Part shown: positions 1 through 59,407 of the stretch, in pieces | Numbering within the stretch: the stretch's first letter is position 1 | Layout of the letters: every line of letters begins with the position of its first letter | Origin: Anaerolineae bacterium | Lineage (GTDB): Bacteria > Chloroflexota > Anaerolineae > Aggregatilineales > Aggregatilineaceae | Direction of reading: 5' to 3' | Length of the DNA: 59,407 bases | Assembly (NCBI GenBank): GCA_018432315.1 | Contig: JAHDLB010000022.1 | Span: forward strand, 76,247-135,653 | Notes under the pieces: generated by a model | The model's database searches: none | The model's input: only the letters and a program-made list of their open reading frames with translations | Told to the model about the DNA's origin: nothing | Made by a program: the position numbers and the translations under genes

Positions 1-15
1 TTGTAGAATGAGGAC

Positions 16-963
16 ATGGACAACGAAATCAGAAGACGATTGACGTGGATCAGGTTGTATGAAGAAACGGGCGATGCCGGGTTCGTCTGTCGTCGCTGCG
101 GCATATCACGTCCAACATTGAGAAAATGGCTGCAACGCTACCAGGCTGAGGGTGAAGCAGGTCTTCGCAGCCGGAGTCGACGGCCACATCGTTCCCCCAA
201 CCGCAAGGTATTTGAGCAGGAAACCCAGTGGATACTGGAACTGAGACGGACACGGCACCTGGGAGCTCGCCGTATTCAAAATGAACTCAAACGACTGTAT
301 GACTGCCAGCTAGGGCTCGCGACCATCCAGAAGGTACTGCAACAGCACAACGTTCCTCCCCTCAAGCGGTTTCGTCGCAAACAACGTTACCAACGCTACC
401 AGCGACCGGTACCTGGAGACCGCGTCCAGATGGACACCTGCAAGATTGCGCCAGGACTGTATCAGTACACAGCAGTAGATGACTGTTCGCGTTTTCTAGT
501 CGTAGCCTTGTTTTCCCGTCGAACAGCTGCCCATACCATCGAATTCATCGACCGTGTGGTGGAGCAAATGCCATTTCCAATCCAGCGATTTCAGACCGAT
601 AACGGACGTGAGTTTACGGCTTATAAGGTTCAGGATTTGCTGCTGGACTGGGGGATCAAATTCCGGCCAATCCGTCCTGCCACGCCTCGTCTTAATGGCA
701 AGGTCGAGCGTGCGCAGAAGACCGTTCTGGCTGAGTTCTACCCCACGGTGACCCTGGAAGATGTTGATTTACAGGATAAGTTGGAGCAGTGGCAGTTTTA
801 CTACAACTGGCAACGTGTTCATGGTTTGCTAGGCAAGACACCCATCGACCGATGCTGCGAATTGTTTGACAAAACACCATTCTCAGAAGAAATCGATCTG
901 CTTTTCGATGAGGTCAGGGAACGTCAGTTGCAAAACACACGGCAACTCAGAAAAGTGAAATGA
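16..963 (+). mobile_element. IS481-type DDE transposase
   Basis: The 315-residue protein has the IS481 layout. An N-terminal helix-turn-helix (CRRCGISRPTLRKWLQRY, about residues 25-42) is followed by an RNase H-like integrase core. The three acidic catalytic positions are visible: the first D in QMDTCKIA (about 139), the second in QTDNGREF (about 194), and the E in NGKVERAQK. Family members move IS elements by cutting at the inverted-repeat ends. The length matches a complete family member and the frame is open throughout. No terminal inverted repeats could be recognised: the left end would lie at or before base 1, and nothing convincing follows the stop codon. It marks the left edge of the accessory region. 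Family is confident; whether the IS is intact is unknown. Confidence 0.9.
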
Positions 964-1296
964 TGTCTGTGAATCGCACATGTAACCGATGCTGCCTGAC
1001 TTATCACACTGCACAGACGCTCGATGAGAGTTTGCGGGAATTGGTGCTCTGCTGCCCGCCGCTTCGATAAATCATCCAACCAGACAGTTTATCCATACCA
1101 GGTTTTGAGTTGCTTTTTGCGCCTACAAGTGGCTGGTATAAATGTTATACTGCTCGGAAACGATTTTGAGTCGGATGAGATTGAAATCAACAATCAGTCT
1201 TCAACCAAAACACCCAGCTGAACGGTTTTGAAGCTAACCATTCACTACATGCCAATGAGAAGCCAGTCAGCTTGACCTGATTTGAAAAGTGATCAC
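964..1296. other. Gene-free stretch between the IS and a methylase
   Basis: No convincing coding region is seen in these 333 bases. A TGGTATAAAT element at about 1134-1143 and a TATACT at about 1146-1151 could be overlapping -10 boxes reading toward the downstream methylase, but no good -35 accompanies them. The segment after the transposase stop may contain the right end of the IS; no repeat partner could be assigned. Confidence 0.4.
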
Positions 1297-2661
1297 ATGG
1301 ACTTAACCGACCGAAAACCACAGACTCGCAGCCGATTGATTGAGATGCTGAGACAGGACTTGGATTTTCATGATGAGGACAGTCTTTACGCTTCTCATAA
1401 CTACCATTCTTTTCCTGCGAAATTCCCGCCGCAGCTACCTCGTCTACTGATTAGCGCTCTTTCTAATCCCTGGGATATCGTTTTGGATCCCATGGTTGGG
1501 TCAGGCACTACGGTGGTTGAGGCGGCTCTTTTGGGGCGCAATGCCTTAGGCTTTGATATTGATCCCCTGGCTGTTCTGTTATCCCGAGTGAAGATAACCC
1601 CTGTCGACAAATGTGAGGTCGAACAGATCGGAGCGATAGTCCACGAACGAGCTACAGAGGCTTCACAAACTCAACGACTTGAACAACGGCTTGAATCTGC
1701 TTGGGATTCAAGGACTCGGAAATTCATTGATTTCTGGTTTGCACGTGAGACTCAAGTAGAGCTGTTTGCCCTCGCTAATGAGATCAATAAAGTCCCAGAT
1801 ACTAAAATTCGCGACTTCCTGCGGTTAGTATTCTCCAGCATTATAGTTACAAAATCCGGAGGGGTGTCTTTGGCCTTTGATCTCGCTCATACTCGTCCAC
1901 ACCGAGCTAAGGTTGTTTATTCCTCTTCAGGGACACTACTGTTGGGTTCCGAAAACCTTAATAGCAACTCTTCGAGGGTGCAGCTTCTAACAAAAATTCT
2001 GCGATCCCCTTTAGACGAATTTGGAAAGCGCCTGGAACGCAATTTAGCCAACTTACCCAGTGCTTCTAACGCGGAAATCATAGCACAAATACAATTTGGA
2101 AATGCCCAACGGCTTCCTCTATCTGATGCGGTCATCGATCTTATTGTTACTTCTCCTCCATATATTTCGAATGCAATTGACTACATGAGGGCTCACAAAT
2201 TTTCACTCGTCTGGTTTGGCTATCCAATAGATAGTCTGCGCCGTATCAGGCAAAAGTATATTGGAGGAGAGTCAACAGTGGATATCCCCTATACCGAAAT
2301 GCCACCCACCACTCAGCGCCTAATCGCCAAGATCTCCGAAAAAGATCCGAAGAAATCGTTGGTGGTTCACCGTTACTTCTCTGAGATGGCACGAACACTG
2401 AGAGAAATGTACCGCGTTCTCAAACCGAACAGGGCAGCTATCTTGGTTGTGGGAACCTCAATGTTAAAAGGAATTGACACTGAAATCAGCGAATGTTTGT
2501 CTGAAATCGGACAGGAAATTGGTTTTGATGTTCCATGTGTTGGGGTTAGAAATCTTGATCGGAATCGACGTATGCTCCCCGCGAGTATGAATGGCATTCA
2601 AGGGTCGCAAATCGAGCGACGAATGCACAGTGAATATGTTATCGGTTTTTTCAAGCCATAG
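1297..2661 (+). CDS. Site-specific DNA methyltransferase (TSPPY type)
   Basis: A DNA amino-methyltransferase. The AdoMet-binding motif I (DPMVGSGTT, about residues 64-72) comes first, followed by a GFDIDP acidic loop. The catalytic motif IV TSPPY lies near residue 285. That order and the S-P-P-Y form fit N4-cytosine or N6-adenine methylases; the target base cannot be told. The start is uncertain: ATG at 1297 is used, and an in-frame TTG at 1282 is possible; neither has a strong ribosome site. It is read opposite to the whole defence island and has no adjacent nuclease, so it is either an orphan or protects DNA from one of the nucleases on the minus strand. Protein of about 454 residues, complete. 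Confidence 0.85.
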   Translation: MDLTDRKPQTRSRLIEMLRQDLDFHDEDSLYASHNYHSFPAKFPPQLPRLLISALSNPWDIVLDPMVGSGTTVVEAALLGRNALGFDIDPLAVLLSRVKITPVDKCEVEQIGAIVHERATEASQTQRLEQRLESAWDSRTRKFIDFWFARETQVELFALANEINKVPDTKIRDFLRLVFSSIIVTKSGGVSLAFDLAHTRPHRAKVVYSSSGTLLLGSENLNSNSSRVQLLTKILRSPLDEFGKRLERNLANLPSASNAEIIAQIQFGNAQRLPLSDAVIDLIVTSPPYISNAIDYMRAHKFSLVWFGYPIDSLRRIRQKYIGGESTVDIPYTEMPPTTQRLIAKISEKDPKKSLVVHRYFSEMARTLREMYRVLKPNRAAILVVGTSMLKGIDTEISECLSEIGQEIGFDVPCVGVRNLDRNRRMLPASMNGIQGSQIERRMHSEYVIGFFKP

Positions 2662-2764
2662 GCGTTTTAATCAATTGTCAAAATTCAGTGCTGACGACCG
2701 CTTTTTTTCGTGTGTTGGATGCGCTATACCCAAGACGTTGCTCAAGGTTTGTGAGGACACAGCC

Positions 2765-3022
2765 CTACGTCAGATCGAAAGCCATTGTGAAACTCGTGCC
2801 CACTCGGCTGGTGTCGGTGTCATCATCCCCTGTCCCTTGGTAGATCTCGGCTAGCTCGACCAGGTCAGCGTATCGCCATCCGCTGGTCAAGTCCAACAGA
2901 CTATCGACTTCAGACATAACGGCATCAACTTGCGCTGGCTGCAACTGGAGAAGGTCCTTTGCAATCTGGCGCAGCTTTTCTTGCGCCGCGTATATTTTGT
3001 CCTGGTGGGTAGCTGATTTCAT
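2765..3022 (-). CDS. Small hypothetical protein
   Basis: An 85-residue protein preceded by AGGAG seven bases before the ATG. It is mainly predicted helical (residues 1-50, rich in Q, A, L and E) with an acidic, threonine-rich stretch (GTGDDDTDTS) near the C-terminus. No family is recognised. It lies downstream of the terminator that closes the HerA operon, so it is probably transcribed on its own; a TATAGT element (3049-3054 on the minus strand) could be its -10 box. It converges on the methylase gene ending at 2661. Confidence 0.6.
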   Translation of the reverse strand: MKSATHQDKIYAAQEKLRQIAKDLLQLQPAQVDAVMSEVDSLLDLTSGWRYADLVELAEIYQGTGDDDTDTSRVGTSFTMAFDLT

Positions 3023-3086
3023 ATGAGCTCTCCTGTTTTTCGGCCATCACTATATATTCCGGGCTCATTGGCGAAATGCGATGCAG

Positions 3087-3114
3087 AAAAAAACGCCTGT
3101 ACCGAACAGGCGTT
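3087..3114 (-). terminator. Rho-independent terminator after HerA
   Basis: A 9-base-pair perfect stem (AACGCCTGT at 3092-3100 pairing with ACAGGCGTT at 3106-3114, loop of 5) is followed, on the minus strand, by a run of seven T. It lies just after the stop of the HerA gene and defines the 3-prime end of the sigma/peptidase/NurA/HerA unit. Confidence 0.85.
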
Positions 3115-3142
3115 ATCATACCAGCTCTCAATATGCGTCGAG

Positions 3143-5011
3143 TCAATCAACCATGCGGAGTTTGCAGGGGGTGGGGTCAATCGCAACCATCAATGCCCGG
3201 GATACGCCTTCAACCTTGACAACGGCTTGTCCTGCTGACAGATTGCGGACACGGTCCCACATGGTCTCATCAATACCCCCAATCGACCGCTTAAGTGTGC
3301 CGATGGTGTTGGCGTCGCCAATCTTGTGGAGAATATAGCTGTTGATGAGTGCGAGTACCTCGTCAGGTAAGTGTTGCGGTAGCTGTGTGATAAATACCAT
3401 CCCCAGCCAACGCTTGCGCCCGCGTTTTGCGATCTTTGCAACTTGTTCAAACAGTTTCTCCATCTTGGCGATGCGTTGGCGAGATAGGAATTCGTGTGCT
3501 TCTTCGATCATCATCATGACACGCGGCGGGGTAGTCCTCTGTTCTTGGGCATTCTTGTAGTTTCTCTCTTGTTGTTCCTGAACACCGCGTAATAGCTCGG
3601 CGATAACAAGATTGTTGATCTGCGGGGATGTTGTGTCACTCAGATCAATGATCGTCACTTGTCCTGGAGTTGTTATAGCTGCGTAATCTGGGGTTTTATC
3701 TGTCACGTCAAAAATATTGAGACGCGTTAATGTGCCCAACTTTCCCTGTAGCGCTCGCCAGCTTCGAAAATCACCGGGCACCGACTTTTTTCGCTGTTCT
3801 ACGTAGCGATAGAATTCGGCGCTTCGGCTGTAGAACGTTTTGTTTCTGATATATGGTAAATCATCTTGGTTGCCGCCCGCGTGAATGTGCGCGAACATTT
3901 GCACAACATCATAAACTACATCAAGCGTTATAAAAGGATAACCTCGTTCAAACTCATCGATTTCAAGTGCAAGAGCTTTGTCATTAGCTTCTACCGGCCA
4001 AATCTTCATCGTTTCCAATATTCGCTTCGCCGTATCATAAGCGGCAAAATAACGATCCTGTTGCGCAGTCGTCAGATCTAAGATTTCCATGACAGCATAT
4101 GGAGAAAGCTGATCAAACGAAATGCTAAATTCGTACTGAGGCTGGAAATCCTCATTCGTGCCTTCGCGGCCAACCAGGCGCAGTATTTGAACGTTTGCTA
4201 CGCCTTTGGGCTGCATATCCCGCTGTTCTAGCAACTCTTCCATTGTTGCGTCTTCCGTTGGGTACATAATCTCTGTATATTCCCCTTCGGTGTCAAAAAC
4301 AATGGTGGCAATGTCCGCCTGTTGGAATTGATTGATCAGACGCGAGACGGTAGTTGATTTTCCGCCACCAGTCGTACCAAGAATACCGAGATGCCGCGGC
4401 AGAACTTGTTTGCTGTTGGGATTCAAGCCATATTCAAGATCTGTGTATCCAAGTACCAATCCGAGTTGAATTCCTGTTTGCAGCCCTAAGAAATGGGCGG
4501 TGTCGTCATCTGATAAAGCAAACACCGGACTATTCGGCAAGGGTCGAAATCTGGGCGGTACCAGCTTACCTCTCTCTGTAAGCTCTCCAAGGATTTCGAC
4601 GTTGGCCCGCCCATGATAGTTGGGCATCAGAATCCCACCCCGCACATTGGCCGACACCATAATGGGCGAGTCTGCTTTTAGTCCGTCCGGCTCAGAAAAA
4701 GGTCCTTGGGTGACAATGCCAATATAGTCACGATCCCATTCACCGCTTTTCTTCTTACTGCGAATATAGAGCAGCGCTTGCGATGGAATATGTTCGATAT
4801 TATCTGGAGTAGTGAGCACAACAATTTGATTGTCTTTGCTTGCCTGAGTGTCAAACATTGAGCGGCCAATAGCATCTAGCTCGTCTTCTGGAATCTGGTG
4901 ACTTCCACCCAGCTCCTCAGCAGTTTCTTCAATGTCATCCAAGGCGTCAGTCGGTACTCTACCTGATTGAAATTGCATGTGGGTCTCTCCTCTTTCGTCG
5001 AAATCAGCCAT
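3143..5011 (-). CDS. herA: HerA-like ATP-driven DNA translocase
   Basis: A hexameric FtsK/HerA superfamily ATPase that pumps double-stranded DNA and usually works with NurA or another nuclease. The protein (622 residues) has an N-terminal HAS-barrel-like region (about 60-160). It has Walker A GTTGGGKST at 212-220 and a Walker B with catalytic glutamate (RVMMMIEEAHEFLS) near 495-507. A QLPQHLPDEV sensor-like segment follows, and the C-terminal part carries a plausible arginine finger. The start is ambiguous between ATG 5011 (GGGGAT upstream) and ATG 4978, which has a better GAGGAG site. It lies 17 bases after the NurA-like gene and is last in the sigma/small protein/ImmA/NurA/HerA unit, ending at a terminator. 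In bacteria, HerA-nuclease pairs outside DNA repair are typically anti-phage effectors; that role is inferred from the location. Confidence 0.88.
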   Translation of the reverse strand: MADFDERGETHMQFQSGRVPTDALDDIEETAEELGGSHQIPEDELDAIGRSMFDTQASKDNQIVVLTTPDNIEHIPSQALLYIRSKKKSGEWDRDYIGIVTQGPFSEPDGLKADSPIMVSANVRGGILMPNYHGRANVEILGELTERGKLVPPRFRPLPNSPVFALSDDDTAHFLGLQTGIQLGLVLGYTDLEYGLNPNSKQVLPRHLGILGTTGGGKSTTVSRLINQFQQADIATIVFDTEGEYTEIMYPTEDATMEELLEQRDMQPKGVANVQILRLVGREGTNEDFQPQYEFSISFDQLSPYAVMEILDLTTAQQDRYFAAYDTAKRILETMKIWPVEANDKALALEIDEFERGYPFITLDVVYDVVQMFAHIHAGGNQDDLPYIRNKTFYSRSAEFYRYVEQRKKSVPGDFRSWRALQGKLGTLTRLNIFDVTDKTPDYAAITTPGQVTIIDLSDTTSPQINNLVIAELLRGVQEQQERNYKNAQEQRTTPPRVMMMIEEAHEFLSRQRIAKMEKLFEQVAKIAKRGRKRWLGMVFITQLPQHLPDEVLALINSYILHKIGDANTIGTLKRSIGGIDETMWDRVRNLSAGQAVVKVEGVSRALMVAIDPTPCKLRMVD

Positions 5012-5028
5012 TGCTATCCCCTGGAGAT

Positions 5029-6264
5029 TTAGCCCGGACGATTCGCACGTTCAGGCGTGTAGCTGAATGGAGCACCGGCGCTAAGATAAGCAGTATCCAC
5101 GCTTGGGGCGAAACTATCGGCTCCCATCAAGTTACGACACACGGTATCAGCCAGATCTATCAGTGTGGGAAAACCACGGTGTTCGACTAAAACACTATCA
5201 GCCATAGCTATTAGCGCGGCCTGGTGAATGAATTGACGATGGCCGAAAAACACTTGTGCTGGCGCGATTCGATTAGTGCGGTAAATGCCGATGAGAACAT
5301 TCGGTCCTACCGTATTCGCAAACTCCAAAGCTCTATTCCGTTCACGTGCCGCATAGTGCCCTTTTTCAATAATCTTGAGCATTTGATCTTTGGCCGATTC
5401 CACGACGATGTATTCAAGCGGATTCAGGGCATCGCCTAGAGTTGGATATAGCCGACCACGAGTACTTGTTGTACTTGGCACGTAGACGAAACGCCGATGT
5501 ACACCGAGTAGTTGATGCAGTATCTCGAGACCCTTTTCAAGCAGGGTCGGGGAGCCCGAACCAGTCAGAATCTCGTAGGGAGCAGGTATTCCGTGTCCCA
5601 TCCGCCACGGTTTATTCGAGCGATTTAGCAAAATGGCCCGTTCGGCGTATGCCATTACGCCACGTCTGGCCAATGCACTGAGTTGGTTCTGTTTTTCTTC
5701 TTCATCAATTGCCCCGCGCTCTGATCGTCGTTGCAGCAAGTCTAGGGTTTCAGATACTACGTCGGTGCTCTGCTGCCTTAAGTCCCGGCGGAACAGTCTG
5801 TGGGCCCAGGTCCCTTGCTCGCCATGATAAGAAACCAGCGCTACGCCAATCTGAGTAACAGTTAATGGCAGTCGATCATCGACATGAGAATTTCCATCAC
5901 AAGCTTCGACTCCGCCATTGAATAAAAGGTCACTGTGAACCTTCTCAATTTCCTCTACAGTTGCCTGATAAACACCTGATTCCGGAACCGACGTAGGGCT
6001 GTCATATAGTCTAGGGAAAATCATATCTCTCACTTGTGCTCGAATATTGTTTCCTTGTTCTACCGCCTCCATCACCTCGCTTTCAAGGCGATTGTAAAGT
6101 AGCAACAGATCATCATGTGATGACCACGTATCAATATCCAGTGTTTGATCCAGTGATTCCCCAAAAGATGAGGTAAAGTCGTTACCCTCTAGGATGAAGT
6201 CGTCCATCAGCAATCCTATCGCCTTTGCATCTTTTTCCGAACGAACTACACAATATTCCGACAC
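5029..6264 (-). CDS. nurA: NurA-like nuclease
   Basis: A 411-residue protein with the layout of NurA, a manganese-dependent RNase H-like 5-prime nuclease that partners HerA. The likely first catalytic aspartate is in VEACDGNSH (about D123), followed by the hydrophobic strand TQIGVALVSYHG. The C-terminal HRGFPTLIDLADTVCRN matches the conserved end of NurA, which carries the last metal ligand. The start is a GTG at 6264 without a clear ribosome site. It sits 17 bases upstream of HerA and 35 bases downstream of the ImmA/IrrE peptidase, all on one strand. The assignment rests on these motifs plus the HerA neighbour; overall sequence is divergent, so another nuclease fold is possible. Confidence 0.72.
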   Translation of the reverse strand: MSEYCVVRSEKDAKAIGLLMDDFILEGNDFTSSFGESLDQTLDIDTWSSHDDLLLLYNRLESEVMEAVEQGNNIRAQVRDMIFPRLYDSPTSVPESGVYQATVEEIEKVHSDLLFNGGVEACDGNSHVDDRLPLTVTQIGVALVSYHGEQGTWAHRLFRRDLRQQSTDVVSETLDLLQRRSERGAIDEEEKQNQLSALARRGVMAYAERAILLNRSNKPWRMGHGIPAPYEILTGSGSPTLLEKGLEILHQLLGVHRRFVYVPSTTSTRGRLYPTLGDALNPLEYIVVESAKDQMLKIIEKGHYAARERNRALEFANTVGPNVLIGIYRTNRIAPAQVFFGHRQFIHQAALIAMADSVLVEHRGFPTLIDLADTVCRNLMGADSFAPSVDTAYLSAGAPFSYTPERANRPG

Positions 6265-6299
6265 GGGATCAAAAATGCGACAGTCTTATGCGTTACACC

Positions 6300-7055
6300 T
6301 CATAAACCTAGCCAGTCGCGAATGTTTTCCTTCCTTTGATAATAATTCGCAATCCTTTTTGCATATTCGTGTGTGGTCGATTGGGGGAGGCCAAAGGCAA
6401 ACAAAAGAATCGGACCAATTCGCCTTACTATTTCGTCTGATGGTAAAGAAAAGGGTTCAACTTGAGCCTTCATCAGTACATCCTTGTGAGGAGCTAAAAG
6501 CTCAAAGGCAATCTGATCCGCTCTTGTTTCGGATTGAGTAGTATCATTGCTGAGGATTTGATTCTTCGGTCCGCGTAACAGCAAATCTACGTAAACGTAG
6601 AGTTGGGTGCAGGATAAAACGGCATGAACCCGCTCAATTTCGGTGGGCTGACGGTTACCATCTAGAACTTCCGTAATTTCACTACCCAGAACTTCAATGG
6701 CTCGTTGGCGCGGTGCTAAATAGTCTCTCAAAAAATGACCTGTTTCATGGGCAATGGTAAAGCGGATTTCCCCCGAGTTGGCCTTACTATCTACAAATAT
6801 GTATCCCTTGCCACGCGCCGCAACCAAACACCCAAACACTTGACGAGTCTGTCCCTTAACACGGTCTGGGAGTATCAGTTTTTTCGTTTGCAGCCACCAG
6901 TGTACTTTTTGAAGATCAAGATCGGGAAGTGGAACACATGTAATCTGCAATCGCCACAATATGCTCTCGAGGTTCCGTGGAAATGACTTGTCTTTTTCAG
7001 GTACATCCTGCCAGAATTTTGACACGATAGAGTCTATTTCCTGATCCAGGAACAT
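6300..7055 (-). CDS. ImmA/IrrE-type metallopeptidase, copy 1
   Basis: A 251-residue zinc peptidase of the ImmA/IrrE (COG2856) family. The zinc site is HETGH at 103-107 inside FTIAHETGHFL, and the downstream helix ADQIAFELLAP supplies the family's third-ligand region. Known members cleave a partner regulator after a DNA-damage or phage signal (ImmA cuts ImmR, IrrE cuts DdrO, CapP cuts CapH). Here the immediate upstream neighbours are a small acidic-tailed protein (6 bases away) and a sigma-70-like factor, and the downstream genes are NurA- and HerA-like. It therefore likely acts on the small protein or the sigma factor; this is inference. The same gene trio recurs at 45.2-47.1 kb. Confidence 0.87.
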   Translation of the reverse strand: MFLDQEIDSIVSKFWQDVPEKDKSFPRNLESILWRLQITCVPLPDLDLQKVHWWLQTKKLILPDRVKGQTRQVFGCLVAARGKGYIFVDSKANSGEIRFTIAHETGHFLRDYLAPRQRAIEVLGSEITEVLDGNRQPTEIERVHAVLSCTQLYVYVDLLLRGPKNQILSNDTTQSETRADQIAFELLAPHKDVLMKAQVEPFSLPSDEIVRRIGPILLFAFGLPQSTTHEYAKRIANYYQRKENIRDWLGL

Positions 7056-7061
7056 GTAAGT

Positions 7062-7406
7062 TTACTCTTCCTCGTCATCTCGGTCACGAGCTGCCAAGAG
7101 AAGCTGATCATCCGCGGACGATTGGAGATCGCCTAAGTTTTCAATTTCTGTGATAAACGTGGCTATAACATTTACATCGAGAGCTAAGTACTCAGCGATT
7201 TCAGTCATATCCGCGATCCAGTAATTCTTGCGCGGGCGTTTACAAAGCGCGAGCTTCGCCAACTTTTCTGTACTTATTTCTTGGCTCCGAGAGACTGCTT
7301 CCCAACTAGAACTTTCTGAGGTAACAAGCCTATCAATCAGGTTCGCAATCAGAGTAGGGTTTTTCGCAGCCCGTTTCGCCATGCTTATCAGTCTGTCATT
7401 CGACAT
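7062..7406 (-). CDS. Small acidic-tailed protein, candidate peptidase target
   Basis: A 114-residue protein of no recognised family. The middle (about 40-90) has a helix-turn-helix-like look, with ISTEKLAKLALCKRPRK followed by IAEYLALDVNVI. The C-terminus is strongly acidic (AARDRDDEEE). It lies between the sigma-like gene (5 bases upstream) and the ImmA/IrrE peptidase (6 bases downstream), so all three are probably translated from one message in similar amounts. By position it is the best candidate for the protein cleaved by the peptidase, either as a repressor or as an anti-sigma factor. The second module has a 139-residue gene in the same place, also with an acidic end, but the two are not obviously alike in sequence. 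Confidence 0.7.
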   Translation of the reverse strand: MSNDRLISMAKRAAKNPTLIANLIDRLVTSESSSWEAVSRSQEISTEKLAKLALCKRPRKNYWIADMTEIAEYLALDVNVIATFITEIENLGDLQSSADDQLLLAARDRDDEEE

Positions 7407-7411
7407 GATTT

Positions 7412-8053
7412 CTAATCTCTCTTCCTACGTTTGCCAAATCGGGTTAGTTTTTTCTTTAAGCGATCTTTCGCGTTTTTGACTTCGCGACGTTGAACTTCTA
7501 TGGGTTTATGTGCTATTTGCAGCAGGTCGGCATATGGTTCTGTCTCTCGGACATTCTCTATAATCCACAAATGAATGATCTCGATCTCAGTTTCACTTAG
7601 CTCATTTCTCAAATCTTCGATTATTGCATTCACATCTTGCCCAGTGATGGCTTCAACCCATTCGTTGAGTTCTCTTTCTTCTTGTATATTGTTCCGACCT
7701 GCGATTCGATCTGCGATGTCAGGGTCGTCAATGCTAATGGTTTTTCTCTGGCGTCTTTCAACTTTATCTGCGGCGTTTTTTAGATCACCACGCGCATCCA
7801 TTCGCAAATAGCCGACAAGCCCTAAACCTCTTTCCGGATCATATCGCTTGGGGTTTTGCTCATAAAGGAGAAGAGTGTCAGTTGCCACTGTTTCACACAA
7901 CTGCTCATCATTGGTGATACCTGATTGCACTAGATGATCTACGAGATGATCGAGTACTGCTTCGCATAATTCAGCGAATGCCGTTCGACTTTCTGAAAGC
8001 ATACGGTGGTGGATTTCGTTTTGCCACTCCATTGAGGGTTCAGAATGTATCAT
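7412..8053 (-). CDS. Sigma-70-like factor, copy 1
   Basis: A 213-residue protein resembling group IV sigma factors. A region-2-like segment (YDPERGLGLVGYLRMDARGD, about 75-95) matches the conserved fold that binds core polymerase and melts the -10. The C-terminal part (about 150-205) is helical, ends in a very basic tail (KKKLTRFGKRRKRD) and could be region 4. The ATG at 8053 is preceded by AAAGGT. It is the first gene of a five-gene unit leading to NurA and HerA. A gene of the same type heads the module at 45-47 kb. It may direct transcription of this unit or of the island; the promoter it recognises is not known. Similarity is clearest in region 2, so a sigma-like DNA-binding protein that does not recruit polymerase remains possible. 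Confidence 0.68.
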   Translation of the reverse strand: MIHSEPSMEWQNEIHHRMLSESRTAFAELCEAVLDHLVDHLVQSGITNDEQLCETVATDTLLLYEQNPKRYDPERGLGLVGYLRMDARGDLKNAADKVERRQRKTISIDDPDIADRIAGRNNIQEERELNEWVEAITGQDVNAIIEDLRNELSETEIEIIHLWIIENVRETEPYADLLQIAHKPIEVQRREVKNAKDRLKKKLTRFGKRRKRD

Positions 8054-8287
8054 CTACTTTACCTTTTCAGGTGAGATTATGGTCGGTAATAACTGAGGGT
8101 GACTGTAAGTCATAAGGATCTTTCGGAAATAAGCAGCACGAAACCAAGAGAGACATATAGATAGCTTGAACGGTCCGTTGCCGATGGTATTGGCGTCGCT
8201 GCTGTAGAGTCTTTTCCTTGATCAAAACATGTCTTGAGTGCACCTCCAGTTTCGCCAGCGGGCACGGTGCGCTATCGGAAAGTTATG

Positions 8288-8323
8288 GGCGGCATCATTC
8301 GCGACTATTATCGCGAGGCCGCC
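8288..8323. repeat. Two-tier inverted repeat in a 345-base gap
   Basis: GGCGGC (8288-8293) pairs with GCCGCC (8318-8323). Inside it, TCGCGA (8299-8304) pairs with TCGCGA (8311-8316) around a six-base loop. It lies in the non-coding gap 8054-8398 between the Gabija-like helicase and the sigma-led unit, so it could end the upstream transcript (no T run follows) or act as an operator. The rest of the gap shows no gene; the bases just upstream of 8053 must hold any promoter for the sigma gene. Confidence 0.5.
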
Positions 8324-8398
8324 TAGGGCTGGATTTCCTCGTAGATTAATTTTCGGCCACTACAGGGTCCTGATACCCGCCCTTTTTTCAAACCGGTC

Positions 8399-9982
8399 TC
8401 AGTTCCATAATGAAGTGGAGTGAGCTTGGCACGGTGCAGGTGCTGACATGTTTTCCGCTAGACTAAGATAGGATTGAATAGGAGCCAAAAGACATGTCGT
8501 CTGCTTATCGAACGTGCCATATTGATTTGTTTGTTGTTGGACACGGAAAAAATAGACTTCAAGGGTACTGCGGGTTACAGCGACATGTAACTGCCTCGCC
8601 GGTTCACTGAGATCAGATTCTGCAAGGCTGTTGTTTCGACAATTCTTGCATATTCTCCAGTTTGGCATACTGCCGTCTTCCACCCCAACTAATATTACGT
8701 GTTCGAACTCCAATCCCTTAACTCCATGAATCGTGGAGACAAAAACCCGATCCACGCAACGTTCTCGAATTAAAGCTCCCCAGTTGATCTCCAGATAAAG
8801 ATGATTTCTGAAAATCGCTGCTCGTCTTTTTAGGGGCAGATTTCGATATCGTACATCATACTGATGTGCCATTACATGTAGTAGGTTGAGCACCGGATCG
8901 CTTTTCCCTTCACCATCGGGCTTGGGAACAATATCCAACAGGCTTCGAAAGGTATCAGAGCCATTTTTTCCGATTTCGGTCAATTTCTCTAGGAAAAGCT
9001 GGTGTTTGGCTTCGACCTCTTTCGTCTGAAATGATGGTATAAACACATAAGGTACTTTAGGGGAAACCTCTAGCTGTTCGACTATGCTGTTCAACCGAAA
9101 TCCCGCGGCAGCGAGAACGCAGATTTCATGCAAAGAAATACCACCCTGCTGCAAACCTTGAATCAACTCGACCACTCTAGGCGCTTCTTCAGCTACATCG
9201 CGCGACAGAACGAGAGGGTATTTCCTTTGAGGCGATATTTCGGTACCAAAGTCATCTGTCCGAAGAAGACGGCCTAAAGCGTCAATGTCATTACTTTTTA
9301 CCCTATGGTTTTGCGTTAGCCTGATTGTCTCTCGGCAGCCAAATTCGCTTAGGGCATGATCTACATTCTCTGGGTGTGCATCACGAAATTCGTATATTGC
9401 TTGTTCTTTATCTGCAAATATCATTACTGGGCGATCATCATTTTGAGGGGCAAGCCCCTTTACCAATAGTCTCAAAATTTCAAACTGGCACGGATTAGTG
9501 TCCTGAAATTCATCAACCACGATATAGCGATACACTGCCCGGTATAGGGCTAAAATATGCGAAAGTTCCAATAACGCTTTTCCTCTTAAGAGCAAATCAT
9601 CGTAAGTCAATCCAGGCCCATTGTCAGTTTTTTGTTCTCCCACGACAATAAAGTCAGGCTGGATTCCTATTTCAGTGCCATAGGCCACAAGTGCTTGATA
9701 ACAAAAAGAGTGGAAATTCATAATGTCTATACACTCGTGGAATTGTTGATCCACTTCATGCGCAACTCTTCGTTGCATCGTGGCCGCAGCGGAATTTGTA
9801 AAAGTCAATCCTAGAACCCGATACGGGGGACGGACATAACCCGCTGTGATTAGGTAGGCAATACGTTTCGCCATCACATAGGTTTTGCCGTATCCAGCAG
9901 GGGCAATAACCACATAATGAGCATCAACCGGTGCATAGATAGCCTGTAATTGAGAGGGATCACGCATTGGAGTCTGGTACAT
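8399..9982 (-). CDS. gajB: UvrD-like helicase (GajB-like)
   Basis: A superfamily 1 helicase of about 527 residues. Motif I is APAGYGKT (27-34) and motif II is VVDEFQDTNP (near 155). Motif V-like VSTIHGVKGLEFEHVIL and motif VI-like LHVAVTRST follow. Full UvrD/PcrA enzymes are longer; this compact form is typical of GajB, the partner of the OLD-type nuclease GajA in the Gabija defence system. The start is taken at ATG 9982, overlapping the end of the OLD-like gene by 23 bases, which implies coupled translation; an upstream in-frame start at 10072 would overlap much more and lacks similarity. In Gabija the pair senses nucleotide depletion and nicks DNA; this role is by analogy. Confidence 0.82.
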   Translation of the reverse strand: MYQTPMRDPSQLQAIYAPVDAHYVVIAPAGYGKTYVMAKRIAYLITAGYVRPPYRVLGLTFTNSAAATMQRRVAHEVDQQFHECIDIMNFHSFCYQALVAYGTEIGIQPDFIVVGEQKTDNGPGLTYDDLLLRGKALLELSHILALYRAVYRYIVVDEFQDTNPCQFEILRLLVKGLAPQNDDRPVMIFADKEQAIYEFRDAHPENVDHALSEFGCRETIRLTQNHRVKSNDIDALGRLLRTDDFGTEISPQRKYPLVLSRDVAEEAPRVVELIQGLQQGGISLHEICVLAAAGFRLNSIVEQLEVSPKVPYVFIPSFQTKEVEAKHQLFLEKLTEIGKNGSDTFRSLLDIVPKPDGEGKSDPVLNLLHVMAHQYDVRYRNLPLKRRAAIFRNHLYLEINWGALIRERCVDRVFVSTIHGVKGLEFEHVILVGVEDGSMPNWRICKNCRNNSLAESDLSEPARQLHVAVTRSTLEVYFFRVQQQTNQYGTFDKQTTCLLAPIQSYLSLAENMSAPAPCQAHSTSLWN

Positions 9983-12095
9983 CCTGCTCACCTTTGGCTT
10001 TTCGTCGGGCATCCAAGAGCATACGCTTGTAGACAGCAGGCACATATTCCGGCTTCGTAGCTTTTTGTGCAATTCTGCGTCCGGTCATGTACCCTTTTTC
10101 TTTATCTAACATTGTCCTAATTTGCCGAGTCAAGTCCTGAATTTGCCCGTTTTTTACATTCTCCAAACAAGCTATCAAGGATTCCGGAGTTTCTATTCCT
10201 TGAAGAACACCTGTTTTAGGCAAACTCCTAACCATCTCTGTGACACGACGCTCGTTTACTTCATAGAGAGCTTCTAGCACCAAGTGAATGGGAATGTTTG
10301 CTAGAATTTCGTCCTCGAACTTATGCAGATCAGTGGGAAATCCCCCGAATTTCTCAGCAATGTGCTTGTGAACTGGATCGGTCGAATCGTAGGCAAATGT
10401 ACTTGGGATTTTCAGTTGCTGTAAAAGGTAAAGCGGATACATCATTTCGGCACCGCATCCGTCAATTACCGTAACACCAACTTCATCAAGGTCAAAACCA
10501 TCTGTCATATTTTGAGCAAAAACCGGAATTGCCCCCTGTTCTGAAGCACCCTCTGCGACAACAACGCATTGAGCAAAGAGAGCGTCACCATTTGTCAAAA
10601 GAAGTTGTTCAGCTTCCAATCTGAGTCTGGCTATCTTCTTCGACAATCCGCCGGTCTCGCCACCTGCCACTGATAAGGCAATAGCTTTAAGGTCTTCCAG
10701 GGAACATTTTCCTACCCTATCAGTTCGATGCTTGGGGCCGAGGATTATCAGATTCTCAATTTCGCATCGAGACAAAATATCCGGTGAGTGCGTGGTAAGA
10801 ATAATCTGGATAGTCTTCCCATGGTCTACAAAACGTTGTTGAAGACTCCTAAGCGCGTTGATTACAAAACGCTGCATCTGAGGATGCAAATGCGTTTCTA
10901 TTTCCTCTAATCCAAGCAGGAGATAATTGACTTCTCCCTCTGCATCGTCTTGAAGTTGGGCAAGAGCACGTAAGAGTTTTAGGCCAATAACAAACGAACT
11001 TTGATGTCCACTGCCTTGATGTTGAAACGGCAGGCCCTCCATTTCAACCGCAGCACTTGCGATAAGTTCGTTATCCTTTATAGGAAAGAGACTTAGTGAT
11101 GCGTTGTAACCCGGTATCAGCGCCGATGCAATATCTGCTATTTGGGAATGCATACCACTGAACTGCGAACTTTGCGAAATGCTCTCCCGAAGCTCAAAAA
11201 GCGTAACCTGAAAATCTGCCCGTTCGATTACAAGGAGAACCTTCTCTACAATTTCTCGCAGGTCTTCAGTGTATTGGTGTTCGCGACCATCAGAAGTGGA
11301 ATCATCATCCCCCACGAGGCTTTTTAAGGTCGTTTCGATTTCTTTCCAGGCCTGCTTATAATCGCCAATTTGAGGTCGCAAGAAAGGAGGTCTATTGTCT
11401 TGTGCGCCCTCCCGAAATTGGCGATCCAACTCGCTAAACTTCGTCTGGATAGTATTGGCAACATCAGCCAATCCTAACTCTCTGAGGGTTTCTGTATCTG
11501 ATACCACTTTAGCAAGAGTCGCCGATGTCGCCTTGAGAACGGCTTCAACAGGGCGCACAAAATCCGAAGCAAAATATGAGAAAATCTGCCGCAAGTCGGA
11601 TGAACGCGCCGAAAAGTCAGCGCTTGATGGCACTTCTCGGATGGCAGGGACTAACTCAAATTGAATGTAACGCTTGAACGTCCAGTCGAAAACTGCTCGC
11701 TGCCGATGCTCCTCTGGCAATCCGTCTCGTATGATAAGGCACTCGGCATAGACTTCACGGTTTTCTTGCCTCCATTCAGCCTTAAAGTGAACCGTTACTG
11801 TTTTTTGCGCCGGATCAATTTGGCCGCCGCGTATTCCGTAAAATGCCGCTAAGTCATGTTCGGTATTTACCTCAAAACACATTTCGATTTCAATGGGACG
11901 CGCTAAATCCCCAAAGTCAGAATCCAGAATAGATACGTTTCGAGCACTTCCTGGCCCCAAAACTTTTCTGATAGCCTCTAGCAGATTGGTCTTTCCTGAA
12001 TTGTTTGGGCCTATTATGACGTTGAACAGACCGAGATCTACGGTCACATTGTCGAGATTACGAAAGTTTCTGACTGTCACTCGTTGCAATATCAA
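9960..12095 (-). CDS. gajA: OLD-family ATPase/TOPRIM nuclease (GajA-like)
   Basis: A 711-residue OLD-type protein. The N-terminal ABC ATPase has Walker A GPNNSGKT (29-36), a Walker B region GLEEIETHLHP (near 395) and a switch histidine TTHSPDIL (near 434). A C-terminal TOPRIM domain shows VVAEGASEQ (near 511), a TVIDGCG strand (near 545) and a YDSTDP acidic pair (near 568), the metal-binding nuclease residues. The following gene is a UvrD-like helicase overlapping by 23 bases, the diagnostic gene order of Gabija. It is longer than the founding GajA (roughly 580 residues): the extra length lies in the coiled ATPase insertion (about 170-330) and in an extension after TOPRIM. It lies 48 bases after the PLD-SNF2 helicase, so it may share that transcript. 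Confidence 0.85.
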   Translation of the reverse strand: MILQRVTVRNFRNLDNVTVDLGLFNVIIGPNNSGKTNLLEAIRKVLGPGSARNVSILDSDFGDLARPIEIEMCFEVNTEHDLAAFYGIRGGQIDPAQKTVTVHFKAEWRQENREVYAECLIIRDGLPEEHRQRAVFDWTFKRYIQFELVPAIREVPSSADFSARSSDLRQIFSYFASDFVRPVEAVLKATSATLAKVVSDTETLRELGLADVANTIQTKFSELDRQFREGAQDNRPPFLRPQIGDYKQAWKEIETTLKSLVGDDDSTSDGREHQYTEDLREIVEKVLLVIERADFQVTLFELRESISQSSQFSGMHSQIADIASALIPGYNASLSLFPIKDNELIASAAVEMEGLPFQHQGSGHQSSFVIGLKLLRALAQLQDDAEGEVNYLLLGLEEIETHLHPQMQRFVINALRSLQQRFVDHGKTIQIILTTHSPDILSRCEIENLIILGPKHRTDRVGKCSLEDLKAIALSVAGGETGGLSKKIARLRLEAEQLLLTNGDALFAQCVVVAEGASEQGAIPVFAQNMTDGFDLDEVGVTVIDGCGAEMMYPLYLLQQLKIPSTFAYDSTDPVHKHIAEKFGGFPTDLHKFEDEILANIPIHLVLEALYEVNERRVTEMVRSLPKTGVLQGIETPESLIACLENVKNGQIQDLTRQIRTMLDKEKGYMTGRRIAQKATKPEYVPAVYKRMLLDARRKAKGEQDVPDSNA

Positions 12096-12143
12096 CTCGC
12101 CACCTCCGATTGTTTCCTGGCACGATCACCCAGCCCAGAACCT

Positions 12144-15100
12144 TTATCTGAAGACCTCATACGCCACCAATCGCAAATCTTCGGCACGAATCTGCTCCAG
12201 GGTCGTCTTGGACATGATGACGTCACGATACAGTTCGTTCTCAACGAAGAACTCGTCTAGGACTTCTACCAGAGTGCGTTGATTCTGATCGTCTCGATAA
12301 TTGACCAAAATCGCCTTCAGCGTTTTATCACGCTTAAAGGCGTCCAGCGAGATGTTCTGGATGACCTGTTGAACCTTCTGACGCAGATTCTCTGGAGCGA
12401 CAAGGTCGTCCGCTGCAATTTCGGCAGTTGTGAGCAACGTAGGTTGCCGTAGCGCCGCATCTAGTTCGATATTGATCTTGCCAAGCTTGGGTTTGACACG
12501 GCGAGCACGAATTGCGGAATTGATCTCTTGAAGTACGTCGTTGGTAGCATGGTCAAGCAGATCATAGACCTCAAAACCGGCAGGAATTGAACGTGGTTCA
12601 TCCGGGCCGACCATCAAATAGCGGTAAAGACGACGCTTATCACTGATAACTTCATCCGCCGTATAAAGCCGCCAGAAATGGCGATCTGCTGCCTGGAATG
12701 CGAAAAACACGCCGGATGGGCGAAGTGATTTGGCAATACCAGAGCCGATTCCCAGGGGAATGCTCTTAACCTGTTCAAGTCCAGCTTGCTGCAAGTACAG
12801 GATAAGCGGGAGCTTCATTTCATCGGTTGAGACAAGCTCAATTTCCCGCTCCAACTCATCGATCACGCTTTGATCTTCCTGGTGCAGCCGTCTGAGTTGT
12901 TCGAGTGAACGCGAGCTGACAACTTCGCCCAGGATACTGGCATCAAGGCCAACTGTACGGTCGATATCACGGATGCGGTCTTGTAATCGCTCCACCAGCC
13001 CCAGCAATTGCTCCAAACCGGTCTGGGGAAAACAGTTGAAGACATGCAGTGTATCGAACTCGGTGCCCAGGCGATCAATACGGCCTGCCCGTTGAATCAT
13101 TCGAATCGGCGTCCAGTGAAGGTCGTAGTTGATGATCACGCCCGCATCTTGCAGGTTCTGGCCCTCACTGAGTACATCGGTTGAGATCAGGATGTCGATC
13201 TCTGGATCAGCTTCGGAAATCGGTGGCGGATTGTCTTCAGTTGTATTTGCCTTTGGAGCAAAGCGTTTGACGAGATTCTCGCGCCTATGAGGATCGGTTT
13301 CGCCGTGAATGACCTCGATCACAGGCGGGCTGGACCAGCTTTCTTGCCAGGATGGATCGCTCGCAATCGCTTCGTAGACATATCGGGCCGTATCCCGGTA
13401 GTACGAAAAGAGCAGGACTTTTCGTCCACGCAGATCATCGGACAGCAACCGTTTGACCTCAGCGAGTTTGGCATCGCGTTTTTGCTCGTCATCCAGATGC
13501 TGGACTAACTCGACCATGTCAAGAATGGCATCGAGCGTCTGCATATCCAGGCTAAGTTCGCGGCGAATAGCACGTAGATCGTAGTCCCGAATATCCGCCT
13601 CAGGCAGTGATTCGATGATTGCCTCAATGTCATCGGTCACCGTGTCGTCTTCCAGCGCTTCCAGAGCCAGCAGGCGGCGGTTGGTGGCTGAGTCAAGCAG
13701 GCGCTCGTGGTTGACCAGCATGTCGTAGAACCGCTGTTGAAACTGCTGCTGGCGTCGGATGCTGACTTCGAAGGCTGCCAGCGAGCTTTCCAGACGCTTG
13801 AGGTAGAGCGTTTTCAGGATGCCAATCAGCGCATTCGAATACTGCCGCACACGCTCGACTTCCTGATCGATATCACCTTTGCGATACTGCTCGATGTTAA
13901 AGCTAATCAGGGACAGACTTTCGATCCGCGCCACGATCTTCTCGTAGAATCCGTCATAAGTGGCTTCCAAATCATAGTTGACGCTATATAGCAGCCGCTC
14001 CGGAAAATGAATGATCCCCTTACCTGGCAGGCGGATTTCCTCACCTGCCTGCTGGCGCAGCTTCACATCCTGGCGGCTGCGACGGACCATCGTCTGCTCT
14101 AGCAGCGTGAAGATGTCCGCGCCACCGTCCTGCACCTCTCGGAAAAAGCCCTTGAGATTGCGGATGCCGTATTCGCGGAAGAACACATCCTGACCGCGCG
14201 TGATAAATGAAATCTGGTGATACAGGTCCCACACCGAATTGTTGACCGGCGTTGCCGTTAGGAGAATGACCTTCGTATCCGGGTTGCCGGTGGCCAACAT
14301 CTTCATCAGATTCTGGTAGCGGTTGGTGCCCGGATTGCGGAAGTTGTGGCTCTCATCGATCAGCACCACATCATAGCGGTTGAAGTATTTCCAATCGAAC
14401 GAATCACGGCTTACCAGTTCTTGAGAGATAACTTCTGCCTTGATACCGTATTCATCCAATTTGGGTTCCCAGACCAGATCGCGTAACTGCGCCGGGCAGA
14501 TGACCAGCCCGCGCGGAATGTGCCCCTTGCGACGCTTGCCCAACACGTAGTGCTCCAGCAAGCTCATGCCGATATAGGTCTTTCCAAGCCCGACCGCATC
14601 GCTGACAATCACGCCGCCATGCCGGTCGATCAGGCGAATGGATTCTCGAAGACCTTCTTGCTGGAAGCTTGCTAACTCAACGCCTATGCGCGCCTCGACT
14701 TCTTCGGGGATGATGCGGTCGCGGAAATATTCGTACAGAACCTTGATGAACACATCGTGCGGGGTCCAGGGGGCATCGCCGAACTTGCTTTCGTTCAGCG
14801 CGTCAATCAGGTCTTGTTTGTGATCGGTCGAATAGACCCACATCTGCTCGAACCAGTTTTCGCGCAGATCACGGATGACAGCGTCATTCTTCTGCACCAG
14901 ATTCAGTTCGGCCTGGCGGGTCATGCCGGACGGCGTGAAGTTGCTGCTGCCGACAATCGCCGCATGGGGCATCAGGTAGGCTTTGGCGTGCAGAAATGCC
15001 CCATTGTAGTATCGGACTTGAACCAACTCCTGGGCCAGAAAAGCGGTTAGGTCGTCGATCAGGAAGGCATAGTCCCGGTTGAGCGGCAGTGCTTCGAGGT

Positions 15101-15371
15101 CTTCGCGCAGGCGCTGGCGATAGAACCGCTGTAAATCCACTACCCCATCGTCAGCCTCGGGGCTTTCTAGTTCCGGAGGACGGCCCAGTAGCAGGCGGAA
15201 ACTCACCAATCTTCGCAGGGCAGCGCCCAACATCTCCCAGACCTTGGGCTCAAAGAAACCGCTGGCAATGTCCAGTTCGTGTTCATCCCACTCTATGAGC
15301 AGGCGGTGCAACACAACGCCGAGTACGCGTTCCTCAGCGGTATTGTCGATGTAGTCGGGCGGATGATACAT
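12144..15371 (-). CDS. PLD-nuclease/SNF2 helicase fusion
   Basis: A 1075-residue protein with an N-terminal phospholipase D-like half-site (FLHAKAYLM with H128 and K130, then GSSNFTPSG with N144). A SNF2/superfamily 2 motor follows: Walker A AVGLGKTYIG (near 262), DESHNFRN (near 336), and RMIQRAGRIDRLG helicase motif VI (near 760). Such fusions accompany type IIG/Eco57I-like methylases in defence islands. They are thought to translocate on DNA and cut or remodel foreign molecules, the PLD part being a metal-independent nuclease that works as a dimer. In DISARM the SNF2 (DrmD) and PLD (DrmC) parts are separate proteins, but no DrmA or DrmB is present here. It follows the membrane-protein gene by 33 bases. 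Confidence 0.86.
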   Translation of the reverse strand: MYHPPDYIDNTAEERVLGVVLHRLLIEWDEHELDIASGFFEPKVWEMLGAALRRLVSFRLLLGRPPELESPEADDGVVDLQRFYRQRLREDLEALPLNRDYAFLIDDLTAFLAQELVQVRYYNGAFLHAKAYLMPHAAIVGSSNFTPSGMTRQAELNLVQKNDAVIRDLRENWFEQMWVYSTDHKQDLIDALNESKFGDAPWTPHDVFIKVLYEYFRDRIIPEEVEARIGVELASFQQEGLRESIRLIDRHGGVIVSDAVGLGKTYIGMSLLEHYVLGKRRKGHIPRGLVICPAQLRDLVWEPKLDEYGIKAEVISQELVSRDSFDWKYFNRYDVVLIDESHNFRNPGTNRYQNLMKMLATGNPDTKVILLTATPVNNSVWDLYHQISFITRGQDVFFREYGIRNLKGFFREVQDGGADIFTLLEQTMVRRSRQDVKLRQQAGEEIRLPGKGIIHFPERLLYSVNYDLEATYDGFYEKIVARIESLSLISFNIEQYRKGDIDQEVERVRQYSNALIGILKTLYLKRLESSLAAFEVSIRRQQQFQQRFYDMLVNHERLLDSATNRRLLALEALEDDTVTDDIEAIIESLPEADIRDYDLRAIRRELSLDMQTLDAILDMVELVQHLDDEQKRDAKLAEVKRLLSDDLRGRKVLLFSYYRDTARYVYEAIASDPSWQESWSSPPVIEVIHGETDPHRRENLVKRFAPKANTTEDNPPPISEADPEIDILISTDVLSEGQNLQDAGVIINYDLHWTPIRMIQRAGRIDRLGTEFDTLHVFNCFPQTGLEQLLGLVERLQDRIRDIDRTVGLDASILGEVVSSRSLEQLRRLHQEDQSVIDELEREIELVSTDEMKLPLILYLQQAGLEQVKSIPLGIGSGIAKSLRPSGVFFAFQAADRHFWRLYTADEVISDKRRLYRYLMVGPDEPRSIPAGFEVYDLLDHATNDVLQEINSAIRARRVKPKLGKINIELDAALRQPTLLTTAEIAADDLVAPENLRQKVQQVIQNISLDAFKRDKTLKAILVNYRDDQNQRTLVEVLDEFFVENELYRDVIMSKTTLEQIRAEDLRLVAYEVFR

Positions 15372-15404
15372 ATCCTGTCTATCCTTCGTCAGCGATCGCG
15401 GAGC

Positions 15405-16367
15405 CTAATTTGTGGCGGCCCCATTGTGTCCATTGCCGCCTGTTTTTTCTGAAGGCTGCTCTGCTTGTTGCTTGTATGCTTCCGCTAGCTCTTCGCGCTG
15501 ATCAAGAAGGCTCTTCATCAGATTTGATTCGTAGGCTTTAATCACACGCTGGGAATAGTAACTTAGGGATGTGAGACTGATAAAAAACGTGGCGGCAGAG
15601 ATAGAATACAGAACAGGAATTAATGTATTGACTTTGTTTAACACGTGGCCCCGAATCGACAGGCGGAATATCTCATCAGGAGCGGCAGTGAGTAGAAGTC
15701 CAAGAGCTGATGCCAACAGAGAAATGGCGGTAGCTAACGTAATATACCGATCATCCCGCATAAACTTGTGGAACAACCCATGTACATATAGATTTGGATC
15801 TTTGGCCATATCGGCATTCTGCGAAATTGTAAATAACGCGAACACAGTCAAAAACAAGGTCATGACAGTAAGCAATGATTGGCCCACGACCTCATAAAAC
15901 CTGATAACACCATGGACGATTTGTTCAGAATCCGGGTCTGACAGATATGCTGCGTAACGTGCAGGTGCGTCGTTGGAGAAAACCGCCAGTGAAAACAGCG
16001 TTACCACCAAAATAACCAGTGCAAAGGTCAGTGTTTTCCATTCCTCCACGACACGTGACTTCCAGAAGGACGGTAGGATGTTGCCAATTACATCAGGACT
16101 ATGCAGAGCAATATCGAACTGGTCACTATCTAAACGTTCATTACTCACGATTTGCAGCCGCGTTTTTGAAATCAGCGGATAGGTCACAACGGCGCTTTTG
16201 GCTTCAGGCCCGAAAATTATCACGAACGCCTTCAATCGAGTCGTATCGATCTGCGCTGCAAGAATCTTATTTGTTTCTGCCAATGTACTGAGTTCAATGG
16301 CATTTACATACGATTTGCCCTCTAATACAGCCCGGGCTATTTCCTGGGTTGAGGGTTTAGTCGTCAT
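15405..16367 (-). CDS. Four-helix membrane protein in restriction operon
   Basis: A protein of about 320 residues with no recognised family. A soluble N-terminal part of about 100 residues is followed by four hydrophobic helices: LTFALVILVVTLFSLAVF, SLLTVMTLFLTVFALFTI, ITLATAISLLASALGLLL and TLIPVLYSISAATFFIS. The tail is charged, Q/E-rich and probably coiled. The ATG at 16367 is preferred because AAGGGG lies eight bases upstream; it overlaps the end of the preceding gene by 11 bases. A membrane protein between a methylase and a helicase is unusual for restriction. It may anchor the complex or act as an abortive effector; both are guesses. Confidence 0.72.
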   Translation of the reverse strand: MTTKPSTQEIARAVLEGKSYVNAIELSTLAETNKILAAQIDTTRLKAFVIIFGPEAKSAVVTYPLISKTRLQIVSNERLDSDQFDIALHSPDVIGNILPSFWKSRVVEEWKTLTFALVILVVTLFSLAVFSNDAPARYAAYLSDPDSEQIVHGVIRFYEVVGQSLLTVMTLFLTVFALFTISQNADMAKDPNLYVHGLFHKFMRDDRYITLATAISLLASALGLLLTAAPDEIFRLSIRGHVLNKVNTLIPVLYSISAATFFISLTSLSYYSQRVIKAYESNLMKSLLDQREELAEAYKQQAEQPSEKTGGNGHNGAATN

Positions 16368-17328
16368 TGCCGTCCCCTTCATCGGCAAAATAATGAGCGG
16401 TAAGTGCCATAAGATTTCTCACTAACTGAGCCACATCTTGCTGCACACCTTCAAGGGTTAATGTCAGGGTAAGGGGACGCGCGACAGCATCACTATCGTC
16501 CGCTGAAACAGGATACTTTTCGTTATCTGAGGAAATCTGCACTTTGAATCGGTCGGCAACGCGGGTTGTCAATGGAATACTCTGTCCATCGCCACCAGGA
16601 TCCACTGCCAGCGACGTTATATCTCCGACAACTGCCCCTAATCGAGCCAAAGCTGTATCACCTAAATTGTCTGACTCGTCTGATTTTAGCTCGAGTCTAT
16701 CAAGACCTAGTTGTATATCTTCCTCAAATACTTGACGGAAAATTATGTCATCCTCAACACGCGGATTGAAGATTTTAAATTCCTCATAGGTAGGGACCGT
16801 CTTCCCCTTTAGATTCACGATTCTAAGGAAAGTGGTCTTATAGTTAATGAAAATTTGATACAAGTGCTCTGTCGTTATTTCCAATCTGTCTTGTTCAAGA
16901 AACAATCGAATAACTGGAATATTCACTGAGTTCATCAGTTCTTCGACAGCAACCGGAAACTGTCTCCGCATGTCGGAAAGATTCATATCAACAAAACCAA
17001 CAATCCGTGTCTTCTGAATTGCAACGATACCGGATCTGATATGCAATGCGAACAAGATATGGGCAAATGATCGTTCGGTAGTTGTTTGGACGTTTACTTT
17101 TGCATCATATCGGATAATTTCTTTAGCTCCTTCTTGCGTGAAGTAGCCTAATACAATACCCCTCCTATACTGGCAATCAATGAAGCCATATTGTCGGCCC
17201 TCTTCACCAAACAAATGACTTCCAGTAAACGCTCTTCCCAAGCGCTCGGCAACGAGATCATCAGTTACCGTCGAATTCCATATTCCTGAATTGAAACGGT
17301 AGCGCAGCATCGTGACTTCACGGGCCAT
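16357..17328 (-). CDS. Unknown protein in the Eco57I/SNF2 operon
   Basis: A 323-residue soluble protein of no recognised family. The start at 17328 is set by a GGAGGT six bases upstream; a longer frame from 17364 lacks a site. The N-terminal 130 residues look like an alternating strand/helix domain; the last 80 (KYPVSADDSDAVARP onward) are strand-rich and end in an acidic tail. It is translationally coupled to the membrane-protein gene (11-base overlap) and lies 165 bases downstream of the Eco57I-like gene, so the two unknown proteins probably act together. Confidence 0.68.
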   Translation of the reverse strand: MAREVTMLRYRFNSGIWNSTVTDDLVAERLGRAFTGSHLFGEEGRQYGFIDCQYRRGIVLGYFTQEGAKEIIRYDAKVNVQTTTERSFAHILFALHIRSGIVAIQKTRIVGFVDMNLSDMRRQFPVAVEELMNSVNIPVIRLFLEQDRLEITTEHLYQIFINYKTTFLRIVNLKGKTVPTYEEFKIFNPRVEDDIIFRQVFEEDIQLGLDRLELKSDESDNLGDTALARLGAVVGDITSLAVDPGGDGQSIPLTTRVADRFKVQISSDNEKYPVSADDSDAVARPLTLTLTLEGVQQDVAQLVRNLMALTAHYFADEGDGNDD

Positions 17329-17493
17329 TGTTACCTCCAAGGTGTGTTGATTCCAGCACCGCAAAACAAAGAATTTCTGAGGGTATGAGAAATGGTAGTT
17401 GCTCTAGGTTTTGCGTGAGAGATGACCTTCTATCACGGCGATTTCATCCTCATTTAGCCCGTACGCCTGAGACATTAGCGTTGAACCGAACAA

Positions 17494-20400
17494 TCATTGT
17501 TTCCCAGCGCGTTCCGGCGGCTCTATTGGCATTCGAGGCGGAGCCGTGCGCCATATCAACTCGATATCCTCCGGTGTCAGCCCATAAGCCTGATTAACCA
17601 AATTCGATAGACGTTGTTCCAGGCGACGCATCTCCGTCTGCGTAGCGTGGGTTTGCGACTCTGTCGAGAGGGCGATCAACTGTTTGACAAGTGGCTCGAT
17701 TTTTGCCCGGATTTCACCAGTCGGTTGAGCAATAGGTAGAGTTTCAGTAAATGAGTAGATCATGCGCAGCGCGTCATCTTTTCCGTGCATGGCATTGCGC
17801 CACATGAATGCCCAAAGTAACGGGGAGTTGACAACCGCCAACAAGTATAAATCATTGGTTGGCCAAACATAAGCGGTGTTAACCAGATAAACGGGGCCTT
17901 CAGTGAAAGCAAACTGTGCGCGCCAAGTAATATCTGTGTGGATAATCTTGGGTTGCTCAAAAATCTCGTAATACGCACATGATCTGAGTTCCCACCAAAA
18001 CCGACCTTGATCTTGACGCTTCCGGAGTTTTTCCTCCAACGGTTTCATATGTGCGTAGAGTGCCGGGTAAGTCTCCGCGAAAACCTGCTCGGCGCGTGTA
18101 CCTGCTTTGCTCCACGGCCAAGAATGATTTTCACTCGACTTGAGAAGGATCATCCACAACCCTGCCCACTTGGGCGTCCAGCGCTTGATATCCTGACCGC
18201 GCAGATAGGGGCGGATAATCGCCTCGCACGCGGGGTCTTCGGCCACCAGGTGATCCCTGGTTGCCGTGTCGATCAGAAAGGCTTCGTTCAGCCCGGTCTT
18301 GATTCCATAGTAGGGTTCCGCCCCAATAAACTCACGCAGCGGGACGCCTGCCGCCTGAATCTTGGCCATCAAGCGCTCGATGTCCGCGGGTTCCAGACTC
18401 CAGGGAGCCGCCGAGAAACGCTTCGCCGCAACTGGGTGGCTCTGGTCCTCGACAAAATCGCGCAGGTCCCACTGGTCGAATTCGTCTCTGGGAAACTGGG
18501 TCACGCGGACATGAGCGGCGTGTGCCGGTGTGCCATTGGCTTTCTGGAATACCACGATACACGGGAAGGTATCCGCACCCTTGAAAATCGACGCGTGGCC
18601 AAAGTCAATGATTTGCTCGATGTGCACGGAGTTGACGAAATACCCGCGCAGCTTCTCACCATAGCTTGCTCGCAGCCATTTGTTCGGCGCGATGTAGGTG
18701 ATCTGGCCATGCGACCTGAGCAGTTGAATGCCCCGTGCGAAGAAGTACACGTATAAATCTGCCGTGCCGGTGTACACCTCAGGATAGGATGCTTGCAGTT
18801 CCGGCTTCTGGTCGGTGATGGCTTCCATGCGCACATAGGGCGGGTTGGCAACCACCACGTCGAATCCGCCTTTGCGCGTGAAGACCTCGCTGAAGTGCAG
18901 CCTATACAGAAAGAATGGCAGTGTGGCTTCCGGGTTGCGCATGGTTTCCTGCAAGTCGGTGATACGCGTCAATCTGGCGCTGGCGTCTTCGAGCTTGCGC
19001 TGATCGGTGCGGCTCAGGATGCCGCCTGCCAGCGCAGCTTTTTTGCCCAGGTGGTCGATTTGCGTTTGCAGCGCTTCGGCCTTTTCCTTCAGGCTCGAAA
19101 AGACAATCCGCCGTTCTTGAGCGGTGATCTCTTCGCGCAACTGGCGGCGTTCCTCCGGTGTTGCGCGAAAGAACTGCTGACGTAGTTCGTCGAGCCTGAC
19201 GCGTTCCTGCTGGGTCTGTTTTTCGGACTCAAATAACCCCATGCGCATCTGCATCGGGTTGGGATCGAACATCTTGAGCTGCGAGTCGGTGTGCTCCCAT
19301 TCGTCTTTCGCCGATGCATCCAGCATAGCCGTGGCGCTATCCGTCAGTACCGGCTCGCCGTCGATAGTTTCGATCAGGCTGTTGCCTGCCATGAGTTTGT
19401 AGTCCAGGTTGGGTAGGGGCCGCGCCTGCTCGATGGTCTGGTCCACCACTAACGCCAGCCACAGCCGAAGTTGGGCTATCTCAATCGCTTCTGGCTTGAT
19501 GTCTACGCCGTAAAGCGTGTCGCGGATGATCGCTTCTTTCCAGTCAGCCACCAGCGCCGGAGTGACCTCAACGTCCAGTGCGCTGGCACAAGCTCGGCGC
19601 AGCAGAATGATCTCTCCCAGCATCCCAATCAGGAATGAGCCGCTGCCGACTGCCGGATCGAGCACGGTCAAGGTGTCCAGTGCGGCGTTTATGCGCTGCG
19701 CTTCTTCTGGCGTGAGGGCTACATCAGTGTCGGGATCAAACTGGGCGCGGGTAGTCTCGCGTGGGATATTCGCGCTCTCTTCCAGGTATCCAGCCAACGC
19801 TTCCTGGCACATGTACGAGACAATCGTGCGTGGCGTGTAGAAGCTACCCGTCTGGCCCCGGTCACGCTCTTCGAGCATGTTTTCGAAGACCTTGCCGAGC
19901 ATTTCCGGATCAACGGCCACGTCCTGTTCAAGCGGGGTATCGTCGGCAATGGTGAAGTTGTAGCGGTTGAAAAACGCGAGCAATCCATCGCTACTGTTCG
20001 GATCAAACAACGAGTCTGGTAGGACAATCAAGCCCTCTGGATCACGCGATTTATCGAACAACCCACCGTTGAGATAGGGAATCCGGACACCTGGCCAGCG
20101 TGTGGCATTTTCGAGCCGCCGCGTATTCATCGTTTCAAAGAACAGCGGCTCCAGAACCTCGGTGTAGTAGTAAAACGTTTCCTGATCACCCCGGAACTCA
20201 CCGGCATGACGCCGCACGGTTTCAATAAACTGGTCGCCCAAGAAGCGCTTTTGTCCGCCAAGCCATCCCTTACGCTGAAGGAAATAGAGAAACATCAACC
20301 GGCCTAACAAGCGCTGAGTGAAGGCGTGCAGCTTGGCTTCCTGGTCGGCGTTTTGGAATTCGGGAATGCCCCGGTTGTAGTGGCGAATAGCTTCGCGTGC

Positions 20401-20946
20401 GAGGTCGTAGTGAACTTTGTACTCGTCGTAGAAGCGCTTGGTGATCTTGGTGACGTTGAAGGCTTCGGCCTGCGCTTCATAGACCTGCTGGCCTGTACGC
20501 CGGTGGGCGTGAATGGTGTTCAGGGTGTCAAGGTCGTGGCGCGTTGGATCGCTCACGATCATCTTCAGCTTGTCCACGCGCACATTGCTTTTGGTAGGAT
20601 TGCCGACAAACCGAGGGTGAGCGAAGACAATCTCGCGATAGTCACGGGTTACAACAAGCAGGGCTGTCCCGCTCCGTTGGAGCGCGTTCCAGGCCAGTCC
20701 GCGCAGTCGTGTTTGGCGAAGATCATCGACCTCGTACAGATAGACCGCGTGATTGTCGAGATTGGACACGACGTAGGCGCGGTTAACTGAGGCCACGTCA
20801 ACTTCGTCGAGTTCTAGTTCATCCAGATCAGGACCTTCGAACGGCTCTGGCTCATACACTGGATATCCAAGAAGCCGGAATAGTTCGTGAATGTCAGCGG
20901 CGGAACGAAGTGACAGATGTTGAAATCCCAGGGAACTGATCGACAT
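17494..20946 (-). CDS. Eco57I-type methylase/restriction protein
   Basis: An 1150-residue protein of the Eco57I/type IIG kind. A helical N-terminal region (about 1-330) precedes the methylase core. AdoMet motif I is LDPAVGSGSFLIGML (near 429) and catalytic NPPY is in VVANPPYVRM (near 699), giving N6-adenine methylation. A coiled segment lies between them (about 560-650). The C-terminal 350 residues, with IRPYLRGQDIKRW, match the TaqI-like target-recognition domain. No clear PD-(D/E)XK nuclease motif was found at the N-terminus, so cutting may rest with the PLD-SNF2 protein two genes downstream. It starts at ATG 20946 behind AAGGGTGGG and is the first gene of the island's minus-strand run. PglX of BREX has similar length and domains, but no other BREX gene is present. 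Confidence 0.85.
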   Translation of the reverse strand: MSISSLGFQHLSLRSAADIHELFRLLGYPVYEPEPFEGPDLDELELDEVDVASVNRAYVVSNLDNHAVYLYEVDDLRQTRLRGLAWNALQRSGTALLVVTRDYREIVFAHPRFVGNPTKSNVRVDKLKMIVSDPTRHDLDTLNTIHAHRRTGQQVYEAQAEAFNVTKITKRFYDEYKVHYDLAREAIRHYNRGIPEFQNADQEAKLHAFTQRLLGRLMFLYFLQRKGWLGGQKRFLGDQFIETVRRHAGEFRGDQETFYYYTEVLEPLFFETMNTRRLENATRWPGVRIPYLNGGLFDKSRDPEGLIVLPDSLFDPNSSDGLLAFFNRYNFTIADDTPLEQDVAVDPEMLGKVFENMLEERDRGQTGSFYTPRTIVSYMCQEALAGYLEESANIPRETTRAQFDPDTDVALTPEEAQRINAALDTLTVLDPAVGSGSFLIGMLGEIILLRRACASALDVEVTPALVADWKEAIIRDTLYGVDIKPEAIEIAQLRLWLALVVDQTIEQARPLPNLDYKLMAGNSLIETIDGEPVLTDSATAMLDASAKDEWEHTDSQLKMFDPNPMQMRMGLFESEKQTQQERVRLDELRQQFFRATPEERRQLREEITAQERRIVFSSLKEKAEALQTQIDHLGKKAALAGGILSRTDQRKLEDASARLTRITDLQETMRNPEATLPFFLYRLHFSEVFTRKGGFDVVVANPPYVRMEAITDQKPELQASYPEVYTGTADLYVYFFARGIQLLRSHGQITYIAPNKWLRASYGEKLRGYFVNSVHIEQIIDFGHASIFKGADTFPCIVVFQKANGTPAHAAHVRVTQFPRDEFDQWDLRDFVEDQSHPVAAKRFSAAPWSLEPADIERLMAKIQAAGVPLREFIGAEPYYGIKTGLNEAFLIDTATRDHLVAEDPACEAIIRPYLRGQDIKRWTPKWAGLWMILLKSSENHSWPWSKAGTRAEQVFAETYPALYAHMKPLEEKLRKRQDQGRFWWELRSCAYYEIFEQPKIIHTDITWRAQFAFTEGPVYLVNTAYVWPTNDLYLLAVVNSPLLWAFMWRNAMHGKDDALRMIYSFTETLPIAQPTGEIRAKIEPLVKQLIALSTESQTHATQTEMRRLEQRLSNLVNQAYGLTPEDIELIWRTAPPRMPIEPPERAGKQ

Positions 20947-21254
20947 GACCCACCCTTGAAAAACATAGTCTCTGAAAAACAGAAATCACTGGCATCACAA
21001 AGGCAGCCAAGTCTGCCCTATACCACGGAAATAGCGCTACATTACGCCGTTCTTACTATGATAGGCAGAACGACAGAATGCGCAATAAAACTACGACGGC
21101 ACAGTATGGTCCATTCATGAAACATCTGTGAATTTGTCACTCTGCACGTTACTCCAGGCAGAATTCGTGTCCTCATTCGGGGTTGTTAAGAAGCATCCAC
21201 AGCCGATCATGACACGTCCAAAAAACTGCGCGAGAATGCGACTACTTGAGACCA

Positions 21255-21439
21255 ATCTACGGTCTCCCCTACGGTAACCAATAACCGTAGTTTTCTCCCG
21301 AAAACAGACCAAGATCTACCGAAAATACTACGAACTCCCCCTCCGAACCACACCCCACCACTACGTATATGTGAGAGAGGGCGGGTTTTTGATTCACGGA
21401 ATTTTCGTTCTTTTGAATTTCTCTGAAAGAGCGTTTCAA
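21255..21439. repeat. Long structured direct repeat, copy 1
   Basis: About 185 bases that recur in the same orientation at 25684-25869, with most positions identical over the whole length. Inside are CTACGGT at 21257-21263 and 21269-21275 and its inverse ACCGTAG at 21284-21290; the second and third form a hairpin with an 8-base loop. GAGACC/GGTCTC flanks this hairpin in copy 1 only. A shared ACTACGTATATG core and a purine-rich GAGAGAGGGCG follow. Both copies lie upstream of minus-strand genes (here the Eco57I-type gene, about 300 bases away). It may be a regulatory leader, a replication or transfer site, or the scar of a duplication. Confidence 0.8.
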
Positions 21440-21630
21440 GTGTTGTGGGGGCCAAAAAGACAATCCGCGGTGAAATCGGGTAGAATTCCTCGCAGTATCA
21501 CATTGTAATGAGCAACATTTCCCCGCAAGGTTATCAACCAGTGATCGTCAACCAGATAAGAAGAGAGATAAGCGAGGTCATACAACACAGTGCGACCTGG
21601 CCTGAGACGCGGTTCAAGCAATGGACCCGA

Positions 21631-21822
21631 TCAACAGTATTCCGCAGAGATTGCGTCAATCATCGGACTGCCCGCCAAGAGCGCCAGTCTGCGTCGGTCC
21701 GCTGTTATCTCTAACGGGTCGAGCAGCAAATCACCCTCCAGTAAATCGCTGGCCCATAGACCCAATGCACCCTGAGGATCACCAACAAGATTGCCGGACA
21801 ACGAATTGACTTTGCCGAACAT
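21631..21822 (-). CDS. Possible small hypothetical gene or remnant
   Basis: A 63-residue frame starting one base after the stop of the frame upstream (TGACATG arrangement), with AAGGG seven bases before the ATG. Its composition (LLEGDLLLDPLEITADRRRL) looks protein-like, but no family is recognised. It may be the downstream half of a frameshifted gene together with 21824-22027. The surrounding stretch from 20947 to 21630 holds no other gene, only the direct repeat. Confidence 0.3.
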   Translation of the reverse strand: MFGKVNSLSGNLVGDPQGALGLWASDLLEGDLLLDPLEITADRRRLALLAGSPMIDAISAEYC

Positions 21823-21823
21823 G

Positions 21824-22027
21824 TCAGGCCCTTCGGCTGCGGTGTTCCCCGCTCAACTCGCGCCACACCAGATCATAGAGGGCGGCGGTTCCGGTCGCGC
21901 CACCGCCAATGACCAGCCCCCACAGAGGTTGTGGTCGAGGCAGTTCTCCTACCCTGACAGAAGATGAAGCGCAGTCTGGTCGAAAGCTTGGCACGCCAGG
22001 CTGCGCCCTGTCAGTAACACCCATCAT
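21824..22027 (-). CDS. Possible small hypothetical gene or remnant
   Basis: A 67-residue frame with a hydrophobic glycine-rich segment (WGLVIGGGATGTAALYDL) about residues 36-53. No family can be named; the glycine pattern is short and could be a membrane helix or chance. It is placed between the zinc-ribbon membrane gene and the 63-residue frame, on the same strand, and may be a degraded gene. Confidence 0.28.
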   Translation of the reverse strand: MMGVTDRAQPGVPSFRPDCASSSVRVGELPRPQPLWGLVIGGGATGTAALYDLVWRELSGEHRSRRA

Positions 22028-22090
22028 GTTTTGCCGCGCAGAACGAGCCGAACGACAGGGGAGCGCGGCGCGGTATCCGTCCAGACTCCT

Positions 22091-22732
22091 TTATTCGCGT
22101 AGACCGGCGTAGAGGAATTCATGCAAGTCGGCTGGGTGACACCACTCGCCAGTTTCCGGATCGAAGACAATATCATCGCGGAAACAGTAGTAAAGGCCGG
22201 CCCAGCGAGCCATGGCCTGTTCCCACAGGACACGCTCAGCCGCGAGGCGCTCTTTCTCCTTGCTGTAGCTGCCCCTTCTTCTCGAAATATACAGGACAAA
22301 AAGCCCACAGAAGACTGCCCCGCAAAAAACATTAGCTGCTCCTCCGGAGTCACCAGAAATAAGCCCAACCACAGCCCCTAGGACAAGCAATATTGACAGA
22401 ACGGAGAGAGCTATCAAGCTGCAACCATCCCACAGCGGACCGATCTTGAAGTACAACCATTCATTGAACCCTTCAGGCATAAGCCAGGCCCTGCGATACC
22501 AAGGCAAGCGCACTTTAGGTTCGTCTGGTGGCATTAAACGCTGGGCTAGCAAAGTGCTCGCAGTACCACTTGTTGCCGAAGGCCCTCCGAACGCCCCCCA
22601 CTGACCGCCTGAGTATGTAACCCCTCCAAAGCCCCCGGACGACCTCACCTCGCTGATTCCTCCTACCACCGCTGCCTGGACTTTCTGTATCCGATCATCA
22701 TGACCGCACTGTGGGCAAACTACACCGGACAT
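22091..22732 (-). CDS. Zinc-ribbon membrane protein
   Basis: A 213-residue protein whose first residues form half of a zinc ribbon (MSGVVCPQCGHDD, C6 and C9); a second CxxC pair is not seen, so the ribbon may be incomplete. A Gly/Ser-rich linker follows. Two membrane helices lie near residues 100-145 (SLIALSVLSILLVLGAVVGL and NVFCGAVFCGLFVLYI). The C-terminal cytosolic part (WARWAGLYYCFRDDIVFDP-like) resembles short tails of unknown function. The start at 22732 is chosen because AAGGAG lies about eight bases upstream and it places the cysteine pair at the N-terminus. Role unknown. Confidence 0.72.
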   Translation of the reverse strand: MSGVVCPQCGHDDRIQKVQAAVVGGISEVRSSGGFGGVTYSGGQWGAFGGPSATSGTASTLLAQRLMPPDEPKVRLPWYRRAWLMPEGFNEWLYFKIGPLWDGCSLIALSVLSILLVLGAVVGLISGDSGGAANVFCGAVFCGLFVLYISRRRGSYSKEKERLAAERVLWEQAMARWAGLYYCFRDDIVFDPETGEWCHPADLHEFLYAGLRE

Positions 22733-22842
22733 TTGTATATTCTCCTTTCTCAAAATGAAAGCCGATCGAAACAGACAACGCAATTGGGGTGAGCAGGCGC
22801 AATAATGTTTGAAACGCAGTGCCCCGATCTACAGATGGTCAT

Positions 22843-23526
22843 TTAGCCAGCAGGAGCGTCATATGTGATACTCTCAATGATCTCGTAGGCGATGCCTTCG
22901 AAGCCAGCCAATTCTCCTTCGAGGGCTTGCATTTGTATCCACGCTAGCCAGTCATCATCGAACTCGTAAGCGATGTTGAAGCCGTACGACTTGGTATCAC
23001 TATCGATAAAACTGGCCCGTGCAGCTTCGATTGTCCCGATAGTTACCGCTTCTACATTGCCGAACTGAAAACTATCCCCATCTGACGGTGTCATGTCAAC
23101 AGGCGTGTAAAACATCTCCATCACTCCCGTGACGCCTACACTTTTCACTGCTGCCACATCAGATACGCCCAAAGCGGCAGCAAGATCGGCCCAACTTACG
23201 GTATTTATAGTGAGAAAGAACCCCCCTGCTGGCATCTGACCTGGTGCATCGGAGTCGAGGTTATCGAGTACGGCCTGCGAGTTAGCTACGACCGCATATA
23301 CCAGGGGCCCCTCTACGAGATCGCGCGCGACCCAGCCTTGCGGGTAACGGAGCGTCACACCGTTAGCCGACACGAATGTTTGCGGTAGCGATGTGTCAGC
23401 ACTACCATTGGCTTCATCTTGGCTAACCTCGTTTTTGCTGTCGCTGCCACCGCACGCGGTCAACGCCAACGATGAAACGATCAGCAGGATGAGCAGTAGT
23501 AAACCGGATTTACGGTACATAACCAT
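22843..23526 (-). CDS. Secreted lipoprotein
   Basis: The N-terminus (basic YRK, a long leucine stretch, then SLALTAC followed by GGS) is a classic lipoprotein signal, with the lipidated cysteine about residue 25. The mature part of about 200 residues begins with an acidic linker and then holds a domain with VTLRYPQGW and a C-terminal ITYDAP. This resembles the PsbP/DUF1795-like fold of other lipoproteins, but that is tentative. ATG 23526 with AAGGAG six bases upstream is preferred; ATG 23541 also has a site (spacing 11). It follows the secreted hydrolase gene by about 90 bases and may be co-transcribed. Confidence 0.8.
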   Translation of the reverse strand: MVMYRKSGLLLLILLIVSSLALTACGGSDSKNEVSQDEANGSADTSLPQTFVSANGVTLRYPQGWVARDLVEGPLVYAVVANSQAVLDNLDSDAPGQMPAGGFFLTINTVSWADLAAALGVSDVAAVKSVGVTGVMEMFYTPVDMTPSDGDSFQFGNVEAVTIGTIEAARASFIDSDTKSYGFNIAYEFDDDWLAWIQMQALEGELAGFEGIAYEIIESITYDAPAG

Positions 23527-23612
23527 TCTGTTCTCCTTCATGGTTGATAAATCTCCTTCGCAGTTGATGTTCGGATAGTGATAGTTGTGAACTGGCATGG
23601 TATAGAAGTGGC

Positions 23613-25343
23613 TTAACTGCCTGGCACATTCCACAGTTGCACAGTGCCATCTGTACCTCCGGAGAGCTGGTGAAACTCCCGCGCTTCTTCTACCGCATCC
23701 TGGACGGTCTGATCGGTAGCCTGGTAGCTCAGGTCATACGCCACGATCCGCAAGGCAGCGCGTTGTTCCTCGGGTAGCGCAGCCAGCGGTGAGTTGTGGA
23801 ACAGTTCTTCCGGGAGTCCGATCAACCGTCGTTCATGTACTGCTGTGTCGATCACCAGGCCGCTTTCATTATCAACCCAATACATCGCGTTGTACTCATA
23901 GTAGTATTCCAGGGGCACCTCCCCTTCCCAGGTTTCAAACAAACCAGGCATCGCGTTCTTGATCGGGTCCGGCATATCACTCGCGACGATCAATCCGATA
24001 ACCTGCTCTTTAGAGAATACCAGTGGAAGCTGCATCTGCTGAATCACCGCCGGATCAATCACGTGGGGCCCGCCACTGGCCGTGAATAGGGATAGAAACA
24101 TACCGCTGCGTTCGTGCATCTCCCAACCGTCATATGTGAGTGTTACAGCGATGCGAAGATCATCTGACCACATGGTATAATCGCGCGGCTGCACATTGGA
24201 AGGCCAGTCAATGGGAACCAGACCCTCACCATCCCACAACCCTACCTGTCCCGCCCATGCGACCGGAAAATCGCGTACAAGCTCCATCGTACGGGTATCA
24301 ATCGGATAGTGGGCCACACGGTGCAAGAGCGGTTGTCCAGACCAGCTTAGCTCCTGGTCATTGCGAACAAGCGCCAGCGTGCCGGCTGTGTGATCTACCA
24401 GGCTGTAACTACTCACCAACGAGACGGGAATATTGCGCAAAAACTGCAACGTGCTGGGGAATAATATCACTTGCCCTATGCCATCATAAGTCCGTACTCT
24501 CTTGAGCGAGGCTTGCTGCGAAATCGGAGGTGACTGAACAGCACTTTCTGTCGGCAACGCATCCAAGTAGGCTTCAAGGCCATGTTGCCAGTGTTCGTGA
24601 GGAATAGGAAATTCCGAAACGAAACAGGGGAGGTCAGGTATATTGAAGGGTTCAGGGGCCGGGCCATCATTCACGACATACCATGCTTGCTGATAGTTTC
24701 TGTAGGCTTGTTCGGAGCGTTGTTCCCGGCAGGTGTTCTCTGCAACAACGGGGACGGGGTCGGAAGAGAAAACCACATGCAAATATCGTGGCCCTTCAGG
24801 AAAGGAGGCAGCAAACCCGCCCAGGGTGATCACGTTGACTTGGCGAAGACGATTAGCACGTTCACGATAGTTCATTGCGAACTCCATGAGCGCAGCTGAT
24901 GTGATGGCTGCACCTTGACTGTGTGCGACGATCGTCACCTCATGGTCGTACAACAGCAAATAGGTCAGGAGCTTTTCAACAGCCGGGTTTATCGGGCCTT
25001 TGCGTTCAAGGCCCAGGCCTTGTCTTAAGTCGTCAAAACCTTGAGCGATATCAGAGAACTCCCCTTCAGTCGCATTGTAAATACCGATCACATCAAGGCC
25101 GGAAAAGACATTCGATACTCGTATCAGTCCATCCTTATGTCCCGGAGCGTCCGTCAGTATTCCATTCACGAAAATCACATCCGCATCCGCGGCTTTGATG
25201 GGCTTCAATGAGGTTAAGATACCATCACGGTAGTCCTTTGGAGCCTGCACGACCTCCAAATCGAACTGGGCGAGTGTGGCCGCTGGAGTCAGCAAACTAA
25301 CGAGCAGAACAACAGCGATCAGACGGAGAGCGTTTTTGGTCAT
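23613..25343 (-). CDS. Secreted alpha/beta hydrolase with a WD40-like tail
   Basis: A protein of about 576 residues with a signal peptide (MTKNALRLIAVVLLVSLLTP, cut near ATLAQ). An alpha/beta-hydrolase part has the nucleophile elbow AHSQGA (near 160), as in lipase- or PGAP1-like serine hydrolases. A strand-rich middle (about 270-480) mentions many tryptophans. The last residues, GGTDGTVQLWNV, look like the closing strand of a WD40 blade even though no WD40 array precedes them. The start at 25343 has GGGAGA upstream; a longer frame from 25493 would bury the signal peptide. Copy 2 of the long direct repeat lies about 340 bases upstream. Confidence 0.75.
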   Translation of the reverse strand: MTKNALRLIAVVLLVSLLTPAATLAQFDLEVVQAPKDYRDGILTSLKPIKAADADVIFVNGILTDAPGHKDGLIRVSNVFSGLDVIGIYNATEGEFSDIAQGFDDLRQGLGLERKGPINPAVEKLLTYLLLYDHEVTIVAHSQGAAITSAALMEFAMNYRERANRLRQVNVITLGGFAASFPEGPRYLHVVFSSDPVPVVAENTCREQRSEQAYRNYQQAWYVVNDGPAPEPFNIPDLPCFVSEFPIPHEHWQHGLEAYLDALPTESAVQSPPISQQASLKRVRTYDGIGQVILFPSTLQFLRNIPVSLVSSYSLVDHTAGTLALVRNDQELSWSGQPLLHRVAHYPIDTRTMELVRDFPVAWAGQVGLWDGEGLVPIDWPSNVQPRDYTMWSDDLRIAVTLTYDGWEMHERSGMFLSLFTASGGPHVIDPAVIQQMQLPLVFSKEQVIGLIVASDMPDPIKNAMPGLFETWEGEVPLEYYYEYNAMYWVDNESGLVIDTAVHERRLIGLPEELFHNSPLAALPEEQRAALRIVAYDLSYQATDQTVQDAVEEAREFHQLSGGTDGTVQLWNVPGS

Positions 25344-26065
25344 CGTGATCTCCCTCAAATCCAAGACCCGCGTGAGGGTTGACAGTACAGTGAATGGCAG
25401 GACGACATCCTGGTATTTGCTGCGTTTGAATGTATCACGGATGAGGTCGGCAACAGACCAGATGAAACTGACTTTCTCGCTGAGAGTATTCACTACTCAC
25501 CCCGCAGACAATCAACTACAAGAGTGGATGAAATCATCTGAGTAGCTTGATTAAGGGCGCAATAATAATCAGAAACAAGATCCACCCTGTCGCCAAGTAT
25601 ACTCATCGCGCTCAGGCCGGAAAGTGAAGATGCTCACCTGTGCTTCTCAAGCATAATGAGAATGGACATCCCGACACAGAGCTATCTACGGTCTCCCCTA
25701 CGGTAACCAGTAACCGCAGTTTTCACCCAAAAACAGGCCAAGGCCTACCGAAAAATACGACGAACTCCCCCTCCGGACCACCCCCACTACTACGTATATG
25801 AGGAGAGAGGGCGGATTTTTCGATTCGGCGATTTCTTGCACTTTGAATTTCTCTGAATGAGTGTTTCAGGTCTGCTCTTCAATGGCTTTGCTTTGCATCT
25901 GCCAGGCTTTGGTCTGGAGATCTGCGTCCACTTCCGTGACCACCTCCCAGCCTGTTGATATCAGCCACTCAGAGACCGCTGAAACATACGCATGTCATTC
26001 TCAACAGCGCCATAACGCATAACACGAAAGCGCAGCCGCAAACGGTTCACTCCCTGATCTGCCCC
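25344..26065. other. Non-coding stretch holding the second direct repeat
   Basis: No gene is supported in this segment. It holds the upstream region of the hydrolase gene, repeat copy 2 at 25684-25869, and then about 200 bases leading to the promoter of the small tandem genes at 26.1 kb. Confidence 0.6.
25684..25869. repeat. Long structured direct repeat, copy 2
   Basis: The partner of 21255-21439, same orientation, about 186 bases, starting at ATCTACGGTCTCCCCTACGG and ending near GTGTTTCAG. CTACGGT occurs at 25686-25692 and 25698-25704; the inverse copy is degenerate here (ACCGCAG), so the hairpin of copy 1 is weakened. The purine/pyrimidine tract and the ACTACGTATATG core are kept. Confidence 0.8.
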
Positions 26066-26107
26066 TTGTTTGTTATACGTATTGTTATATAATATTAAGT
26101 AACAATA
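26066..26107 (+). promoter_or_regulatory. Promoter with overlapping inverted-repeat operator
   Basis: TTGTTT (26066-26071) and TATAAT (26088-26093) are spaced by 16 bases. The inverted repeat TATTGTTA (26080-26087) / TAACAATA (26100-26107) straddles the -10 box and would let a dimeric repressor shut it. A second TATAAT at 26110-26115 lies nearer the gene. It controls the tandem pair that follows; the ribosome site AGGAGGT is at 26123-26129. Confidence 0.7.
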
Positions 26108-26131
26108 CATATAATAGATAACAGGAGGTAT

Positions 26132-26485
26132 ATGACACAACCTGAATCACTAGAAGACCTTTACGCGCAAGCCGTCGAGGCTATCCCCTACGATCTGGAA
26201 CCCACCAGCGTCACGGTGGGCGAGTTTGAACCGGACAGCGCCGGTTATGTTGAGTACTCGGAAGAGTTCACTTTCAAAGTCGGCCAGTTGTTTGATATGG
26301 ACCTGATCGCCGGTGGCTGGGTGGAATTACGCCAGGAAGATGGCGAGGTCACTATCACGGCGTTCATGGGAATTGCCCGTGACGGAGACTGGCAAAAGGG
26401 CCGCATCCTGCCAGATGATTCGGCACTCCAGGGAGTGTACGACCTGGAAAACGAAACCTGGGAATTCTGGATTGATCAATTCTGA
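26132..26485 (+). CDS. Small acidic protein, tandem paralogue 1
   Basis: A 117-residue acidic protein of no recognised family. It shares with the next gene the N-terminal ESLE, the PYDL block, a VEYSE.F segment, the exact string VGQLFDMDLIA and an aromatic end (WEFWIDQF versus WRFWIERH), so the two arose by duplication. The strand-rich pattern suggests a small beta fold. It starts at ATG 26132 behind AGGAGGT, under a promoter with an inverted-repeat operator. Acidic small paralogues like this on mobile elements can be DNA mimics, but nothing here proves that. Confidence 0.72.
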   Translation: MTQPESLEDLYAQAVEAIPYDLEPTSVTVGEFEPDSAGYVEYSEEFTFKVGQLFDMDLIAGGWVELRQEDGEVTITAFMGIARDGDWQKGRILPDDSALQGVYDLENETWEFWIDQF

Positions 26486-26510
26486 GACACCAACAAACCA
26501 CAGGAGGTAT

Positions 26511-26864
26511 ATGACCCATCACGAATCACTCGAAACCATGTTTCGTCAGGCGCTTGCTGCCATGCCCTACGACCTGAAACCTGTCGGAAACCCGATGGGG
26601 GAGCTTGAACCAGACAACACCGGTTCTGTCGAATACTCAGAAGACTTCACGGCTATCGTTGGGCAGTTATTTGATATGGACCTGATCGCCGTAGTTAGTA
26701 TCACGTTGCAGCAAATAAATGAGACCATAACTATCACCGCGAAAATGTACGTTGGCGGCACTGGCGATCTGGATTATGAACCTATATTGTCAAGTTACAC
26801 CTCATCCTGCGCAGCGTACGATTTCAAAACCCATAGATGGAGATTCTGGATAGAACGACACTGA
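26511..26864 (+). CDS. Small acidic protein, tandem paralogue 2
   Basis: A 117-residue paralogue of the preceding gene, with the same AGGAGGTAT ribosome site just before ATG 26511. A longer frame from 26313 only overlaps the first gene and is not used. It differs mostly in the middle (residues 60-100), while the shared VGQLFDMDLIA is unchanged. No family recognised. Confidence 0.72.
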   Translation: MTHHESLETMFRQALAAMPYDLKPVGNPMGELEPDNTGSVEYSEDFTAIVGQLFDMDLIAVVSITLQQINETITITAKMYVGGTGDLDYEPILSSYTSSCAAYDFKTHRWRFWIERH

Positions 26865-26913
26865 TATCTCTTCAATTCATTGTTCCTGAATACATAGTCC
26901 TACAGACTGATGC

Positions 26914-26919
26914 TAAACT
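26914..26919 (+). promoter_or_regulatory. Leaderless-type -10 box for the Phd-like gene
   Basis: TGCTAAACT gives an extended -10 (TAAACT at 26914-26919), only six bases before ATG 26926. Transcription would start at or next to the start codon, and no ribosome site is present. The same arrangement is seen at several other small regulator genes in the window. Confidence 0.5.
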
Positions 26920-26925
26920 ATACGG

Positions 26926-27135
26926 ATGAGCCAACTATCAAGCCAAGCAAACCCCACGCCTGAAATCATCTCCTCGACCCAACTCCAGCGCAACATCGGC
27001 GACACGCTGCGCCGGGTGTTCAGGGACAAGCAGCATCTCATCGTCGAGCGCGATGGACTCCCCGTTTTGGTCATGCTCCCCATCGCTGACTACGAAGCAC
27101 TCAAGCGCAATACCGATCAAACAACTAACCAATAA
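26926..27135 (+). CDS. Phd/YefM-type antitoxin
   Basis: A 69-residue protein. IISSTQLQRNIGDTLRRV forms the N-terminal DNA-binding fold of Phd/YefM antitoxins, and the strand LIVERDGLPVLVMLPIADYE follows as in the family. Known members bind and block a toxin (Doc, YoeB or others) and repress their own operon. No toxin gene follows: the next gene, 10 bases downstream, is a primase. It is therefore an orphan antitoxin or a regulator reused to control the primase. Confidence 0.8.
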   Translation: MSQLSSQANPTPEIISSTQLQRNIGDTLRRVFRDKQHLIVERDGLPVLVMLPIADYEALKRNTDQTTNQ

Positions 27136-27144
27136 CGCCAGAAC

Positions 27145-28167
27145 TTGCCATCAATTCAGTCCATTTCAGCCGTTTTGTATAATGTTCGTGTGAGGGGCAG
27201 GGAAAAACCACCGTCGCCAGAATTAGACCGCACGATTTTGCGCCGGTACGCCAAGACTTTCATCCCCCGACAAGACTGCTACCCCATCCAAACCGAAGAC
27301 GGACGCTACCTGACGATCAAGCGTCGTTTCCAACTCGACTACTTACAGGCCCATCTCAAAGGCATCATGACACTCGGCGCGTATGCGCTGGATGAGCACA
27401 GCCGGGCCCGCTGGTTGTGCCTAGATGCCGACATGCCTGAACAGTGGGGCGAGCTGCTCAAAATGACCAAAGACCTGGAACAGGATGGCATCACTGCCTA
27501 CCTGGAGCCCTCCCGACGTGGCGGGCATTTGTGGTTGTTCTTCTCCCCTATTCCAGGAGCAACCGCCCGGCAGTTTGGCCAGCGCCTCCTGGGACGCTAT
27601 GGCCTACAAGGCATCGAGCTTTTCCCTAAGCAGGATGTGCTCAAAACAGGTCCTGGTTCACTGGTCCGCTTGCCACTGGGTAAACATCGCCTCACCGGGC
27701 AGCGGTATTACTTTGTCACACCTGAAGGTGAACCCATTGCGCCAAGCGTGCGCGAGCAAGTACGCCTCATGTCAGCCCCGCAGATTGTGCCACCTGACTA
27801 CATCAGGCACGTGTCCACGGAGCGATCACCAGTTGACCTTTCCCAGGTCAAGCCACTCTTCCCCGAAGCCAGCCACGAGCCAGCCGGAGCCACGCTATCC
27901 GAGCGCCTGAAAAACTCGATCAGCGTCTACGATTTTGTGCGACGCTACGTCGAACTCGACCAAAACGCGACCGGCTGCTGCCCTTTCCATGAGGACCAAC
28001 ATAAAAGTTTTGGCGTGAACCGAGAGGAAAACTTCTGGCACTGCTGGGCAGGCTGTGGCGGTGGCAGCATTATCGACTTCTGGATGAAATGGCGACAGCT
28101 CCAGGGATTGGACTCCAGTTTTACCGCGACCATAAAGTCGATGGCAGATATGCTTCTGCCGCGCTGA
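27145..28167 (+). CDS. AEP-type primase with CHC2 zinc finger
   Basis: A 340-residue archaeo-eukaryotic-type primase. The catalytic DxD is LCLDADMP (D94, D96), the conserved RRGGHLWLF (about 123-131) supplies the histidine, and SLVRLPLGKH is the third block, as in plasmid and TOTE-type primases. The C-terminus has a CHC2 zinc finger: CCPFHEDQHKSFGV then FWHCWAGCGGG (about 277-305), the form known from DnaG. That combination puts two primase families' parts in one protein. The start is unclear: TTG 27145, or GTG near 27190. It probably primes replication of the element, next to ParA and the HTH initiator-like gene. Confidence 0.84.
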   Translation: MPSIQSISAVLYNVRVRGREKPPSPELDRTILRRYAKTFIPRQDCYPIQTEDGRYLTIKRRFQLDYLQAHLKGIMTLGAYALDEHSRARWLCLDADMPEQWGELLKMTKDLEQDGITAYLEPSRRGGHLWLFFSPIPGATARQFGQRLLGRYGLQGIELFPKQDVLKTGPGSLVRLPLGKHRLTGQRYYFVTPEGEPIAPSVREQVRLMSAPQIVPPDYIRHVSTERSPVDLSQVKPLFPEASHEPAGATLSERLKNSISVYDFVRRYVELDQNATGCCPFHEDQHKSFGVNREENFWHCWAGCGGGSIIDFWMKWRQLQGLDSSFTATIKSMADMLLPR

Positions 28168-28278
28168 GAAGGGTCAAAATCGGCGTAAACAGGCACTATT
28201 GCAGGCAAATCCCTACTTGAAAGTCCATCCGTTTTGTGCCCATACTGCAACGGATATAAATCCAGGTTTTGCCGAAAT

Positions 28279-28294
28279 AACCTCTAGCTAGGTT
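28279..28294. repeat. Short inverted repeat before parA
   Basis: AACCT (28279-28283) and AGGTT (28290-28294) around six bases, 22 bases before the parA start. It could be an operator for autorepression by the ParA/partner pair; it is short and may be chance. Confidence 0.35.
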
Positions 28295-28316
28295 TTCTGC
28301 ATACCGAAAGGAAAAT

Positions 28317-29066
28317 ATGACTATCTCTGTCGCCTCGCAAAAAGGCGGGGTTGGGAAAACAACCACTTCAATCGCCCTCGCCGCCGGACTGGGAAGACAA
28401 GGCAAACACGTTTTACTGATCGATATTGACTCCCAGGCAAATTCCTCGAAAGTTTTGCTGGAAAACTACCCCAAGATCTCTAAAGATGACACGATTTATA
28501 CCACCGTCTTGGAGCGCAATCCCCTGCCGGTTCACCCAACGAGAATTCCAGGTGTTGACCTGGTTCCCTCACACATTTTGCTCTCCAATACCGATATCGA
28601 GCTGACAACAGCCAAAGACCACCGTGAGGCCCGGCTGAAAACCCAGCTAGATCAGATGGCGGGCAATTACGATCACGTCATCATCGACTGTCCTCCCACC
28701 CTTTCCTGGCTGACCATCAACGCGTTCACTGCCTCGGACAAGGTGTTGGTGGTAGTCTCACCTGGCTACTTTGAGCTCGACAGTATCAATCAAATCAACA
28801 AGACCCTGCACGAGGTCAAGGAATACTTCAACCCATCCCTGGAACTACTGGGCTACTTGTTCACTATGAGCGACTCGACCATCAATAGCAGGACATCACT
28901 GCAAATACTGCGCCAGTCGTATACCAGCCAGGTGCTCAACACCATCATTCCCCGCAATACGGATATTCGGGATGCCCATTTCAACAAGACCGACATTTTT
29001 GACTACAACCCAAACGCCCTGTCGGCCAAGGCCTACCAAACCCTACTCGAGGAGATCAGTTTATGA
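28317..29066 (+). CDS. parA: ParA-type partition ATPase
   Basis: A 249-residue ParA. The deviant Walker A KGGVGKTTT (about 9-17) is at the N-terminus, motif LLIDIDSQANSS follows, and the Walker B-like VIIDCPPTLSWL is near 125. It is the short form without an N-terminal DNA-binding domain (type Ib or chromosomal size). ParA binds DNA non-specifically in the ATP form and moves a partner-bound centromere. The ATG is preceded by GAAAGGAAAAT. It overlaps the next gene by four bases (ATGA), so the two are one partition operon. Confidence 0.92.
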   Translation: MTISVASQKGGVGKTTTSIALAAGLGRQGKHVLLIDIDSQANSSKVLLENYPKISKDDTIYTTVLERNPLPVHPTRIPGVDLVPSHILLSNTDIELTTAKDHREARLKTQLDQMAGNYDHVIIDCPPTLSWLTINAFTASDKVLVVVSPGYFELDSINQINKTLHEVKEYFNPSLELLGYLFTMSDSTINSRTSLQILRQSYTSQVLNTIIPRNTDIRDAHFNKTDIFDYNPNALSAKAYQTLLEEISL

Positions 29067-29521
29067 AAAAGAAGTTAGAGACCAGCTCGATTATGAATGA
29101 GCTTCAGGAAGGCTCGGCTTTTTTCCGCGATCACACCCCTTCTCCTGCGCCAGCCACCAGGTCAAAAAAAGCGTCACCGGCAACCACTCCCTCAAATCCG
29201 ACGAAGAAATCGGAGCAAATCCCTAACACTACCCAAAACCGAACGGTCGAACGGTCTGACCGAACGGAATCACCGAACGGTGATATGGACAACACACACT
29301 CAACGAGTTCTGTGCTTACTTCAATAGATGACCCACAAGATGAAGACAAGCGCTTGACCGAAAGATATAGCTTTGAGATCTATACCGACCAGAAAGAAGT
29401 GATCAATGACGCGAAATACCTTTACTACAAGAAGACCGGGAGAAAGGTGTCATCGAGCGAGCTTATTCGCGACGCCTTGGATATCTTTCTCACACGGCTC
29501 ATGGAAAAACTCGAGGACTAA
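29063..29521 (+). CDS. ParA partner, ParB/RHH-like
   Basis: A 152-residue protein overlapping parA by ATGA. The first 100 residues are low-complexity, rich in S, T, P and K, and probably disordered. The C-terminal 50 (YSFEIYTDQKEVINDAKYL, then SSSELIRDALDIFLTRL) have the strand-helix-helix look of a ribbon-helix-helix DNA-binding domain, as in type Ib ParB proteins. It would bind the partition site and stimulate ParA. Four CGAACGG repeats lie inside its own linker-coding region. Overlaps the next gene by one base (TAATG). Confidence 0.75.
   Translation: MKKKLETSSIMNELQEGSAFFRDHTPSPAPATRSKKASPATTPSNPTKKSEQIPNTTQNRTVERSDRTESPNGDMDNTHSTSSVLTSIDDPQDEDKRLTERYSFEIYTDQKEVINDAKYLYYKKTGRKVSSSELIRDALDIFLTRLMEKLED
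29240..29280 (+). repeat. Four CGAACGG iterons inside the partner gene
   Basis: CGAACGG occurs at 29240-29246, 29248-29254, 29261-29267 and 29274-29280, in one orientation, with start-to-start steps of 8, 13 and 13 bases. They sit in the low-complexity part of the coding frame. This could be a centromere (parS-like) or replication iterons; the coding frame alone does not demand the repeats. Confidence 0.6.
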
Positions 29522-29883
29522 TGGAGCACATCGGCGCATCACTGGCCAAGTACGAGCAGATCATCCTTGAAGGGTTTGACCCGATATCCGCGCATGGCTT
29601 TACCCAGGTACCCAACGTCGTGCTGCGTGATGCGAATTTATCTCCCGGCGCGAAGCTGTGTTACGCGATGCTGTTGAGCTACGCCTGGCAGAAGGATAGT
29701 TGTTTTCCTGGTCAGGAAGCACTCGTCAAAGACACCGGTATCTCGAAGCGATCCACTGTGCGCTTCATGAAGGAGCTTGAGCAATCCGGCTACCTGGAAA
29801 AGAAGCGCAGAGGTTTGGGAAGGACGAACGTTTATACCTTGCGTAGCAGGGTAGAGAAGGCCGAAGTGAGGCGTAAAAAGTAG
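29521..29883 (+). CDS. HTH protein, replication-initiator-like
   Basis: A 120-residue winged helix protein (HTH_36 kind). VPNVVLRDANLSPGAKLCYA then SCFPGQEALVKDTGISKRST and MKELEQSGYLEKKRRG trace helix-turn-helix plus wing. This domain is common in plasmid and ICE replication proteins that bind origin DNA. It is shorter than the full initiators, so it may be a control protein. It is the last gene of the parA operon (TAATG start). Two palindromes lie 14 bases after its stop. Confidence 0.78.
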   Translation: MEHIGASLAKYEQIILEGFDPISAHGFTQVPNVVLRDANLSPGAKLCYAMLLSYAWQKDSCFPGQEALVKDTGISKRSTVRFMKELEQSGYLEKKRRGLGRTNVYTLRSRVEKAEVRRKK

Positions 29884-29896
29884 AGCTACCAGGCTT

Positions 29897-29940
29897 GAAG
29901 TGCCAAATTGGCACTTCTGGAAGTGCCATTTTGTCACTTC
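29897..29940. repeat. Tandem 21-base palindromes
   Basis: GAAGTGCCAAATTGGCACTTC (29897-29917; two 10-base arms around one base) is a perfect palindrome. A second, imperfect copy of the same sequence is at 29920-29940. Centres are 23 bases apart, about two helical turns, which suits cooperative binding of a dimeric regulator. There is no T run, so it is not a typical terminator. The HTH gene just upstream encodes the obvious candidate binder. Confidence 0.7.
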
Positions 29941-30547
29941 CCTATATAGAATAAGAATATTAAGAAAGAAGAATATTAAGTTTAGGCGATTTCAGTTTTT
30001 CTTTTTCGGCGAATATGCTGGCACTGCACCTGCTACTCAGGCGCAGATTTCCACCCTCACTTCCGCTATGACCCCCGCCAGTAGCGCGGCGGCCCCGGAA
30101 GGGTCGTGGAAATAATGGGCCAGCACTTTGTCGCCTTCCTCAAGCAGGGTATTCGCTCCACCGGTTGCATTGATCGACCAGAGGTCAGCCAATTCACCAG
30201 TTACACTCAACCCCACCATCGTCAGGCGACCCCCCGTCGGCCTTCTGCGCTTGATGACGCCTCGCTTGAAGCCCGACCGCCCCGGTCGCCGCCGCCTTTC
30301 ATGAAAGATGTGTGATTTTGAATGTGTCCCAAGCATGTGTATCGATCTCGCAGGTGAGTAGGAGCGGCGGGCGTCGGACGCGGGTAGCTGACGATGAGGC
30401 TGCCAGCCACCACGCTCGCCCAGGGCGGTCGGCCTTACAGGCCGACGGGGGAGAACCCAGGAACTTGGCCGCGTCTGCCGCCGAGTGCCGTTGCCGAATG
30501 CTCAAGTGGAGTAGAAAACCCCTCCGGTGTCCGGTACACTGCAACAA
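29941..30547. other. Gene-free GC-rich region with hairpin
   Basis: About 600 bases without a convincing gene. A strong hairpin GTCGGCCT-TAC-AGGCCGAC lies at 30428-30446 in a GC-rich tract, just upstream of a replication-relaxation gene and near the coupling ATPase. That is a plausible setting for an origin of transfer or replication. A minus-strand frame (30037-30219) has some protein-like character but no recognisable match. Confidence 0.45.
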
Positions 30548-31453
30548 ATGGAGATGTTTCCGCTCAAAAAAGCGCCCACTCAGGCCAGGCGACCGAAAAA
30601 GCCCGCCCCGATGCAACTAACCCAGCGCGATACCCGCATCATGGAGGCGATCCACGCGTTTGACGGTGTGCTGGCGGATTATCAGGTTCGACGGATGTTT
30701 TTCACCGGCGAGCGACAATCCCGAGGCCGTTTGAGCCTGCTGTTTCAGCATGGTTATCTGGTCAAGCCCAGCCGCGCTCAGCGGGCGGGCTTGCCGTGCA
30801 TGGTCTATTGGCTGGGCAAGAGGGGAGCGGCGCACGTGGCCGGGTTGCGGGGTCAGACGCTCAAGGAGTTTGCCTACCGGCGTGAGCCGCGCTGGGCGCA
30901 AATTGCCCACGACCTGGCGGTTAATGATTTTCGAATGGATGTAATTGAGGCGTGCCAAGACAACCCGGACTTCACGCTGGAACAGTGGATTCCGGAAGGG
31001 GAGTTCTGGGCCCACCCGGACCAGATCGAGTACAAGCAAGCTAGTGGCAAGAAAGCCAAGCGCCTGGTGCGCCCAGACGGATTTTTCGTCATCAAGCACG
31101 GCAGGCATTACTCCAGGTTGCTGCTGGAAATCGACTGTGCGACCGAAGACAATCCTCGTTTTGCCCGCGAGAAAGTGCGGCCTGGTGTTGCTTACCTGCG
31201 CAGCCGCGAGTACAAGCAGCGCTTTGGCTTCCAGTCCGGGCGCTGGCTGGTGGTGACAACTGGCGAGCGGCGGATGCGCAATCTCAAACAACAAACAGAA
31301 ATCGCGGTGGGTAAGGACGCGCAGGTGTTTCTATTCACCACCGCCAACAAAGTGACGCGTCAGAGCGTCTTAAACGACCCAATTTGGTTTCGTGGGGGCG
31401 ATGACCAACCCACGGTTCTCTTTCCAAACTCTAACACTATTTTTGGGTTCTAG
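30548..31453 (+). CDS. Replication-relaxation family protein 1
   Basis: A 301-residue protein of the replication-relaxation family. It begins with a basic leader, then a winged-helix (LTQRDTRIMEAIHAFDGVLA, then a VRRMFFTGERQS segment). The C-terminal part (about 150-300) shows FFVIKHGRHYSRLLLEIDCATED and a nuclease-like strand arrangement. Members occur on plasmids and ICEs next to VirD4-like ATPases and are thought to act on origin DNA. The start at 30548 lacks a clear ribosome site. A paralogue follows the ATPase at 34457. GC content is higher than in the parA block. Confidence 0.78.
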   Translation: MEMFPLKKAPTQARRPKKPAPMQLTQRDTRIMEAIHAFDGVLADYQVRRMFFTGERQSRGRLSLLFQHGYLVKPSRAQRAGLPCMVYWLGKRGAAHVAGLRGQTLKEFAYRREPRWAQIAHDLAVNDFRMDVIEACQDNPDFTLEQWIPEGEFWAHPDQIEYKQASGKKAKRLVRPDGFFVIKHGRHYSRLLLEIDCATEDNPRFAREKVRPGVAYLRSREYKQRFGFQSGRWLVVTTGERRMRNLKQQTEIAVGKDAQVFLFTTANKVTRQSVLNDPIWFRGGDDQPTVLFPNSNTIFGF

Positions 31454-31744
31454 CGCGCTTTAATAAAACTGGCACCGCACCACTTGCTGGTGCCGCTGCC
31501 ATTACCGGCGCGGAGTCAAGTCCTGACTCCGTTCTATCGGCAAGAGATCGGAGCTTCTTCGCCCGGCCTGAGCGAAGACGTTGGGGGACCAAGGCAAAGG
31601 TGGGCCACTTTGCCCCTCAGCGGGGACTGGCTTCGCGCGGTTCTATCGAGCCATCTGGACCGATTTCCCCAAAATAGAGAGTTGATATATAACTCTACCA
31701 GATTGATCTAGTTAATTTTTCCGCAACACACCGCGAGGAGTGAT
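31454..31744. other. Gap with two hairpins
   Basis: Two perfect hairpins are present: GCACCA-CTTGC-TGGTGC at 31477-31493 and GGAGTCA-AGTCC-TGACTCC at 31512-31530. Neither is followed by a T run. They may mark the end of the upstream message or sites bound by element proteins. A GAGGAG ribosome site for the next gene ends the gap. Confidence 0.5.
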
Positions 31745-34438
31745 ATGCCTTACGAAAGTGAAGATGATCCTGTAGTAGAGGCCCTCAATGGCATGGTCTG
31801 GAGCATCATCGGCTTGTTTGCCGGGATATTGGCCGCTCTGGGTATTTTCGCCTGGCAGAAATACACCACCCCTAAGCTTCCAGATGCGCTGGAAGGTCCG
31901 ATTCAGAAACCAACTCAAAAACCAGCATTGCTTGAGGGACTAACGTCTAACCCCGACCGGCAGCCGCTCTTTATGTTAGGGGGTGTGGTATGCGTGGCGA
32001 TCACGCTCATCCTCCTTCCGGGAACCGCAGCATATTTGTTCGCTATTGTGGGGGCAGCCTTGTTTTTTCTTGGTTTTAACACCGATTCTGCACAGTCCAC
32101 CCAGACCAGTGAGCAGGCTGATGCGCACAAGCCGTTGTCCGAGCCGCGCCGGTATCGCATTGTTTTGCCCAAAGGCGAGAATTTCGAGACCGAAAATGCC
32201 AAGCGTTTCGCCGAGTATCTGCTGCGCACCACGGTCCATCTGGCGCTGCGGATTGTCGCCGAGCCCAATCACATCTGGTGGGAGATTACCGATTGGCGCA
32301 GCGATCTACTCCCTGATCATATCCTCCGAGCGGTCAACACGTACTATCCCAACGCCGAAGTAGAGTGGGGAGCCGACGAAGGCGAGCAGCGTGAGTACCC
32401 GTTTTACCGCTACGTGCTGTTTTTCAAGCAAGGAGCGGAATTTGTTTGGCCGATTAAGTATGTCGATGATCTCAAAAGCTTCGATCCTCTCGCCGCCGTA
32501 ACCCAGGCCATGTCCGGCCTTCAGCCGGGCGAGCGCATCACGTATGCGGTGGCGTTGTCACTGCCTGCTGAGTACGCCTACAAGGTTGGTGAAAAACTGA
32601 TCACCACCAGCCCGGTGCACCCGCTGGAGTTCGTGACACCAACCAGTCTGCATAAACTGGTCGATTCGGTCGGAGTGCGCTCGGAGCGCGCAGAACGCTA
32701 CCAACCTGCCGACCAGGCGCTAGCGCGCCAAAAGCTCAGCCGCCCGCTGTACCAGTGTTTCTTGTCGGTGATGATTGACAGTCCGGTGCGCGAGCGCGTG
32801 CAGGAGTTGGCCACCCTTGACAGTCAGGTCTGGCAGTTTGTGCGTGATCCGTACAACGCTCTGGTGTGGGACGAAGAACCGTGGCCGGACTCGATTCGCT
32901 CGATTACTAGTGAGGGACAAGACCAGCGCTATAATACGCTGTCACTAATTTACCAGTGGGTAACTGGGGCTGGCGAGAGGTGGAAACGGACGCGGCTGAT
33001 CCTTACCCCGGAGGAAATCGCCAGTCTGTGGCACCTACCGCACAAGGGATTCCAGGCTAAGGAAATCATGTGGGCCGCCGAAGGCAACGTCGCGGCTCCC
33101 ACCACGGCGGTGCACGAGCTCCCCGGTGTGGTGATTGGCGAGAATATTCATTCGGGCCAACGTACACCCATTGCCCTGGCCGATGCCGACCGTGCCCAAC
33201 ACGTCTACATGGTTGGCAAGACCGGCGTGGGCAAATCCACCACGCTGCATCACATCATCACCCAGGACATTCTCGCTGGAGAAGGGGTGGGGGTGATTGA
33301 CCCGCACGGCAGTCTGGTGCGAGCGATTCTACGCAGTAGTATCCCCCCTGAGCGCGAAGATGATGTGGTGCTCATTGACTTTGCACAGACCGAGTATCCG
33401 GCTCCACTCAATCCGTTTGCCGTGCCGGAAGGAGTGCCGCGTGACGCAGCCGTGAGCCAGGTGATGGGTGTGCTCAAGAAAATCTACGCCGAGGACTGGA
33501 GCCGCACCCGGATGGAGAACGTCTTGTACAGCGCGCTGGTAGCGCTGATGTACGAGCAGAACGCGACCCCGCGCGATATCTCGCGCATCATGATGGACGC
33601 CGAGTACCGGACCGAACTGCTTCAACACGTCAAGGACCCGGTGGCGCTGGAGTTCTGGTGGGATGAATTTGACCGGCTCAGCGAGGCGATGCAAGCTCAG
33701 GTCCGCGAGCCAGTGCTCAACCGCATTCGTATTTTCTATCGCAACAGTGCCGTGCGAAACATGGTGTGTCACCCGCACCGGCTGGATTTCAAGAGCATTC
33801 TCAACGACGGCAAGATTTTTCTGGCTAACTTGAACAGCGACGAAACGCGCAGTGAGCAGGCTAACCTGGGTGCGATGCTGATGACCGACTTCCAGATGGC
33901 GGCCATGACCCGCCGAGTCAATGAGAGCGAGGAGATTCGACCCTTTTACCTGTTTGTCGAGGAAGTCCAGCAGTTTGTGACCACTGCCTTGCCGGTGGTG
34001 TTCTCCGAGGCACGTAAATTCGGCTTAAGCCTGACGGCAGCTAACCAGTATCTGGGGCAGCTCAAAGGCAGCACGCTGGAGGCGATTCTGGGCAATGCGG
34101 GCGCGGCGATTATGTTTGCCTGTGGTCCGGACGACGCACGAGCGCTTTCGGGCTACTTGAAGCCCAACCTCACGCCGGACAACCTGATGAACTTTGACCG
34201 CTTTCAGGCCGCCGTGAAGATGCAGGTTAACGGCAAGACGGTGCCGACCTTCAGCATTCAGACCTTGCCACCAATCGAAGAGCCGCCCGACGCCGATGAG
34301 CGCGCAGCGCGAATTCGCCAGAAGTCCATCCAAAACTACACACCCTGGACCCGACAGGAGGTCGAGGCGTGGATGGAGGAGCGTTACGAGCAGCGCTTGC
34401 GCCAACGGCCACGCGGTACGGTAGCCGACTTCGATTGA
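31745..34438 (+). CDS. VirD4/TraD-like DNA-transfer ATPase
   Basis: An 897-residue protein. Two membrane segments lie near residues 17-39 and 75-111. A middle domain follows, and then an ATPase with Walker A GKTGVGKSTT (near 490), DPHGSLVRAIL and Walker B FYLFVEEVQQF (near 734). SLTAANQYLGQL and TLPPIEEP are typical of the conjugative coupling-protein branch. It should form a membrane hexamer that pumps DNA. It lies between two replication-relaxation genes. No VirB4, VirB6 or relaxase gene is visible nearby, so the element may be mobilisable rather than fully conjugative. Confidence 0.85.
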   Translation: MPYESEDDPVVEALNGMVWSIIGLFAGILAALGIFAWQKYTTPKLPDALEGPIQKPTQKPALLEGLTSNPDRQPLFMLGGVVCVAITLILLPGTAAYLFAIVGAALFFLGFNTDSAQSTQTSEQADAHKPLSEPRRYRIVLPKGENFETENAKRFAEYLLRTTVHLALRIVAEPNHIWWEITDWRSDLLPDHILRAVNTYYPNAEVEWGADEGEQREYPFYRYVLFFKQGAEFVWPIKYVDDLKSFDPLAAVTQAMSGLQPGERITYAVALSLPAEYAYKVGEKLITTSPVHPLEFVTPTSLHKLVDSVGVRSERAERYQPADQALARQKLSRPLYQCFLSVMIDSPVRERVQELATLDSQVWQFVRDPYNALVWDEEPWPDSIRSITSEGQDQRYNTLSLIYQWVTGAGERWKRTRLILTPEEIASLWHLPHKGFQAKEIMWAAEGNVAAPTTAVHELPGVVIGENIHSGQRTPIALADADRAQHVYMVGKTGVGKSTTLHHIITQDILAGEGVGVIDPHGSLVRAILRSSIPPEREDDVVLIDFAQTEYPAPLNPFAVPEGVPRDAAVSQVMGVLKKIYAEDWSRTRMENVLYSALVALMYEQNATPRDISRIMMDAEYRTELLQHVKDPVALEFWWDEFDRLSEAMQAQVREPVLNRIRIFYRNSAVRNMVCHPHRLDFKSILNDGKIFLANLNSDETRSEQANLGAMLMTDFQMAAMTRRVNESEEIRPFYLFVEEVQQFVTTALPVVFSEARKFGLSLTAANQYLGQLKGSTLEAILGNAGAAIMFACGPDDARALSGYLKPNLTPDNLMNFDRFQAAVKMQVNGKTVPTFSIQTLPPIEEPPDADERAARIRQKSIQNYTPWTRQEVEAWMEERYEQRLRQRPRGTVADFD

Positions 34439-34456
34439 TGCCTGAGGGTGAAACGT

Positions 34457-35332
34457 ATGAAAACACCCCGTAACCGGCGCGTGGACAACCCGCCGCCGAT
34501 GCGGCTGATGGAACGAGACGTTGAAATCTTGAAGGCCGTGCATGAGTTCCGCATTATGCGCGGAGACCAACTGCAGGCGCTGTTTTTCGGCTCGCAGAGC
34601 ACGACTTCCTATCGACTGTCGCGGCTGTACCAACACGGCTTTTTGGACCGGCATTTTCTGCCAACGCTGGGCGGGCTGGCCAGCAGTCCAGCGCTTTACA
34701 CTTTGGGAAAAAGGGGAGTGGACATCCTGCGGCGGGTGTTGGATTGCGGCCCGAAGGATATCCGGAAGCCACCCAACAATCAGGAGCTCAGTCCGCTGTT
34801 TCTGGAGCACTTGCTACAGATCAACGACTTTCGCGTGGCGGTGACGGTCGCGGCGCGTCATCTGGACTACACTTTGGAAAAGTGGCTCGATGATTACCAG
34901 TTGAAGGCGGACTACGAACGGGTGGTGATTCAAACGCCGCACGGGCGCAAACGCAACGTGTCGCTCATTCCCGACGGATATTTTGTTTTGCAGGTGCCCC
35001 AGGGCCGCGCCTGCTTTTTCCTGGAGCTTGACCGGGGCACGATGACCCGCAGCCGCTTCCGCGACAAAGTCTTGGCTTACCAGGCGTACATCGCCAGCGG
35101 ACAGTATGAGAAGCGGTACGGCACGCGCAGCCTGCGCGTCCTGACCGTCACGTCTGGACCCAAGCGGCTGGAGAACTTAAGGGAAGAAGCTGAGCAGGCT
35201 GGAGGCGGGCGAGTGTTTTGGTTTACGACGAGCAATTTGGTCTCATATGACGCGGTGCTCAGTGGGGCAGTCTGGCAGGTAGCGGGAAGTTCACATTTGG
35301 AAATGATGATTCCGCCTTCAAGCAGAGCCTAA
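34457..35332 (+). CDS. Replication-relaxation family protein 2
   Basis: A 291-residue paralogue of the 30548 gene. It has the same pattern: basic N-terminus, RLMERDVEILKAVHEFRIMR winged helix, YTLGKRGVDILRR, then SLIPDGYFVLQVPQGRACFF and FLELDRGTMTRSRFRDK. In the second block the aspartates and the LELDRGT look like a PD-(D/E)XK-type nuclease motif; that is only a suggestion. The ATG at 34457 follows GAGGG by nine bases; a GTG at 34448 is possible. It starts 19 bases after the ATPase stop, so the two are one operon. Confidence 0.78.
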   Translation: MKTPRNRRVDNPPPMRLMERDVEILKAVHEFRIMRGDQLQALFFGSQSTTSYRLSRLYQHGFLDRHFLPTLGGLASSPALYTLGKRGVDILRRVLDCGPKDIRKPPNNQELSPLFLEHLLQINDFRVAVTVAARHLDYTLEKWLDDYQLKADYERVVIQTPHGRKRNVSLIPDGYFVLQVPQGRACFFLELDRGTMTRSRFRDKVLAYQAYIASGQYEKRYGTRSLRVLTVTSGPKRLENLREEAEQAGGGRVFWFTTSNLVSYDAVLSGAVWQVAGSSHLEMMIPPSSRA

Positions 35333-35402
35333 ATTAGGTCGTCCGCATGTGTGTCCTAGACGTTTTATTTTGCACGAGTATCTTTGGAGAGGCTCGAAAC
35401 AC

Positions 35403-37898
35403 ATGTCACAGATCTTCAGATTGTGGTTGGTCCTGACTATGCTCTCAACGAGTATAGTAGTTGAACAAACGAGCGAAGCGCGGACACAATCCAATTCAGA
35501 AAATTGGTTACTCGGTATCTGGGAAAACGTGGATTCAGAATACGCCCAAATCAAAGGAATAGCTTTCTTGCCAGATGGACAAATCCGTATTTCAAAAATG
35601 GAAGGGATGATGTATGGAGAATACTACTGGATAGATGAAAGTCATATCGGACTAAATCTTGTGTTGCCGGGCCCCGGTGGATACTTTGAGAACTGGAATG
35701 GAGTGGTAGTAGAAATTCTTCTAGAAAATAACTTGCTTAACTGGTCAAACCCTGAGTATTTTTGGCATGGTCCCCATACCTTTCGCAAGATTCATGATTT
35801 CACGGCGGCAAATCAAAACAATTGTCCTGGAACACTCCCAAGTCATATTGTCAAAGACTTTTTTGGCTATGTGACCTATACGGATGGAAGCTCTACTCGC
35901 CTACGAGCACAACCGGCTCTAGACGCTAGCGTTCTGACTAATGTGAGTGAAGGAAGGTGGTTTCGGGTAATAGGAGGTCCCGTCTGTGCTGAGGGATATA
36001 CATGGTGGCAGGTAGAGCTAAAAGATACGCATGACGCAGGCTGGATGGCGGAGGGTGGTGAAAATTACTTTATTGATCTACTTCCATATACAACAACGCA
36101 TCTTCCCAGTATTCATAACCAGCACGAACAGGCACAGGCAGTAGTAACGGGTACCAGAGGAGATTGCCCCGGCGCTGTGCCGCCTCGTTTGACAGTCAAC
36201 CATCGGGGACGCGTAACTTATACAGATGGAAGCCCTACTAACTTACGATCCGGTCCTGCATCAGCAAATATTCTCATGGCTATGCCTGAAGGCTACGAGT
36301 TCGAGGTGATCGGGGGACCAGAGTGCCACAATGGTCTCAACTGGTGGCAGTTGCGCACCCCTGATGGAGTGGCTGGCTGGGCACCTGAGGGCACAGATGG
36401 GGCGGAGTACTGGATTGAGCCACTCCCAATCCAAAGGAATGATGATTCTCAATTGGTTTCTCTGAATACCGCGAACTGCCAAAACGAGCCCCATATTGGC
36501 ATGCGGTTCGTTTGGTACGAACTCGATTCAGCTTCCAACATCGGTGTCCGTGCTTGGCCAACTGCTGAAGCAGCTTTACAGAGTGGTGATGCTGGGTATA
36601 TAGAGACATCAAGTGGGCGCGTATCAATGTCGGGAACGATAGATACGCTGTCTTGGGACTTCCCTTCAGCCATCATGGCCAGAGATTTCACGAACACACA
36701 TCAGGTTCTTGACGGACCCGTTTGTGAGGGCTCCCGCTGCGCTTGGCTTGTTACACTCTACGACGGCTTCGGTTGGGTAAATTGGCACGAAGACTTTTGT
36801 GAGTGGCGTTATGGGGAACCGCCATGGCAAGAAGGGGACGCCCTCACAGTGAATGCTGAACCTTTTTCCCGCATTCCCATCTTCTATGGCGATCCAGTTC
36901 CCGGTACTGATGTGGGGATGTTGGACAATGGAACCGCTGTCTTCGTAGTGGAAGGTCCGGTTACTAATGCTGGATGGTACTCACGGTGGTTTGAGCTCCA
37001 GGCTCCTGTGGCCCCAGACCCCAGTGTTTACGGATACCGCTGGTGGTTGATACGGTCGTCTGACGGGACCACCGGTTATGTTCCAGAAGGGCTGCCGATG
37101 GCTGAACCGTGGCTAGTGAAGTCTGAAATACCCACGCAGTTTGTTGGGGCAGATCTTCCCTGGAGCATCACCTACATGTACGTTCCGGCGCCAGTTGCTC
37201 TAGATGAGATTGCCGTTCACCGCGCACCGAATGAGACGAGCTCTATCTCAGGCTACCTGGAACCACTGAGATATTATGCCTATACCCCCGATCCACAAGT
37301 TCCTTATTGGATGCATATCACCAACCCTTATGGATTGTCAGGTTGGGTTGATCTTCGGCAAGTATCCAACCTAATCAGAGTTGGGAATTTGCTGCAAAGT
37401 GATTTAACCGATCCTCGCATTGAGGAGATTATCGCTCAGTCACACATTGCTACCTTGACTACATTAGACCAGTTGGAGCCCGAACAACTGCAAATCCTGC
37501 AAAGCGCCCTTGACCAGGAAGGTCTACAACTGGTCGTTCAATTGGCGGATACTGCGGCATTCCTCATCGAAAACTTTCCAGTGGGAGATAGTGTCGCCAA
37601 GCTCGACTTGATATGTCTTCCGAATACTGCATTAGGACTAGTTCATCCGAATGTTGCCAGTGAGATTGGTGATATGGTCTGTACGTTGCTGGAGCTAACG
37701 CCAAAAAACCCGAATCCATTTTTTGCACTGGCAACGATAACTGCGAATCCCGATTTATACATCGACTCCTGGTATCTTCCTCTACAAACACAATTTCTTG
37801 ATCGAGTCTCAGGTGCTTGTCTGTTTGCCGATCTGTTCATAGATAGCGGAGGCGGTGACTATTGCGAAGGCAAAAACGAGTTTGATTTCTGGCAATAG
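35403..37898 (+). CDS. Secreted SH3b-repeat protein
   Basis: An 831-residue exported protein. The signal peptide (MSQIFRLWLVLTMLSTSIVV) is cut near SEA. Several bacterial SH3 (SH3b) units follow. Two share GRVTYTDGS or GYVTYTDGS, LR..PA, a VIGGP strand and a WWQ.. end; others are more diverged (about 350-620). SH3b domains bind cell-wall peptides or carbohydrate. The last 200 residues are helical and tied to no family. The start is set by GGAGAGG. It ends at a bidirectional terminator. Confidence 0.78.
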   Translation: MSQIFRLWLVLTMLSTSIVVEQTSEARTQSNSENWLLGIWENVDSEYAQIKGIAFLPDGQIRISKMEGMMYGEYYWIDESHIGLNLVLPGPGGYFENWNGVVVEILLENNLLNWSNPEYFWHGPHTFRKIHDFTAANQNNCPGTLPSHIVKDFFGYVTYTDGSSTRLRAQPALDASVLTNVSEGRWFRVIGGPVCAEGYTWWQVELKDTHDAGWMAEGGENYFIDLLPYTTTHLPSIHNQHEQAQAVVTGTRGDCPGAVPPRLTVNHRGRVTYTDGSPTNLRSGPASANILMAMPEGYEFEVIGGPECHNGLNWWQLRTPDGVAGWAPEGTDGAEYWIEPLPIQRNDDSQLVSLNTANCQNEPHIGMRFVWYELDSASNIGVRAWPTAEAALQSGDAGYIETSSGRVSMSGTIDTLSWDFPSAIMARDFTNTHQVLDGPVCEGSRCAWLVTLYDGFGWVNWHEDFCEWRYGEPPWQEGDALTVNAEPFSRIPIFYGDPVPGTDVGMLDNGTAVFVVEGPVTNAGWYSRWFELQAPVAPDPSVYGYRWWLIRSSDGTTGYVPEGLPMAEPWLVKSEIPTQFVGADLPWSITYMYVPAPVALDEIAVHRAPNETSSISGYLEPLRYYAYTPDPQVPYWMHITNPYGLSGWVDLRQVSNLIRVGNLLQSDLTDPRIEEIIAQSHIATLTTLDQLEPEQLQILQSALDQEGLQLVVQLADTAAFLIENFPVGDSVAKLDLICLPNTALGLVHPNVASEIGDMVCTLLELTPKNPNPFFALATITANPDLYIDSWYLPLQTQFLDRVSGACLFADLFIDSGGGDYCEGKNEFDFWQ

Positions 37899-37907
37899 GC
37901 TTTGCTC

Positions 37908-37937
37908 CTAGGGTAGCCCCAGTAAAGGCTACCCTAG
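37908..37937. terminator. Bidirectional terminator
   Basis: An 11-base-pair perfect stem (CTAGGGTAGCC at 37908-37918 with GGCTACCCTAG at 37927-37937, loop of eight) lies between the convergent genes ending at 37898 (+) and 37929 (-). It overlaps the end of the minus-strand coding region by nine bases. Confidence 0.72.
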
Positions 37938-38450
37938 ATATGTCATGACGATTTTTCGCAGGACAAATACTACAACGAACCCAACAGAGATAAAGTAAGC
38001 CCAAGCTTCTCCCTGTGATATGTAACGGGCGGTCCATGTTCCTGACGGCTTCGGTTTTCTGGATTCCCCCTTTGGTACGTAACGAGGAACCCACGCACCC
38101 GGGCCTGGTTCACTGGGAAGCAAAGCGCCTTCGACCAAAATAATAAAAAGCGTCCATACATAGTATTCCATTCGCAGAAGGAGGATTACGATAAATAAAA
38201 AGAAATAGCGATAACCCCAGGTTTCCACCTGTATAACGGCACGAGCACTCCAGGTCGCTGGTCCTGGTTCACCAGTATGAAACAGGGAGCCAATAAATCC
38301 GACCACAAGAAATACGGGGACATAGTACTCCAACGGAAATGTCAGAATAACTACGGTTGAGACTATGGCGTATAGCCGCAGCGGCCAACCGGTTACCTTC
38401 CAAAACGAGCGCGTCAGATATTTCTGAATCAAGTCATACATTACTCCCAT
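37929..38450 (-). CDS. Small membrane protein with repeated loop
   Basis: A 173-residue membrane protein with four or five hydrophobic helices. A loop motif is repeated: GEPGPATWSARAV near 60 and SEPGPGAWVPRYV near 112, each followed by a further helix. This suggests an internal duplication. No family recognised. The start may be ATG 38450 or 38441. Confidence 0.65.
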   Translation of the reverse strand: MGVMYDLIQKYLTRSFWKVTGWPLRLYAIVSTVVILTFPLEYYVPVFLVVGFIGSLFHTGEPGPATWSARAVIQVETWGYRYFFLFIVILLLRMEYYVWTLFIILVEGALLPSEPGPGAWVPRYVPKGESRKPKPSGTWTARYISQGEAWAYFISVGFVVVFVLRKIVMTYLG

Positions 38451-38533
38451 AGGCGTGATTATAGAACACGCAGAGATCGTCCTGAGCGATCAATCAAGGT
38501 GTGGATCTAGCCGAGGGTGAGATTTTGCCCAAA

Positions 38534-38542
38534 TGATACAAT
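38534..38542 (+). promoter_or_regulatory. Extended -10 promoter of the first TA copy
   Basis: TGATACAAT provides an extended -10 (TACAAT at 38537-38542) eight bases before ATG 38551, with no ribosome site. The same element precedes the second copy at 43438-43446, so it was duplicated with the locus. Confidence 0.6.
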
Positions 38543-38550
38543 ACCCCGCG

Positions 38551-38811
38551 ATGAGCGAAGACACCATCACCCTACCAACTTCGACGTTGGAGAAATTCTC
38601 GCAATTGGCTCAGTTATTGGAGCAAGCAGGGCGGCTGGCGCGTGAGATCAGCCAGGAGAAACGCGAGTCCATCGCCGATTCTCAGTCTTGGTACTGGACG
38701 CAGATGTGGCAAACGCTGGAACGTGAGGCAGATAACGCCCTGGCAAAGGGCGAGTATCGCGAATTTGACAGCGCCGAGGCGCTCATTACCGACCTACACG
38801 CCCATGTATGA
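38551..38811 (+). CDS. Antitoxin of duplicated TA locus, copy 1
   Basis: An 86-residue protein nearly identical to the one at 43456-43716. Residues 11-63 differ at only a few places. It is mostly helical (STLEKFSQLAQLLEQAGRLA), fits small RelB-like antitoxins and overlaps a RelE/ParE-type toxin start by four bases. Its toxin here is cut short, so it may now be an orphan that still binds the intact toxin from copy 2. Confidence 0.8.
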   Translation: MSEDTITLPTSTLEKFSQLAQLLEQAGRLAREISQEKRESIADSQSWYWTQMWQTLEREADNALAKGEYREFDSAEALITDLHAHV

Positions 38812-38984
38812 AAGTGGTCTATCTTCGACCATTTGCCAAGCAGTATAAAAAGTTACCTGCGAAAGTCCGTGAGAAATTTGATCAGCGGCTACGTCGCTTG
38901 GTGAAATACCCCCAACACCCATCTCTGCGCGCCCGCAAGATGGTCAACCGCGAGGAAGTCTGGAAATCACCATCAAGTCTTTAA
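38808..38984 (+). pseudogene. Truncated RelE/ParE-type toxin
   Basis: The first 53 codons match the full toxin at 43713-43970 (MKVVYLRPFAKQYKKLP, RKMVNREE). After GAAGTCTGGAAATC the sequence diverges abruptly and a TAA follows, leaving 58 residues instead of 85. The missing part includes the C-terminal strand with the catalytic end. The breakpoint marks a recombination or deletion edge just before the cysteine-rich surface gene. Confidence 0.85.
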
Positions 38985-39017
38985 ATTCATAGTTTTTTCT
39001 GTCATGCTGCTTAGGCT

Positions 39018-42000
39018 ATGCCTATTTGCGGCGAATTACTCAGCTGGCTACGACTATTTTGGTTTCGCCTAGTTGGGTTGGAAACGCAGAGACAAGGCAG
39101 TAGACAAGGCGGATTTGCCATCACCGCCTCGATGCTCCTTATCGGGGCCGTAATGATCGTCTCAGCCGCCATAATTCCTTTAGCCAGCTACATTTCCAAC
39201 ACGAGCACTGATAACCGTTCCAGCGCCTCATCGGAACAATGTGCCTGGTGCGCCGGAAATGACCAATGCTATCAATCTACTGGCCATGCGCCCGAATCTG
39301 GTGGTCCAGTTGCCGTTTGCGGCGGCCTTTCCTGCTGCACTGGATACGTTCCAGCCGGTAGTGGCGGGAGCGGCGGAAGTGAACAACCGGCTCCACAGAG
39401 TTGTGCTTCCGGCTGGTCCTGCAACGGCAAGTGTGCCGACGGAAACACCGTGAAGCTCTTCAAAAACACCTGGTGCGACGGAAAAGCACAATGGCTTTGG
39501 GAAGCTGCTGGTAACAACAGTGGTTGTGGAGGATCTCCTTCCACACCAAAGAGTGAAGGGTGTGGAAGCACAGCAGGCGGGTCACAGAGCACGCCAGACA
39601 CGACATTGGGCCAAGGATGCAGCACCCGTGGCACTGCTTGCCCGGCTGGAACTATTTGTTGTGGTGGGTGTATTGATGGTTGTCGCCCGGCGACTCAAGG
39701 TTGTAATGCCTGGATTGATCAGGAGTGCACCGTAGCCGGTTGTGGTGGAGAAGGTACCGCCCCGGCCCCTGGAGAAAGCTGTTGTCCTGGGCTAACAAAA
39801 TGTGCAAATGGTCGATGCGCCAAGTCTTGCCCCCTAGACCAAAATCCGGTCTGCGGCGGAATCAGAGAAGGAAGCGATTGTCAAAACGGTGGGAAGTGGG
39901 TTTGTGAGTCCGAAGATCCGGGTGGCAGTGGGCACTGTGAAGGAGGATCATGGAGTGTTGGTACAGGCGGGGCCGGTGGTGCTACCGAGCCAAAACAGCA
40001 GTGTTCAACTCCGCTAGGAACACTCAGCGATGGCGAGAGTAGGCAAGCTCAGCAATGCGGAACAAATGACTGTCCTTCAAACCAAAAGGCGAAGTATGTC
40101 TGCCAAGATGGGGTGGCCGCCAAATCGTGTGTCGCCAGTCAAGAGTGCGGAGCAGAAGCCTGCGAATATAACTCATTAGGACAATGTAATGCTTCCAAAG
40201 ACAAGCGTTGTTCTTGCTCTGGTGGAACCTGCTATTGGAGAGCCGACACTACGTGTTCCACTTGTTCAACACCAGTCGGTACTCTAAACCACGGCGAGAG
40301 CAGGCAAGCTCAGCAGTGTGGAACAGATGGTTGTCCCTCAACGCAGCGCGCCGAATATGGTTGCGATGGTGGAGCAGCAACCAAATCATGTGTGAGTGTG
40401 GGGTGTGTTAGTCCCGAAGAATGCGCACGACATAATCTGTTTTCCCCGTACGAAGCAGGGGCTGGGAAATGCGCGAATATCCTTCCAACGTTTATCGACG
40501 GATGTTATGAATGCCAGATCAACCAGGGTGACCAGTGCCAGCTTGACCGCTGTACTTGTCCAGATGGCGGTACAGTGGGGAATCAAGAAGAATGTGGCGG
40601 ACAGAGCGAATCAGAATTGCCAGAAAACGAATTTGGAGACATCGCGGGCGATCCGACTCAAGTCGAGGATACATCTCAATGTAAGGACGATCAAAAGGGC
40701 ACATGCCCGGATGGCCAGGAATGCGTCTGGATGGCTCCGTACGGAATTGGGAACTTCTACCAGTGTCTTGATGAGGCTGAAGTGAATCTCATCGAGCCGG
40801 ATGCACCCCAAAATGCTGCCCCGGATACCGTTGAGCAGGAGGAATTAGGGGAAACCTCTCAGCGCAGTTCAGATCAGACCGAGGACTTGCCATCTGATGA
40901 GAAATCGTGTGGATTCACCTGTACATTGCGAGAACTCCTCCAGCCGGTTGTTTCAACGATAGTCCAGAACCGTGAGGAGTTGGCGCAGAAAGCTATTGAC
41001 ACTTACTACACCAATCAGGTGACGTGCGGCACCATTCGATTCCAGGACGACTGTGAAAAAGTCCTCGGCTGCACATTGGACACAACGGGAGTGGGCTATG
41101 TTTGCAGGCCGGACCCTTCCTACGCGCAGATTAATACAGAACAGCAATGCCCTACAGCGAACTTCTTGATCAATGGTCACTCCATGCCTATCACGGCCAA
41201 GGTCGGCTTTGCTGGGTATGGTGAAGACGGTTTTTGTTATCAGTGCGTAGACTCATCTTCTGGCCCAAGATATGTGGTCGCAGACAATTACCAGTGTCGA
41301 AAGATGAATCAGCCAAGGGTCGAGGCGGATTTCCCCCAGTCCCCCTGCTATTCGTTTTCTGCGGAAAATTGCCGACAAGACACCACCTGCACGATTATCG
41401 AAGGACAATGTAAACCGGTATCCGATCTCGTAAATGCTGAACAGCCGTTAGAAGTCCGGCTGGAAACCGAGAATATTGACGTGCCGCTATATACCAAGAC
41501 CATGAACTATGCCTTTAATATCTTGCCCGATCATATTTATGAGAACCTCACAAAAATCCAATTGATTGAGTATATTCCAGGCCATTGGTACGCCGGTGCT
41601 TGTGGGATAAATGGTGGATCAAACGTTGCCCTAACATCAGCTTGTCACTGCGCGGACACCGGCTTGAGCTCTGATGTGCACGCTCGTATATCATGTGACG
41701 TCACTCTTGAGGACGGCGTCGATCCGGCACTGCTACACACGACCGTCCATGAAATTAATCACCTCAATTATGATCGCACCTATATCGAGTCGCCGTATTG
41801 TGAGGACCCTTCGGGAACATGCGCGGTGTCCGAAGCTTTGCATGTTGCGTCTGCATTGGGGCCAAATCCCCTCGAGTTTGATAGTCGAGACAAGTTGGCT
41901 AATGACGATGAGTACCTTCAAAGCATCTATGCTTCCGACGAGGATCCTGCCTATGAAGTCTTGAATGAGTTGTTGACCTGGTACGTACTTAGCCCAGATA

Positions 42001-42119
42001 AGCTTCAGGCAGAGTTCCCGGACGTATATGAAGTGGCTAGGACGCTCTATCAAGGAGCGGAATACGAGCGCTTTGTCGATGAAAACGGCATACAAATGAT
42101 TAGAAGAAAAACACTATGA
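39018..42119 (+). CDS. Cysteine-rich surface protein with HExxH domain
   Basis: A 1033-residue protein. A basic N-terminus and one hydrophobic helix (GGFAITASMLLIGAVMIVSA, about 32-55) anchor or export it. Residues 75-560 are extremely rich in cysteine, glycine and serine, with repeated units such as CSTPLGTL.DGESRQAQQCG and CSTPVGTLNHGESRQAQQCG, consistent with many disulfides. The C-terminal part (about 800-1010) contains HEINH at 911-915 in TTVHEINHLNYDRTY, the zinc-binding HExxH of metallopeptidases. A family cannot be named. It begins after the truncated toxin and overlaps the next gene by four bases, so the two likely act at the cell surface together. Confidence 0.75.
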   Translation: MPICGELLSWLRLFWFRLVGLETQRQGSRQGGFAITASMLLIGAVMIVSAAIIPLASYISNTSTDNRSSASSEQCAWCAGNDQCYQSTGHAPESGGPVAVCGGLSCCTGYVPAGSGGSGGSEQPAPQSCASGWSCNGKCADGNTVKLFKNTWCDGKAQWLWEAAGNNSGCGGSPSTPKSEGCGSTAGGSQSTPDTTLGQGCSTRGTACPAGTICCGGCIDGCRPATQGCNAWIDQECTVAGCGGEGTAPAPGESCCPGLTKCANGRCAKSCPLDQNPVCGGIREGSDCQNGGKWVCESEDPGGSGHCEGGSWSVGTGGAGGATEPKQQCSTPLGTLSDGESRQAQQCGTNDCPSNQKAKYVCQDGVAAKSCVASQECGAEACEYNSLGQCNASKDKRCSCSGGTCYWRADTTCSTCSTPVGTLNHGESRQAQQCGTDGCPSTQRAEYGCDGGAATKSCVSVGCVSPEECARHNLFSPYEAGAGKCANILPTFIDGCYECQINQGDQCQLDRCTCPDGGTVGNQEECGGQSESELPENEFGDIAGDPTQVEDTSQCKDDQKGTCPDGQECVWMAPYGIGNFYQCLDEAEVNLIEPDAPQNAAPDTVEQEELGETSQRSSDQTEDLPSDEKSCGFTCTLRELLQPVVSTIVQNREELAQKAIDTYYTNQVTCGTIRFQDDCEKVLGCTLDTTGVGYVCRPDPSYAQINTEQQCPTANFLINGHSMPITAKVGFAGYGEDGFCYQCVDSSSGPRYVVADNYQCRKMNQPRVEADFPQSPCYSFSAENCRQDTTCTIIEGQCKPVSDLVNAEQPLEVRLETENIDVPLYTKTMNYAFNILPDHIYENLTKIQLIEYIPGHWYAGACGINGGSNVALTSACHCADTGLSSDVHARISCDVTLEDGVDPALLHTTVHEINHLNYDRTYIESPYCEDPSGTCAVSEALHVASALGPNPLEFDSRDKLANDDEYLQSIYASDEDPAYEVLNELLTWYVLSPDKLQAEFPDVYEVARTLYQGAEYERFVDENGIQMIRRKTL

Positions 42120-42853
42120 AACGAAAACTATGGCTCTTATTCCTGTTTGGCTTCCTTTTCATGTTGAATCGCCAGGCGCTGGCAGAAAAGCCAACCTTTG
42201 ACGAACTGGGTCATGGTGTGTCTGAGACGGTGGAATCCTTTGGAGATCCGTTGAAAATCACGCCAGAAGACGGGTTCCTGGTTTATTGGTATGAGTCCCG
42301 AATCAATCCGGAAAAGGCAACTCTATTGTTCGTCATCGATCAACAGGTTGTTGTTGTCAGTGAGGGCATTGCTCGAAAGAAGTTCTCACTGAATTTCTAT
42401 TTGACCCAATATGGGCAACCCGACCAGTCAATTCTTGTCGCTGATAGTGGTTCCTCTCTTGACACAATCCACGTGTGGGAAGATGACCGTTTGGCTGTTC
42501 TGGCAACCGGTAGCAGTGCGACTGATCTGGTAAAAAAGCAAGAGAAGTTCCTTGATTTGGATACCTACTGGCGCAGATGGAAGATAGCTCCCACGACGTC
42601 GGCTTCAAATCCGATCAGTCTTCCTACTCCCACCCCATACCAAGCCCCCCAGCAGTCAAATGGCTGGCGAGACCTGCCAAACCAACCATTGGTCCTCCTG
42701 GGATTTGTGATTGCTTCAACCTTCTTGGGCGGCTTGCTGGCCGTTATTCATATCAGAAAAAGACGACGGCACAACGACACTCAACTAAGCCTGGATGTTT
42801 CTGGGAGGGAGGCTGATCAATCTCCCCCTGGCCAGCCAGATACTGAACTGTAG
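42116..42853 (+). CDS. Membrane-anchored protein with signal peptide
   Basis: A 245-residue protein coupled to the previous gene by ATGA. It has a signal peptide (MKRKLWLLFLFGFLFMLNRQ, cut after ALA), an extracellular domain of about 160 residues and a proline-rich linker. One membrane helix (LVLLGFVIASTFLGGLLAVI) lies near residues 190-210, with a basic then acidic cytosolic tail. No family recognised; probably a partner of the HExxH protein. Confidence 0.72.
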   Translation: MKRKLWLLFLFGFLFMLNRQALAEKPTFDELGHGVSETVESFGDPLKITPEDGFLVYWYESRINPEKATLLFVIDQQVVVVSEGIARKKFSLNFYLTQYGQPDQSILVADSGSSLDTIHVWEDDRLAVLATGSSATDLVKKQEKFLDLDTYWRRWKIAPTTSASNPISLPTPTPYQAPQQSNGWRDLPNQPLVLLGFVIASTFLGGLLAVIHIRKRRRHNDTQLSLDVSGREADQSPPGQPDTEL

Positions 42854-42880
42854 GCTATCCCTCTTTGATATCTCGGTGAC

Positions 42881-42889
42881 TGCTATAAT
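42881..42889 (+). promoter_or_regulatory. Extended -10 promoter
   Basis: TGCTATAAT is a consensus extended -10 (TATAAT at 42884-42889), 25 bases before the GTG at 42915. No well-spaced -35 is seen, as is usual for extended -10 promoters. Confidence 0.55.
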
Positions 42890-42914
42890 GAGGTCGTCAC
42901 AAGAAGGGACCAAA

Positions 42915-43322
42915 GTGAAGTTACATGGTTACGAGTTTCTGGGCCGGAAGAACTCAGAAGCTGGCAAAGCCGAGATAAGAACCAGAGTCGATAAGATGGC
43001 CGCCCTCATGAAGGATCAGGCGGAAAGCCTGCTTGAATCGTCTGGCGAAGCCGCCGCCGCAGATTACCTGAGGGCTCTGGAACATCTGGATATATTGATC
43101 GATATTGCCTCATCCCGAGTTCATGACGACCAAGACCGCCAGCGCTTTGTGCAAGCCGTTAAAGATGCCATGCAAGCTCTAGAGAAATCAATTACGGTGG
43201 GAAAGCCTGATGAAGTCAAAGAGCGAGCCGTTGCACTAGCTGAGAATCCGATGTCTCTGGCCCAAGAAATCCGTTATTTACTTGCCAGGCGATTTCGCGG
43301 TCGAGTGTCCTGGACAGAGTAA
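42915..43322 (+). CDS. Small helical hypothetical protein
   Basis: A 135-residue protein, almost all helix (KAEIRTRVDKMAALMKDQ, ALEHLDILIDIASSRVHDD, VKDAMQALEKSIT), likely a coiled or helical-bundle protein. The start GTG 42915 is preferred because AAGGGA lies seven bases before it and a promoter overlaps the alternative ATG at 42888. It stands alone between the surface genes and the second TA copy. No family recognised. Confidence 0.62.
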   Translation: MKLHGYEFLGRKNSEAGKAEIRTRVDKMAALMKDQAESLLESSGEAAAADYLRALEHLDILIDIASSRVHDDQDRQRFVQAVKDAMQALEKSITVGKPDEVKERAVALAENPMSLAQEIRYLLARRFRGRVSWTE

Positions 43323-43437
43323 TCCAAAGCGGTCAGGCACGGAGCGCCATCCCTGACGATCCGCCCGATTTCGAAGCCAATTGGGCTTGTTGGCTGGAGG
43401 AACAAATGGTGCGGAACCGCATAATCTGGCCCCAAAA

Positions 43438-43446
43438 TGATACAAT
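43438..43446 (+). promoter_or_regulatory. Extended -10 promoter of the second TA copy
   Basis: TGATACAAT with TACAAT at 43441-43446, nine bases before ATG 43456; matches copy 1. Confidence 0.6.
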
Positions 43447-43455
43447 ACCCCCCAA

Positions 43456-43716
43456 ATGACCAAAGACACGATCACCTTACCGGCCTCGACGTTGGAGAAG
43501 TTCTCGCAACTGGCTCAGTTATTGGAGCAAGCAGGGCGGCTGGCGCGTGAGATCAGCCAGGAGAAACGCGAGTCCATCGCCGATTCTCAGTCTTGGTACT
43601 GGACGCAGATGTGGCAAGCGATGGAACGCGAGGCGGATGACGCTCTGGCGCAGGGTGAGTATCGCGAATTTGACAGCGCCGAGGCGCTCATTGCCGACCT
43701 ACACGCCCATGTATGA
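43456..43716 (+). CDS. Antitoxin of duplicated TA locus, copy 2
   Basis: An 86-residue antitoxin, close twin of 38551-38811; most differences are in the last third (AMEREADDALAQGEYR). It is small and helical, with a C-terminal toxin-wrapping tail. It overlaps the toxin by four bases. It probably binds the toxin and represses the leaderless promoter upstream. Confidence 0.85.
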   Translation: MTKDTITLPASTLEKFSQLAQLLEQAGRLAREISQEKRESIADSQSWYWTQMWQAMEREADDALAQGEYREFDSAEALIADLHAHV

Positions 43717-43970
43717 AAGTGGTCTATCTTCGACCATTTGCCAAGCAGTATAAAAAGCTGCCTGCAATCGTCCGGGAAAAGTTTGATCGGCAGCTACGCC
43801 GTTTAGTGAAAGACCCCCAACACCCTTCCCTGCGTGCTCGCAAGATGGTCAACCGCGAAGAAATCTGGGAAGCCCGCATCGACATCCAATACAGGTTCAC
43901 CTTCCAATTCAACGACGAAGACATCGTGTTGCGCTCAATTGGCACGCATGAGATTTATCGGCAGAGGTGA
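43713..43970 (+). CDS. RelE/ParE-superfamily toxin
   Basis: An 85-residue basic toxin. MKVVYLRPFAKQYKKLP, two helices (REKFDRQLRRLVKDP), HPSLRARKM and the strands WEARIDIQYRFTFQF then IVLRSIGTHEIYR follow the RelE/YafQ/ParE fold. RelE-type members cut mRNA at the ribosome and ParE members poison gyrase; the sequence does not decide between them. It is complete, unlike the copy at 38808, and faces the Phd-type antitoxin gene on the opposite strand five bases away. Confidence 0.86.
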   Translation: MKVVYLRPFAKQYKKLPAIVREKFDRQLRRLVKDPQHPSLRARKMVNREEIWEARIDIQYRFTFQFNDEDIVLRSIGTHEIYRQR

Positions 43971-43974
43971 TGGC

Positions 43975-44349
43975 TCACGACCGATCACTGCCTTGCCAAG
44001 CGCCGTTTTCGCCGTACAGCACCTCGTCAATGGTGGTGGAGGCATCGGTGATGCCGTGCTCACCAACTCCGTCAAGCTCACGAAGACCCTCATATACTCT
44101 ACTGATATGATCCGGGTCAGTGTCAGGTTTGACCGGCCCTATCACGGCCATTGGCTTCCCTGCCCTTTCCACCACAAAGCTCTCACCGCGATAAAACACG
44201 CGATCCAGGAATTGTCCGGGACTTTTGCGTAACTCTGTGGCGGTTATGGTGATCGGGGCAACTGTAGTGAGTGGCCCACTTGGTTCGACTGAGGTACTCG
44301 CTTCAGTGGTATGGACTGGGTTGTTCGTTGCAGGAGTTGTATCTGTCAT
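43975..44349 (-). CDS. Phd-type antitoxin, no toxin partner adjacent
   Basis: A 124-residue antitoxin. [20 protein letters not shown] and [16 protein letters not shown] (about 35-75) are the Phd/YefM DNA-binding fold. The C-terminal [20 protein letters not shown] is almost identical to the tail of the antitoxin at 54679-54954, although that protein has a different N-terminal domain. The start at 44349 is fixed by a promoter ten bases upstream. No toxin follows on this strand; the nearest toxin is the convergent RelE-type gene. Its tail implies it once had, or still serves, a PIN-type toxin. Confidence 0.78.
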
Positions 44350-44359
44350 AACTGAGATC

Positions 44360-44388
44360 ATTGTAGTAGGTGCGATGATCACAATCAA
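44360..44388 (-). promoter_or_regulatory. Promoter for the Phd-type antitoxin
   Basis: On the minus strand, TTGATT (44388-44383) and TACAAT (44365-44360) are separated by exactly 17 bases. The start codon is only ten bases after the -10, so the leader is very short or absent. Confidence 0.7.
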
Positions 44389-44597
44389 CCACCTACTTGC
44401 AGCGACTACGCTAACCATAGCAGCCAAACGCCCAAGTAAACACAATATCTATTAAGTTTACTATTACTAAGAATTGCCGGTAAATCAGTGCTTGTCACCA
44501 CCCGCCGCGTCTGTTAGGCTGTTCCTGGTGAACATATTTGCTTTACAAAGCGGTTGTGTTCACTGCAAACCACGAAACACCAACACCCGAAGGAAAT

Positions 44598-45185
44598 ATG
44601 AACTTTGTTGAACCCATTCGCGACCGCAAACGAATCGCGCAAATAAAGAACCAATTGCGCGGCGAAGGTCGCTACCGCGATTTGTTGCTGTTTGTGGTGG
44701 GGATTAATACGGCACTGCGCATTTCGGACTTGCTCCAATTGCGCATTAGCCACTTCCTGGATGAACACAACCATATCCGCCGTCGTTTTGCGATCAAAGA
44801 GGAGAAGCGCGGCAAGCGCCAGGAGGTCGTGATCAACGACAGCATTCGCGAAACGCTCGACGAGTATTTGTCTGCTTATTCGGGTGTGGCGAGCGATCCG
44901 GACAACCACGTCTTTTTCAACTCCAAGGCGAACCGGTTCAATGAGGCGATCAAGCGGGGGCAAGCTTGGAAATTCATCACGTCAATTTGCCAGGATGTGG
45001 GCTTGAGAGGAAACTATGGTACACATAGTTTGCGCAAGACCTGGGGCTACCACGCCCGCATGAGTGGTGTAGACCTGGCACTGATCATGTACAAGCTCAA
45101 CCATGCCAGCCTAGCATACACCAAGCGGTATTTGGGAATTACAGATGATGAGCTCGAGGAGGTGGTCAAGCGGCTAAATTTGTGA
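44598..45185 (+). CDS. Small tyrosine recombinase
   Basis: A 195-residue integrase, shorter than usual because it has almost only the catalytic domain. The first catalytic arginine is in TALRISDLL, HSLRKTWGYH carries the H-x-x-R box, and LNHASLAYTKRYLG holds the second histidine and the nucleophilic tyrosine. The N-terminal core-binding domain is reduced (about 40 residues). The start ATG 44598 follows AAGGAAAT. Similar minimal recombinases resolve multimers or shuffle cassettes. It converges on the second ImmA/IrrE gene with a 26-base gap. Confidence 0.86.
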   Translation: MNFVEPIRDRKRIAQIKNQLRGEGRYRDLLLFVVGINTALRISDLLQLRISHFLDEHNHIRRRFAIKEEKRGKRQEVVINDSIRETLDEYLSAYSGVASDPDNHVFFNSKANRFNEAIKRGQAWKFITSICQDVGLRGNYGTHSLRKTWGYHARMSGVDLALIMYKLNHASLAYTKRYLGITDDELEEVVKRLNL

Positions 45186-45211
45186 GATCACTTTATACGC
45201 ACCCCGAAGCA

Positions 45212-46030
45212 TTACCAGTCAAAATCATCTTCGTCCAGGTCTTCATCTATCCACAGAAAGGTTAGTACAGAATTGAAGGCAGGTATCGACCAGGATTGTT
45301 CTTGAATTGCAGCCTCTTGACTATACTCACCAGACGAAAACCAAGCAGACGCTCTCACCCGTCCAGATGTTTTCGGAGCGATGTTTCCACGAGATAACCG
45401 TGCCGCATAAGTTGAATCACCAAGTCGAGCACGTAAGTCAATGTAGAGCCCTAGGTCTTCCTTCAATTCCGTGAAAGATCTACTGCCTTGAAACCACTTC
45501 ATACGGCCATTCTCTGAGAAGATCAGCACAACTGGTTCATCGCAGAAACACAGGTAACGAATTGCGGTTGCCGTCAGCGAGACCTGAAATCGTTCTGCAA
45601 GGTCAGCAATGAGATCCAGCGACGGGTCTGTCTCTTTGCATAATGGGGCAAAGAAACGGCCTGGTAGCAGCAACATCGAGGCAAATTCATTGGCTTGTTT
45701 TTCTAAATCAGGACTTGAGTTCTGGAATTCCCAGTCAATATTTTTCGCTTCACATGATTGCACTACGCTGATATCACGGTGTATCTCGAAATGACCCAGT
45801 TCATGCGCGATGCTGAAGCGTTTTCGTTCAGGCGAGACAGTCTTTGATGACACGGTAATAATGCCCTTTTTCCCAAGTACCGTGAGTCTGGCCTCGGCCC
45901 CCTGCAAGACCTGTTCTTTAACTCTGGCCCCGCGCGCGCGAGCAATCTGCGGGAGCAACAGCAAATCACTTGGGTCGCTGACCCCTAGTTCGTCCAGAAC
46001 TCGTTCAGCCGCGTAAGCTGGTGATACCAC
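45212..46030 (-). CDS. ImmA/IrrE-type metallopeptidase, copy 2
   Basis: A 272-residue zinc peptidase. HELGH is at 76-80 in FSIAHELGHFE, and the second helix KQANEFASMLLLP carries the family's glutamate and LLLP. The C-terminal half (about 150-272) is an IrrE-like sensor region that is not obviously alike to copy 1. It is the last gene of the second sigma/small protein/peptidase module, 22 bases after the small gene. No NurA, HerA or other effector follows, only the convergent recombinase. Confidence 0.88.
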   Translation of the reverse strand: MVSPAYAAERVLDELGVSDPSDLLLLPQIARARGARVKEQVLQGAEARLTVLGKKGIITVSSKTVSPERKRFSIAHELGHFEIHRDISVVQSCEAKNIDWEFQNSSPDLEKQANEFASMLLLPGRFFAPLCKETDPSLDLIADLAERFQVSLTATAIRYLCFCDEPVVLIFSENGRMKWFQGSRSFTELKEDLGLYIDLRARLGDSTYAARLSRGNIAPKTSGRVRASAWFSSGEYSQEAAIQEQSWSIPAFNSVLTFLWIDEDLDEDDFDW

Positions 46031-46052
46031 CCCTTATTCCTCTCTATACACC

Positions 46053-46472
46053 CTACTTTTCTTGTTCATCGTCAAGCTCCTGTAGGTCTTCCAGGAGGCT
46101 TAACAGATCCTCATCGGTCGCTTCCTCAAGATTGCGAAAGTGGGCAACCAAGGGCACATTGCGCTTGGTGTAAATTCTACGAATAGCGGCAATGATGTCC
46201 TGGCGACTGAGTGGTTGTTTTTTTCCCGCTTGTGATAAATCAAAACTGTGTGCGTCAGTATCGTCTATTTTGTTTCGCCAATTTAGGGGTGAGTTACCAA
46301 TTGCTCTCTCTATTTCTGCCCTTAAGTCCGACACCAGGGCTTTGCGATCATATCCCTGAGCATCAAGATATGAGGCGATTTCATCAGGTGTATCGGGTTC
46401 GATTTCCTCGAATAGGTCGGATAACGCCTGAAGAAGCTCTTTATATGACTGAGGTACTCGCTGTTTGCTCAT
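46053..46472 (-). CDS. Acidic-tailed protein of the second sigma module
   Basis: A 139-residue acidic protein of no recognised family, overlapping the sigma-like gene by ATGA. Helical segments are YKELLQALSDLFEEI, EIASYLDAQGYDRKALVSDL and QDIIAAIRRIYTKR; the C-terminus is acidic (LLEDLQELDDEQEK). It occupies the same position as the 114-residue gene at 7062-7406. As there, it is the obvious candidate for a protein cut by the peptidase and binding the sigma factor. Confidence 0.7.
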   Translation of the reverse strand: MSKQRVPQSYKELLQALSDLFEEIEPDTPDEIASYLDAQGYDRKALVSDLRAEIERAIGNSPLNWRNKIDDTDAHSFDLSQAGKKQPLSRQDIIAAIRRIYTKRNVPLVAHFRNLEEATDEDLLSLLEDLQELDDEQEK

Positions 46473-47080
46473 CTGCCCTCCCGAAGTCTCAACGCTCTTC
46501 TGCGTAGTCTGTTTACTCTATTACGTGCCTCTTGAGGAGAAATGCCTAATTCATCAGCTATGAAACGAGTTTTGTGTTCACACCCATTCAAAAGTGCATC
46601 GATAATTTGCTCGAGTTCGGGTTCTCTCTGGATATTTTGACACAACACATCTACGAACTCTTCGGCCTTCTTTTCTTCCTCTTGAGCAATCACAACATCT
46701 TCAGGATTGATCCCAACGGAATCGCCAAAAATTTCACCCTCAGCCGCGCGAACGGTAAGCTTACCTTCGATGAACTCAGAATCTTCGCTATCTGGATAGC
46801 GGGATTCGGGGTGGCGTCTATAACGTTCACGAGCGTTAGAGATTAAGCTTCGGATCTGCGATTTTAGCCACGGCACAAATTCTCCTCGCGCTGGATCATA
46901 CTTTCTTTTGCCTTCAATAGCCTTGACAAGAGCATCGTTGACAAAGTCCAGTGCGGAGCAGCTTTCGGGAAGAGTGTTGGTTGCCTGATAGAATTGGACT
47001 CGCCAGTCTGCAAACGCGATCAGTTCTTCCAGGTTTTTGTCCGACAACTCATGAACTAGTTTCAGAATATGCGCGTTCAG
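46469..47080 (-). CDS. Sigma-70-like factor, copy 2
   Basis: A sigma-like protein of about 203 residues. A region-2 segment (KRKYDPARGEFVPWLKSQIR) carries the conserved YDP-RG and W-L pattern. A region-4-like helix-turn-helix (RFIADELGISPQEARNRVNR) ends in a basic tail. Start choice: a TTG at 47047 has no ribosome site, whereas a CTG at 47080 lies a few bases after a perfect GAGGAGGAG; the CTG is used here and adds 11 residues. It heads the second module and is coupled to the small gene. The helix-turn-helix is clearer than in copy 1, supporting the sigma call for both. Confidence 0.75.
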   Translation of the reverse strand: MNAHILKLVHELSDKNLEELIAFADWRVQFYQATNTLPESCSALDFVNDALVKAIEGKRKYDPARGEFVPWLKSQIRSLISNARERYRRHPESRYPDSEDSEFIEGKLTVRAAEGEIFGDSVGINPEDVVIAQEEEKKAEEFVDVLCQNIQREPELEQIIDALLNGCEHKTRFIADELGISPQEARNRVNRLRRRALRLREGR

Positions 47081-47289
47081 TTTTCTCCTCCTCTATCAAA
47101 TACTACTTAGTCCAAAGCGGTTTCGATGAGTAACGTAAGAAAAATCTAACTTCTGCTCGAAAACAGAGTTTGGTTAGTAGTATATGTTAAGAGCGTGTTT
47201 TCGGGCTAGTGAGGCCGCGGATCACAGCCGGTAACATCGCTCCAACTTCGCACGCGCCGAATGAGGCGTCTGAGGTAGGAGGAAAACGA
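47081..47289. other. Divergent upstream region
   Basis: About 210 bases between the second sigma module (minus strand) and a DUF3892-like gene (plus strand). No RNA gene is seen. It must hold the promoters of both. GAGGAGGAG for the sigma gene lies at its left edge and GGAGG for the plus gene at its right edge. Confidence 0.5.
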
Positions 47290-47595
47290 ATGGCACGATG
47301 GGCCGATTACGGCATCTCAGAAGTTCGATATAACTCGAACAGGACGCACATCGAGAAGGTCAAAGTACACACCATTGGCAACGACAACACTGTTGGCTCG
47401 GCCAGTGAGTGGTCCCGAGCGCAGGTGATAACGAATATCAAGAATGGCAAGTCGTTCGTTACCATCCTGCGAAACTACGGCTCCTGGAAAAAGGGTCAGG
47501 ATGTCCACATCGTCACAGTCAACGGGGTTGAGTACATCCGAACCGACCAGAATCGGCGGACTGCCGATAATCTGGAAAACCTGCCTGAGTTTTAG
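47290..47595 (+). CDS. DUF3892-like protein
   Basis: A 101-residue protein. ISEVRYNSNRTHIEKVKVHT, RAQVITNIKNGKSFVTI and a final YIRTDQNRRTADNL resemble DUF3892 proteins of mobile and defence regions. Function unknown; a small beta fold is likely. It starts at ATG 47290 behind GGAGG and is followed by a strong terminator. Confidence 0.68.
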   Translation: MARWADYGISEVRYNSNRTHIEKVKVHTIGNDNTVGSASEWSRAQVITNIKNGKSFVTILRNYGSWKKGQDVHIVTVNGVEYIRTDQNRRTADNLENLPEF

Positions 47596-47606
47596 TGGGG
47601 CCAGGT

Positions 47607-47639
47607 TGGGACGGCTCCCGAAGCCAAGGAGCCGTCCCA
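47607..47639 (+). terminator. Strong hairpin after the DUF3892-like gene
   Basis: TGGGACGGCTCC (47607-47618) pairs perfectly with GGAGCCGTCCCA (47628-47639), a nine-base loop between. The T run is short (CTTGTTG), so termination may be partial. Confidence 0.68.
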
Positions 47640-47701
47640 CTTGTTGAACTCGAATCTACCCCCGATGCTCAGAAAATGTTAACCAGCAAAGGAGATCCAA
47701 G

Positions 47702-47950
47702 TTGAGCAAGAAACAGGATAGAATCGTCTACCGACGCGAAGATGGTAAATGGGTCAACAAACGCAACGATAGTGATCGAGCAACAAGCCTTCACGATACC
47801 CAGGGCGATGCGGTCAATGCTGCCCACGAGAACCTACAAAATCAGGGCGGCGGCGAGTTGGCTATCAAGGGGCGCGACGGCAAGATTCGCAGCAAGGACA
47901 CGATCAAGCCCGGCAATGACCCTAATCCGCCGAAAGACACAGAACACTAA
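47702..47950 (+). CDS. DUF2188-like protein
   Basis: An 82-residue protein starting at TTG 47702 behind AAGGAGATC. WVNKRNDSDRATSLHDTQGD followed by ELAIKGRDGKIRSKDTI fits DUF2188, a small domain in which HxTQxEA-like and GRDGRI motifs are conserved. Function unknown. Confidence 0.75.
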   Translation: MSKKQDRIVYRREDGKWVNKRNDSDRATSLHDTQGDAVNAAHENLQNQGGGELAIKGRDGKIRSKDTIKPGNDPNPPKDTEH

Positions 47951-47967
47951 GGCCGTTGGGGAGGCAT

Positions 47968-48492
47968 TCACCTCAACCCATGTCTCGCCCAGAAACCGGT
48001 CAGGAATGCCTCCAACAGCCGGCTCTCAGAAGACGTAGACGAATCATCAGGAAGGTTGATCTCACGGATTTCGCGCAGGTTCTCCTGCTCATCGCGCATC
48101 ATCTCGTAAATCGCCACGCGCGCTCGATGTGATTTGACCTCTACCCCATTGACGATGAGCACCTCTTTGCGCTGTGGGTCCTGAGAAGGCGGCACATCGG
48201 GGAGTCTTCCGTCCTGAGCCTGGCTAAGCCACGCTTCAGACACAAAGTAGACACTACGCAGTTGCCCAGCTCCACCGTCGCGAGCGAGAGCCTGTCCGGC
48301 CACGAACATTTGCTGAGCGCGACCCTCGAAAGTTGGAGCCAGTCCGTCGATTTGGACAATAACGGGCCGAATACTGCCATCAATGATTAGAGTGGGGGCG
48401 TGGTAGCCGTCACGCAATAGGGTTTCCTGAGCTAAGCGCGTGACTTGCTCGAAAGTGATGGGCGCTGGACGTGGTTGCCATTCCTTGCGCAC
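47968..48492 (-). CDS. Hypothetical protein
   Basis: A 174-residue protein starting with GTG at 48492. It begins with a helical stretch (ITFEQVTRLAQETLLRDG), then HAPTLIIDGS, VIVQIDGLAP, VYFVSEAWLS and a C-terminal helical end. It reads as a folded alpha/beta protein. No family can be named. It converges on the DUF2188-like gene with 17 bases between. Confidence 0.6.
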   Translation of the reverse strand: MRKEWQPRPAPITFEQVTRLAQETLLRDGYHAPTLIIDGSIRPVIVQIDGLAPTFEGRAQQMFVAGQALARDGGAGQLRSVYFVSEAWLSQAQDGRLPDVPPSQDPQRKEVLIVNGVEVKSHRARVAIYEMMRDEQENLREIREINLPDDSSTSSESRLLEAFLTGFWARHGLR

Positions 48493-48549
48493 AGGCTGAG
48501 AATCACGTTATCAGAAGAGGAAGGGACTTTTCAAGTTGTATATCGCAAA

Positions 48550-51500
48550 TCAATTGGACCCATACCGCACACCATAGCCCTGGTTGAAAACCTTTTGGAC
48601 TTGCGCAGGCGAAAGCGCGTAGTTGTAAAGTCGAATATCGTCAATTTGCCCTGGAAAGAATTGACCTGAAGAGGTTCCCTGACCGATCACTTTTGCGTCA
48701 GCATTGTCCGTGATCGTATAAGTGGTAGATCGGAAAATAGGGGCCAGATTTCCGTTAACATAGATGTTGCCGGTGTCGCTGTTTGAACTTCTTGTATATA
48801 CAACATGGTTCCATACATTTGGGGTCAGAGCGTCATTGGTTGTTTCCTTTATCCAGGTATTGAAACCTGATACACCTACCCTATTTGAGCCGCCTGAAGC
48901 AGTTCCGACTTCAAGCTGCCAGGAACCCGAAGGGTTGTTCAATCTGGTTGAAAAGATTCCATACCTTGATGACAGTGAGGTTGGTTTAATCCAGGCAGCG
49001 ATGCTAAATGTCCCGCCCACTTGCAATGAAGAAGAGTTGGGAATTGACGCATAATCATCCGTCCCATCAAACTTCAGGCTCCCCTCAAATTTCCCACTTG
49101 CCCCATTTGCCCACGCTCCGGAAGTCGAGCAGGTGCCCGCCGTGGTCTGGGTGCCGGTTGCGCCGATGTTGATCGTGCCGTGATTCTCGTTGCCGGAAGC
49201 GTCGTGGGCGACGGTGCCCTCGCACTCGTCAAACTTCCAGTGGGCGACAGGCGCGCCGCGATTGTAGTCGTAGGCGATTTGGGCAGGCGTGCGGGCGTAG
49301 TCGTAGATTTTGACGTGGTCGATTTGGCCGTTGAAACTGGAACTTGTTTCGTAACTGCTGACGTTACCGATATAGACGGGCGATGTAGTGTTTTTGAGAC
49401 TGTTCGTATAGGTAGCGCTTGTCCCAGTTTGTTGGCCGTCAATAAATATATCTATTTGCCCGTTTGACACGCGGCCAACGACATGATGCCAGATGTTTCG
49501 GCTAAGGCCATTGCCCCGAATAACGTCGGTATCCCAGCTTCCCGTAGAATTTCCGATCAGAAACCGGATGGCATCCGATTGTGACGGGTCAAAACCAAGC
49601 TCCCATTCTCTTGATCCATTTGTTCCAGCTTTACTGACTCCTCCCCAGAAGAAATTCGAACCTCCTGTTCTCGGATACATCCAGAATTCAACGGTAAAGT
49701 CCTCTTGAAAAGTAAATTGTTCAATGTCACCCATGGTGACATAATCATCCACCCCATCAAACTCCAAGCACGCCCCCTGCTGACACCCCGATTTCCAGGT
49801 CGCGCCGTTGACGGTGCCGTCGTTGGCATTGCCGCTGGAGTCGTAGGCAACGGTGCCCTGCTTCTCGTCAAACTTCCACTCGGCAATCGGCGGAGCGCCC
49901 GCGCCGTCGGCGAGTTCGTCGGCCTCCTCGCTGCCCACGCTATAGGCGACACTGGCCCCGGCGTTCATGTCTTGCTTGATCTGATCGGCGGTGAGGGCGG
50001 TGTTGTAGATTTTGACTTCGTCGATTTGACCGAGGAAATTGGTGATTGCAGAATTTCTCGATTCATCACCGATGCGCACGGTGTCAACCGTGACCGGGTT
50101 GGCCATAGTGTCACTTCCAGAAGCAACTTCTACTCCGTCCACAAAGATCTTCATCATTTTGGATGAGTCTCTTCTTGCCGCAATATGGTGCCATTGGCCG
50201 TCGTTCACAGGGACGGATCCAGTAATGTACTCGAGGCCTGTCCCGTTATTATCGCGGACAAGAAAGGAAGGTATTCCTGAGTTCTGGTTATTGACTCCGT
50301 TGTATCCAAGGACCAAGTCTATCACCGGATTACCGTTTGCTGAATGCCTCATGCCAATAATCGCAGCATTGCCTGCTGATGTTTTGATCCACGCTGAAAG
50401 GAAAATCTCACTTGTGGCCGAATCGAGATCGACTTGAGAACCGTCTGCAATCTGCACATAATCATCCATCCCATCAAAACTCAAACACCCATTCACCTTG
50501 CACTCCCCCGCCGCCGTCCAGATCGGGTCATCGCTGCCTGGACTGGTGCTCGCGCCGAAGGTGCCGTGATTGTTGCCGACCTTGTCGTGCGCGGTCTGGC
50601 CGTACTTCTCGTCAAAGGCCCAGTGGGCCACGAGCGAGTCGCTCAGGGTGCCGCCCGCGGGCGGTGCAACGGTGGGGCCGGTACCCATGACCGCCGCCGC
50701 ACCGAGGTTGTACTCGGCTTTGATTTGGTCTTCGGTGAGGGCGTAGGGGAAGATTTTGGGTTCATCGATCTGCCCAGGAGTGAAGCCAGTGAACCCAGGC
50801 GAACTGGTCGCGCCAATCACGAAACTGTTAGAACTGCTGCCTAGGGAACCCGAGCTTGAGACAGTCGAGGTGTCGGGTATTCCATTTATGTAAACTCGTT
50901 TAGTGGTTCCATCATAGGTGGCAGTAATGTGATACCACCTGCCTGTCGAGAGCGTTGTCAAGGTGGTGAGAACCGATCCAGCCCAATTATTTCCTGTAAG
51001 GAATCTGATTTGCCCACTCGGGTTCAGGGATATTTTGTATACCCCCTCTTTCCCAATCACCGTCGTGATCGAAGATGGTAGGGTTGCAGTTTTGTACCAA
51101 AATGAAAGGGTCACATTGTCAAAGCCTTCCAGGCGAGACGCGTTCCCCATATCAACATAATCATCCGTCCCATCAAAATTCAAACACTTCCCGCTCACGC
51201 ACTGATCTTCACTGGCCCAGGTCGCCCCGGAGATGGTGCCGATGTTGTTTCCAGCGGAATCGTTAGCCGTACTCCCGCTTCCCTCATCAAACTTCCAGTA
51301 CGCCACCGGTCCGGGACCGGTTTCCTCGACTTGGGTAGAAGTGGTAGGTTCCGCAGAGGCGTATTTGCGTATCGTTACCTGGTCTACCCAGTAATCATAA
51401 CCACCAAAGATGTAGAGACGGGTAAATGAGCTATAGCTAGAATCAGCGGAACTGTGCTCGCCAATGAGCAAATCACCAGAAAATCTTCGAGCAGTAATGG

Positions 51501-52428
51501 TGTTGTCAGAAGAAATGATCAGTTGGGCTTTGACCCAAGTGTCCATGTAACCACTATCTGCTGAAGAGGTAGTGTAGCTTGCGGTATAACTAGTTCTCTT
51601 ATCCTTACCGATAGTGTTACCTGCGTTGCTGTAGAACCATCCATAGCCATTTCCGCTGTTATCGATTAAGCCCACTCTGTCTACGTCACCACCCGTATAA
51701 CCCGAATTCCTATTGACCATGAATTCCAAAACAACATTTCTTCCCAGAGTTTGCCCGATATCTTTATAAGCTCCATGCGGGTCGCCTTCTGTCGTTTTGT
51801 GGGCTGAATAGTCTCCAGAAAAAACTCGAACATCATCTTGAGAAACCTGGCCGTTCGAGTAAGTGGTCCAGCCGTCCCAATCTTCCATGTCCTCGAAGAA
51901 CTCAAACACCTGCTCCCCGTCATGGTCAGAACTTACCGCCGCACCCGCGTTGCTATAATACACGTACAAAGTGGCTCCAGATGCAGGCAAATTTGACATC
52001 TTCGTCCAGATTTTCGTGTTGGCATTATTGCAGCCCGGATTGTTTTCTTCAATCCAGTAGGGTAACTCTCTGCCGCCGATATCAGTGAGGCGAATGTCCT
52101 GGCACTGGCCTTGAAGCTTGCCCGCCGAAATGAGTGAGGCCGTATCCAGCGTAAAACTAACCTGAAAATCAGTTAGGTCAGTCGCGTTGGAGTTGCTGAC
52201 ATCAATCCGCTTCCGATACTGCCAGGAAGGATTCCACCAAGCGGCTTCGGCGTCTGGAACTTGGGAGCCGCGATAGAGCGCAAATGGAATAAGTGCGAGC
52301 AGGAGAAGAAGGCCGATCAATAGTGGCAATCTCGCGTGCCTGCCCCGCCGGTTCATTGGCCAGCTCTGTGGGAGTCTAAACCTTCGGTTTCGGTGAGAAA
52401 CGCTGATGACCGGCATTGGAGCAAGCAC
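48550..52428 (-). CDS. DUF2341/LamG surface adhesin
   Basis: A 1292-residue secreted protein. The N-terminal signal or anchor helix is LLIGLLLLLALIPFALY (about 36-52). A DUF2341 domain (WWNPSWQYRKRIDVSNS, about 64-180) and a concanavalin-like region follow. Four LamG-type lectin domains then lie near 375-575, 598-810, 845-1040 and 1045-1285, each beginning with WKFDE or WAFDE and a DYV(T/D/Q) motif and ending with IDE/HVKIY. LamG domains bind glycans or proteins, so it is likely an adhesin. The start may be GTG 52428 (a TATAAT nine bases away), ATG 52416 or ATG 52356. The gene follows a four-gene operon on the same strand. Confidence 0.85.
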   Translation of the reverse strand: MLAPMPVISVSHRNRRFRLPQSWPMNRRGRHARLPLLIGLLLLLALIPFALYRGSQVPDAEAAWWNPSWQYRKRIDVSNSNATDLTDFQVSFTLDTASLISAGKLQGQCQDIRLTDIGGRELPYWIEENNPGCNNANTKIWTKMSNLPASGATLYVYYSNAGAAVSSDHDGEQVFEFFEDMEDWDGWTTYSNGQVSQDDVRVFSGDYSAHKTTEGDPHGAYKDIGQTLGRNVVLEFMVNRNSGYTGGDVDRVGLIDNSGNGYGWFYSNAGNTIGKDKRTSYTASYTTSSADSGYMDTWVKAQLIISSDNTITARRFSGDLLIGEHSSADSSYSSFTRLYIFGGYDYWVDQVTIRKYASAEPTTSTQVEETGPGPVAYWKFDEGSGSTANDSAGNNIGTISGATWASEDQCVSGKCLNFDGTDDYVDMGNASRLEGFDNVTLSFWYKTATLPSSITTVIGKEGVYKISLNPSGQIRFLTGNNWAGSVLTTLTTLSTGRWYHITATYDGTTKRVYINGIPDTSTVSSSGSLGSSSNSFVIGATSSPGFTGFTPGQIDEPKIFPYALTEDQIKAEYNLGAAAVMGTGPTVAPPAGGTLSDSLVAHWAFDEKYGQTAHDKVGNNHGTFGASTSPGSDDPIWTAAGECKVNGCLSFDGMDDYVQIADGSQVDLDSATSEIFLSAWIKTSAGNAAIIGMRHSANGNPVIDLVLGYNGVNNQNSGIPSFLVRDNNGTGLEYITGSVPVNDGQWHHIAARRDSSKMMKIFVDGVEVASGSDTMANPVTVDTVRIGDESRNSAITNFLGQIDEVKIYNTALTADQIKQDMNAGASVAYSVGSEEADELADGAGAPPIAEWKFDEKQGTVAYDSSGNANDGTVNGATWKSGCQQGACLEFDGVDDYVTMGDIEQFTFQEDFTVEFWMYPRTGGSNFFWGGVSKAGTNGSREWELGFDPSQSDAIRFLIGNSTGSWDTDVIRGNGLSRNIWHHVVGRVSNGQIDIFIDGQQTGTSATYTNSLKNTTSPVYIGNVSSYETSSSFNGQIDHVKIYDYARTPAQIAYDYNRGAPVAHWKFDECEGTVAHDASGNENHGTINIGATGTQTTAGTCSTSGAWANGASGKFEGSLKFDGTDDYASIPNSSSLQVGGTFSIAAWIKPTSLSSRYGIFSTRLNNPSGSWQLEVGTASGGSNRVGVSGFNTWIKETTNDALTPNVWNHVVYTRSSNSDTGNIYVNGNLAPIFRSTTYTITDNADAKVIGQGTSSGQFFPGQIDDIRLYNYALSPAQVQKVFNQGYGVRYGSN

Positions 52429-52447
52429 GCTATGGGCATTATAACGG

Positions 52448-52867
52448 CTAAATCTGCGCGAAGTACCCGTAAATCACTACCGCCACTACCCCACGCGGTA
52501 CCAATGCCAGCGTGGTGGTGTCTGGTGTTATCTCTGAGCCTGGATTTTCCGGCTTATTTTCTTCATCAATGGGCGCAGGCTCAGTAAACATTTGGTATGT
52601 CTGTTTTTGAGCCGCTCGCTGCCTATCGGCTTCGATTTCTTCATCTGTGCGGGGATCTTCGGGAATAAGTAGCAGCTTGGTGTTGGGTGATAACGGCAGC
52701 AGCGGGTGTGGATTCACGCCGAATTGAGCGATTTCACGCTGCGAAAACATCTCGGTCTGCTTGGGTTGCCCGCGTTCCTTGTCTTGCTTTTTCTGCTTTC
52801 TAGTACGATTGTCCACCGGCTCGCCGGTGAACATGTCAAACTGAAGTGGTGGCCCTTCTTTGCTCAT
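52448..52867 (-). CDS. Hypothetical protein with DMFTG and QTEMF boxes
   Basis: A 139-residue basic-then-acidic protein. The motif LQFDMFTGEP and the similar QTEMFSQRE and QTYQMF boxes are spaced along it; MF-x-boxes of this type may be short interaction motifs like the beta-clamp-binding peptide QxxMF. The last 20 residues are hydrophobic. No family recognised. The ATG has GAGGTAGGG upstream. It lies six bases after its neighbour in a four-gene operon. Confidence 0.6.
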   Translation of the reverse strand: MSKEGPPLQFDMFTGEPVDNRTRKQKKQDKERGQPKQTEMFSQREIAQFGVNPHPLLPLSPNTKLLLIPEDPRTDEEIEADRQRAAQKQTYQMFTEPAPIDEENKPENPGSEITPDTTTLALVPRGVVAVVIYGYFAQI

Positions 52868-52872
52868 ATTCC

Positions 52873-53400
52873 CTACCTCAAGCCCTCGTCATCTTCATCA
52901 TCGAGCAGCCAGCCCGGCATATCTTGCATTTCCGCCCAGGCACCGTCTTCATCGGTAAGGTCGGCGAGCATTTCAAATAGTTGACCCTGGCGCGTCTGCG
53001 TGTCTTGCTGGGCATATGCCTTGACTTCGCGATAACGCTCTTCAATGAGCCGTTTCGCCTCGCCACGAGGAATGGTGGGCTGAGAAATCAGCGCCGATTG
53101 GACCGACTCATACCAGTACCAATCCTCGGCAATCCACTTTTCCCGGTATTCGTGATAACCCAGACCGTAGAAGGTGATGAGAATGCGTTTTTTGGTGCCG
53201 GGCCGACTGACCGTGACAAACAGGTATTCGCCATAGCTGTTAGTCGATTCCTCTATCCGGTGAACCTTGGTTTTGGGATCATCCAGGAATTCCAGGAAAC
53301 GCTCGTGACTGACTTTGTCAAAGAGCCGCTCGCGCTCGGTGAAGCCGAACTGCTCGGCTGATGTTTTGGGGCGTGGTGGCTCGCGATGCTCTGCTGACAT
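52873..53400 (-). CDS. Hypothetical protein
   Basis: A 175-residue protein with good ribosome site AAGGAGAGT. ILITFYGLGYHEYREKW, a tryptophan-rich WIAEDWYWYES and an acidic C-terminus (DMPGWLLDDEDDE) are notable. No family named. It lies nine bases downstream of the DUF2958 gene and is probably co-translated. Confidence 0.62.
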   Translation of the reverse strand: MSAEHREPPRPKTSAEQFGFTERERLFDKVSHERFLEFLDDPKTKVHRIEESTNSYGEYLFVTVSRPGTKKRILITFYGLGYHEYREKWIAEDWYWYESVQSALISQPTIPRGEAKRLIEERYREVKAYAQQDTQTRQGQLFEMLADLTDEDGAWAEMQDMPGWLLDDEDDEGLR

Positions 53401-53409
53401 ACTCTCCTT

Positions 53410-54162
53410 CTACCGTAGGTGATCCCTCCGGTGCTGTTCCTGTAATTCACGTAAGTTGGTGGGCTCAAAGAACTTGTCCCGCTCGATAGGCAGCCCTAAC
53501 GGACCATGCACTGATTCCAACTCAGACAGAGAGAAATAACCGAGCTCGACTTCGAAGCCACTGACCAGACCGAAAAAAGTATCTTCACCGTCAAACTCGG
53601 AGGCGTACCAGGTCCAGTTGCTGTCTGGCGTGAAGAACTTGACCAGTGCCTTGGCCTCTAGCCCCTGCTCTTCTCCGCTGTAGAGCGGGGGTAGTTGGGC
53701 GCGGATTTCGTCTGGGAGCAAAGGAATTCGCGGGCGCGGAGCGCTTTGCTCCGGCTTGACTTTGGCAATGTCCTGGATTTCACCCGCTTCGTTGTTATAG
53801 GTAATCAGGAAATGCTCGTCATCGTCGTTGCCCCAGACTTCCAGTTGGTTCTCGCCGATCTTGCGGGCGACATAACCGCATTGCTCGCCGACATAGCAGG
53901 CTTGGGAATACGCTTCATCACGCGCCCCCTTGAGGGGCAGGTCCATCTCGCCGAAAATGTGCACGATGCCGCCCCGTTCAGGGTTGCTGCTTTCCCAGAT
54001 TTCGAACTCTTCTCCGGACGGGAAAGCGATCATCGGGAACTTCTCGCCCGCCGTCCAGTCGCGCCCCCAAAGCCTGGCGAGAATATCGCCATCCAGGAAA
54101 AACAAGCCGGAAAGCGGCATACCATCAAACGGTGTCGGCTCTTCCTTTTTTGACCAGCCCAT
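53410..54162 (-). CDS. DUF2958 protein with N-terminal extension
   Basis: A 250-residue protein. The C-terminal part (about 155-240), LPPLYSGEEQGLEAKALVKF, FTPDSNWTWYASEFDGEDTF, FGLVSGFEVELGYFSLSELE and GLPIERDKFFEP, matches DUF2958, a domain typical of conjugative elements and often near ArdC-type anti-restriction genes. Residues 1-140 form another strand-rich domain of no recognised family. AAAGGAG precedes the ATG. Confidence 0.8.
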   Translation of the reverse strand: MGWSKKEEPTPFDGMPLSGLFFLDGDILARLWGRDWTAGEKFPMIAFPSGEEFEIWESSNPERGGIVHIFGEMDLPLKGARDEAYSQACYVGEQCGYVARKIGENQLEVWGNDDDEHFLITYNNEAGEIQDIAKVKPEQSAPRPRIPLLPDEIRAQLPPLYSGEEQGLEAKALVKFFTPDSNWTWYASEFDGEDTFFGLVSGFEVELGYFSLSELESVHGPLGLPIERDKFFEPTNLRELQEQHRRDHLR

Positions 54163-54180
54163 AGACTCCTTTCGGTTGGT

Positions 54181-54579
54181 TTAGCGCGTTTGGTCGAGCC
54201 GCTGGTGCGCCAGGTACTCGACCTCATCCCAAAACACGTCGAAGACCAGGTGCTGCATGACAGCGGCGGATATGTCCTTGAGGTCTTCGGCGCTGAGACG
54301 CGCAATTTCGTCCGGAGTGAGATCTGTGTGACGGGCAAGATCTGCGCCGGTGATGGCTGGAGCGGATGTGTTTGGGGACGGGGTTTCGGGGCGAGTTGAA
54401 AGGAGCCTGATCGCGTCAGCGGCCCAAGGGCCATACGCGCTGTTGAGAACGTTATTCATTAGGACCAGAAACATGCTGGCTTGGTGTTCTGGGGGGAGGC
54501 GCTGCCACTGCGAAAGAATACTATCCTTGATAGTGAGCAACTCTTGATGGGCGCTGGGGGAATTGGCAGATTCCACCAT
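54181..54579 (-). CDS. Hypothetical helical protein
   Basis: A 132-residue protein, first of the four-gene minus-strand operon, 18 bases before the DUF2958 gene. It is mostly helical (HQASMFLVLMNNVLNSAYGP, LTPDEIARLSAEDLKDISAA). No family named. Confidence 0.58.
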   Translation of the reverse strand: MVESANSPSAHQELLTIKDSILSQWQRLPPEHQASMFLVLMNNVLNSAYGPWAADAIRLLSTRPETPSPNTSAPAITGADLARHTDLTPDEIARLSAEDLKDISAAVMQHLVFDVFWDEVEYLAHQRLDQTR

Positions 54580-54643
54580 GCGCGAACAGCATAGCAGAAA
54601 CGTGATTTAGCTCAAAGAGTGAAATGGGAACACTCTGCAACAC

Positions 54644-54673
54644 TTGACATTCAGTAATATTATTAATAATATT
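54644..54673 (+). promoter_or_regulatory. Consensus leaderless promoter with palindrome
   Basis: TTGACA (54644-54649), a 17-base spacer and TAATAT (54667-54672) make a near-perfect sigma-A promoter. The ATG at 54679 is six bases beyond the -10, so the transcript would begin at or beside the start codon. An 18-base perfect palindrome AATATTATTAATAATATT (54656-54673) overlaps the -10 and is a natural operator for the antitoxin. Confidence 0.8.
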
Positions 54674-54678
54674 CGATC

Positions 54679-54954
54679 ATGACTACCATCCGCGCCTCTT
54701 TTGTCCTCCCGGCGGCGCTCCACCAGCGTCTTCTCATTGCCTCTAAGCAAGAGAACAAGAACTTGTCTGAAGTTGTGCGGGAAATCCTGGACCGCGAACT
54801 CGCCAAACGTGAACAGAACCGACTCGACCAGATTTATCAGGGAATCAGGGAGATGTCTGGAATTGGGGAGCGCGGTATCACCGATGCCTCCACCACCATT
54901 GACGAGGTGCTGTACGGCGAAAACGGCGCATGGCGAGGCAGCAGCGATGAGTAA
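54679..54954 (+). CDS. Antitoxin of a PIN-domain TA pair
   Basis: A 91-residue antitoxin. The N-terminal 45 residues (TIRASFVLPAALHQRLLIAS, then NLSEVVREILDRELAKRE) form a ribbon-helix-helix DNA-binding domain. The C-terminal [20 protein letters not shown] is shared almost exactly with the Phd-type antitoxin at 43975-44349 and should be the toxin-binding tail. The stop overlaps the toxin start by eight bases. Confidence 0.85.
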   Translation: MTTIRASFVLPAALHQRLLIASKQENKNLSEVVREILDRELAKREQNRLDQIYQGIREMSGIGERGITDASTTIDEVLYGENGAWRGSSDE

Positions 54955-55360
54955 GTTTCAAGTGCTCATCGACAGCGATGCTTTCGTGGGTAATTCCTAT
55001 CCTGATGATCCTCATCACCTTCGAGCAATGGATATCTTCGCTCGGCTAGAGAAAGAGCGTCGCAGTATTGTGACAACAAACCTGGTTGTGTTGGAAGTGG
55101 CGACCGTGTTGAGCCATCGCAGTGGCCAGTCACTTGCGGTCAAGTTTCTCGATATGATTGAGAACCGAAAGGTGCCAGTCATCCATCTAGACGAGAAGTT
55201 ACAGAAATCGGCGCTGAATACGTTTCGAGATCAAACGGCCCGAGGTACGAGCGTAACCGATTGCTCCAACGTGGTGGTGATGGACTATTTCAATATCCCT
55301 GAGATTTTCAGTTTTGATCGCGTTTACGCGAAGGCGTTTGGGCTAAAGCTGGCGACCTGA
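54947..55360 (+). CDS. PIN-domain toxin (VapC-like)
   Basis: A 137-residue PIN-domain RNase. LIDSDAFVG near the N-terminus holds the first catalytic aspartate. NLVVLEVATVLSH supplies the glutamate near residue 45, TDCSNVVVMDYF the third aspartate, and FSFDRVYAKAFGLKL the last one. Such toxins cut tRNA or rRNA in the presence of magnesium. The start ATG 54947 lies inside the antitoxin's last codons, the standard coupled arrangement. Confidence 0.86.
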   Translation: MSKFQVLIDSDAFVGNSYPDDPHHLRAMDIFARLEKERRSIVTTNLVVLEVATVLSHRSGQSLAVKFLDMIENRKVPVIHLDEKLQKSALNTFRDQTARGTSVTDCSNVVVMDYFNIPEIFSFDRVYAKAFGLKLAT

Positions 55361-55393
55361 ATCCTTCAATTTCCTCTCAGCACACCCACGATG

Positions 55394-55399
55394 TAAACT
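55394..55399 (+). promoter_or_regulatory. Leaderless-type -10 of the excisionase-like gene
   Basis: TGTAAACT gives a -10 (TAAACT, 55394-55399) six bases before ATG 55406, with no ribosome site, as at the Phd-like gene (26914). Confidence 0.45.
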
Positions 55400-55405
55400 C
55401 ATGCT

Positions 55406-55633
55406 ATGGCTGATGAAACGAACGACTCTTCAAAGAACAAAGCTGTAAAGCTTATCTCTTTGGTGGAGGCCGCTGCGATCAGTGGTTTTTCGACTGGCTA
55501 TCTTCGACGCCTGCTTCGCGAGGAAAAAATCCAGGGAACTAAGATAGGCCGAGATTGGTTAACCACTGAGGAAGCGGTCAAGGACTATCTTTCCACTGAG
55601 AGACGACCGGGGCCTAAGCCAAGAGAAGATTAA
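55406..55633 (+). CDS. Excisionase/MerR-like DNA-binding protein
   Basis: A 75-residue protein. LISLVEAAAISGFSTGYLRR and KIGRDWLTTEEAVKDYL form the helix-turn-helix of HTH_17 excisionase-type regulators. The basic tail RRPGPKPR may contact the minor groove. It may be the recombination directionality factor for the serine recombinase 1.7 kb downstream. Confidence 0.75.
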   Translation: MADETNDSSKNKAVKLISLVEAAAISGFSTGYLRRLLREEKIQGTKIGRDWLTTEEAVKDYLSTERRPGPKPRED

Positions 55634-55798
55634 CTCAGGCATATCCCCAAGATATTGTTATTTATTGACATTTGTTCCGCTAGCGGATATGATTATAACA
55701 ACTACACAAACGTAGTTGCCTTTAAAGTTATGCGGGATACGAGTTTACAAGGAGTAAAGCCATGGGCGGCGGCAGCACGTAACCTGAGGGATGGGCCG

Positions 55799-56470
55799 CT
55801 ACCACGTCCACTTGATGGTATATGTCTCAAACAGCTTCGGGTTGAGGGTTTCCCAGAACACCCGATGACGACCGTCAGGCAGGACTTCCGCGTTGGACTC
55901 TCCGAGAAACGTGGTGCGGTTCTGGTTGACCTCCAGCAGAGTGATCTGTCGGGGTGGACGCTTGGCAGGGAAAATCACGGAAGTCCGGAAACGGTGTGTG
56001 CGATGTTGCACCACCGTTTCACTCCATCCAGTCTTGAGCGTAAAGCTGTTCCGAACCGTGCGGTCGATGGAGATCAACATCGTCTCTCCACGCCGCCGAA
56101 TGCCTTGAAGCGAAATCAGGATGCAGCGTTTATGACCCAGAAGATACTCATCAACCGGCTTGCCCGGACTGCAACGATAATCAGCGAGTATGTCTCCTCT
56201 ACCCCACGCCTGATCGACGTAGGATGCCACGTAATCTTGCAGCAGCTTAACCTTCTCACGCTTGCGAAAAACGGCTCGCTTGCCTTTGACATCACACAAC
56301 TCAAGAGTGTGGTCAAAGTCCAGAACTTCATAAAGGCCAACCATTCGCTCAGCGCGAATCTTCTGGATGAGTTCCCATGCCTGAAACACAAGGACCAGCC
56401 AGTCGGAACTGGCAATCTGAAACATTTGACTCCAGAGATTGGAGCTTTTTTGTTGGATAGATTCGGACAT
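55799..56470 (-). CDS. Hypothetical protein
   Basis: A 223-residue protein. Helical N-terminus (about 1-70), then ILADYRCSPGKPVDEYLLGH and strand-rich parts (MLISIDRTVRNSF and RTSVIFPAKRPPRQITLLEV) up to ETYTIKWTW. The two opposite-strand frames over it are weaker. No family named. The start ATG 56470 is seven bases from a divergent frame on the plus strand, so the two would share an operator region. Confidence 0.6.
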   Translation of the reverse strand: MSESIQQKSSNLWSQMFQIASSDWLVLVFQAWELIQKIRAERMVGLYEVLDFDHTLELCDVKGKRAVFRKREKVKLLQDYVASYVDQAWGRGDILADYRCSPGKPVDEYLLGHKRCILISLQGIRRRGETMLISIDRTVRNSFTLKTGWSETVVQHRTHRFRTSVIFPAKRPPRQITLLEVNQNRTTFLGESNAEVLPDGRHRVFWETLNPKLFETYTIKWTW

Positions 56471-56520
56471 TATCGTTATGGCCAGCGTAGAGGGTTCTCA
56501 AAAACGTGTCAAGGAATGGT

Positions 56521-56859
56521 ATGAAGCACACTCATCTATCTCTTTCATTCGGCGCGGGGTATCAGACAAACTCAGCCTGGCAGGAGTTCTGGATGACTTT
56601 GCGGGCGCTGAACCGGCGTGCTGAACTGCTGCGCCTGATTAGCTGGGCTAAGCGCAAGCGGCTGGACGGCCCGCTTAGAGCGTATCGAGCGCGTCTGGAA
56701 GACGAGGAACTGCGGCTTATCCGTTTTGCCATCCGGTTTCCACGCCCGACACGATGGGCATATCGAATACATTATTTGAACAACCTGCTCTTCCCTGCTC
56801 CACGTCATTATTCGCGGGGATCAGCGCGGAAGCTCTATAGCAAGCACAAGAAAAGATAG
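56521..56859 (+). CDS. Small basic protein
   Basis: A 112-residue basic protein behind AAGGA (five bases before ATG 56521). The body (ELLRLISWAKRKRLDGPLRA, LRLIRFAIRFPRPTRWAYRI) is highly basic and helical, as in small DNA- or RNA-binding proteins. A shorter alternative frame (56478-56624, 48 residues) overlaps its start. No family. Confidence 0.5.
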   Translation: MKHTHLSLSFGAGYQTNSAWQEFWMTLRALNRRAELLRLISWAKRKRLDGPLRAYRARLEDEELRLIRFAIRFPRPTRWAYRIHYLNNLLFPAPRHYSRGSARKLYSKHKKR

Positions 56860-56902
56860 AAACGAAAAGGAAGTCGGATGAGTCGATAACTAGAAAAACA
56901 AA

Positions 56903-57041
56903 TCGCTCCGGGCGGGTGCTCGTAACACCCACCAGGAGCTAACCAACCCGGCTGAGTAGCAGCCAGGGGGCTAACACGCAATTCTAACAGGCGTGTCCAA
57001 GCCGTCAATCGCTGCTACACCAGAGCCATTGACGGCTTTTT
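56903..57041 (+). ncRNA. Candidate structured RNA with terminator
   Basis: A compact run of three hairpins. Hairpin 1: GCTCC (56905-56909) pairs with GGAGC (56935-56939), and nested inside it GGGTG (56914-56918) with CACCC (56926-56930). Hairpin 2: CCC-GGCTG (56947-56954) pairs with CAGCC-A-GGG (56960-56968). Hairpin 3: AGCCGTCAAT (57000-57009) pairs with ATTGACGGCT (57028-57037) followed by TTTT, a terminator. The region between two genes has no reading frame. It may be a riboswitch, an attenuator or a small RNA ahead of the recombinase operon. Confidence 0.65.
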
Positions 57042-57067
57042 ATATGACCGGGAACAGAAAGGAGTAC

Positions 57068-57334
57068 ATGAGTGAACCACAACAGCTATGCCTGCTACCG
57101 AACACTGAGATCAAACAACCCAGGAGACCCGTCGAGTATGTCGCGCCTCCCAACGAGGAGATCGAGAAGTTCGCTAATACGTTCTGTCGAAAGCTCGGAG
57201 AGCGGCATGGGACGGACTACAGCGATACCGCAACCGCACAAGGATTCACATCATTCCTCAAAACTGTGGTGAGCATCAAAGTCAAAGCAATGAATGCGGG
57301 AGCGAATCATGTTCAGGAAAAAAACGACATCTGA
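57068..57334 (+). CDS. Small hypothetical protein before the recombinase
   Basis: An 88-residue protein with AAAGGAG before ATG 57068. It begins QQLCLLPNTEIKQPRRP and continues with a helical part (NEEIEKFANTFCRKL, then TAQGFTSFLKTVVSIKVKAM). Its stop overlaps the recombinase start by 26 bases, so the two are translated together. No family named; a recombinase accessory role is possible. Confidence 0.68.
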   Translation: MSEPQQLCLLPNTEIKQPRRPVEYVAPPNEEIEKFANTFCRKLGERHGTDYSDTATAQGFTSFLKTVVSIKVKAMNAGANHVQEKNDI

Positions 57335-59105
57335 CGCAGAGAAGGTAGCGTTGTGCTACATCCGCCAGTCCTACACGCGCGATGGCGATGACCAGAACAG
57401 TCCGGAACGCCAACGGTCAAACATCGAACGGATCTGCCAGGAAAACGGCTGGAAACCAGAGTGGTACGTTGACGCTGATGGGCACAAGTCTGGACGAAAG
57501 GTCCAGAACCGGCCTGGCTGGTTGGCGCTGGAGAAACGGCTGGGAGATGACGATGTTGTCGCACTGGTTGCCAACGACCTGGCACGAGTGCATCGCAAGG
57601 GCTGGCGCGTAGGTGACCTGATTGAAAAAATGGAGCGCTACCAGATCGCTCTGGTCCTGGCGGCACCAAATCGTGAAGTGGATACCTCTACTCCAATGGG
57701 CCGCATTTTCATTCAGTTTGCGGCCATTTTCGATGAGTATTACGCTGAAGACATTTCCCAGCGCGCCAAAGACAGTATCCAGTATCGTAAGGCTAAGGGC
57801 ATCGGGGTAGGTAAGCCGCCGTTTGGCACTATTCGCGGTGAAGATCGCTATCTGAAACCCAACCCCGACGGGGCCTGGCTGCTGCCCAACGGCAAGTTTG
57901 TGGCAGGCCAGGCGGACGAAGCGCCAGAACAAAGTGCGATCTGGCGCGGATACTACGAATGCGCAGGCTATATCCTGACTCTCTACTCCGAAAACGATCA
58001 GGGGCTGGAAAGTATCGCCTATCAACTCAATAACGAGGGGTGGGCTTTTAGCGACCGATGGGGAAACCCGCGCATGATCACCCGCGACGACATCCGGCGA
58101 GTGGTGGGCAACTGGCCCGAATATGGGGGTATCGTCATGGACGAGAAAAGCAAGGATCGACGCGCCTATGAGCAGTTGAATATTGACGACGTCCCGCTGC
58201 GCGAAGACCGGGCGGTGTTCCCATTGGAACTGGTGCGCAAGGTCGCGCAGGTGCGCCAGGAGCGCTCCGTCCGTCCGAAAGATAAGGGCGTCAAACGCGA
58301 GGCAAGTGCATACGCGCTAGCTGGATTGACCTTTTGCGCCCACTGTGATGTCTTGGCACAGGAAGAGGATAATCCCAAGTTACGTACTCGGCTCACCGGG
58401 CGGACTGACGCCAACGGTGTTCGCCGGTACAAGCACAAAACCGGCGTGACCTGCGGTGTGCAAAATCGCTCGATCCCCTGTGATGAGATCGAGGCTGATT
58501 TGGGACGGCTGATCAAGTTGTTGACGGTCAATCAGGAAGCGATTGACCTGATGACAGAGTTGGCGATACAGGCCGAAAACGGTGGCATTCCGGACGACGA
58601 GGCGGAATTCGAGCGCCAACGAGACGAAGCGGTTGCGTTGTGTCACCGGCGGATTGAAGCCGCCCGGCATCTGTATCTGGACGGCGAAATCAGTCGCGAG
58701 GATTATCTTGTTCGCAAAGAGCAGAACGAGCGGGAGATCGCCCACTGGCAGACGCGCACGACGGAAACGCAGAAGATCGCGCTTGAGCTTGGTATGTGTC
58801 TGGACATCGTGAACAAGCTGGCACGGCTGTGGGACATTGCCGACGATGAAGATCGCAAAGGCATGGCGCAGGACATCTTTGAAGAGGTCGTGGTCAATCT
58901 CGACACGCGTAGGATCGAGAGCTTCAAGCTGAAGCCGTGGATTGAGCGATTCCTGGTCGTGCGGATGGAGATGTATCGGGACGATTATCCGGAGCTAGCC
59001 GAGGAAATTGAGGCAGAACTGGCCGAAAATGAAACTCCCCCGGCTGGTGAAGGCCAGGGGAATCATATGCCCCATAGGGGACTCGAACCCCTGTTTCCGC
59101 CTTGA
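57309..59105 (+). CDS. Large serine recombinase
   Basis: A 598-residue site-specific recombinase. The resolvase-type catalytic domain has the nucleophilic serine (YIRQS, about S21), the arginines of LARVHRKG and the SQRAKDSIQYRK segment. The recombinase domain follows (GIGVGKPPFGT onward), with a zinc-ribbon-type FCAHC and GVTCGVQNRSIPCDEIEADL, and a coiled-coil C-terminus. These enzymes integrate phages and ICEs at a short attachment site. The last 12 codons (ending GLEPLFPP) lie inside the opposite-strand tRNA-Glu gene, so the tRNA 3-prime end is part of the attachment site. Start 57309 has GGAG seven bases upstream. Confidence 0.93.
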   Translation: MFRKKTTSDAEKVALCYIRQSYTRDGDDQNSPERQRSNIERICQENGWKPEWYVDADGHKSGRKVQNRPGWLALEKRLGDDDVVALVANDLARVHRKGWRVGDLIEKMERYQIALVLAAPNREVDTSTPMGRIFIQFAAIFDEYYAEDISQRAKDSIQYRKAKGIGVGKPPFGTIRGEDRYLKPNPDGAWLLPNGKFVAGQADEAPEQSAIWRGYYECAGYILTLYSENDQGLESIAYQLNNEGWAFSDRWGNPRMITRDDIRRVVGNWPEYGGIVMDEKSKDRRAYEQLNIDDVPLREDRAVFPLELVRKVAQVRQERSVRPKDKGVKREASAYALAGLTFCAHCDVLAQEEDNPKLRTRLTGRTDANGVRRYKHKTGVTCGVQNRSIPCDEIEADLGRLIKLLTVNQEAIDLMTELAIQAENGGIPDDEAEFERQRDEAVALCHRRIEAARHLYLDGEISREDYLVRKEQNEREIAHWQTRTTETQKIALELGMCLDIVNKLARLWDIADDEDRKGMAQDIFEEVVVNLDTRRIESFKLKPWIERFLVVRMEMYRDDYPELAEEIEAELAENETPPAGEGQGNHMPHRGLEPLFPP

Positions 59106-59140
59106 GAGGGCGATGTCCTAGGCCGCTAGACGAATGGGGC
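59068..59140 (-). tRNA. tRNA-Glu(CTC)
   Basis: Cloverleaf on the minus strand: acceptor GCCCCAT (59140-59134) pairs with ATGGGGC (59075-59069), discriminator A at 59068. The anticodon stem CGCC/GGCG encloses CTCTCAA with anticodon CTC. The T arm is AGGGG-TTCGAGT-CCCCT. The CCA end is not encoded. Its 3-prime half is overlapped by the recombinase coding end, marking the integration junction. Confidence 0.93.
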
Positions 59141-59282
59141 TTTTCAACGACCGTTCCGAATTGTACCAGCCCCCGGAATCGTCGTCAAGGCTTCGTGCTG
59201 AATTCCCCAGGGCAAACGCATCAAAACGTGAATAAAAGCTGGGGGGCGCTAGAATCCATCGCAACGGAGAGAAGAGGTTGAG

Positions 59283-59407
59283 ATGGACGACGAAGCGCAC
59301 GTCAGCCTGGAAGTCTACTTTGGGGATATGCCCGACCCGCGCGTGACGGGGCGGTGTGACCATAAGCTCATCGACATCATCATCGTAGCCATTTGCGCAG
59401 TGCTGAG
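59283..59407 (+). mobile_element. ISAs1-type transposase, 5-prime end only
   Basis: 41 codons in frame to the window edge. YFGDMPDPRVTGRCDHKLID followed by IIIVAICAVL matches the start of ISAs1-family transposases (F.DLPDPR....RHKL.DI). It lies about 140 bases beyond the tRNA, outside the likely element boundary. Truncated by the window, so completeness is unknown. Confidence 0.85.

Follow-up and report, generated by a model that had tools for sequence, protein, structure and literature searches.

Relaxases of the MOBC type are described in excerpts of one report as PD-(D/E)XK-related, and TraX of pAD1 as having an N-terminal winged helix-turn-helix and binding direct repeats 70–120 bp from the nic site (PMC12857230). 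In this study, we describe a repeated DNA site in a window, the whole 59,407-nucleotide stretch analysed from an Anaerolineae bacterium, which compares with the origins of transfer (oriT) of MOBC-type elements such as those of pAD1 TraX and CloDF13 MobC. As far as the excerpts of that report go, the likeness extends to the relaxase type by family assignment, to the predicted winged-helix and PD-(D/E)XK-like architecture, and to a putative repeat-type binding site lying at a distance from another conserved segment; pAD1 has five direct repeats, whereas the window site has three heptamers, direct and inverted (PMC12857230). The window also differs from MOBC-type systems in that its first Replic_Relax gene lies 4.7 kb from the repeat site and in host phylum and integration module. 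The oriT of an IncA/C plasmid is likewise about 150 bp long with inverted and direct repeats, and excerpts of that work report a separate recombination site that mimicked oriT, to which the window element may be likened (PMC5587640). However, the IncA/C oriT was shown experimentally and overlaps the mobI promoters according to the same excerpts, whereas the window site is known from its sequence and has no gene start within 300 bp of its blocks (PMC5587640).

The window covers nearly all of one integrative element of ~59.5 kb, which lies at the 3′ terminus of its integration target, a tRNA-Glu(CTC) gene (59068..59140, minus strand); the att core GCCCCATAGGGGACTC begins there at 59069. Tandem arrays of integrative elements next to the 3′ ends of tRNA genes are known, and the window is like them in the position of its att core, in the occurrence of several units in a row (in the related genome G007) and in its defence cargo, but it differs in combining a large serine recombinase with a Replic_Relax/VirD4 core and in belonging to uncharacterised Chloroflexota elements. 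Its genes include those for a serine recombinase and a VirD4-type coupling protein, for ParA and a primase, and for two Replic_Relax proteins, alongside defence cargo. The large serine recombinase gene (57294..59105, plus strand), presumed to encode the integrase of the element, overlaps the tRNA-Glu gene, and the left att site at C20:75824 differs at 2 of 16 positions; with that many mismatches allowed, the reversed control yields one match in this genome too. The defence cargo (3143..17364, minus strand) includes HerA, Gabija-like GajB/GajA (8399–12095), an HKD and Snf2 helicase and genes without family match. A type IIG restriction-modification gene (Eco57I-like; 17494..20946, minus strand) has orthologues adjoining the repeat site in G007 and G004 too. 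The replication and transfer core on the plus strand contains a small protein of unknown family (26132..26485; paralogue at 26511–26864), an AEP primase with a DnaG-type zinc ribbon (27145..28167), a ParA ATPase (28317..29066), a ParB/RHH-like partner (29063..29521; labelled by eye, without family match), an HTH_36 replication-initiation-like protein (29521..29883), Replic_Relax protein 1 (30527..31453), a VirD4/TrwB-type coupling protein (31745..34438) and Replic_Relax protein 2 (34448..35332). A small XerD-like tyrosine recombinase is encoded at 44538..45185 (plus strand). Mating-pore families were not found among the 38 window proteins, a subset of the open reading frames, that were scanned with Pfam.

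The two repeat copies (21255–21441 and 25684–25871, both in plus orientation) are identical in 154 of 189 alignment columns (81.5%), and blastn within the genome places them at 85% over 194 bp (E = 5.3e-52), bearing out the near-duplicate pair of the preliminary description; the CTACGGT motifs and the ACTACGTATATG core that it listed are present as well. Each copy has two conserved segments. Block A (21257..21290 in copy 1, 25686..25719 in copy 2) is a putative protein-binding site, with two direct CTACGGT and one inverted ACCGTAG in copy 1, where they form the inverted repeat CTACGGT-N8-ACCGTAG; the right arm in copy 2 is ACCGCAG. Block B (21353..21390 and 25782..25820) is a putative nic-proximal or melting segment. 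The blocks are spaced 62 bp apart and together span 135 bp. With up to 3 mismatches allowed, the syntax TACGGT-N5-CTACGGT-N4-A-N-T-N-ACCG is present at two places in the window, where 0.03 would be expected, and none of 100 shuffles reaches two. The copies are intergenic and sit at the junction of the cargo with the replication and transfer core, and the gene runs on either side of the site diverge from it. The type IIG restriction-methylase gene has its start 311 bp away from that of block A in copy 1, and copy 2 heads the core. The earlier placement of both copies upstream of minus-strand gene runs holds, with the addition that copy 2 also lies upstream of the plus-strand run from 26132 onwards. 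Only two long copies exist in the 5.69 Mb genome, both in one integrated element, which does not fit a dispersed miniature transposon (MITE). Nor is the repeat an attachment site of the serine recombinase, because the att core is located elsewhere, at tRNA-Glu and near C20:75824, and the repeat copies are internal.

Related copies, sought as had been suggested, were found in four other genomes: two in G007, one in G001 and one, truncated, in G004, all of the same family, and a block-A copy in G219, a more distant class member of another family (E = 1.4e-7, with model R1 built without G219). The preliminary description had held that a lack of other copies would favour a one-off duplication, and on this sequence comparison the repeat is not one. 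The family bearing it consists of tRNA-Glu-targeting integrative elements of Chloroflexota. Over five copies, 76 of 196 columns are invariant, and they are clustered: the densest 35-column window contains 25, which 9 of 10,000 column permutations match, and the variance over 20-column windows was equalled by 1 of 10,000. Copies from four genera within the family retain the block motifs, while the spacers have diverged. Identity is higher within a genome (81.5% in the window genome, 71.7% in G007) than between genomes (59.8–68.8%), and the within-genome pairings have tree support of 100 and 86. Between the G007 copies (C3:2074756 and C3:2121826) lie an att remnant (2107887) and a gene for a serine recombinase, so that this genome has two tandem integrated elements with one repeat copy in each; no copy was found by model R1 in the stretch past 2148.6 kb. 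The count of one copy per element is taken from the two G007 units and an incomplete G001 element. Judging from the arrangement only, the two window copies are probably a collapsed tandem array, in which two tandem elements would have been reduced to one by a deletion with its break at the IS-type remnant adjoining copy 1.

Blastn over 61 relatives matched three genomes, including the window's own, and missed G007, of which a copy was first spotted by eye (locus L049) and then scored by profile and model R1; a profile built without the first G007 copy recovered it among the collected loci (E = 2.2e-42). Among 18 family genomes, blastn at E ≤ 10 gave matches in 15, the best beyond the known copies having E = 0.15. 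A pattern search of genome contigs returned four matches, namely the G004 copy, the G001 copy and two judged to be chance from the surrounding bases. With up to 2 mismatches, the pattern matched in 17 of 298 class genomes, mismatch-free only in G000 and G004, and the reversed control matched more often. Model R1 identified 2 of 396 class genomes at E ≤ 0.001 under stricter filters (G000 and G219), G004 scoring below threshold, and G001 and G007, presumably absent from that sample, were not among the matches. Copy 2 had no blastn match in phages and plasmids. In viral contigs, a 21-base pattern had one exact match, judged unrelated from ~460 surrounding bases, and two other patterns had none. 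Of the neighbouring genes, the small protein at 26132 was found only in G000, G001 and G007 among 61 genomes and had no match in plasmids or viral contigs, and the ParA search is uninformative, with at least 5000 plasmid records matched and none of these reaching 60% identity.

Among the explanations offered in the preliminary description, an origin-like site is the one that we favour, given the conserved DNA blocks, the MOBC-like relaxase-family proteins, the coupling protein and the adjacency seen in G219. In our estimate the chances are about even that the repeat is a cis-acting DNA site serving as an oriT, with block A as the binding site and block B perhaps near nic. Both Replic_Relax proteins match Pfam PF13814 (E = 1.2e-19 and 2.6e-29) and flank the TrwB/VirD4 protein. 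An excerpt of one table lists this family as a MobC-type relaxase (PMC5357655), while a table row excerpted from another source sets Replic_Relax beside MOBT labels, not MOBC (PMC11104534); the element thus encodes a putative MOBC-type relaxase by family assignment only. Replic_Relax protein 1, the relaxase candidate, matches a PHROG annotated as replication initiation by nicking (E = 2e-9), and its structure model (pLDDT 70.8, pTM 0.67) points to a winged helix and a PD-(D/E)XK-like part. Residues 30–108 resemble MarR-type winged helices such as MepR (Z 7.3, near background), and the C-terminal part resembles BstEII (Z 8.6), the nickase N.BspD6I (8.2) and FokI (7.5), where Z values of about 8 may be background; Foldseek with this model gave no match at E ≤ 0.001. 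If this assignment is right, a Replic_Relax protein would grip the direct and inverted CTACGGT repeats of block A and cut one strand within or close to block B, and the VirD4-like protein would take the nicked strand for transfer. Adjacency of a relaxase gene to the site is found only in G219, where block A starts 47 bp past a Replic_Relax gene (E = 9.7e-16) on a contig of 3.7 kb that has no convincing block B; that gene is preceded by the end of a zinc-ribbon primase 61% identical over 66 amino acids to that of the window. The Herpetosiphon plasmid pHAU02 also has a Replic_Relax-like gene, and CTACGGT-N8-ACCGTAG was not found in the stretches of it inspected. A rival place for oriT or oriV is a second conserved, apparently non-coding stretch at 29884..30526, directly upstream of Replic_Relax protein 1. 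Its 50-bp windows are 22–86% conserved in three elements, compared with 50–54% in three windows of the repeat site in the same elements; it is conserved as much as the repeat site or more.

It is also conceivable, if unlikely, that the site is an iteron-type oriV or a partition centromere of the excised circle, recognised by the HTH_36 initiator or by the partner protein of ParA; the block A repeats would then be where the protein binds, and the T-rich stretch that follows block B would be the melting region. The site heads the primase-ParA-partner-HTH_36 run, the HTH_36 protein matches phage replication-initiation families, the neighbouring gene runs point away and short direct repeats suit an iteron site. 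However, each copy has only three heptamers. Of 396 class genomes, 13 had an HTH_36 match; stretches were inspected for 5 of the 12 besides the window's own, and G452, G207 and G106 have the ParA-partner-HTH_36 run without block A in their inspected stretches. Moreover, the G219 block A adjoins a Replic_Relax gene on a contig in which no ParA- or HTH_36-like frame was seen on inspection of open reading frames rather than by profile search.

The content between the copies bears on whether the site serves recombination. It had been described as a membrane protein, a lipoprotein, a hydrolase and two possible remnants; we find three minus-strand genes (22091..25493) and remnant DNA (21444–22090) between copy 1 and these genes. 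By eye they encode a membrane protein (22091–22783) and a lipoprotein (22843–23634, with a lipobox-like LTACGG), and the third (23613–25493, ATG start 25346) has a Pfam PorA domain and a VAHSQGAA motif. The remnant adjoining copy 1 (21444..21627) matches contig C59 at 80% identity over 185 bp, where its counterpart adjoins a transposase gene whose plasmid matches are mostly annotated as IS5 family. Integron cassettes with their attC sites are a known arrangement, and the window is like it in that direct copies of an imperfect-repeat site flank cargo and an XerD-like recombinase is present; it differs in having one cargo only and no array, and its tyrosine recombinase scores 21.9 bits against an integron-integrase cut-off of 265, which leaves no integron cassette array. 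A cargo-loading site, at which a relaxase joining sites or the XerD-like recombinase would insert a one-copy circle that ends flanked by two copies, is improbable. The direct copies flanking the cargo, the unrelated DNA immediately left of block A in both copy 2 and the G001 copy, and the retention of the small recombinase in G007 and G001 (89% and 87% identical) would suit it. However, ungapped identity falls left of block A in every pair, even in those sharing the outer flank, and a crossover there need not be assumed; the right edge of copy 1 meets the IS-type remnant; and a single flanked cargo was seen. Other genomes gave the idea of cassette arms, which is still conceivable for the window by itself, no support: the G007 copies lie in separate integrated elements, the cargo protein searched (23616–25346) was found in 21 of 151 order genomes including its own, all others at 32–46% over part of the protein, and the three cargo proteins had no match in the collected related loci. 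There is a slim chance that the oriT candidate doubles as a loading dock of the island, where copies recombine, through the relaxase or the small XerD-like recombinase, and incoming circles deposit cargo, defence genes among it, exactly at the transfer origin; this would account for the meeting of left cargo and right core at the repeat site.

It is very improbable that the site encodes a small RNA or leader RNA with its end at the G-rich stretch and T5 of block B. All five long copies retain the T5 that follows the GGGC-type stretch, and copy 1 folds somewhat better than shuffles on the plus strand (z −2.20; minus strand −1.81), with a promoter-like match just upstream (21209–21237) and a terminator-like match (21269–21290). 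Copy 2, however, folds no better than shuffles (z +1.04 and +0.40 on the plus and minus strands); the hairpin described earlier is a DNA inverted repeat. The promoter and terminator matches arise in shuffles as well and are not shared by copy 2, the G001 copy or either G007 copy. Compensatory change affects 1 of 24 predicted pairs (five sequences), and none of 7 block A stem pairs changes on both sides (seven sequences). An Rfam scan of 20800–26400 gave three matches, all below gathering score and none on the copies, and the proposed conserved leader RNA is not borne out. Such negligible covariation had been named as a sign of simple duplication and on this point agrees with it. Yet a plain functionless remnant, which the closer likeness of within-genome copies (as recent duplication or gene conversion gives) and the remnants flanking copy 1 would suit, has an equally small probability against blocks kept across four family genera, block A in G219 and diverged spacers.

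Among the papers listed under the name Chloroflexi, no title or displayed abstract described an origin of transfer in this phylum. If the repeat is an oriT, it would provide a testable candidate transfer origin for the serine-recombinase islands at tRNA-Glu in Chloroflexota, whose defence genes include Gabija-like, HerA and type IIG restriction systems. It would further reveal how cargo is positioned with respect to the transfer origin in these islands and would help in tracking down related ones.

The same-orientation near-duplicate pair noticed in the preliminary description is real: the copies of the element (21255-21441 and 25684-25871) are 81.5% identical over 189 aligned columns, and blastn against the own genome recovered copy 2 with 85% identity (E=5.3e-52). 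The 5.69-Mb genome holds two long copies, a third blastn match (57 bp) being to the flank of copy 1, outside the element. Invariant columns (76 of 196 over five copies) are clustered. They make up 45-70% of each 20-column window in block A, the CTACGGT direct and inverted repeats (consensus CTACGGTYTCSYCTACGGT-N4-A-R-T-W-ACCGYAG, starting GTACGGT in the same-family genome G001), 55-65% in block B, which lies 62 bp on and consists in order of CCCACYACYAYGTATA, GAGA, a G-rich stretch and TTTTT, and 10-25% between the blocks. The syntax of block A occurs twice in the window versus 0.03 times expected. Both copies are placed at the cargo/core junction; block A of copy 1 lies 311 bp away from where a restriction gene starts, and gene 26132 starts 312 bp past the end of copy 2 block B. 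Next to copy 1 is an IS-type remnant (21444-21627) that is 80% identical to part of contig C59. Outside the copies lie a minus-strand promoter-like match (21132-21103), in a region with four matches vs 0.9 in shuffles, and, just 5' of gene 26132, a palindromic promoter-like stretch, TTATACGTATTG...CAATACATATAA (26070-26120), which is mostly kept in three elements and looks like an operator. That gene (26132-26485) and 26511-26864 are a tandem duplication encoding a small protein of unknown family, and only the first has one-to-one counterparts in G001 and G007, another genome of the family.

The window seems to cover almost all of a single integrated element (C20:75824-135315 on the own contig; about 59.5 kb), because it ends on the right at a tRNA-Glu(CTC) junction and because the tRNA 3'-end sequence recurs on the left. 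At the right end, the tRNA (59068-59140) overlaps the 3' end of a gene for a large serine recombinase (57294-59105; Pfam Resolvase), a junction also present in G001. On the left, GCCCCATAGGGGACTC reappears at C20:75824, inside the 3' portion of a further serine recombinase gene that lies just outside the window, with two mismatches, a level at which chance matches occur (the reversed control gave one in the own genome). Against chance here, G004, also of this family, has beyond its defence cargo a site that shares both the core and the 20 bases after it. Relative to the recombinase gene, the att core at the tRNA-Glu 3' end has in G007 the opposite orientation to that in our genome and G001 (window 59060-59145; L080:9886; L081:18621), as if integration could proceed in either direction. 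Among the cargo genes on the left are those for HerA, Gabija-like GajA/GajB, an HKD+Snf2 helicase and a type IIG restriction-methylase; the right-hand core runs primase, ParA, RHH-like partner (labelled by eye, without a family match), HTH_36, Replic_Relax, VirD4/TrwB-type protein, Replic_Relax. Since Pfam scans of 38 window proteins, a part of the ORFs, matched no mating-pore family, we describe it as an integrative element that encodes coupling and relaxase-type proteins. The triad of ParA, partner and HTH_36 also occurs in other families of the class (L117, L118, L121; ParA 66-70% to that of the window). The element further carries a 1292-aa protein with four LamG-type domains (48550-52428) and a 300-nt direct repeat (38544-38843 and 43449-43748; 93% identical) with duplicated small genes; after the second unit comes a weak match to a ParE-like toxin (43713-43970) that falls short of the Pfam cut-off, and the first has no corresponding ORF among those listed.

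Further copies occur in G007, G001, G004 and, more distantly, G219. R1, a sequence-only model built from five copies (two from our genome, two from G007, one from G001), matched 4 of the 151 genomes of the order at E<=0.01, at two places each in our genome and G007 and one each in G001 and G004 (E=0.004, block A only). R1 is independent evidence for G004 and G219 only, because the other copies built it; a profile built from the remaining four did recover the first G007 copy (C3:2074756) independently among fetched loci (E=2.2e-42). The G004 copy, cut off beside a transposase gene (IS256-like by eye), was also found by blastn (30 bases, 97%), and the integrated element of G001 is incomplete, since its contig begins 9.3 kb left of the copy. 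As in the window, the first G007 copy lies upstream of the orthologue of the restriction gene (78% at the protein level), and the second (C3:2121826) upstream of that of 26132 (67%). The site is kept between genes, at the cargo/core boundary.

The assignment of Replic_Relax (PF13814) varies among sources: a table in PMC5357655 gives it as a MobC-type relaxase, and a table row in PMC11104534 sets it beside MOBT labels instead. The review PMC12857230 describes MOBC relaxases as PD-(D/E)XK-related, and pAD1 TraX as a protein with a winged HTH at its N-terminus whose bind site, made up of five direct repeats, lies about 70-120 bp from nic. The first Replic_Relax protein of the window matched the PHROG 'replication initiation by nicking' (E=2e-9). 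In its structural model (7-row alignment A6, pLDDT 70.8), residues 30-108 resemble MarR-like winged helices and the C-terminal part resembles restriction-type nucleases that are PD-(D/E)XK enzymes; the scores (Foldseek best E=5.7e-3) may be at background level, so these matches support the assignment and do not prove it.

Among 396 genomes of the class, R1 had one match outside the family (G219:C246:1379-1434, E=1.4e-7). This 3.7-kb contig carries a primase zinc-ribbon end (61% over 66 aa to the window primase) followed by a Replic_Relax gene (305-1333; PF13814 E=9.7e-16; 36% to the G007 unit-1 protein), with block A in the same orientation 47 bp past it; no convincing block B was found there. 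In this distant genome, block A and a relaxase-family gene are thus neighbours. We give about even chances to the reading of the element as an origin of transfer (oriT), with block A as putative bind site and block B perhaps near nic; a relaxosome would pass the DNA to the VirD4-like protein. A rival site within the element is the conserved stretch directly before the first Replic_Relax gene (29884-30526), which lies after HTH_36, is apparently non-coding and is kept in three elements, with 22-86% three-way identity in 50-bp windows; oriT and replication-origin (oriV) roles could be split between it and the repeat. For the repeat itself we prefer oriT to oriV, mainly because block A adjoins the Replic_Relax gene in G219. 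A conserved leader RNA, as had been suggested, is not borne out by covariance (both-side changes in 1 of 24 and 0 of 7 pairs) or by RNA folding, whose signal was inconsistent between copies, and the promoter- and terminator-like matches at copy 1 were absent from the other copies scanned.

There are two copies in the window and one per element in two tandem units of G007. The G007 copies are 47 kb apart, and a second, divergent core (primase 53%, ParA 44%, VirD4 39%, recombinase 56%) and an att remnant at 2107887 lie between them, which argues for two tandem units with one copy each. They belong to a tandem array of about 190 kb at the tRNA-Glu (C3:2028869-2216429; intact tRNA at C3:2028869-2028942), which includes att remnants as well as several genes for serine recombinases. 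Past 2148.6 kb, where further att remnants occur, R1 found no copy, and in the part read there (2150-2170 kb) the sole window matches were to the recombinase. The left flank of the second copy holds a degraded restriction gene 5' end and intergenic region. The window pair is probably the residue of two tandem elements, an arrangement that G007 still has, fused by a deletion; it is copy 1 that the IS-type remnant adjoins. The tree pairs copies within genomes (window, support 100; G007, support 86), which points to homogenisation by recombination or separate duplications. In the literature searched, we found no oriT described in such elements or in this phylum.
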